Shown here: positions 1 through 64,000 of the stretch, in pieces
How the letters are laid out: every line of letters starts with the position of its first letter
Position numbering within the stretch: position 1 is the stretch's first letter
Assembly: GCF_964340395.1 (NCBI RefSeq)
Contig: NC_135550.1
Location: forward strand, 33,046,176-33,110,175
Reading direction: 5' to 3'
Origin: Glandiceps talaboti
Lineage: Eukaryota; Hemichordata; Enteropneusta; Spengelidae
Length of the DNA: 64,000 bases
Notes under the pieces: generated by a model
Told to the model about the DNA's origin: nothing
Databases searched by the model: none
The model's input: the letters and a program-made list of their open reading frames with translations, nothing else
Position numbers and translations under genes: made by a program

Positions 1-266
1 CAGTTACAGCACATGTAGTCAGCTGAATTGTGCATGTGTTTGGATATGTACATGTACGTGTAGTATTGAGATATTTGTAGCAATTCAGCAAATTCAATAA
101 CCATTAACAGTAAATCAACAAATACAAATATTACCCTAATACTTGAAAGAATCCAAAGATAAATTTGATGAAATAAACTTTGAGGAATCAGACACTACTT
201 TCTATCTGTAACACAATCTTTTCACACTTGACAATCCTGACTGAAATTAGTTGAATAGTAATTTAC

Positions 267-3200
267 CTTTGTCTCATAACCAGTAAGGAAACCCAGTTTT
301 CTTGACCCCTCTAGAACACCTTGCCTGTCTCCTCTGGATGCAGAGCGAATAACCTGAAACACAAAGATAGATATCACAAGTGGTTAACTTTCCATTATCA
401 CAATCTTTGATCTTTTCCATCAGCCTTTTTGATCAGTCAAGAAATGTTTCTGACAAAACTGTCAAGAAAACAATGTGAGCACTACTTTTCTACCATACGA
501 GTCTTCTCTTTATTCTCAAAATTCAAAGCATTGTAGGCATCACATTCTATATCATGTACATAAATTCAAATGACACTTACTTTGATATACTTGTCTACAA
601 ACTTGGTTTTATCATATTCTATACTTGCACCAAAATCAAGCAGGGCAACCTGAAAGACACAAGAAATGGCCAAGTTCAAATTTCACATAAAGTCAAAATT
701 TATATTATGACTGAAGTGATAGGCAATCAGTATCAATACAATGCTACACTGTGTTAGGAAAAGTCTGGATAAAGTTAGAGATGAACATTCAAACAGACAA
801 CTTATTCTATACTGTGGCTGGCAAACATGTATTCTACATCATTACTTTAAAAAAAGGGAATTTGGTAAGACTGCACTACTGCCATAAGTGATCCTTATTT
901 ATTGCTGTAGATAATTTGGTAGAATTTCAATGAAACTTCAACTTCCTTTCAGGTATTGGGCTGTGTTTAATTTTTCTATTTTCTCTTAAGTTTAACTGGA
1001 ATAAATCTCATTGGGTTTACTGAGGCACTATCATGATTCAAATCTTACCCAAGGACTTTAGCCGTTCAGAAACAAACAGCAGCGATTTGGCAATATACTT
1101 TCAATAATCTTGAAAAGGGGAGCGTAGAAATCTAATTTTGATCATACTGTAATGAACAATTACAATTTGAAACAAACATACAATTGAAATGTACAAGGGG
1201 TGTATAAGTATCCTACCTGTTTTGTATCTGGGTTATAAAAGAAATTACTCCAGTTTGGATCTGTCTGCATCAAATGCCATGAAAATAACTCTTGAAGACA
1301 AAGTCGTAGAATATTTGAACAAATCTAAAAGAAAATAACGAAAGTTAGTATTTCACATTAACTATCTATTTTATACCTACAATATTGTGAAGTGATGCTT
1401 TACAAATTACATCTATACAAGTTGTGCATACACACATTACATATTACATATATACAAAAGTTGTACATACACACATTACATCTATACAAGTTGTACATAC
1501 ACACATAACATCTACACAAGCTGGGCATACACACATTACATATACAGTATACAAGCTGTGCATACACACATTACATCTATACAAGTTGTGCATACACACA
1601 TTACATCTATACAAGCTGTGCATACACACATTACATTTATACAAGCTGGGCATACACACATTACATCTATACAAGCTGTGCATACACTCATTACATCTAT
1701 ACAAGCTGGGCATACACACATTACATCTATACACGTTGTGCATACACACATAATGTGACATTACATCTATACAAGCTGTGCATACACACATTACATCTAT
1801 ACAAGCTGGGCATACACACATTACATCTATACAAGCTGGGCATACACACATTACATCTATACAAGTTGTACATACAAACATAATATCTATACAAGCTGGG
1901 CATACACAAAGCATTTAACCCATAGATATTGTAGACTAAATACTGTAGAATGCAACAAACAAGGGTTCTATGTCCATGTAAATTAGTATAAAGAATGATC
2001 CTGTATGCTTTTCAGAAATCAATAAATGTGATCTAGCATTCCAGTTCACTTTGTGATTATGCCTTACAATGGGAAGCACTGTACACATTTAGTCTTTGAA
2101 AGATAAAACGTGATATACCCACTATACACACAGAAATACAACAAGACACAAAGTGCTCCTATCCCTATTGAGTGTTATTAATCAACAAAAATAACAGACA
2201 TTACCTCATTTCTAACTTCTTGGTCAAGGTCAACTGCCTTGTCTAAAGGCACGCCGTCAATTAATTCTGTTGTTAAAACTTGTTTTGTTGAAAGTTCTTT
2301 TATTACTGCTGGTACGTAAAAAAACGGGTCATCTTTCAAGAGTTCTCTGGAAAAGTAGAAATTGCCAAAACATTAGCAATTAGTTGTAAAGGGATGTGTA
2401 GTACACGTTAAGTGATAGTAGAGTAATAGTTAATATCTATAGCTTTACATCACTGTGTATATACTTACCTAAATCTTTCTGACATGGCACCTTCCCTTTC
2501 ATAGTCTACTTCCCACATCAATTCCCTACGTGCTACATCTATAGCATTTCCAGCATACATACCTAAAAAGAAGCATAACTTGGTTAGAAACTAGAAGTAA
2601 ACTAAAAAATGCTCCCGTTCAGAGATATCATTTTAGCATTTTCCTGGGGTATTTGCAGTGAACTGTATATACATTATTACATAATAGTGTCATTTCCTTC
2701 AAGTCCAAAGTCTGCCTCAAGATCAAATGCAACAAGTGATGTTACAAAGACTGATTATGGCTGTACTGTGTGTAGCAACATTGAAAAACATTACAGTGAA
2801 ACAAGCCAAGACATATAAAATAACAAATTTGAATCTTTAGTATGCCTTCCCATACCTTTGGAAAGGAAATATCAATATTTGGGAGTACAAAAAACCTGTA
2901 TGAATATGTAATAAAATAAGTAGTTGACTTGCTCGCTGGATCTACACACACATGGTGTCATTTCCTTCAAGTCCAAAGTCTGCCTCAAGATCAAATACAA
3001 GTGAGATACAAAGACTGATTAGGCCTGACTGGGTGCCTACTATTAAAAGGGCTTCCCTATGTGTCATTAATTATAGAAATTATGCAAGCCACACCCACCA
3101 GAAGTGCTAAGTTACAGCCGGGACAATGCCACATAGTACATTGCAAAACATATGCTACAGTACTTTTTGAGATATCAGTGGAACAAAATTTCTGCACAGA

Positions 3201-6200
3201 CAGACACACATCGCCACGACATTACCTCCCATACGGGAGCTAAAAATACAACAACAGATGTAGAATCTGCTGCATAGATATTATCCAACTAACAGACTGT
3301 AGGCTGTAGTAACTGTTTTCAAAACTTTGACCACAGGTTCATACTACTAATCTAGAAAACTCCATGTTAATGGTATTCTTCACGATACAATTGATCAGTG
3401 CACATAGAGAACAGTGCACATTAGAAATAACTTTTATTTTGACATGGCACAACAAGACTGTACCAGCACATTTTAAAAATCTGTTTCGGTACTCTATATT
3501 TAAATCATACTTATAAAACTCCAACATTCATCATTGTTTCATATATCTTGAAATACTGCTATGTCATTACTCCTACAACTGCTTCTAAAATCCCAGATAA
3601 TAGTGAATATGTATATGAAATTTTATGTCAATTCTCATCATAAGAGTTTACAATTATTTCATACATGTACAGACTTCATGTCTGACATAAGTAACATTTT
3701 ACACAACGAAAGACAACATAGACATCAACAAGACAGTCTACATACATAGCAGACATATTATTTACTGAAGCATACACAATATGATTAAAATCTGATGTAG
3801 TGAACATGGCACATTTTCTTTATTTACCTCTGTTTCCTATGTTTATTGGTGTTTGTTCTTTTTTTTGTTCTGAGTGAGTGACTTGTTCCTACATTTGACA
3901 CAATACCATAGCAGTTCATGTTCAAATCTCGCACTTACGTGTAGCCAATCAGAATCTGTCCCACAATATAACACTCGAGCATTGAAATGAAAACAAAGAG
4001 AACCACCAAACAATAACAATAAAATCACTGTCTGCACTTCAGCTCTTTTGGAACAGAGCATGCTGAGGTACTGTACCATAAGTTTCAGCAGATGATGTAT
4101 TCCCATTGGTTGCGTGAATCTTCGTAAATGTGCAGGATTTGAACATGAACTCCTATAGTACTGTCTCATATTTCGGAACAATTCACTAACTCATGGAACA
4201 AAATAGAAGGTAAGAAACTGTTAAATGAAGAAATTACACCAAGTTCACTACATCAGATTTTTAATCAGATTGACATATGCATAAAATATTTTTTGATCAG
4301 TTGGAAAGTCTGTCTTTAACATGTTGGTCTTTTTACATTCTTTCATAAACCTACCTTCAGGAAGAACATTCCAAACATTAAGTATTCCCATTATGTTATC
4401 GATATCACTATCAATTCCTTGGGCAACCCCTGGATACTGTATGCAGACAAGAGAAAAAACATCATTTCTGACATGATTCAGAGTGAAATTACCATCATTC
4501 ATGGCACAATTCAAACCATATCAACTTTGACAGAAGGACGCCACTCCAGGAAATAGAGACATTTTCATAAACTATGAAATATGAGATACCCTATAAATGC
4601 ACAAGATCAAGTTGATGTTTAAGTTGATGTTTCTCAGAAATCACAAGTAATTGTAGGTGATGTAAAAATCATAAAAAGACTCTCCAGAACCTATAGTTTG
4701 TAAAAGTGTCTGTATTTCCTGGAGTGACACTCCTCTTTTAGATTTTACAATAAATATATATAATCACTATACAGCTAGTTTGTTGGGTTTAGTAGCAATT
4801 AGACTTCTAACTTGTCTCACGTTGTATTTTCAACCATGAGTGGACTCAGTTCTCTTTTATACACCCCTACACCCCACTACCTTCCCAGATATACCTGTAG
4901 AAGTAACCCAACCCAACCCCCAACCCCCCCCACCACCACCACCTTCCAAGATAAACCTGTAGAAGTAACCCCCCCCCCCCCACCACCACCACCACCACCA
5001 CCACCTTCCCAGATAAACCTGTAGAAGTAACAGCAAACAGTTGTACTTTGGATCTTACCTGTATTTTCATAGCAACTTGTCTACCATCATGGAGTGTTGC
5101 ATGATGAACTTGACCTATTGAAGCAGCAGCAAATGGTTTGTCTTCAAAACTTTTGACTTTGGTCCTCCAATCATTACCCAATTCACTTTTGAGAACTTTC
5201 TACATGGACAACAAAAAGGAAATATATCATCACCATGGATTTTTTTCTCCACATTTTACACTAAAGCCATGTTCCTCTAATTTATCCATATCCTACATAT
5301 ATGTACACTACAGCTGTACTTTGACACTTCATTATCACATGACACATAAATAACAGTTGGGGGTGGGATGCAATGGGTTTGTGTTAAATGCCTACATTTC
5401 TTACTACTTATTTGTCAAATGATGTTTTTCAGAGTGAAATAGTTTCAACTAACAAATCTTATGATTTGTTTAACAATGACACACATACATGTATAATTTA
5501 CTTCTGATTTATTATCACACCTGTGGATGTGACTTGTTGTAGCAGTTTTTCATCAACCCCACTTTCAAAGATGGACACCTTACAAGATGAACTGAGATTA
5601 ACCTTTACACATATTTACCTCCATTTGCCACAGTGGCATGAAATCAGCACTCTGTCTCACTCTTTCAAAAATATTCTGAAGTTGTGGACTTATCATTGTA
5701 TTATCTGAAGAAGTAAGAAATACAAAGCACATATGATATGATTCTGTGGTAGTGACACTATTGGCCAAGACCATTACGTACATACAGAGAATAATTATGG
5801 CATATCATATATTTGTAATAAAGCCACCAAATATATTCTATTACTGCTAAACTTTAAGATTCTTGGTAAATGATATGAAATAATCCATAAAATATACCCT
5901 TTTGGGAATCATTTTGTCTAACTTGTCAAACACTGGGTCCTGCAGCCATTCGTATGATAAAAGTTTCACATTAGCTAAGGTCTCCAACAACCATTGTATC
6001 AATTTAGACTACTAACCTTTTCTCTAACATTCCTAACCAGAATGTCTCAGTCTCCTCTATTTTATCTTAGTTTGTCAACAACTTAATAGGGGTATTGTAC
6101 ATAATATATACATTGTGTTCAGTGTCATGACTATCCCATAGTATACAGTGACATTAAACTTTTAGAGTTAATGTCTACAATTGAAGTCTGTTTACCTTGT

Positions 6201-7911
6201 ATACTGAGCATTTGTCCCAGCTTCAGTGCTGCACCCCTGACTTTACACAAAGTATTGACAATCCTCTCTGCATTGGCTTCAGTTAGGAAAGTGTTGTCAT
6301 GGTAGCCAGCACCACCCTTACCTGAAATCAACAATAACAATAACAAGCTTTTCAGTACAGATTATAGTAATTTTGGGGTTCCTGCTTAATTCTTGTTCTA
6401 CCTGGGAGGTATTTAATTGTACACAAAAAACTACAAGTTAGGAAAACCAGTAGAAACTCAAGACATAAAATGCTTTACTTGCCATCTGCCTTCATCCCCA
6501 GTGCTTGTCTTGTATACTCTGCAATAGCACCTACACCAAGACCTACTGCAAGACTACCAAAATTCATCATTCTCCCAGCTCTTGATGCTGGTACTTTCCT
6601 CTCACGAGATCTTTTACTCAGACTTTGCTTCATTCTGGGGTTTGATGATGCATTCACAACAGGTCTTGGACGAGGTGTTTGAGGTGGTGGTCTCTGACCT
6701 TCACCACCTCCACCTGCTTTTTTCTGCTTTTCCTTCAACATTGCCTTTCTCATTTCTTCTGCAGTTATAGCACCAGATGTTGAGTCATAATGAAAGGCTT
6801 TAACACCACCATTGTTTGTTGTGGCAGAGTTGATGTTTGTGTCTACTGGTGTATTTAATGGTGATGAACCGTTCACAATAATTCCATTGGTTTTAACATT
6901 AGTAGTGGCAGCAGCAGCAGTGGCAGTTGATGTCTGTTGGAAAACAAGTGAAGTATTATGATGTCTGCAAAATGAGTAATTTCTTTCCATTCAAAAATTA
7001 CTAGTTCTGATCTTTCATATTATTTCACAGCAGTAAACAATAGTAAGGGTATGACAGTACAATATGTCAAGGCTACCAAACACAAAAGTAGAGTTCGTGA
7101 TAACAATTAAATTCATGGAAAAGGGATGACATACACATCAATTTCATTATCCCTTCCTGAGAATACTCTTAGCAATAGTGAAAAGAGGAAACCATGATTT
7201 CACCATCAGAATTAGACTGGCACCAGTCTAGACCCTTGGGAGATGTTTTTTTTATTTTGTCTCATAATCTTCAAATGTTTTGAATTAGCTACTCATTTCA
7301 ATTTGGGAAGTAAAATGTGGTCAACTTTTAAAAAAAATATTCCTAGTCACGAGTAGGGCCCTTGGGAGGTTACGAAAAAAATCTCTTAAGGGACAGGTAC
7401 CAGTCTACATCAGAATATATTTTGCTAATACATATTTACCTAAAAACACTGTCACTGTACACACACACAAACCTTGTCTCATATTAATGGCTTTATCTGG
7501 TGACATTAATTTTACTCAAAACACTGAAACATTGCTCAACAGAGAGAAACCCATACACCAGTCTTTAAATTACAACACAATGGAACACATAGTTTGGTAC
7601 TTATAACACAATGGAACACATACTCTGGTACTTACAACATAATGGAACACAGAGTTTGGTACTTACAACACAATGGAACACATACTTTGCCATAGTTTGA
7701 TACTTACAACATTGTCATGTGAGGCACCTTGTCTCTTCGTGAGGACATTGCTAACTGTCTCTTCTGCCTTTGTCTGTACACCCTCAAATACTTTCCTCAC
7801 ACTACAGTTGGCCCATTTATCCTGTACTGTTGTTTGTTGCAGCTTCACATACGCATTTCCAACTTTTTGAAATCCTCTCAAAAACATACGCAAATCTGTT
7901 ACACGGGACAT
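267..7911 (-). CDS. COQ8: COQ8 (ADCK3/ADCK4-type) atypical kinase of coenzyme Q synthesis, 3' end cut by window
   Basis: UbiB-family atypical kinase/ATPase of the mitochondrial inner membrane that supports the coenzyme Q synthesis complex. Exons on the minus strand, joined in frame: 7911-7708, 6933-6483, 6321-6196, 5704-5619, 5199-5059, 4436-4355, 2562-2469, 2346-2205, 1324-1217, 649-581, 353-267; 530 codons are present and roughly 120 C-terminal ones lie outside. Visible motifs: a glycine-rich membrane helix ([18 protein letters not shown]), KxGQ motif (KLGQ, about residue 252), Ala-rich loop AAASIGQ (about 313) in place of a Gly loop, the VAMKIQ lysine (334), catalytic region [11 protein letters not shown], and LLDFGAS as the DFG metal site. 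All diagnostic residues are intact. The start at 7911 is 2 nt inside an exon whose acceptor is GCAG at 7914-7917. The intron after 6483 is GC-AG. Vertebrates have COQ8A and COQ8B; which copy this matches, or whether it predates the split, is not decided. Confidence 0.93.
1411..1913. repeat. 30-bp minisatellite, about 17 copies, in a COQ8 intron
   Basis: Tandem copies of a unit of about 30 bp built on CATACACACATTACATCTAT followed by ACAAGCTGGG. It lies in the intron between the COQ8 exons at 2205-2346 and 1217-1324. Copies differ by single substitutions and one 9-bp insertion near 1752. Because 30 is a multiple of three, long stop-free frames run through it on both strands; they are not genes. 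Confidence 0.95.
2690..3245. repeat. Duplicated 70-bp segment and unclassified interspersed repeat
   Basis: A segment of about 70 bp containing TTCCTTCAAGTCCAAAGTCT occurs at about 2692-2755 and again at about 2957-3021, with small differences. The second copy runs into a sequence ending near 3240 with CAGACAGACACACATCGCC and an inverted CTCCCATACGGGAG hairpin, which looks like the end of a dispersed repeat. No open frame or clean target duplication was seen. It lies in a COQ8 intron. Confidence 0.4.
4908..5012. repeat. CCA/C-rich low-complexity tract in COQ8 intron
   Basis: C-rich and CCA-repeat DNA between two copies of a CAGATAAACCTGTAGAAGTAA-like segment (about 4889, 4949 and 5010). It sits 47 bp past the donor of the COQ8 exon at 5059-5199. 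A simple expansion; no coding meaning. Confidence 0.8.
7213..7407. mobile_element. Foldback MITE with 9-bp target-site duplication
   Basis: Both ends carry an inverted TAGACTGGNACC sequence followed by CCTTNNGAGAT and a T-run; the right end lacks a few bases. The element is 195 bp and is flanked by a perfect 9-bp direct repeat, CATCAGAAT (7204-7212 and 7408-7416). The 9-bp duplication with long inverted ends suits Mutator-like transposons, though hAT-like families with 8 bp are not excluded. It has no coding capacity, so it is nonautonomous. It sits in a COQ8 intron between the exons at 7708 and 6933. Confidence 0.8.
7568..7712. repeat. Donor-spanning tandem repeat at the first COQ8 coding exon
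   Basis: About four copies of a 30-35 bp unit, each with GTTGTAAGTACC or a close relative on the minus strand. The copy nearest the exon is the real donor of the COQ8 exon ending at 7708 (AATGTT, then GTAAGT). The other copies repeat the donor inside the intron. Reading past the real donor meets a stop codon inside the array. Confidence 0.75.
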
Positions 7912-8039
7912 GACTGCATATGTATTCTGGGAAAAAATATGAATGGCATATTAATATTTAGATACAAGTATATCAACATTTAAACTAAAGAGTACTGCAT
8001 GCTAATTCATATTTATACGAGACTGGCTGTATGTAATGA

Positions 8040-8860
8040 TGTGAAGCTATGATGATAACACAACTGTATTTGGCTGTTGCTATGGCATGATCTTGTTGCT
8101 AGGTATATTTGCATTCATTTATGGAATATTGATTAACTTGCCTACCTTTCCCAGTTTTCATCTTTGTAATATAAACCATCATTTACATGTAGCTGTTGCT
8201 ATGGGTGTGGTCCTGTTGTTAGGCATATTTGCATACATTTTTTAAATCTGTATTCACATACCTATATAACCATCTCTGTTATCTTTGTAATACTAATATG
8301 CATTTCACTGTTACTAAGAGCATAGTCACGGTTGCTAGGGCAAATTGTGTCAAAACAATAACTGCAGAATAACACCTCCAGAAACATCCCTACAAAGTTT
8401 CAACCCATTCACTATGCAGTTTCAAGATATGTTTTGACCAAACTTGACATATTTTGTAGACCTAATTTGCATATCACTGAAGGGATCATCACATTGTGAA
8501 TACAGCTTCATCTACACATGCCCAGCTGCATCCCCATTAAATTCACCTTCTTGTACACATCTCCATACATAGGCAACCCCATTAAATTTCAGTAGAATGT
8601 GCTCAGTAGTTTTGGAATTATAGATTTTGACCAAAAAGACACATTTTGACACCTAATTTGAATAATACAGAGGGAATCATCATGTCATGAACAATTCTTA
8701 ATATAAACACCCTGAAGAACATTCCAACCAAATTTCAAACTGATCTGCCTAGTAGTTTGAGTTTACGTTTTTTTAAACCCAAAATCACATTTTTTTTACC
8801 CAAATCACACACTCTTGCACAAAAATCTTTAGGGTATCGATGTTACAAATCATCGAATAT
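8040..8860. repeat. Old composite interspersed repeat with diverged internal modules
   Basis: Three diverged modules of about 115 bp (starting near 8069, 8190 and 8307) share GTTGCTATGG, TTGCTAGG and ATATTTGCAT motifs. They are followed by two to three modules (near 8390, 8575 and 8715) that share AAATTTCAA, TAGTTTT and TTTTGACC motifs and a CCTAATTTG segment. It looks like an old noncoding dispersed repeat in the first COQ8 intron. Its family is not recognised. Confidence 0.45.
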
Positions 8861-9755
8861 ATTTAATAGCGCTTCTATTGACTGTACATAGGTGAGTTTT
8901 AGTGGTTGCTTGATTATCATAATTGTTTGTTGAAATTGTTGGGTGTTTGAATTGCAAAGTGTCGGTGGCTCTTTAGGCTTCATACCTTGTCTATTTACTC
9001 TACACTTTTTTCAAAATCATACAAATTGATTCAAGTACCTATGGTACAAATCATAACGATACTGTATAGGAACTAGACTACATTAACACTGTCTCAGTCA
9101 AGCTTACCACAAGCAAAAAAATCGCACCGGTGTTTTTTCTTGGGTTGTGAAACCTTAAACTTCACTTCCTGACATGTTCTGAATGAATTGCACTGTACAC
9201 ATACGTCCCTGCATACTACAGTCACTTGTGAGCTAATACTAGTATTCTATTCCACAATGGTAATATTTTAGTTAGGATGATCATAATGATGTTATTAGGT
9301 AAATGATTATGTATATACAATAAATATTTCAAAAAATACCGTTGTCGGTTATTATTTCAGTTCTAAAATATTAGAATTCTGAAATAGAATATTAGCTCAC
9401 AAATGACTGTGCTACATACACTATGACTACTATCAGCTGATCAGTCACGATATTGTAAATCATAGAGCCTGGTGGTACATACAGAGGAAGGACAGGAGAA
9501 ACAACTGGCAGAGATCACCTCAATCGTGCCGATGATGAAGTAGGGACTAGATCCAAGTCCTGTCTCGATATTTACTTTAAGACTGAAAGTATACATGGTA
9601 TAATGTACTCTTCTATGGAGGCAAAATTGCGTTATTACTCCCAAACTACGCACTGCAGTTCATTGGCGTGCAGCTTACAAGTTACATGTAAAGTTGAGGA
9701 ACGTAAACAAACATTGCAACAAGCACAGAGTGAAGTTAGTCCCATTCTATCTTAC

Positions 9756-10080
9756 CTGTCCTTTCTCACACAATATTGGTCGAATCCTTGAACATACAAA
9801 GCACCTAACAACAGAATCTTTGGCAAGGTAACAACTTATGAAACCCTTGTGTAGTGCAACCAGGTACTAGAGTATATTTTGTGAATTTCAAAGATGGCCG
9901 GTGCAGCTTACGCAAGTAGCAAACGTGCGACACACGTGAACTGGACACAGATTACATATTATTAATTTACAACCGTAAACAACATCAATGATTCGCAGCT
10001 TACTGATTACGTAATATTATATAAACCATCGACTAACCTGGTACACTTTACTCTCCTAGCTATGCGCACACTGCGCGGTG
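9756..10080 (-). promoter_or_regulatory. Probable COQ8 first noncoding exon and promoter region
   Basis: On the minus strand a good donor (GACAG, then GTAAGATAG) ends a candidate exon at 9756. The CpG-containing stretch upstream (about 9880-10080) is the likely transcription start zone. The first coding exon opens 2 nt before its ATG, so an upstream noncoding exon is required. The exact start is not visible, and no gene was recognised on the plus strand here. Confidence 0.4.
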
Positions 10081-11999
10081 CAAACTAGTTGAAACCTCAG
10101 AAAATGATGATATTTGGATGAACGTCCACACACTCGAAGCAGGTCATGTCGATTCTGTGCTTGCGTCACAATCCCAGGAATTTTTGGGACTCTGTCGCTG
10201 GTGGCGCTGTTCACTAGTATCGTTATTTTTCACCAATTATTTTTCACAGGATGCTACGAGAGTATAGCAATGTCTCATTTTAGCAAAATCGATTGCTTGA
10301 TTTATCTTTTTAATAATTTTTTTTCAGTTTTCTATAAAAAGTCAACCAATTCATCGCACTAATCACCATGTTCACGCATCAACCATCTGTCTAAAATGTA
10401 CAAATGTCTAATATATTTGATAGTCATACTAACTAATCTACAATGCACAGAGTGCTTCATTCTAATTATTATGTCGGCACATTTGTTGTAAAACCGCAGA
10501 CTCTCTTCCTTGTATGTGGTAAAACAAGGGAAATAACCATGGTACATATATACCAACCATATATACTGCCTATATAGGGGGCGCAATCTTTGAGGAAAAG
10601 GTTTATTGGTATTAGGCGTAAAAAATTGTGTGGTTCCGATTGCATTCAATTTTAAAATAGGTGGGGTAGGTAGATTTTTTATTTTATTTTATTATATATT
10701 TTTCTTCATGTGTGAGTGTCTAGTTCAGGTTTTCCATTGTTTTCCAAATGGTCTCTGTGTTGTTTATTTCTTCCTATCAGATGTACAGCCATTACAGATT
10801 GGAAGAATAGTTTTATATTGTCTTTTTAAGTTGATGTCAGTTTCCGCTCCAACTATTTCTCGCCAGACTTCACGATTATCGCGATTTTATTATTATTATT
10901 ATTCTCGAATACGTATGAAAAAGTTTAGGATCGGCGTGAAAAAGTAGGTGGGATGGGGTAACGTGAACCAAACAACTTTTTTATTTGGCCTAAGCAGCTA
11001 GGCATTTATTTCCCGGAACAAACACAAAGAAAAACAAATGAAATTGAGGTAGAGAAAGAAATCAAGCCGTATTCACCACATCAGATTTTGATGGGCCTAT
11101 ATAGTTCTCATTTATATAGTAGCGTTTATACCTTTGTCGACGGGAGCTGAACGTGGAATGTTGTTTGCATGCACATACACCCGTTTGTCTTTTCTGTCTG
11201 CTTGTGTACATCTAAAAAGATTATATGTAAATTGATGGTAGATCAAACTTTGTAGAAAGATTGCCGTAAAATACAATGTAATAACCTACGTTTGGTTCAA
11301 TTTTGGCGGTACCACGATAGACATGGTGTATTTACATTTATATTTTATATCCATGGTGGTACCAAGGCCAAAATAGGAGACATTGAAAAACTAAGATTTT
11401 TGTCCGAATGAGTCAATCGGCAAACAGATTACATATACTAGCATCCATGATTTGTTATGAGTAAAAAAATACAACGACAGAACTATTCTTGCATGCCATT
11501 GGTTAAAATGATAACCAAAATGTTATTTATGCATCTCTGATCTGTGTAACACTTAACACTAAATCATAGGACACTCAGGCTTAGTTAGTTATGTTTACGA
11601 TATGCGAAATGGTCACAATTGTGGGATATGTACAATATTGTGATCAGTTCGCATATAGGAAAACATATATTAATTCTTGTTGTTGATAATGATTTGTAAG
11701 TACTCTCTTGTTGATGCTTGTCAGTATTTATTTATTCATTCATTCATTTATCTATTGTTTGTTTGTTTGTTTATTAATTATTTGTTTTGTTTGTTTCTAA
11801 TAGAAGCATAAAGACACAAAACATGCCCGATTTCATACTATGCAAGGGGTGACTAGCAACACAAAATGTCTACAGGTTTTTCTCCAAAAAGTCAGTTGGA
11901 TATAGAGTACAATGTATGCATCCAAAATGATTCTGTCTTTTCAATTTTTATGTAGAATATAAATCCCGAAGGATTGTCTTGTCAGTCCTACCGTACTAA
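10081..11999. other. Intergenic, no gene recognised
   Basis: AT-rich DNA between the COQ8 promoter and the transposon at 12000. Short open frames (for example 10114-10362) have no recognisable family motif and no convincing splice context. No RNA gene was seen. Confidence 0.6.
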
Positions 12000-13510
12000 A
12001 GGACCGATCAATTTCTTCGGCCGGGGGGGGGGCGGTGGATTGGTAGGAGGGTCACCCTTTTTTTTAAATTGGCAGTGGGGGGGTCATGCTGTTTTGAACA
12101 TTGAAAAAATCCTTTTCTACGATGGCATATAGCCTTGTCTGAAATGTGGTACATATAAATATTTGTTGTTGTCACTGTTTCTTACATCAATTCTTTAATA
12201 TTACTTATTAGTTCAAACATAACTATACATACACATATACATGTATTACCTAGCTACCACACTAGTTACAGAACATGTCACTTATATTGCACTTTGGGGC
12301 AAAAGTGAACTTGAAGGTTCCGTAATGGTAATCTTCATAGATAGTTTATAAAAGAAGTTAATCTAAATTGTTCTGCTTGTCAGTATGAACTTGTCAGAAG
12401 GGATTAATAACACTTTCTATTTTGGACACTACATGTTATCGATACTACAAATCACCACATCTCATCAGATTCCAGTTTCTATTATACACTAGATATGACC
12501 ACCTAAAGTTCTCTAACATACCGGTGACTTTACTGACACGGGAAACTCATAACTTACATTTACGTTAGCTTTTCGAAGCTTGGAAATATTAACTCAAAGG
12601 CTATGAATAACCTAAACATTGCCTTGATAGAAGCAAAAAACTCCAGATCTGCCAGGGGAAAACCCCAAGGACTCCCTCATCCCCAGAGATCACTCATGCA
12701 TTCAACCAACAATCAGATGCACCAACAACCTTTTTTACTGTCATAATGGTATTATGTCATAATGGTATTAAACTTTTCTTAAATGTTTTCACCCTATTCT
12801 GTTTTGAGATGATATTGTCTTTTAAAGCAATTCAGGTCACATTTACGTTAGCTTTTCGAAGCTTGGAAATATTAACTCAAAGGCTATGAATAACCTAAAC
12901 ATTGCCTTGATAGAAGCAAAAAACTCCAGATCTGCCAGGGGAAAACCCCAAGGACTCCCTCATCCCCAGAGATCACTCATGCATTCAACCAACAATCAGA
13001 TGCACCAACAACCTTTTTTACTGTCATAATGGTATTATGTCATAATGGTATTAAACTTTTCTTAAATGTTTTCACCCTATTCTGTTTTGAGATGATATTG
13101 TCTTTTAAAGCAATTCAGGTCGATCTGAATAGTCTCAAAATTGGCTTTTCAGAGTTACAAGCCTCCTGGGCTTCTAGGGGGAGACTCCCTAGAACCCCCC
13201 ATAAGAGATGTACATATTCCCCGATGCTATTAAACTCCTTCTGGAATACATTTACCCTGTGTAGTCAATAATTATTATAATTGTGATAGTGCTATCCCGG
13301 GATCTTATAAAGTATTTGCAAGACAGTCAAGCAGTCCACACTGAGTAACGATCAAAAAATACCATATGGGGGGGGGGGTCATCATATTTTAGAATTAAGT
13401 GATATGGGGTCAGCTTGTTTTTGGTTCATGGGGGGGGGGGGTCAGTGTCTTTTCGTCGGCACGATTTAATAATCCAATCCCCCCCCGGCTGGAGAAACTG
13501 ACCGGTCCCT
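12000..13510. mobile_element. 1.5-kb nonautonomous DNA transposon with G-rich inverted ends
   Basis: The left end (AGGACCGATCAATTTCTTCG, then GCC and a G-run) pairs with the inverse of the right end (AGGGACCGGTCAGTTTCTCC, then AGCC and a G-run). Beyond the G-run both read GGATTGG or GATTGG. Further G-runs followed by GGTCA occur inside both ends. No transposase frame was seen, so it is nonautonomous. The target duplication is not clear (at most AA or TAA), and the superfamily is not assigned. Confidence 0.65.
12556..13121. repeat. Perfect 283-bp tandem duplication inside the transposon
   Basis: Bases 12556-12838 and 12839-13121 appear identical by eye, offset exactly 283. The unit starts at ACATTTACGTTAGC and ends at CAATTCAGGTC. 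Such identity means a very recent duplication or an assembly artefact joining two haplotypes. Confidence 0.9.
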
Positions 13511-16500
13511 AAAGAGACATTATAACATACCCAGTTTCACTTCCAATGCAATTCAATGGAGAGTGTGCATATAAACGGTTAAACCTGTGCAATAATTTCC
13601 TGTGTCACGCCCTGCCCTGGCACACTTTGCCCAAATATGGCAAGTGTGTGCTCATCAATATCCGTTCGCTGTGTGATTCGACTTTGAATTTTTCTCAATA
13701 TCTTTATATTATTTGACATAAAATATTTTTAACGTACTAAATATAGAAAAGGGTGTCATTCCACTGTTTGCATACTGTATATGCTGTCATTCATGTTTAA
13801 AAGCATTAGAATTGATGTCATTCAACTTATGATAGAAATTGGCGGCTGTCATTCATCTATTTTAATAGTATCGAGAGTATCATTCAACTTACTATTAAAA
13901 TGTATAAAAGGGTGTCATTCCACTGTTTACATACTGTAAACAGTCATTCGTTTTCTCTCATTCGTGTTGAGATTCGTTTTAGAGTCACCCTGAATCCCAA
14001 TTCGTTCATGATTTGGTACATGAATCTATGGCACATGATATTATGATAACAATGACTACACTAAGCCTGGTGTCCAAGACTCCATTTTGTTTTCAGTGTT
14101 CAAATTTAAAAGCAGACATAAAGTGTATCTAATCGGGAACAGACTGCTACGTAAACCCGTACCCCATACTTCTTCCCACGTATTACATGTTTTCATATAC
14201 TTTACGTGGTCAACTCTAATTTGTTCTATTTAATTGAGAACTGTAAAGTAAATATTGACATATTAGATGTAAAGTGATCATATGTATCCCGTATGTATTG
14301 AATCAGATACATGTATCTTTGCTCGCCAACACCGGTACCTGGTATTGAATCGGGACGTTTGTGTTGTAGTAACGGACACATACATTTTCATGTTTTTGTT
14401 CGTTCAATTATTGATATTTCATATTTTTGTAGAAACTGTATCTTTTGTTGACGTCATCCTTCTTAAAAACGCGTGACCAAAATGTCGTATTTGTAAAAGT
14501 AACGACAAAATGAATAGGGTGTTTATAGAGTACTATGTAAAGTTCCCACGGTTTCGACGTCTCCTGATGTTGCATACACGTACATGTGTATTAATACAGT
14601 ACTGCTTGTTGAATTTCGTCTTTGAATAGAAGTTTGAAATAACATTTGTTGATTTTCAGTCCACGCTGTATTTAAAAGTTCTCCGTGACACTTGTAAACA
14701 CATTCATTTTCTTTCTTTTGTTTTTTTTGTTGGTGCTAAGATTTATATTTCAATTTACACGCCCAAGTGACAGAAATTATATAGTACAAGAACAATCGTG
14801 GCTCTAAGCTACAGATTACTAGATGTCCACTTTTTAAAAGACAAACTAAATTTCTGACTTTGTAACCCATATGCATTTTTCTTGAACAGTCATTAATGAC
14901 AGTAATTAAACTTACTTGTGTGTGTATTTTCACCCAAATATACGAGAGGGCGTTGTTGTAGTTTTGTAACTAATATTTCATTACCTATGCCAGCTTTTAT
15001 GGGATTTTTGACACTTTTATGTCAACTATTCATATCAAAATTATTAAAATAATTTAACACAATAATATACACTTTATTGCCTCTCATATAATGCCCCCAA
15101 ATTTGATGCGCTGTTAACAGAGCGAAAGCAGGTCGTAATTTTTGAAACCCCTTGAGTTCAGGTTTGTTGAGACCATCCAGTTTTATTTGTGTTTTCTATG
15201 CCCCCAAATATTCAAACGAGAGAGAAGTAAAATATCTGACATAGGTCGGAAATACATAACTTATAGATATATTATTACTATACGAGTATTAAATTTATTA
15301 TTGAGTGAAATACATAACTTATAGATATAATATTACTAGAAATGTATTTAATACTGGTAAAGTTTACTAGACATGAAACTTAATACGCTTGTTTAAGATC
15401 TAAACAATGTTACTATAGCCGTTTGAATCATTCTCACGAGCTAGTGTCATTCTTAAACATAGATATAGTAGGCATGTATTTCAGTCGTCGTAAAAAGGAC
15501 AACGACGTCTTGAATATGCTGGTAAAATAGATGTAATAATTTGGATGTCTTGTTAGAACACCAAATGACAACTTTGTGGTTACAATTCTTGTAAGTTTGT
15601 CTTCTAATCGTCCATCATAATAACACTTTTCGATGACATTCTCATCTTGTTTAGTCCCTATTACTAGTATTGCACCTTTCTATTTATGGTAGTTCCAAAT
15701 ATTTTAAGCCCATCAAACTTTACAGTATTCTGATTTCAATAAACCAGTCTCGAGTCAATCATGACTAAATTCCATATCTCCGTCAGCAAGCAGGGGTTAT
15801 ACTTTCGAAAAGATTCTCTGACTCAATCACAGAATCATTACATTGCTGTATTTGCAAAAACATGTTGCATTTAGTCAACTTTCATATATGTGTACTCGTG
15901 TCATATAATAATATCACCAGTGGCCTTTAATAGAAATGTTTGGTCCTCTCTCACAAATACAAACAATGTCACGTCGTAGCTTTTTTAGTGCCCAGCCAAC
16001 CTACATTCGCAAAAGACACAATACAAGTTTGATTAGAAACCATATTTTACTTCTCCAGAGGGCGTCGTGACAAGACAGTGCATTTTCTACATTGGTATTT
16101 TTCTGCACACATTATAAGACCATTACATGGGAGTGTATGTCATCAAGAATGCTGGCCACTATAAATGGTAATATAATATGAATCTAAGAGGCCTAGACCA
16201 AGGCTATTTGATTGTATTCGTGATTTTTGTTGTTGTCTACACTTTCAATGTAGACAACACTTTCTTAACAATTGATTACTGTTTAGTTTCGACTAGCCGA
16301 TGCATCCATAGATTTTCCAATGTCCTAGTAAGTAACTGTGCAAATATTCTGACTTCAAGACACTTTTTGAATAACGTACACAAGTTTTAGTGACTCCTGA
16401 GTGATTCTATCGTATATGGACATTTCTAAATGCTTATTGGGCTATGTTGTATTTTTTTCTCCAGGATCCACGTCAGCAAATCGTTTATGCATTCACAAGT

Positions 16501-17626
16501 AGGCACATCTGATAGAAATAATATTGGAAAGTAGCTGCATGCAAACTAACACTTCATTCAGATCAACATCAATCATCATCTGTCCAAGATCAGCTGACAT
16601 TCCAACATAATTGCTTACAGATGTATATTTCTTTTGACATCATTGCATCTTGACGCTTAGTAGTAGTTTGTACAACGATTCATACAGTACAGTATACGTT
16701 TAGGGGAGCACAGCTGAGCTAGCACTATCATATAAACCCTTACGGTGACCTCTTCTCACAACTTCAAGCCTTACCCTGGAACTTTCATGGTATGTCCATG
16801 AATTCCCCCAGCACACACATTACTAGCAAATATGCAGTAAATCACATTCTTGTAGATTCCAGGCCATAACTCTCAAATACACAACAGGGAACAGAAACCA
16901 TAATCTCGCAAAATATCAAACACAGAAACAAAGTTTAAATAATAAAACGTTTTTGTTCTTTTTTTAATTTATTTTCAGCATAAACTGTGAAAAAAAATAA
17001 CAAAGACACTACATATATGATTTTTCCTTTGGGCAGTACCCTCGTGACAGTATCAATGAATGATCGTCAATTCACTTTTTAGAAGTGTATTTTATTTTCG
17101 AATCAATATTGAAATATGGCTTGTCAGAAAATCGATGGAGAAACAATTTAAATCAAGTAAAAAAATTGAAAAAAAATGAAAATACATGTGCCGTTGATGA
17201 ATGGCTTGTTTTAAATGATAGATAGTCCATTTCTAGAAATGAGGATGAGCTGAGCGAAAGTTCAGAGTAGATTATAATTAAACACTTGTGTCAAGTGACT
17301 CCGAGATCAAAAATCTCAATTCATAAACATCACATCTTCACATGGAATTTGCTTTTTTTGTATTTAAAATATGGTACACAATTTTTTTTTCAACAAACTA
17401 AGACTTCTTTTTCTACTTTCTAGCTAGCAAGCACACGGTATGATTGTCTGAGTTAGGCACTGTCTACGAGTAAAAGCAATGAGTTTGTGAAAACGGATCA
17501 TAGTGATGAAAACTGTATGTAATTTGTAAGATCTGAGTTAGGTTGGATTGAAACTTTTAAACTTGTATTTGAGAAGAAGGAGGAAACAGAACAAGGATCT
17601 GCAAGTGCTGCTGGTCGGTTGCATTA
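13511..17626. other. Intergenic, no gene recognised
   Basis: AT-rich DNA with minor local repeats: GTGTCATTCCACTGTTT appears near 13753 and 13914, and GAAATACATAACTTATAGAT near 15249 and 15308. No open frame shows a known domain. The part near 17.6 kb should include the 3' untranslated region of the calmodulin-like gene. Confidence 0.55.
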
Positions 17627-20135
17627 CTAAGATGTCATCAAGGTTACAAATTCTGAAAATAGAACAGAGAATGGAATTCTGTATAAGTCATCGTTATTAA
17701 GTTACCCAGTCATTGGACATCTGCCTGTGCAATATATGTAAAGATCTCTAACAATAAAGAGACAAACTATCAAACCAAACAAGTGAAACAGTCAGTTCAA
17801 AACAAAGTGACTGTATGTCTCCAGGTCATACAACCATTGGAGGACAAGGGTCAAGAATTTGGATCACCCAGCAACTTTTTGTCTAAGTGTCACATTACAT
17901 AAATTCTCACATGACCACTGTAATTCAATGAATGCTTTAACTGTAGAATTTTTTTATCACATTTCAGAATTTTTCACATGACCATGACATTTTCTCACAT
18001 GACCGTTCCTACATTGGCACAGTCCCTCTAGTGACTGTGTTTGGCACTATCATTCGACTATGCATCTTATTGAATAAATATTGTACAACTCGTAACAGTT
18101 ATGACATGTTTTAAAACCAAGATTTAAAACCAAGATGTACTGCTGTCTGATAGCAGTAATCTAGTTGTAATGGCCATGTAAGAAAAGACTGGTTACGTCA
18201 TGAAGATTGATCGCCAAACCATCAGATTACAAAGGGTATAAGGTATGTGAGGACAGCTGTGCATCACACAGGGAAAACGAAGCCCCTTAAATGTTAGTAA
18301 TCAGGTGAACTGAGTGAATAGCAACAACACGTGACTCAACTTGAAAGGATATGACAACGTACACACCAGGTACATATATTAGTGTCGTACATAGTGAAAG
18401 GCATGGAACTACATGTACCTTCATAATTAACCTGGCCATCACCATCAATGTCAGCATCTCGAATCATTTCTTCTACCTCATCCTCTGTTAATTTTTCTCC
18501 CAAATCTTTAATGACGGTTCTAAGTTGTGCAACACTGATAATACCCTTGCCTTCTTTGTCGAACATACGAAACGCTTCTCTGATTTCACTCTCACTGAGT
18601 AATTGTGCCAGAATACTATAGAATTTATCGAGGTTAACGCAACCGTCTTCACCTGCAAACAAAAAGACGACAGAACTGTTAAGGTTTGAAATCTCTATTG
18701 TTGCCATAGAGACTAGTTTCTCTACAGTTATTTCTACTGAAAGCAAATAAACAAAGTTTATCAAAATCACTAAAACTTACCGCATCCTGCATTTTTAATG
18801 ATATCTGCAACTTCACCGTCTGTGGAGGCCTGGCCTGCTTTCTTCAGGGCTTCGCCTAAATCTTTTGCTGGGAGGCCACTGCCTTTGTCGAATGAGGCGA
18901 AAATGCCTTTAAATTCTGTGGTGAAAAAACAGTTGAATATCACTAATCATAGCATGACTATAGAATGAAAACACAGGGTGCTTGATGTCTACACTAAACT
19001 GTATTTTGACAGTAGGGAATGGCAAGGTTACTAGAAACAAAGCTATGAACGGAATGCAGAATGAGTCGGTCATTAATATCAAACCGAATGTCTTGTTTTT
19101 TAACTTTAGCAATGACGCTCAAAATCAGGACTGTTTTAAAATGTATGGTATTAGCTGTGATAACTTCTATTTTATTGATGGAGTATGCAATAATTGACAA
19201 GTCATCGTCTGGCGTGGTCGTTATTTGACCCCGGCAAGACAAAGTATGTAGGGAATTTCATGTTCCATGTGTCTTCCCATGAGCATTGCGCCCGTGTGTC
19301 GCTGTAAGGCATTTGCATTTATATTAGAAACTTTGACTTAAGGTTTAGGGTGTTTCCATGTAACCATTTTAGATACAAATATAACATTTTACTCACCGGT
19401 AATTTGTTCTTCAGTCAGTTGGTCTGCCTGCGAAGAAGAAGAGGAAAGGACGAAGTATTTATCCATGCATGTCAAAGCACTTGATTCTTTACTAACCTTC
19501 CCAATGTCATTATTACTATGGGCATAGCCTTGGCTTTGCATTTGCTTTGTGCCTTGATTCGTTAATACAGTCATCATCATCAATGTTGTTGTTGTTGTTG
19601 ATGATGATGATGATGATGATCTAATAATTCACATCACCGAAATCGTACTTTAAAAAAGATCATCAAAGCTTACGAGATGTGCATGAGTTCAGTCGTGTCG
19701 TTTAACTTTTGGTACAACATTATTTATAACTTCGGACTGTCCAACTTAAACTTACACATCAAGTCACGTCATTTTTGTGCCTTTTACTTTACAACAAGTA
19801 TCCGTTCAAACTTTTGGAAACTTTGCTAGTGCACACGACACGTTCGGCACCCAATGTAAAAAAAATCGCTAAGAGCAATTCAAAGTTCCAGTGTAAACTT
19901 ATCAGTCAAACAGATAAGTAAAAATCACATCATTTTCGGATGCTTGCCAATTGATCTACCACTATCACATGACTGACGATAAAAAATCTTGCACATATCA
20001 GTTATTCCGATTTTACGTTTCAAATCGTCATCTAAGTAATGCCCAATTCTCAAGGCAAACTTTTGATGCATAGTGATGGAGAACGAAAGTGGTTAGAAGT
20101 TACGAAGAAAAAAAATAGTGGAACAGGCTTACCAT
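17627..20135 (-). CDS. Divergent calmodulin-like EF-hand protein, 142 aa
   Basis: Exons on the minus strand: 20135-20133 (ATG only), 19427-19397, 18915-18781, 18652-18419, 17652-17627. They join in frame to 142 residues; calmodulin has 149 with its Met. The ATG-only exon, the 31-nt second exon ([10 protein letters not shown] plus one base) and the last intron inside NYE/EF are calmodulin's own intron positions, so this is a calmodulin paralogue. EF1 has a loop two residues short ([13 protein letters not shown]). EF2 lacks the key acids at loop positions 1, 3 and 12 ([12 protein letters not shown]). EF3 has K at position 5 and Q at 12 ([12 protein letters not shown]). EF4 is canonical ([12 protein letters not shown]). 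Expected behaviour: one calcium site in the C lobe and an N lobe that cannot switch normally. The role is unknown; an adaptor or light-chain-like job is possible. Calmodulin proper must lie elsewhere. Confidence 0.88.
19569..19622. repeat. GTT/GAT trinucleotide microsatellite
   Basis: CATCATCATCAATG followed by five GTT and seven or eight GAT units, in the first intron of the calmodulin-like gene. The two halves are partly complementary, giving a small foldback. Confidence 0.85.
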
Positions 20136-20560
20136 TGCTATAGATCGATGTTGTCCACTATGTTCTGTTTCCTTAGTCTACTCCACACGAGTGCATTCTT
20201 CGTTTGACAGACAGACAATGATTACCATAACGGCCCTTACCACAATGCCCATCGGCTTGAGATATTTTGCAATCATAGGGAGTCACTAAAGAGCGCTCAA
20301 CGTTCTACGTTTTGCAAAGTTTTATGTTCTAGGTTGTTCAAGTGTTGATTGGCATTGTCCCTTTAGGCAATGCTTTCTTTATAATATTCAAACTTTTCTT
20401 AAGTTAAAAAATCGTCTTCACAAGAATCATGGAATGGGGGGGGGGGGTTGTTTCAAGAACAATTATAATATTTTTTTGTTTCATATTCATATAAGAAAGT
20501 ATCAAGTGTAGTATCATAGGTGGTTGTTTGAATATTAAAATTTACAAATTCAGACATCTA

Positions 20561-20563
20561 ATA

Positions 20564-20594
<31 letters not shown>

Positions 20595-20710
20595 AAGAAG
20601 AAGAAGAAGAAGAAGAAGAAGAAGAAGAAGAAGAAGAAGAAGAAGAAGAAGAAGAAGAAGAAGAAGAAGAAGAAGAAGAAGAAGAAGAAGAAGAAGAAGA
20701 AGAAGAAGAA
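20561..20710. repeat. AAG/CTT trinucleotide microsatellite, about 49 units
   Basis: An uninterrupted run of AAG units of about 150 bp. Purine-pyrimidine tracts of this kind can form triplex (H-DNA) structures. Open frames reading poly-Leu or poly-Phe on the minus strand are artefacts of the repeat. Confidence 0.97.
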
Positions 20711-23700
20711 TGTAATATGTAATAGTTTTGTATCCTGCATGAACGTCGATACAGCAGGTGTCAACAGGATACATCAAAGAATTAGATTACACCTTAGTGT
20801 AAAATAAAATCTTGCAAGTATCATTGATTGGCAGAAGGGAAACACAGTATCTAACAAAATCTCTCTTTTGGAACAGACTGCAAAGTAAACTTTTTAGCTT
20901 TTAAAATAGGATGACACAAAGCTACCTTGTGGAATTAAAAGATCTGCCAATAAAAAGACAAGCGCCCAATTCAAAGTAGATGTTAGAGTTGTATGTGTTT
21001 CATTACCACATGTAGAGCAAAATCCACACCACTACATATAGCATTATGATATGAACAATTATAATACAGAAAGATATTTTACGTATAAGTTATGCTTTAA
21101 ACTTGGACTTGACTCTTACAACTTACACTTTACGTAATGATCAAACTTAAAACATAAGATAAAGTCAGACATCTACAGGTCTGGGGAGAACCGGAAACAG
21201 AAAAGTGTAAGTAGACTTAAGCTGTCTTAGAACTGAAAAGTTGTGCAAAACATAAAACTTAGAACACTGCTTAGTAACTTCCATAAAGGGATATTTCAAA
21301 AGAATTTGCAGTATGCGCGAGGGGTATCGCTTAGCTAGCTGGGATATATATGCAGTTTTAGGACATTTGACGCATTGCAGGTGTACATCAACCACTCATG
21401 TTTACGCTTTCTTCAGTGGCTGGGCGTTTTAAAATTCAAAGCCAATAAACTCATGGTTTACTTGGAGACGACCATGTGTGATTGGCTTGCTGGAATCAAG
21501 TCGCGTTACCTTGACATGATATCATATAGCTTTAAAGTAGTTCCTGCCGACTTTTAAAAACGCACATTATAAACGACGGCAATACAATTACTATGAAAAA
21601 TACTTATTTTAACGTCACTGTTACATTTAGTGAAACGTTGAACAATCACGCCACTAATATTTAGGCGTTGACGCAAGCTGATATAATGTTTATGTCTGGC
21701 CCAAGAATACACTTAACAAGTAAGGTCTTACGAACAGTGTTAGCCTATGATAGTTCGATGATGTACTGTAGTTCTGGCTGCTTTGTCTTTCGAAATAGCA
21801 TCGTACGGGATAATTATTACATCAGCTGTATATTCAGTCTGGAAGAAAGTTTGTTTTATTGGATATAAAAAATGTATCGTTCATACATACAAGGTTTACC
21901 TGAAAGAAAAAAGCGTGTCTGAACATTTACCAATATAGTTAATACAATTTCAGTTACATGGACTTAAAAAAAGAGTAAGTAATTTGATATGAGAGTTAAA
22001 ACTAATTTTGTTTATGAGCTGCGGCTCTAACCCATTTTAATATTGGTTGGTATGAGGTATTTTGGTGAGATGCAGTGTCATGATACCGGCTTTTTTGGTT
22101 CAAAGACCATTCCCTCTCCATAGTAAAAGTTAGTGGGTTTACAGTAATATGTCCATGATGATCGTGTTGCAAGCTGTATCTTGCCATTTAGGGTTTCCAG
22201 GTCGTCAATTGTACATTTGACACCGTTCTTGTCAGAAGCCTTCTAATCTCTCTTTACTGTGTAACCTTCCAGTCTACTGTTAAATCACGTGACTGTCGAG
22301 ATACGATAACCCATGCCTCACGGCTATCCTCGTATCCCTGTATCCCTGGATAAAAGCTACCCAAAGTGATCAGAGATAATTGTTGATGGCTAAGTCTTCA
22401 AATTTAATAGATGGCAGCAACAGTTGGCGACATGAGTCTACAACATATTATTGTCATGCGTATAGTTATCTAAGTCGAATGGTCATTCTTTTCAAATCAG
22501 ACCCATTCCTATAATATCATACATTCCAGTACTTGTAATATTTACAACCCCAAAGTTCAGACTAAACAGACTAACTTTAATGGTGCTATTTTGTGAAACA
22601 GCCTGCCCTCACAGTCAGAGTTGTATTTGGATATAGTTATATTTGTGAGTGTTGTTATAGTTTATACTATTCAGGCTATCTTATATCTATAGTACTGAGT
22701 GTTGTTTTTTGTACATCTTGTAATAGGTCCATTTATTCGACTTGTGCTGACCCACTGTTGAGATTTCTCCATTTGTGTGAAAAATGAATAAAACATGAAT
22801 AGTACAATGTCAATACATGAAAAACAATAAATAATATAACCATGGTCATTGCAGACATGATATCACGTACATTGTAGTATGTGCATTCCTCGACAACATA
22901 TGACGTAAAGAACCGTTTTGCATGTAATTATACAAATAATCACAGAAAAATGATAAGCATATGGTTTTCGTACATTTAAAGTTAAAAAATCTTCGTTTTG
23001 CGCACCTCGACAAAGAAAATGTCAAGCCTAAGTTACCAAGTACGTGAATACAGAAGGGAATCAAGGACGGAGTCGTGAAGTTTGTGGATCTGGAAAACGT
23101 TGGTGGGCCTACATTACTCTATTTTTGATGATGTCATGTTATGTTTGATGCATGTAATCTCAGATCACTCTACTATAATTATGTAATGTAGTGATCTGAC
23201 CACGTAAATAAACATGATCCACACAACAATAATGCATTTGGTTTGATTGAATATGTTATGGTATTTCGTTCTATTACATACATAAGTAACGTATCAACAT
23301 GTGACTTAGGAATTGTGAGCCTGACAGTGTTTATTATAACTGCTTAATGACTCGAGACAATATACACAGTAAGATTAAATGTAAGACTTTGTTGATAGAT
23401 GTAGTGCATCTTCAACCTGCTAATTGTTTATTTTTCCGGTCACGTCAATATTGCATGGTTCTACTTAAGTAACATTTTTTTAATGTTTACATCAACTATC
23501 GGCCCTTTAATTGATGTTAATCACGCAGTTTCTCTTCTATAAACTTGTGTAAGACTAAGAAAGCCAGGAGTTGACTATTACGATCTGACTGGCAGTATTG
23601 GGATTATCCTGCCCACAATTACATTTCCTTTTCTATGGATCCAATCCATCTGATGGTGTCTGATTTCTTACCAAGGTATCTATCTCTGTAGTCTCCTAGT

Positions 23701-25818
23701 GCAGCTGTTTCCATCTTGTCTAATTATCGATATCAGCTGTCATCAAAATATTTCAACAATCGAGTAACATATCCAATTTGACAATCTACAGCTTCTTTTA
23801 AAGACTAAAATTGTAGAATTTAATTTCATTTAAATTGTAGCTTCTAGAAAGGTGTTTCTAAAGGCTATATAATATTCGCTAATTACAATTAGATTGTTCT
23901 TTACCCCGTTCATCGTGGTTTCAGTCTGATTTATGAAAGACAACACAGACGTTTCTGCATAAACTATTTACAGACATGCTGGGTTGAGATTTGTTGACGT
24001 CATAATGATGCTTGCACCCTAGGATCGTTTACAATAGTCAATTAGAAATATTTTGGGTAGATAAATTATTAATCGCATTTTTCAACGGTCTTTGCAATCG
24101 TGCTTATCGTTGTAATAAGACTTATCGCCACTTATTACAATTTGTGTCATTTTATGAAAGTAACAAAAGTATACCTAGGAATGGCCCGACATATAAACCA
24201 CCACTTATGCGGTCTCATCAGTTGGCCTTGATTGTGCGCCATCTGTTGGCCTTGATTGTGCGCCATACACCATGTTTCGATTTTCGTGACATCTTGAACA
24301 GTCTTCGCTAGTTTTCCTATGACCATTAGTCTATTAACACTAATAGTGATTATCTTTGAACTTGACCAGAACTTGAGAGGGTTAAATCAGTATACATGTA
24401 CACAGCAATGCATGCTATATTATTGGATATATGTTGGTAGTTTGTGTTGTCAGAATAGACCTCTAGGGATCGGGCACTTGAACTTGAACTCATAGTTTAC
24501 TTGAAATTGATGATACACTTCAAGAAGGGCAATTGCTTTGTCAATTGGAGCTGCTTACACCTTCCTATTCTCGGATCATGAATTGTACAAGTGACTGGAG
24601 AATCTGCCAACTGTGTTACAGTACATTTAATTAAACCCCAGACCACTAAACCATTTCTATCTTCACAATGATCCTTAGTTTATGTGTACATTTTAATCAC
24701 TATCAAATCTTAGATCAGCAAGACCTGTAGTAAAAGATCAATATCCAATAAATCCTCAAATATGCGACACTATGTGGTCGTTACAATAATTAAATCACAA
24801 TAAGTCACACATAAGAGTTAAGCTTCCTAAGATAACAATAGGTCATGCATAATTATGAGCGTCGTCATGGAAATGACACAAAGGACACTAAACTTTAACT
24901 TGAATGACATCTCCATACAAACGATATTAGTGTACCTATTGTCTTGACATCCATAATATTCATTTCTTTAAATAGGTTGTGACATGTATGAACAACGCCA
25001 TGTCTGATCCCCAGAACAGTAATTAAAAATTCATGACATCACAATCATAACTTTAACCTACAAATGTATATCCATCATGACCGTCTTGCCATATATAGTG
25101 TCCAGTAGAACACAGTATAAGATTAGTATACTATCTTCAGCTGATGATAAATATCCTCGTCGCCAGAATCTACCTAGGGTAAATAAATCAACTGTACGCA
25201 TCAGTAAATTGCTACATTGGTGCTCTAGTTCATTTATTATTTTTAATTTACACGCCATCGAGTTACCTATCAACATAAGACCGTACATTGTTTGGTGGGC
25301 TTAGTCATAGTCTATGACTCTACACCATTACCATTGCATTGACAGATAAGAATACATTATAGTTGCATAGTTTAATGCATAAAGCAACTTTACTATTTTT
25401 TCTACTGTAAAATCAATGTGAAACAGCATAGACGAGATTCGTTTTTGTAACTAATATAAATTGCTATAACTATATACATAACTATATATATATAAGACCA
25501 TGAACTATACATTTTTGTGGCTAATATATTGCGGTATATTGATAAGTTGATTTTCTGTTTTTTTTCTGTTCTTATTCTGCCTAAGATTGATGAATAAGAG
25601 TCAGTGAGTCCATTACGCAACAACAGGGTGTAACAGTTACTAGAGTTTTATAAACCCGCAACGCCAACAGAAGTACAATTCAGTAATGTAAATTTATGAT
25701 ATTTACATTTTAATACTAATTAATCAATCTTCAATAAATAGACAAAGTTCGCAAAAAGTTACATGAAGGACTGACTGTAATGGAATGCATCAGTGAGTCA
25801 TGTTTGATGATAGTCAAA

Positions 25819-25910
25819 GGCACTCGAATCAATGTGTATGATTTAAAAAAATGTATAGTGAATAACAATAATACATTATTTCCGAAATCATACAGATTGA
25901 TTAGAGTGCC
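25819..25910. mobile_element. Short foldback MITE, copy 1 of a family
   Basis: The two 26-bp ends are inverted repeats matching at 24 positions (GGCACTCGAATCAAT and then GTATGATTT), around a 40-bp AT-rich centre. The element at 52916-53046 has the same ends, so this is a dispersed family. No coding capacity. The outer bases are diverged and no target duplication is clear in this copy. Confidence 0.8.
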
Positions 25911-26043
25911 TGTGATCTCGGGGCTCTTACACGACACCATCCAGACGAGAGGTCTCGTAGGCAGAGCCCCATGTGGCGAGCGTCTGGGTAACCGAAACTA
26001 GTGATGACGGGATCTATTTTCCCGTGATGCATTCAGAAACAAG

Positions 26044-39674
<13,631 letters not shown>

Positions 39675-40159
39675 AGTTTCTCGGGATCTTAGATATGGAG
39701 TTACAAAGCAGCTATTTTTAAGAAGGCAGTACACACTAATTTCATATTTATGGTGGAAACTTCCTTTCAAAAACTGATCAGGGATAGGTAGTGGTTGCTG
39801 GATATCACAGAGATTGTACTGAGGCATTTCATGATTGATGTAGTGTCTGGTGCTTTCCTGTATTAAAACTGATCATAGAATTTGAGTATGTAAAACTCAA
39901 TGAAATATGAAACTGACAACATTTTGTACAATTTTTAAATTTGATGCAAGAGGAATTTAAACCAGTCGTAACTGAGGTTGTTGTTTTTTTCAATTAGACA
40001 ACCAACAAAAATTCACTGATAATTGTTTAAAATACCAATAATCAGACATTACTCATGTTAATAAGTAGTACAGTAATAAGTTGAAATAATGAGTCCTAGG
40101 GGGAGCTGATGTTTGAATGCTGATCCAAAGATCAATTTGATTGGCTATATTGCACAATA

Positions 40160-40500
40160 GTATGTTTACCAACAGGGGATTCAACACTATTCTGGGTGTA
40201 CAATATATTTACCCACAGGGGATTCAACACTATTCTGGGTGTACAATATGTCTACCCACAGGGGATTCAACACTATTCTGGGTGTACAATATATTTACCC
40301 ACAGGGGATTCAACACTTCTGGGTGTAGAATATGTCTACCCACAGGGGATTCAACACTATTCTGGGTGTACAATATATTTACCCACGGGGGATTCTATTC
40401 TGGGTGTACGATATGTTTACCCACAGGGGATTCCACACTATTCTGGATGTACAATATGTTTACCCACAGGGGATTCTATTCTGGGTGTACGATATTATGA
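40160..40500. repeat. 43-bp minisatellite downstream of VIPAS39
   Basis: About eight copies of ACCCACAGGGGATTCAACAC plus TATTCTGGGTGTACAATATGTTT; three copies have lost part of the CAACACTATT segment. It is about 500 bp past the VIPAS39 stop, possibly in the 3' untranslated region if the ATTAAA at 39862 is skipped. Confidence 0.92.
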
Positions 40501-41888
40501 GTTAGTCATATCTAACAAAAAATAATTCCCCTCCCAAGGAAGCCATACACATTCTGAAGAAATCTGACCATTTGACAAAATATCTTGAGAGAACCTGTTC
40601 CTACCTTTATACTGAGTTGTCCTTTATTAGTATCTGTCCCAGTAACAAGTTGACAAGATGTATAGTAAATAACTTTCATTGTGTATATAGTGTCTTATAC
40701 AATATTGGTCATTTGCATGAACTGTGCCATGTCATTTACATAAATATAACATAATAATAATAATAATGATGATATAGTGTATTGTAATGTATATAAATGT
40801 AGTAATTGTTGTCTTTACTTGCATATCAATGTGTCAGAAGTTCATCTGTTCATAAATTCATACCTACATTGCCATGACAGGATTTTAAGTTGACTTGGCC
40901 AGCTGACAACTCATGAACTGTATAAAGTACTGAGATATAATTGTATATCACAAATTATATCATGGAGGAGCCAAGTTGAACAAAAAATATGGAATATATA
41001 CGATACTTTGGTTGTTCTACATCACAATAACGTAACTGGTTTGAACTATGTCAAAATGGCCATTACCTTCCTAGTTTTTCTTTATATTATTCCCTAATAT
41101 TTTTCTTCATTTAGCCAGAAAATACTCATGACCTAAGGGTTTTGTAAATATGAATCTAGCTACTCATAGTGACAAAGCCCCTTAGGTCACTCATTCCCTT
41201 GACTGAAGAAAAATATTGGGGAATAACATCTATAGTGTACATTTTGTTAACACACAAGAAGGAAGAGATAACGATTTTCTATACCCCTACAGGCTGTAAT
41301 GTAAATTGACACTGTATTTCTGATTATGAAAACCTTCAAATATCAGTGTAGTGCATAATCAGCTGATTACAGGATACATGTAGTAGAAATAACGTGCACT
41401 CTACCTCAGTGTCAGTGATTTTATAATGTTTCATGGTTAACCATTTTATGTACATTTAGTCGACTTTTCTCAATATTAAATCCATCAAAAGTTGGATGGT
41501 GAATGATAATATTGACCCTGGAGTTGATTCTTGAGTCTGTGAGAGAGGCTGCATAAAATGTACAAATATTTATCATCTCTCAGAACATTGAGGTGATGAA
41601 TTTGATTCTCTGTGAGTGAAGAAACTAATTCTGTGAACAAGACAATTAACTTAGAAATGATGTGATTTGACAACTAACTGTGCAATTAACTAAGACCACA
41701 ACTAACTGTGTAGTGTAGCAGAGAAGACAATTCTGACAACAATAACATTGCAACTGTAACTTTATTTAAATATATATATGAGTAAGAAATTTTTGAATAA
41801 ACAGGATTTTTTTTAAATCAAAAGTATTGCAAATGATTGGAGTGTATTTTACATGTACATTATCAGTATGAAAGTTTCACCAGGTTTT

Positions 41889-42420
41889 TACTATATAACT
41901 AGTCTATCTGCTAGACCTCGGATGTTCTTCCGATACAATACGACACACGACCGAACATTGCTATCGAGGATGGAACATCCAAGGTCTAGCAAATGTCATC
42001 AGGATATAAATAACTGCCAATCAGAGCACCGTATTAACGACAAGCATAAACAGAGGACAATAGCTAATTTTTCATGCTTATTCATCTTAAGGAGGGGCTT
42101 GAAAAAATAACCACCAATGCGTTAACTGAAATGTGTGAATGACAACGTCTACACACTCATCAAACACAATTACCATAAACTGATAAGACATGGTAATGAC
42201 GTAAATGTGTTTGTCAACACCTGCATGCAGAGATTGAATATATTAAAGTATATATATGCATACATGGCCCAACCCACCGCTTAATGTAATCTCAATGGAA
42301 TGTCCGGTCTGAAATGACATTTGCTAGACTGTTTGGGCAAGCCCTCACTGTGAACTTAGTTCGCTTATAGTATTGAAAGAAAGCCTGAACGTCTAGCTGC
42401 AAGACTACTATATAACCAGT
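41889..42420. mobile_element. Degenerate foldback element
   Basis: The left end (CTATATAACTAGTCTATCTG, then CTAGAC) pairs loosely with the inverse of the right end near 42385-42416 (TATATAGTAGTCTTGCAGCTAGAC). A second inverted pair lies inside: GCTAGACCTCGGATGTTC at about 41910 against GAACATCCAAGGTCTAGC at about 41973. ATGACATTTGCTAGAC at 42315 is another inverse copy. It looks like an old, nested inverted-repeat transposon; no coding part and no clear target duplication. Confidence 0.45.
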
Positions 42421-44705
42421 GATAAATAGTTTCAGGGACAAGAGAGATTTTCTCAGTCCTTCCATCTCAATACTTATAATCTTCCCAAAATGCCATGCAG
42501 TCATTTACTTCAAGGAAGTAATACTAAGTTAACGTGTGCTTGTATATATACAAATAACTCAAGTATGGCAAGTAATGAGAAGTACTAGGGATGCTCAAAG
42601 GGATGCTAAGTGTAAATATAGGATGTCTTAAAGTTCAAATTCAAATTATTTTGTAATTAGCATGAATTATTCTGTCATCATGTTGACATACAAAGTATAA
42701 AAAAAGTGAACACATTCAATAGAAATTCATACCATGGACAATACTGGGGTAGGATTTACAACATTGTCTTCACTTCATGTAAGACAGGTAACATACAACC
42801 CACAACAATAACCCAGTGCATTTGCTTACTTGAGGCTGTGCTTGAGATAAGCAGGAATGTGACAAATGGCATACAAAGACATGCAATGTAATTAGTGTCA
42901 GTAACTTGTAGTATAAACACCACAGGAACCCTGGATCCAATAACTCTGTTGATACAATGCTACATATATGGCTGTTATTCTTACATTATAACTTCCACAG
43001 ATATAAACAAACTGATAAAACATACAATGTAAACAGATTGGATTAAACATCAATGACTATGGGAACAGGCAGAAATGGAGGAATGTGAGTGCCACATGGA
43101 AAGAAGGACAGTCGATGACCCCCCGCCAGGGGGAAGAAATTGACTTTAATTAATGATGAAAAAAATAAAAGCATTGCCTAAACCATAGACCCTGGTGGAG
43201 GGTCTATGCCTAAACCTACACCATAGGCACCCACTGTTAGTTGTATTGTTGTTTTTACCTAATGTCATTGTGTGAAGTCATTCCATAGCTCACTTCACTC
43301 AAGCAAACACATCAGTGTTTCTTTATTGCAGACGTAGATCAGAATGAGCTGCAGATATGAAATGAATCTCTTGAATCTTGACCACAGTGTGGAAGATTAC
43401 AAATGTTATTTTGACAAAATTTGGATGTAAAGTTAGATAGGTGTAGTAAGTCCTGGAGAGTAGATCTCTCAAGTTGATGCAAGTTGAATTTTGTAAAATT
43501 GTCACTGATTCACTCTGCACATTGGGAGTTGTCATGTAAATGGATTTGCCATTCTTTCAGTACAGTTGTGTTGAAATTATGACAAGTACTGTCACAGCTA
43601 TCAGTATTGGACTGAAAGTATGACAAGTATCCACAGCTATCTGTATTGCCTCTTAATATACCCTATACCTTACTGTCATTATTAATTAAGAATAGTCATC
43701 ATTGTTAATGTTTGACACAGAACAACGATTAAACAGGAATGGAACTGGAGATGTCAAATTATTAAATAACAATGGTAATTTAGTTCAAAAGTATTCTTGT
43801 ACATTTGTAAAACCAGGTAACCATATTATGATTGGTATCAATACAACTACTGCTGAGATTCAGTTGGATTTTTCAACTGGTCTTTCATAATAAGTTCTGC
43901 TGCTTGATGAGTTACATGATGAATGTCCATATAAATCTTTATCAGTGCTTCTGGAAACATCACTTTCAGTACATAGTCCAAATACTGCAAGACAACAAAT
44001 ACAGAAATAACTGTGGTGTGTGGGCATGTACTACTTTACAGTATTCTGTATGTAGTAGGTTCTTGGTATAGGTTTTCACTAGCATGTTGTATGAATATAA
44101 ACACCGACTGTTGTTTGTGTAATATAAGTATGTTCAGCTGCCAAACTGTACACCAGACACACTGCAGTATATGCCCAGAAATACATGTCAGCTCAATGTG
44201 GGCATATACAATGTCCTGGGATTGTTTGGCTCAACCCAACAAATGATGTTGGCGCCCCCAACCTGCTGATCACCATAAACTTTTGTTTACTACTTACTTT
44301 GTTATGTTTAGCACAGAATATTAATACTAGTGTCTGCATTACTATGTCTTGCTGCTCCTCAGAATACAAACTCAAATGAACTTGGTAGGTAAGATCAACT
44401 GTACAAAAAGAAAATTCAACATTCTGTTTAGACAAGCTTAAAACAATGTCATTTAAAGTAATGTGGAATATTAAATGCAGTTTTAGTTGTAATCACCTGG
44501 TAGCTAGTTCACCACCCTCAGATCAAATGACAATTATAAAGATACCCTGTAGATGGTTTAAAGGTTATATCTGTCATGCATAAAAGTTGCTCCTTCTCTC
44601 TAAATTTGGTTTATTTATCATTATTATAATTATAGCCAATGTAGTAATGTAACTTTTAACAATTGACAGGAAAGGTTTCTTCCTTGTCAGTGATAAAATA
44701 CAAAT

Positions 44706-45232
44706 TTATGACTGATGGTCAGAGATACTAATGTGATCTCAAATCCTGCACAATGCCACCTGACTGATGGTCAGAGATACTAATGTGATCTCAAATCCTG
44801 CACAATGCCACCTGACTGATGGTCAGAGATACTAATGTGATCTCAAATCCTGCACAATGCCACCTGACTGATGGTCAGGGATACTAATGTGATCTCAAAT
44901 CCTGCACAATACCACCTGACTAATAGTCAGGGATACTAATGTGATCTCAAAAAATCCTGCACAATGCCACCTGACTGATGGTCAGGGATACTAATGTGAT
45001 CTCAAAGTCCTGCACAATGCCACCTGACTGATGGTCAGAGATACTAATGTGATCTCAAAGTCCTGCACAGTGCCACCTGACTGATGGTCAGAGATACTAA
45101 TGTGATCTCAAATCCTGCACAATGCCACCTGACTGATGGTCAGGGATACAATGTGATCTCAAAGTCCTGCACAATGCCACCTGACTGATGGTCAGATACT
45201 AATGTACTCTCAAATCCTGCACAATGCCACCT
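44706..45232. repeat. 52-bp minisatellite beside the SLX4IP stop codon
   Basis: About ten copies of CTGACTGATGGTCAGAGATA plus CTAATGTGATCTCAAATCCT plus GCACAATGCCAC. Each unit holds the small palindrome CTGACTGATGGTCAG. It ends about 25 bp from the SLX4IP stop (45257-45259), so it probably lies in that gene's 3' untranslated region. Confidence 0.93.
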
Positions 45233-45256
45233 AAATAGACAATTTATGCTAACAGA

Positions 45257-53157
<7,901 letters not shown>

Positions 53158-53650
53158 TAGCACTATATCTCCCGATTAAGAGGGATAGGCTGTTGAATGT
53201 TTACATTAAAATATCCTCTGAATATCCTGAGCTAGCTGTACTGCTTTTCGAACCACTTTATTATTTCGCGGTAGACATTCTACGTAAAAGAGAACCTGAT
53301 TGGTCGAAACGAAAACTCAGAATACATATACATAAGGTACAAGGATTTTGATTAGAGAAAACTGACCTCTGATGACCCCTAGCTAGATCACTGAAATAAC
53401 TGTTACGTATTTTATTATATAAGTTTTATATTTAAAAATGCACTTAAGAAAGTAATACGCATTTATCAATTTCAAACTACATATTAACATAGTGAGTCAT
53501 GATTGTGTTTGAGAAATTTATAAATCTCATGTGTGACCTTTGACCCAAGTCAATGACCTTTACAAATTACATGACCAGCTGCACGTTGTGAAGACAGACA
53601 TGTGATCGAATATTTCTCCAAATGTACATGTCAAGGTCGATATAAAAAAC
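53158..53650. promoter_or_regulatory. Bidirectional promoter region between SLX4IP and MKKS
   Basis: About 500 bp separates the SLX4IP start codon (53157, minus) from the first MKKS-unit exon (ending 53719, plus). It contains several CpGs, a TTCGCGG segment near 53267, and an inverted CCAAT box (GATTGG, 53298-53303) in a good NF-Y context. No TATA box is obvious. Both genes must start within it or very near it. Confidence 0.6.
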
Positions 53651-53719
53651 TGCAAGATCGTTTCGTTATCGAGGTTGTTACCACTAATCTGCAGACGGAT
53701 TGAATTCAATATTTGTAAG
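53651..53719 (+). other. Probable first, noncoding exon of the MKKS unit
   Basis: A strong donor (TTTGTAAG, then GTATGT) ends an exon at 53719, downstream of the promoter and on the MKKS strand. The next acceptor on this strand with coding downstream is at 56692. The 5' boundary is a guess; no ATG-led frame of interest was seen in it. Confidence 0.5.
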
Positions 53720-53799
53720 GTATGTGCATTTGTTGATATGAGATGACTTGTGAAGTTGTGTAAGCACTAACAAGCCTAACAAGTTTTACTTAACCGAGT

Positions 53800-53960
53800 C
53801 ATGGGGGGGGGGGGGGGGTCTCGAGGTACAGCAGTAAGGGAGCCGTCATTATGTACGGCTGGGGGGGGGGGTAGGTAGGAAGAATCTGAGTAACAAAATG
53901 CAAAGCTACGGGGGGGGGGTTCTCAAAAGAATGAGGTGTGAAACGGGGGTCTATATTTTA
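53800..53960. mobile_element. G-rich transposon-end fragment
   Basis: AGGGAGCCGTCATTATGTAC followed by GGCTG and a G-run has the same layout as the ends of the element at 12000-13510 (AGGGACCGGTCAGTTTCTCC, then GCC and a G-run). Two more G-runs flank it (53803 and 53911). Only one end is visible, so it is a relic or solo fragment in MKKS-unit intron 1. Confidence 0.4.
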
Positions 53961-54059
53961 CAAACACACTGAAGTATATAGACCACACTTACCATGTCTT
54001 CCCAGTCAAAAATTACAAAATTTCTTACAGTGCTGCTGGTGTAGTATTTTAATAAATGT

Positions 54060-55790
54060 AATACTAATCTAGTGATATCAATGGCATCACATCTCAAGAT
54101 CTATCTTTGATACCACCAGTAGTCTAGTGATATCAATGGCATCACATCTCAAGATCTATCTTTGATACCACCACTAGTCTAGTGATATCAATGGCATCAC
54201 ATCTCAAGATCTATCTTTGATACCACCACTTGTCTAGTGATATCCATGACATCACATCTCAAGATCTATCTTTGATACCACCACTAATCTAGTGATATCA
54301 ATGGCATCACATCTCAAGATCTATCTTTGATACCACCACTAGTCTAGTGATATCAATGGCATCACATCTCAAGATCTATCTTTGATACCACCACTAGTCT
54401 AGTGATATCCATGGCATCACATCTCAAGATCTATCTTTGATACCACCACTAATCTAGTGATATCAATGGCATCACATCTCAAGATCTATCTTTGATACCA
54501 CCACTAGTCTAGTGATATCAATGGCATCACATCTCAAGATCTATCTTTGATACCACCACTAGTCTAGTGATATCAATGGCATCACATCTCAAGATCTATC
54601 TTTGATACCACCACTAGTCTAGTGATATCAATGGCATCACATCTCAAGATCTATCTTTGATACCACCACTAGTCTAGTGATATCAATGGCATCACATCTC
54701 AAGATCTATCTTTGATACCACCACTAGTCTAGTGATATCAATGGCATCACATCTCAAGATCTATCTTTGATACCACCACTTGTCTAGTGATATCAATGGC
54801 ATCACATCTCAAGATCTATCTTTGATACCACCACTAGTCTAGTGATATCAATGGCATCACATCTCAAGATCTATCTTTGATACCACCAGTAGTCTAGTGA
54901 TATCAATGGCATCACATCTCAAGATCTATCTTTGATACCACCACTAGTCTAGTGATATCAATGGCATCACATCTCAAGATCTATCTTTGATACCACCACT
55001 AGTCTAGTGATATCAATGGCATCACATCTCAAGATCTATCTTTGATACCACCACTAATCTAGTGATATCAATGGCATCACATCTCAAGATCTATCTTTGA
55101 TACCACCACTAGTCTAGTGATATCAATGGCATCACATCTCAAGATCTATCTTTGATACCACCACTAGTCTAGTGATATCAATGGCATCACATCTCAAGAT
55201 CTATCTTTGATACCACCACTAGTCTAGTGATATCAATGGCATCACATCTCAAGATCTATCTTTGATACCACCACTAGTCTAGTGATATCAATGGCATCAC
55301 ATCTCAAGATCTATCTTTGATACCACCACTAGTCTAGTGATATCAATGGCATCACATCTCAAGATCTATCTTTGATACCACCACTTGTCTAGTGATATCA
55401 ATGGCATCACATCTCAAGATCTATCTTTGATACCACCACTAGTCTAGTGATATCAATGGCATCACATCTCAAGATCTATCTTTGATACCACCAGTAGTCT
55501 AGTGATATCAATGGCATCACATCTCAAGATCTATCTTTGATACCACCACTAGTCTAGTGATATCAATGGCATCACATCTCAAGATCTATCTTTGATACCA
55601 CCACTAGTCTAGTGATATCAATGGCATCACATCTCAAGATCTATCTTTGATACCACCACTAGTCTAGTGATATCAATGGCATCACATCTCAAGATCTATC
55701 TTTGATACCACCACTAGTCTAGTGATATCCATGACATCACATCTCAAGATCTATCTTTGATACCACCAGTAGATCTAGACTAATGTAGTA
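54060..55790. repeat. 55-bp minisatellite, about 31 copies, in MKKS-unit intron 1
   Basis: The unit is AGTCTAGTGATATCAATGGC plus ATCACATCTCAAGATCTATC plus TTTGATACCACCACT. Copies are almost identical; the few variants (CCAGT, CCACTT, AATCTAG, CCATGAC) recur in the same order over a block of about ten units, showing higher-order amplification. The ends at 54060 and 55790 hold partial units. Confidence 0.97.
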
Positions 55791-56292
55791 CTTAATAAGT
55801 TTAAATCATGACACTCAACAACAGCAACATTGAGGCTACAAGAAACATTCCCCTTTCATATCCCCTGGCCCTTGAGAGGAGAGGTGATGTCTCAGCTTGT
55901 ACGGGAAAAATTACCAAAAAATTGTGGTAAAAGCTTGTCAAGCTAGTAGGTCAAAGTTCAGCTGATGTAGGCACTATTCCAGTGATATGTCTATTAAGTA
56001 TACTATAGAAAGATTTTACATGTAATCTTACTTAAAAGTCTGCAGAAGTAATACTTTATAGTGGATGTGAAATGGAGCCCTTTCCTGTAGTCTGAAACTC
56101 AATCTCTATGGTATTATTTTGTGTTTGACAGCATTAGCTGGGTGTCATCTTGATTTTCCGTACATAAGTCTTGAATATAGTCTCATATTGTCCTCCAATG
56201 TGAATCTGATTCTGAATCGGAGACCAAATTCATGCATCTTTTGGTATATCCTAATTTATTTGTAGACGTGTGTATGTAGTCTGCTGCAGATG

Positions 56293-56514
56293 TATGTGTA
56301 TATCATGTATGTATGTATGTATGTATGTGTATATCATGTATGTATGTATGTATGTATGTATGTATGTATGTATGTATGTATGTATGTATGTATGTATGTA
56401 TGTATGTATGTATGTATGTATGTATGTATGTATGTATGTATGTATGTATGTATGTATGTATGTATGTGTGTGTGTCTATCAGTCAGTCTGTTGGTGTCAC
56501 ATCTCACCTACCCC

Positions 56515-56569
<55 letters not shown>

Positions 56570-56580
56570 GTATGTATGTA
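56293..56580. repeat. GTAT and CTGT tetranucleotide microsatellites
   Basis: About 40 GTAT units (56306-56470) are followed by a short spacer and about 14 CTGT units (56514-56570). They end about 110 bp before the acceptor at 56692. Open frames through them are artefacts. Confidence 0.96.
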
Positions 56581-56709
56581 TGTGTGTGTTTGTCCATCTG
56601 TACCAACTAATGTGATAGATTGTCCTTTCCTTTTGTGTAAGTTAAAATCCCCAAAAACATTGATATGTCAATTTTCAACTATCACCTTTCAGATCCTGAA
56701 CACAGTAGA

Positions 56710-56994
56710 ATGGATGAGACAGAGAAACCCAAAGTTCAAAGCCATACTAGACCTCCACCACCACCACCACCCAGACCTAATTTCTTTGTCAGAAATAGAT
56801 TTATAATAGTGATGGGTGTAGCACTTATTAGTATACATGCGAGTTGGTATCAGTTACAGAAAAATCCAGTCTTTACTCCTAAAAGATCAGAGCATGCCAG
56901 TGTCAAACCAAGATATATCAAGTCAGAGAAAAAGAAAGAGTCTTCTGATCCCAAGGAATCCAAGGAAAAGTCCAAAAAATCTAACAAAGATTAG
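56710..56994 (+). CDS. 94-aa one-pass membrane microprotein encoded upstream of MKKS
   Basis: The exon is 56693-57024: its acceptor (CACCTTTCAG) precedes this ATG by 17 nt, and a perfect donor (ATAG, then GTAAGT) lies 30 nt after the stop. The next same-strand acceptor opens the first MKKS coding exon, so this frame appears to sit in the MKKS 5' leader as a separate upstream cistron. The protein has a short acidic-to-basic N-terminus, a proline run (RPPPPPPPRPNFF, about residues 15-27), one hydrophobic segment (FIIVMGVALISIHASWY, about 32-48) and a strongly basic Lys/Ser/Glu tail ending KSNKD. This layout suits a small mitochondrial or ER tail-type membrane protein. Mammalian MKKS is reported to carry upstream frames coding for mitochondrial membrane peptides; homology is inferred from position and type, not from alignment. 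An ATG at 56665 in the same frame lies in the intron and was not used. Confidence 0.72.
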   Translation: MDETEKPKVQSHTRPPPPPPPRPNFFVRNRFIIVMGVALISIHASWYQLQKNPVFTPKRSEHASVKPRYIKSEKKKESSDPKESKEKSKKSNKD

Positions 56995-57502
56995 ATTCAA
57001 CTGATCAACTGATATCACACATAGGTAAGTTGAATTGTATCGTCATCCCAATCTCTCCTGTGTTTTCCTAACACACTTGCCATCATGCAAATGCAAATGA
57101 AGCTTTAAAATGGGATTTCTTGTCAGAAAGCTAAAACTTTAAAACTATTGTCTGTTTAATTCAAATGGTGAAATCTGCTGATGATGTTTCTGGGGTATAG
57201 ATGAAGAGGTGTTGATGAGACAATTATTTACAGTATTCCTTTTAGTATGTAAATCTGCCAAAACTCAAAAATGTTATGCATATGAATGACCTTCTTTATA
57301 AAATAACAGCATGGATTTCAATATCAGTTGTGAACGAAGCCTTTGTAATGATTCACAATTAGATTCCAAGTTGTTATCTTTAATACTGTCCCAAAAAGTT
57401 TGCTGTTTTATTAGGATGTACAGTGAGTGCAGTATAAATTAATATTCTAATTTAAACAAAATTGTAATTCTTTCATTCTTTCAGTTGTCTGTAATTATCA
57501 GA

Positions 57503-60458
57503 ATGGATGTCAATCCTGGAATCACTGTGGCACCAAGTCAGCAATCAACAATTTCAATTCAAACTCTAAATGATCCAGAGGTTTTACACTCCATTCAGTT
57601 GTTTAAAAACATTATGTCTTCCTGTTATGGACCAAGAGGAAGAATCAAAATAATTCAAAATAATTCAGGTGGTACAGTGACAATGACCTCTATGTCAGCT
57701 GTTCTACTTGAAAGTGTTTCAGTGTCAAATCCAATACTTCAACTTGTTAAAAGTGCAGTTCAAAGTCACCTAGCGAGATTCAGTGATGGTGGATTGTTCA
57801 TTGCTCTGTTCACATCAGCATTAATAGAGAAATGTGTGCAGCTAGATATTCCAAGGACAGTTTGTATTTGTATTAATGAGTTTATGTTGAGACAAACCAT
57901 AGAGTACCTTGAATCAGAAGAATGTAGATGTAAAATAAAAATGGACTTTTCTGATTCTAACAGAATGTTGAATTTAGTGAAAGGTGTTATCGAAAGTAAG
58001 CCTGCCTGTTGTCTTCTTCCAAAAGAGAAGAGCATAATAAGTAGTTTAGTTCTGCAGGCTTTTCTGCAGTCACTTGCAGGTGAACCCAAACATAGTAACC
58101 ATGCAACCATTGGAACTATACAGTATGTCAACATAGAGGGCAGACCAGTGACAGACTCACAACTATTGCCTGGTGTCTTATTTCAAGCTCCGTACTTGCC
58201 AACATATAAATGCTGTGTATCTGAGTTGAGACACGTCAGTGGTGGACCAATGCAAGGTTTAGTGAGAGTTGCTTTGTATAATATTTCCATGTCTGGAGAT
58301 AGTGATGAATTTGTAGAAGTGCAATATGAGTCAACAAGTGGTATGACGAGCAGTGATATTGTTGTACAGAAGATGCTAAATGTGGTTGAAGACCTAGTCA
58401 AGCAAGGGATAGGACTGCTAGCCTGTCAAAAGGTTATCCATCCAGCTGTCAAGAAATACTGTAGACAACAGAAGATACTGACATTGGATAGGCTATCACT
58501 GACTCACATCAATGCTGTACAGTATGTGACAGGTACAGTGGTCTGCTACATGATACAACCATCATAAAGTGGATAGTATATAGTATACTGTATATAGTAG
58601 AAATTGTAATAAAATGGCCATTGTATGAAAATACAAAATGGACTCGCAAGTTTTCAAATTGTTTCTCTCAGTCAGATTACTGTTATTGTTTCCAATAGTT
58701 TGCTCTATTGTACTGTAACATTGCTGAGTTCATATATGCCATTTTGCTTACTTCATACATATTTTGACAAAATCATCAGTTTACCAGTATTCCATATATT
58801 ACTTTGTAATGGGCTATTGCTAGCATTCTTAGTGTAGAATTAATAAATATAGCCGAGTACTTACTCAGATGAAAGAGTCTATTGTCTTGTTCTTACAGGT
58901 GCAAGGTTGTTGAGCACTCTGCATACATCTGTCACCGAGTCCGACTTTGGTTATTTAACCAATGTCAGCCATAAAGTGATATTTGGGAAAAGTTTCCTGC
59001 ATTTGGAGTCACTTGCCAGTAATGTCATAACCTTGATACTCTGTAATAGAACTGAGCAGTCTGTACAGGAACTAAAGGTATGTCCATTCCTTCAAACTAT
59101 GTACCTGAACATTCTCTACAGAAACTAAAGGTATGTCCATTCCTTCAAACTATGTAACTGAACAGTCTGTACAGGAACTAAAAGTATGTCCATTCCTGTA
59201 AACTATGTAACTGAACAGTCTACAGGTATGTCCATTCCTTCAAACTATGTAATAGAAGTGAACTCTGTATAGGAACTAAAGGTGTGTCCATTCCTGTAAA
59301 CTATGTAACTGAAAAGTATGTACAGGAACTACAGGTATGGCAAGGCATGGAGGTATTATTCCCTTATACCTCCTCCATGGGTGAGGTAATAAACACTCAA
59401 CCATGCACAGATTAGTATAGTAGAGAGCTCTTTACTGTAATCTGTGTATGGTTGAGTGTTTATTCAGTGTGATAATCTCCCAGAAGATGAGATAAAGCAA
59501 ACTGTTGGTGTAACAGATATATATTATAACATTAGGGGTCTTTTGATTTAATAGATACGAGAGGAATGGACAAAATGTCTTTATTTTAATAGTCAATAAA
59601 GAGTGTAGAGTTGATAGAGAAAACTAGCAAGGGAAAGAAGGGAAAAAAGTTTTATATCACCACAAAAATCAATTGATCAATATCACACAAAACATGTTTT
59701 ATTTCATCACAAAAATTAATCAATCATTCAATTGATCAGTCACTCAATCAATCAATTACATGTTCGCTGTCTCCTGGGGATGTACCTTTGGAGGATTGTT
59801 GTACTGTTAATGGAAAAGTTGATACTAATCTGTGTTCAATAGATCATTTGACTATAACTTTTGTTATGTTTTGCTTACTTACAGAGAGTGTGTGAAAATG
59901 TTGATGTTATTTTAAGACATTCTCTAGTAAACCCTGTTGCTTTACTAGGTGCTGGCATCACTGAATGTTGTTTAATTAACCATCTCAGAAAACAGGTAAG
60001 TATTAATCTTATCACCCAGCAACATACAAAATTTATGTCTTGTATAACCACTTCAAAGCATTTCATTAGGACCTATATGTAAAGTCATTTCTGAAATCTT
60101 TAAAGTAAACTTTTGTTGTGGTCAAAAATGTTGCCATCCAATTCCATATATATCTCTCAATTTGTTATAGATGGATATACTGGCATCTCCTATCAGTAAG
60201 GAATTATATTGCAGAGAGAGTCACTTCGTAGCTGTGTCCACTGCATTTATTGAATGCCTGCAAACCATAGTAAGACATGTATCACACAACATAAACTGTA
60301 TAGATGCTGTCGATTGCTGTCAATATAACCCAGACTATACTCATATAGAAGACACACCTGTGGACTGCTTCACAATGAAGATAAATGCATTCAAGGTTGT
60401 GGTAGAAATTTCCAATGTTGTATTACAGATTAATAATTACATACATGATACAAAGTGA
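57503..60458 (+). CDS. MKKS: MKKS / BBS6 chaperonin-like protein
   Basis: Group II chaperonin-like protein of the BBS chaperonin complex, which helps assemble the BBSome at the centrosome/basal body. Exons: 57485-58532 (ATG at 57503), 58899-59077, 59885-59995, 60171-60458; phases agree, 535 residues (human 570). Matches to the remembered human protein: SCYGPRGRIK (human SCYGPSGRLK); RFSDGGLFIALF (human SFSDCGLFTAIL); ESKPACCLLPKE (human TSKPACMLTRKE); LLACQKVIHPAVK (human LVLCQKVIHPSLK); ITLILCNRTEQSVQELK; NPVALLGAGITE (human EPWALLGGGCTE). The GDGTT ATPase motif of true CCT subunits is replaced by SDGGL, as expected for BBS6, so ATP hydrolysis is unlikely. A polyadenylation signal follows at 60497. 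The upstream microprotein probably shares its mRNA. The donor at 59077 lies in a short tandem array. Confidence 0.95.
59055..59345. repeat. Degenerate tandem array copying the end and donor of an MKKS exon
   Basis: The real exon end (CTGTACAGGAACTAAAG, exon end 59077, then GTATGTCCATTCC) is followed by about five imperfect copies of ACTAAAGGTATGTCCATTCC or a close variant, with ACTATGTAA-type linkers, at about 40-60 bp spacing. Read-through from the real donor stays open until AGA AAC TAA, about 50 nt on. Confidence 0.85.
59388..59464. repeat. 77-bp near-perfect palindrome
   Basis: AATAAACACTCAACCATGCA plus CAGATTA pairs with its inverse at the right side (TAATCTGTGTATGGTTGAGT, then GTTTATT), differing at one base, around a short centre that continues the stem (GTATAGTAGAGAGCTCTTTACTG). 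It could be a foldback MITE or a stable RNA hairpin in the MKKS intron. A second small hairpin (CATGGAGGTAT/ATACCTCCTCCATG) lies just before it, at 59346-59379. Confidence 0.85.
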
Positions 60459-60496
60459 GACCACAAGGAGACTGTAAGTCCAGTTGTTGGTGTTAC

Positions 60497-60502
60497 AATA
60501 AA
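60497..60502 (+). terminator. MKKS polyadenylation signal
   Basis: AATAAA 39 nt after the MKKS stop, followed by a GT-rich stretch (AAAGTGTCCTG). Other AATAAA sites near 60966 and 61135 could give longer transcripts. Confidence 0.6.
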
Positions 60503-63500
60503 AGTGTCCTGACACACATACATGATGTAATGATGTATAATAACTCGGTTGTATTCACTTCTTAGTGTTTACAATACTATAATATGAGATGCTCTATTGC
60601 TTTTATCTTCTGTACTTGTTGCTTGCCCTTCTAAAATAAGTTGAACAAAGATGTTGTCTTTCTATAGTATGTAGTCTGAAAGGTCCAGCCCTTGGTCCAT
60701 TTATGTAACCACTTGTTTCCCATGAGAGAGAGTGTGCATTATATAAACGGAAGGACCACCTGCACCTTTCAGGCTATGTAGTATGCTGAATTTGAACACA
60801 AATAACCAAACACTTCATTTATAGTTTACCTGCTAATTGAAAATCTATACATGTATATCTTTTTTAAATTTTGTTGAATATTAATGTCTGGCATAGTTAC
60901 AGTATTTTATGAATCTAAGTGATATATTATTATGTATGATGTAAAACAAATATTTGAAGGTGCTCAATAAAGGAAAGGCTTAATATTAATATTAATAACT
61001 ACATTGTTATGGTAGTGTTGTAATGATATATAATTACTTAACACTCCCTTACAGGACATAAAAACTGGACTACCTAATGATTTGAGTGTGATGTGGTTAC
61101 TTTTTCCAAACATGTGCATTTGTTTGTTGTTTCAATAAAATACAGAGAGTTCCATCTCTATGAAACAAACTTATAGTACTTTTCATAACTCCAAATCACA
61201 TTTATTTCAAAGTATTAAATGACTTTCTGACAAGTTATGCCAATTTTAACAACCTCAGAGTACTTTAATATCAAGTCAGGACATTCAACCTTTTCAGGGT
61301 GAACAAATATTCAAATCAGAATCTGTAAAGAATGGCATCCTCAGTGTTTGAAATATGAGGAAAAAAAATATGTAGGCATGGCTTGAAATTGAACATGACA
61401 GCTTGGATGTTTTCTTGCTTTAACCAACACTATAGACAGCTGGGATGTCATCTTTACATGGGGTTTAAATATTTAGCAGACAGGGAGTAGCACACAGGGG
61501 GCATATATATGATTATGTTATATGTACACACACATGCACAAGTCTGACAATTTTGGATATTTTGTATAAATTATGCAAACCAATCATAGAGATACCCACA
61601 GGTAATGTAAGGAAGAACATTGATATTTGTCACTTTATATAAAACATAATACATGAGATCACCTGACACTAGAAGACTCAGACGAATATGACAGAAAACA
61701 GCGTTTTCTCCATCAGATTTTCATAGATTACATGTAATTCTAACCAGTCACCAAGAACAAGAATGACAATTTGGAATGAATTCTGAAAAATGTCAAGATG
61801 GTAATAAATAAGATAATAAAGAATGACGATAAAAAGAGGCTGAGACTGAGATGAAGATTTACAATCTGGATATTTATTATCAATGAGTGAATTGCATCCA
61901 GAAGAACACAACAACAGTAGACGGCTTTATCTTTTGTATAATCGTTATTACAATAAGCAAAATTGCTCACATTTGGAAATGAGAAAGATATTGAATCAAA
62001 TCAACTATGGTATTTACTAAAAAATCACATCAGCAGCATTTATTTTCATGTACTTTACGGACGACTTACTCAAAGAATTATATTACAGCCAAATGTACAG
62101 TAAACCAAATACGAAAAAAAATTGTTGCCATTTACACTCAAAAAAAGAAAGAATTTGCCATCTAGATTTTTAGAGTGACTGACAAACATATACTTGAAAT
62201 ACATAATCTAGATACCACTTACAGAATTTTACAATCATCAAATACATGATAATTTTGTGATGAACTTTTTAAAAACTGACACTAGGGGCAGCTACAGTTT
62301 TATACACAGAAATACTCTACTAAGAGTTCTAAAACGGAATTCTATGAAACTGACTTTGTTTTTGTGACTAAATGTGTCCTGCATAAAGCCATCTGAAAGA
62401 GAAGGCTTGTTTGCATAAAGACTGGCATGAATAGAAATCTACTGATATAAAGTAAAACAGGAATATACATTTTAAATGTGCAGGAATATAACAATATAAT
62501 TTGTGGATGTCCCAAGTAGTTTTAACTTTTGTAAACTTGGGTTGTCTAAATAGAATGCTAACATGCGGCTATACATCTGTAACTTGTGTGGTATCCTCTT
62601 CTTCTTTGTTTCTTCATTTTGTAATGAATTAAATCATTGATCATTACGACGGAACATTGACACTATTTTTTTGTACAAATCATTCACTTGCAATTATCTG
62701 ACAAAAGTAAAACAATAATATACAAAAATTTATGCAAATTTCAACTGATTGGATACATTATTTGTAATTTGCATATTTAAATCTGATTGGACCAGATGCG
62801 AATAACCTAGGACTAGCAGTTATAAATTAATGATTTCAAATTCTTTATTTTTCTTGTCTCATTGAAAGATGTTTTGGTCTCTATTTCTTCTGGTCTCCTA
62901 CAAACCCAACTATATGTAGTGCAGTCCTGAAATGTTTTTTCAAAACTGTTCCTCACAGCAGTAGTTTTCATTTTCAACACTCCACATCATACATATTACG
63001 TCAACATTTGTCTCAAACTGAAAAAAAAATATCTGAACATGATAAAAATAAACCTAATTACAGGACAACCAAAATACATAACAGAAACAGCAAAGAAACC
63101 ATGCAAATTAAAAAACTTTGCAGCAAAATCTTATGGAACTACTTCCTCCACAGGAAGTCTGACTAAAAGTAGACCATCCCAGCTACTCAAGTGTCACAGT
63201 TTTCTTGTAGTATGGGGACCATGCACAAAGGGGCGTAGTGTTGCCTCACACCTTTTTACCTGTTACCTGGATGTAAAAAATGGTAGGAGTCAAATGGTGC
63301 AAGACAGGATAGATTACAAAAGCAAAATAAATTATTGAAATCTCATTCCTTGGAAAGGATTGCAGCATGAGTCCTTCCATGATGCAGGTTGTCAGGAGCA
63401 ATGTTTTGTTGTTGGTGAGCAGTAAGTAAGGAGGATCATACCGAATCAACCATGCAGGAAACTGTAAAAGGGAGCTGATGTGAAGCACCCACAGAAGTCA

Positions 63501-64000
63501 TTGCTAATTGGCCGAGTACCCTTAATTATAAAGCCAATGCAATTAATCAGAGCCAATTAACAGAGACTTTCTGAGCATGCTCCAACAATGGATTGAGGAA
63601 GGGATGCATGATGGGTAAAGTGTAGAGATGGAGATGGCATGCACTTGATGAGTTGCTGGGAATAATCTACTTAAAAGTGAGAACTTCCTTACTGGCTAAT
63701 TATGACAATTTTTGAGTACATGGTTAGAGTTGACTACATGAGAAGTACACATTTAGAATGTGAATGGATGTGTGTGATGATTTCTGTTTTTAGGATGGAT
63801 TTTATGCCATTAGAGCACTCTAAAACTGTGACACAACATGTGCATTGCACTCTAAACAACATTTTAGAGATACTGAAAAACATTTAATACAGCAGACAAT
63901 TGGAGGACACAGCACAGCACACTGTTTCTGTGTGAGTTCAGGATCTAACAGAGTTGTTAACATTGAGAACACATCCCATCAAGGACAGCACACACTCACA
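60503..64000. other. Downstream of MKKS, no gene recognised
   Basis: AT-rich DNA without a known domain in any frame. The stretch at about 61200-63500 could be the 3' untranslated region of a minus-strand gene lying beyond the window, because TTTATT (an inverse AATAAA) occurs at 61200, but no coding exon is visible. The open frame at 63039-63338 has no recognisable motif. Confidence 0.5.

Follow-up and report, generated by a model that had tools for sequence, protein, structure and literature searches.

The 64,000-nucleotide stretch of Glandiceps talaboti DNA analysed here (the window) carries a gene for the chaperonin MKKS, an open reading frame of 94 codons that precedes it on the same strand, and a homologue of SLX4IP on the opposite strand. 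The features concerned are:

46067..52512, minus strand: SLX4IP homologue; model of six exons, incomplete at its 5' and 3' ends
52512-52417, 51713-51590, 50666-50556, 48760-48544, 48124-46571 and 46151-46067, minus strand: the SLX4IP homologue exons, forming one open frame
52301..53900, no strand: candidate shared two-way promoter, CpG-normal, between the UPF0492 (SLX4IP) gene and MKKS
53651..53719, plus strand: candidate first exon for MKKS, non-coding; TATAAA at 53641, no ATG
56693..57024, plus strand: leader exon holding the upstream frame; CAG acceptor ending at 56692, donor AG/GTAAGT with its GT at 57025
56710..56994, plus strand: upstream microprotein frame; 94 residues with an acidic start, a proline run, one predicted membrane helix and a basic tail
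57025..57484, plus strand: intron from the microprotein exon to MKKS; 460 nt, GT-AG, CpG observed/expected (o/e) 0.18
57503..60458, plus strand: MKKS coding region; four coding exons (57503-58532, 58899-59077, 59885-59995, 60171-60458)

The MKKS exons splice into a protein of 535 residues that is identical to the NCBI entry 'molecular chaperone MKKS-like [Glandiceps talaboti]' and contains a group II chaperonin domain (Pfam Cpn60_TCP1, PF00118, E 3.7e-58). When 7995 candidate proteins were scored against it, six matched at E <=0.001, five of them named MKKS or McKusick-Kaufman and one unnamed. The NCBI model begins at the ATG predicted here, and aligned relatives start there or nearby.

The gene standing head-to-head with MKKS was recognised by Pfam UPF0492, which we take to be the family of SLX4IP, in the first 168 residues of the spliced model (E 5.4e-8, 32.8 bits, cut-off 27). 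The family was not listed when the whole 729-residue model was submitted, and three frames read through stops on the minus strand between 46 and 54 kb gave nothing in Pfam, whereas the spliced model did match. Its exons were picked by visual inspection and are bordered by AG and GT. A pattern scan for the start of this gene returned one unconvincing stretch, and adding a candidate first exon at 53157-53128 brought no gain in Pfam score (32.6 versus 32.8 bits), and that exon is not part of the model above. In human, SLX4IP is also the head-to-head neighbour of MKKS. Between the two acorn-worm genes lies a stretch of normal CpG content: among the twelve 500-nt windows starting from 52301 to 53401, eleven have a CpG o/e of 0.77-1.13 and one (53101-53600) of 0.71, compared with a median of 0.22 over 636 such windows. 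From 42.4 to 64 kb, the region at 52.3-53.9 kb is the sole stretch reaching at least 0.75. Such windows are not exclusive to promoters, since they are also plentiful at 9.6-26.4 kb and at a repeat at 31-32.6 kb. The position of this stretch fits a candidate promoter shared by both genes. The candidate first exon starting at 53651 has two alternative GT donors near 53715-53720 (TTT/GTAAGG or GTAAG/GTATGT).

The core elements described in the initial annotation are all present in the sequence. The 94-residue frame with its proline run, predicted membrane helix and basic tail lies where it was placed, a consensus donor follows 30 nt past its stop, and the last base of the acceptor TTCTTTCAG is 57484, 18 nt upstream of the MKKS ATG at 57503. 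The donor string AGGTAAGT occurs 15 times on the plus strand of the window; 12 copies are clustered at 36.5-37.3 kb and the others are at 38639, 57023 and 59994, the last being the donor of MKKS coding exon 3. The leader exon is preceded by an acceptor of only moderate quality, with pyrimidines at 8 of 12 positions by visual count. Once the intron is removed, the microprotein and MKKS frames share a register, with three in-frame stops (TAG, TGA, TAG) between the last codon of the microprotein and the MKKS ATG; that is, two more in the 48 nt of spliced leader that follow its own stop. Rfam gave no match at gathering score over 52.0-61.5 kb, and a bacterial promoter/terminator scan is not meaningful on animal DNA.

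In the leader exon, the AUG of the 94-codon frame comes first and has a strong context (A at -3, G at +4); frames of 30 and 55 codons overlap it in other registers. The encoded protein has seven consecutive prolines, a single hydrophobic stretch at residues 31-49 (mean Kyte-Doolittle 1.65) and a lysine-rich tail, with an overall net charge of +11. AlphaFold2, run on the single sequence, predicts a helix at residues 25-51 (mean pLDDT 96 over residues 31-40). Pfam found nothing above its cut-off (below it, SLC52_ribofla_tr at 0.024 and FYDLN_acid at 0.031), and a PDB search gave one match at E 3.9. A word-based protein search, which reaches only proteins of 0.55-1.75 times the query length that share short exact words, found one candidate with shared words and none at E up to 10. 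Pattern searches of viral contigs with the microprotein, MKKS exon 1 and a six-protein MKKS alignment gave 8, 2 and 19 matches, and the alignment gave 16 in prokaryote contigs; no match encoded a relative, and such collections, built for viruses and prokaryotes, are uninformative on conservation in animals.

Starting from what can be read directly off the DNA (the frame, the splice-site sequences, the start contexts, the identity of MKKS, the UPF0492 neighbour and the CpG pattern), we infer transcription as one mRNA, translation of the microprotein, its location and repression of MKKS, the last two by analogy. A promoter common to SLX4IP and MKKS would drive the MKKS precursor, with the 94-codon frame on a separate exon of its leader, and joining 57024 to 57485 would yield a single two-cistron mRNA, its frames in one register and parted by stops. 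Ribosomes scanning from the cap would reach the microprotein AUG first and produce a small single-pass membrane protein. The moderate hydrophobicity of its helix, together with the basic residues on either side, makes a mitochondrial membrane its most likely location. Little MKKS would then be made, whether through reinitiation, through leaky scanning beyond five AUGs or on mRNAs with shorter leaders, and the upstream frame would thus restrain it. Reinitiation after 94 codons is usually poor, and MKKS may therefore need another leader. Taken as a whole, this explanation, from shared promoter to restrained MKKS, strikes us as plausible, with the balance slightly in its favour.

The frame could instead be incidental to the MKKS leader, encoding a functionless peptide, translated or not, and lowering MKKS output by its mere presence. 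Its length alone is weak evidence to the contrary because noncoding DNA nearby, sampled in 114 overlapping windows of 331 nt, yields frames of up to 99 codons (63039-63338); the 99-codon frame is unassigned, with no Pfam match. Within its own exon, however, a chance origin is unlikely, as judged by dinucleotide shuffles, of which 1 in 5000 held an ATG frame of at least 94 codons. The codon score of the microprotein is 0.072 against -0.155 (sd 0.086). Of 610 overlapping windows of noncoding DNA, 3 score as high (5 and 14 when training used one gene only). The value falls in the range of known coding windows, whereas the frame at 63039 scores -0.13 and -0.12. The score is a loose discriminator between known coding windows and noncoding DNA, and the +2 frame of the same DNA reaches 0.068, so the codon signal is not specific to the frame. 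The lack of a homologue by word-based search also favours an incidental frame. The protein features point the other way: a membrane-like segment is frequent, being present in 703 of 2018 noncoding pseudo-peptides, and its combination with a total charge as high as that of the microprotein is found in 33, but a membrane segment with basic flanks occurs in none of the 2018. On these grounds we regard an incidental frame as unlikely.

It can also be imagined that there are two separate genes here, the microprotein being made from its own short polyadenylated transcript and MKKS from a promoter in the 460-nt intron. Nine variant poly(A) signals tried in 56995-57490 gave TATAAA at 57297 and 57433 and AATGAA at 57096, with no others, and either TATAAA in the intron could act as a TATA box or a weak poly(A) signal. 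Against this, AATAAA and ATTAAA are absent from 56693-57484, the intron has a low CpG o/e, no promoter-like stretch lies near MKKS, and a consensus donor and a pyrimidine-rich acceptor stand exactly at the exon ends; we consider two genes quite improbable. The common register would also permit read-through into an N-terminal extension of MKKS, giving a membrane-anchored chaperonin. This is hardly credible given the three intervening stops and the starts of the NCBI model and aligned relatives at or near the MKKS ATG. Shared transcription, as initially proposed, gains from the head-to-head UPF0492 gene, the lone intergenic CpG-normal stretch with none before MKKS, the missing canonical poly(A) signals and the NCBI start; this is better support than the initial annotation could give, although a common transcript is still something we infer, and the interpretation overall appears partly supported.

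Akimoto et al. in 2013 reportedly described uMKKS0, uMKKS1 and uMKKS2 as upstream frames of mammalian MKKS. Like these, the acorn-worm frame lies upstream of MKKS, encodes a small protein with a predicted membrane helix and has SLX4IP head-to-head. According to the parts of the literature consulted, the human upstream frames are translated into mitochondrial peptides and exert a repression that depends on their sequence (PMC7530721, PMC7066179, PMC10908861), and MKKS is already named as a known case in one article retrieved for MKKS uORFs in invertebrates. A literature search for MKKS in hemichordates found nothing. By analogy, the acorn-worm MKKS leader is probably a two-cistron one that works like its human counterpart. 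The initial annotation had gone further and suggested homology, which our comparisons do not support. The word-based search gave no relative, and the human uMKKS1 peptide, of which 17 of 63 residues were at hand, aligned to the microprotein with a local score of 14 that 1753 of 2000 shuffles reached; over that part there is no similarity. A protein search with the 17 residues, padded with X, found no candidate sharing three words, and the padding may have hindered it. The excerpts consulted give human MKKS three short frames of 43, 63 and 50 residues (PMC9985340) and a poly(A) site in its leader (PMC12573267), whereas the acorn worm has one frame of 94 and no canonical poly(A) signal in 56693-57484. 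Multiple short frames may be a human trait rather than a defining trait of uMKKS.

The proposed layout also resembles MIEF1 and SLC35A4, where, in the portions of the reports consulted, one mRNA yields a mitochondrial microprotein and a restrained main protein (PMC7530721, PMC10908861). Those genes are unrelated to MKKS, and the acorn-worm microprotein has no Pfam match above cut-off. We suggest only tentatively, and think it rather doubtful, that one mRNA has carried both a mitochondrial microprotein and MKKS, with a promoter also facing SLX4IP, since before vertebrates and hemichordates split. That split lies over 500 million years back. If the frames are homologous, the joining of a mitochondrial microprotein to a ciliary chaperonin would be a dicistron of ancient origin rather than a peculiarity of vertebrates, its function could be tested in an acorn worm, and there would be a case that the two products are required jointly. 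If they are not, MKKS leaders would have gained membrane peptides more than once, pointing to selection for the arrangement itself. Should the ancient reading be true, a single message would have been the source of both a membrane protein of mitochondria and a chaperonin of cilia for more than 500 million years.

The initial annotation placed a 94-residue frame ahead of the splice donor that precedes MKKS, and this was borne out. The upstream frame and the exon that holds it are as follows.

56693-57024, + strand: leader exon, with an acceptor, CAG, whose last base is 56692, and a donor, AG/GTAAGT, at 57025
56710-56994, + strand: upstream frame of 94 residues, inside an exon with splice-site sequences at both ends

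As also proposed, splicing of this donor to 57485 predicts an mRNA with two cistrons, in which the MKKS AUG would lie 48 nt past the upstream stop. Once so joined, the two frames share one register, and the 48-nt spacer, which is without an AUG, holds both a TGA and a TAG in frame after the upstream frame's own TAG. Five AUGs precede MKKS in the leader exon (56710, 56714, 56812, 56837 and 56894), with that at 56812 in frame with the first, and the context AGAATGG is common to the microprotein and MKKS start codons. Ten bases, AGAATGGATG, are common to both start contexts (56707-56716 and 57500-57509), each with another ATG four bases later, in a different register.

An ATG frame as long as the upstream frame arose in one of 5000 dinucleotide shuffles of the leader exon, and one of 114 nearby windows tried held a 99-codon frame (at 63039) that is unassigned. 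With codon usage trained on MKKS and the SLX4IP homologue (the neighbouring gene model at 46067-52512, - strand) versus nearby noncoding DNA, the upstream frame obtains 0.072 per codon, against a mean of -0.155 (sd 0.086) for noncoding windows, of which 3/610 reach 0.072; the windows overlap, so that such counts are not independent. Training on a single gene gives 0.036 and 0.024, reached by 5/610 and 14/610 noncoding windows, while the known genes' own windows span -0.134 to 0.108 (MKKS) and -0.081 to 0.290 (SLX4IP homologue). Since the +2 frame comes out at 0.068 over this stretch, the codon signal is partly composition.

The single membrane helix attributed to the microprotein agrees with prediction: its segment scores 1.65 on a 19-residue scale, and single-sequence AlphaFold2 models one helix at residues 25-51, with pLDDT block means of 90, 96 and 88 across residues 21-50 and values mostly below 70 elsewhere, residues 11-20 (80) excepted. 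Such a segment is matched by 703 of 2018 pseudo-peptides, mutually overlapping translations of noncoding DNA with stops removed. A total charge of at least +11 is also found in 33 of these, and none of the 2018 combines segment, charge and flanks both at least +3, flank criteria that were derived from the microprotein itself.

The spliced MKKS model (535 residues, four coding exons, 57503-60458) is identical to NCBI's "molecular chaperone MKKS-like" of Glandiceps talaboti and contains a Cpn60_TCP1 domain (E 3.7e-58). Beyond that protein, five matches were found at E 0.001 or better: Saccoglossus kowalevskii (54% identity, covering 75% of the query), one starfish protein (39%), two from catfishes (34% and 33%) and one without a name (33%). 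A 53-base unit, present in about 5.6 tandem copies at 59050-59339, duplicates the end of MKKS coding exon 2 and its 5' splice site, so that near-copies of ACTAAAG/GTATGT follow the used donor; these could be alternative donors.

On the opposite strand, six exons picked by eye with AG/GT borders form one open frame. A Pfam search with its first 168 residues gives UPF0492 (E 5.4e-8, above cut-off), the SLX4IP family; UPF0492 was absent from the matches of the complete 729-residue model, which we read as the signal being diluted by a long, variable tail. In the human genome, too, MKKS and SLX4IP lie head-to-head. PMC9817688 lists an MKKS::SLX4IP fusion.

Within 42.4-64 kb, the windows with CpG o/e of at least 0.75 all lie between 52301 and 53900, and the intron before MKKS has 0.18. 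In animals with methylated gene bodies such a pattern marks a promoter and then a gene body; the CpG-normal stretch is therefore read as one two-way promoter, with the microprotein exon and MKKS in one gene body. The sign is not specific, since CpG-normal windows are also numerous in the left part of the window (9601-26400), unlike most of its right half. The DNA that separates the candidate promoter from the microprotein exon contains tetranucleotide runs and a 55-base satellite (31 copies, 98% matches, 54063-55778); windows sampled at 54001-55700 are without CpG. Elsewhere, trinucleotide-like repeats fill roughly 1 kb at 31438-32427, with very high G+C and many frames open; 18336-18707 (- strand) covers a portion of an EF-hand gene (EF-hand_7, E 3.2e-16); and a 171-residue frame at 6475-6990 (- strand), without a Pfam match at E 0.01, is reminiscent of a COQ8 (ADCK) N-terminus.

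A protein collection search found no relatives of the 94-residue frame among proteins of similar length sharing short words. Because that collection includes NCBI's Glandiceps MKKS, yet no match to the frame, the frame may lack protein annotation there, although Glandiceps coverage is possibly partial. On sequence, the frame may or may not be homologous to vertebrate uMKKS (the upstream frames of mammalian MKKS), small membrane proteins being quick to diverge. The vertebrate sequence compared, 17 residues of human uMKKS1 given in PMC8448870, bears no resemblance to the frame.

Human MKKS has uMKKS0, 1 and 2, of 43, 63 and 50 residues (PMC9985340); uMKKS1 and 2 occur in membrane fractions of mitochondria, and the leader has a poly(A) site at which a short transcript ends (PMC12573267). 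Mitochondrial location of the upstream products also appears in PMC7066179 and PMC10908861, repression of the main frame is at least partly sequence-dependent (PMC7530721), and GENCODE treats the upstream frame as a separate gene (PMC6886504). Because the number of frames differs (three in human, one of 94 residues in Glandiceps talaboti), as does the poly(A) site, which human has in its leader, the frame is at most a candidate member of the uMKKS system. We lean slightly towards a mechanism in which the leader exon is translated first, giving a small, probably mitochondrial, membrane protein, with MKKS made sparsely, either from this mRNA or by way of shorter leaders. Judged by its anatomy, the Glandiceps arrangement would work like the human uMKKS system.
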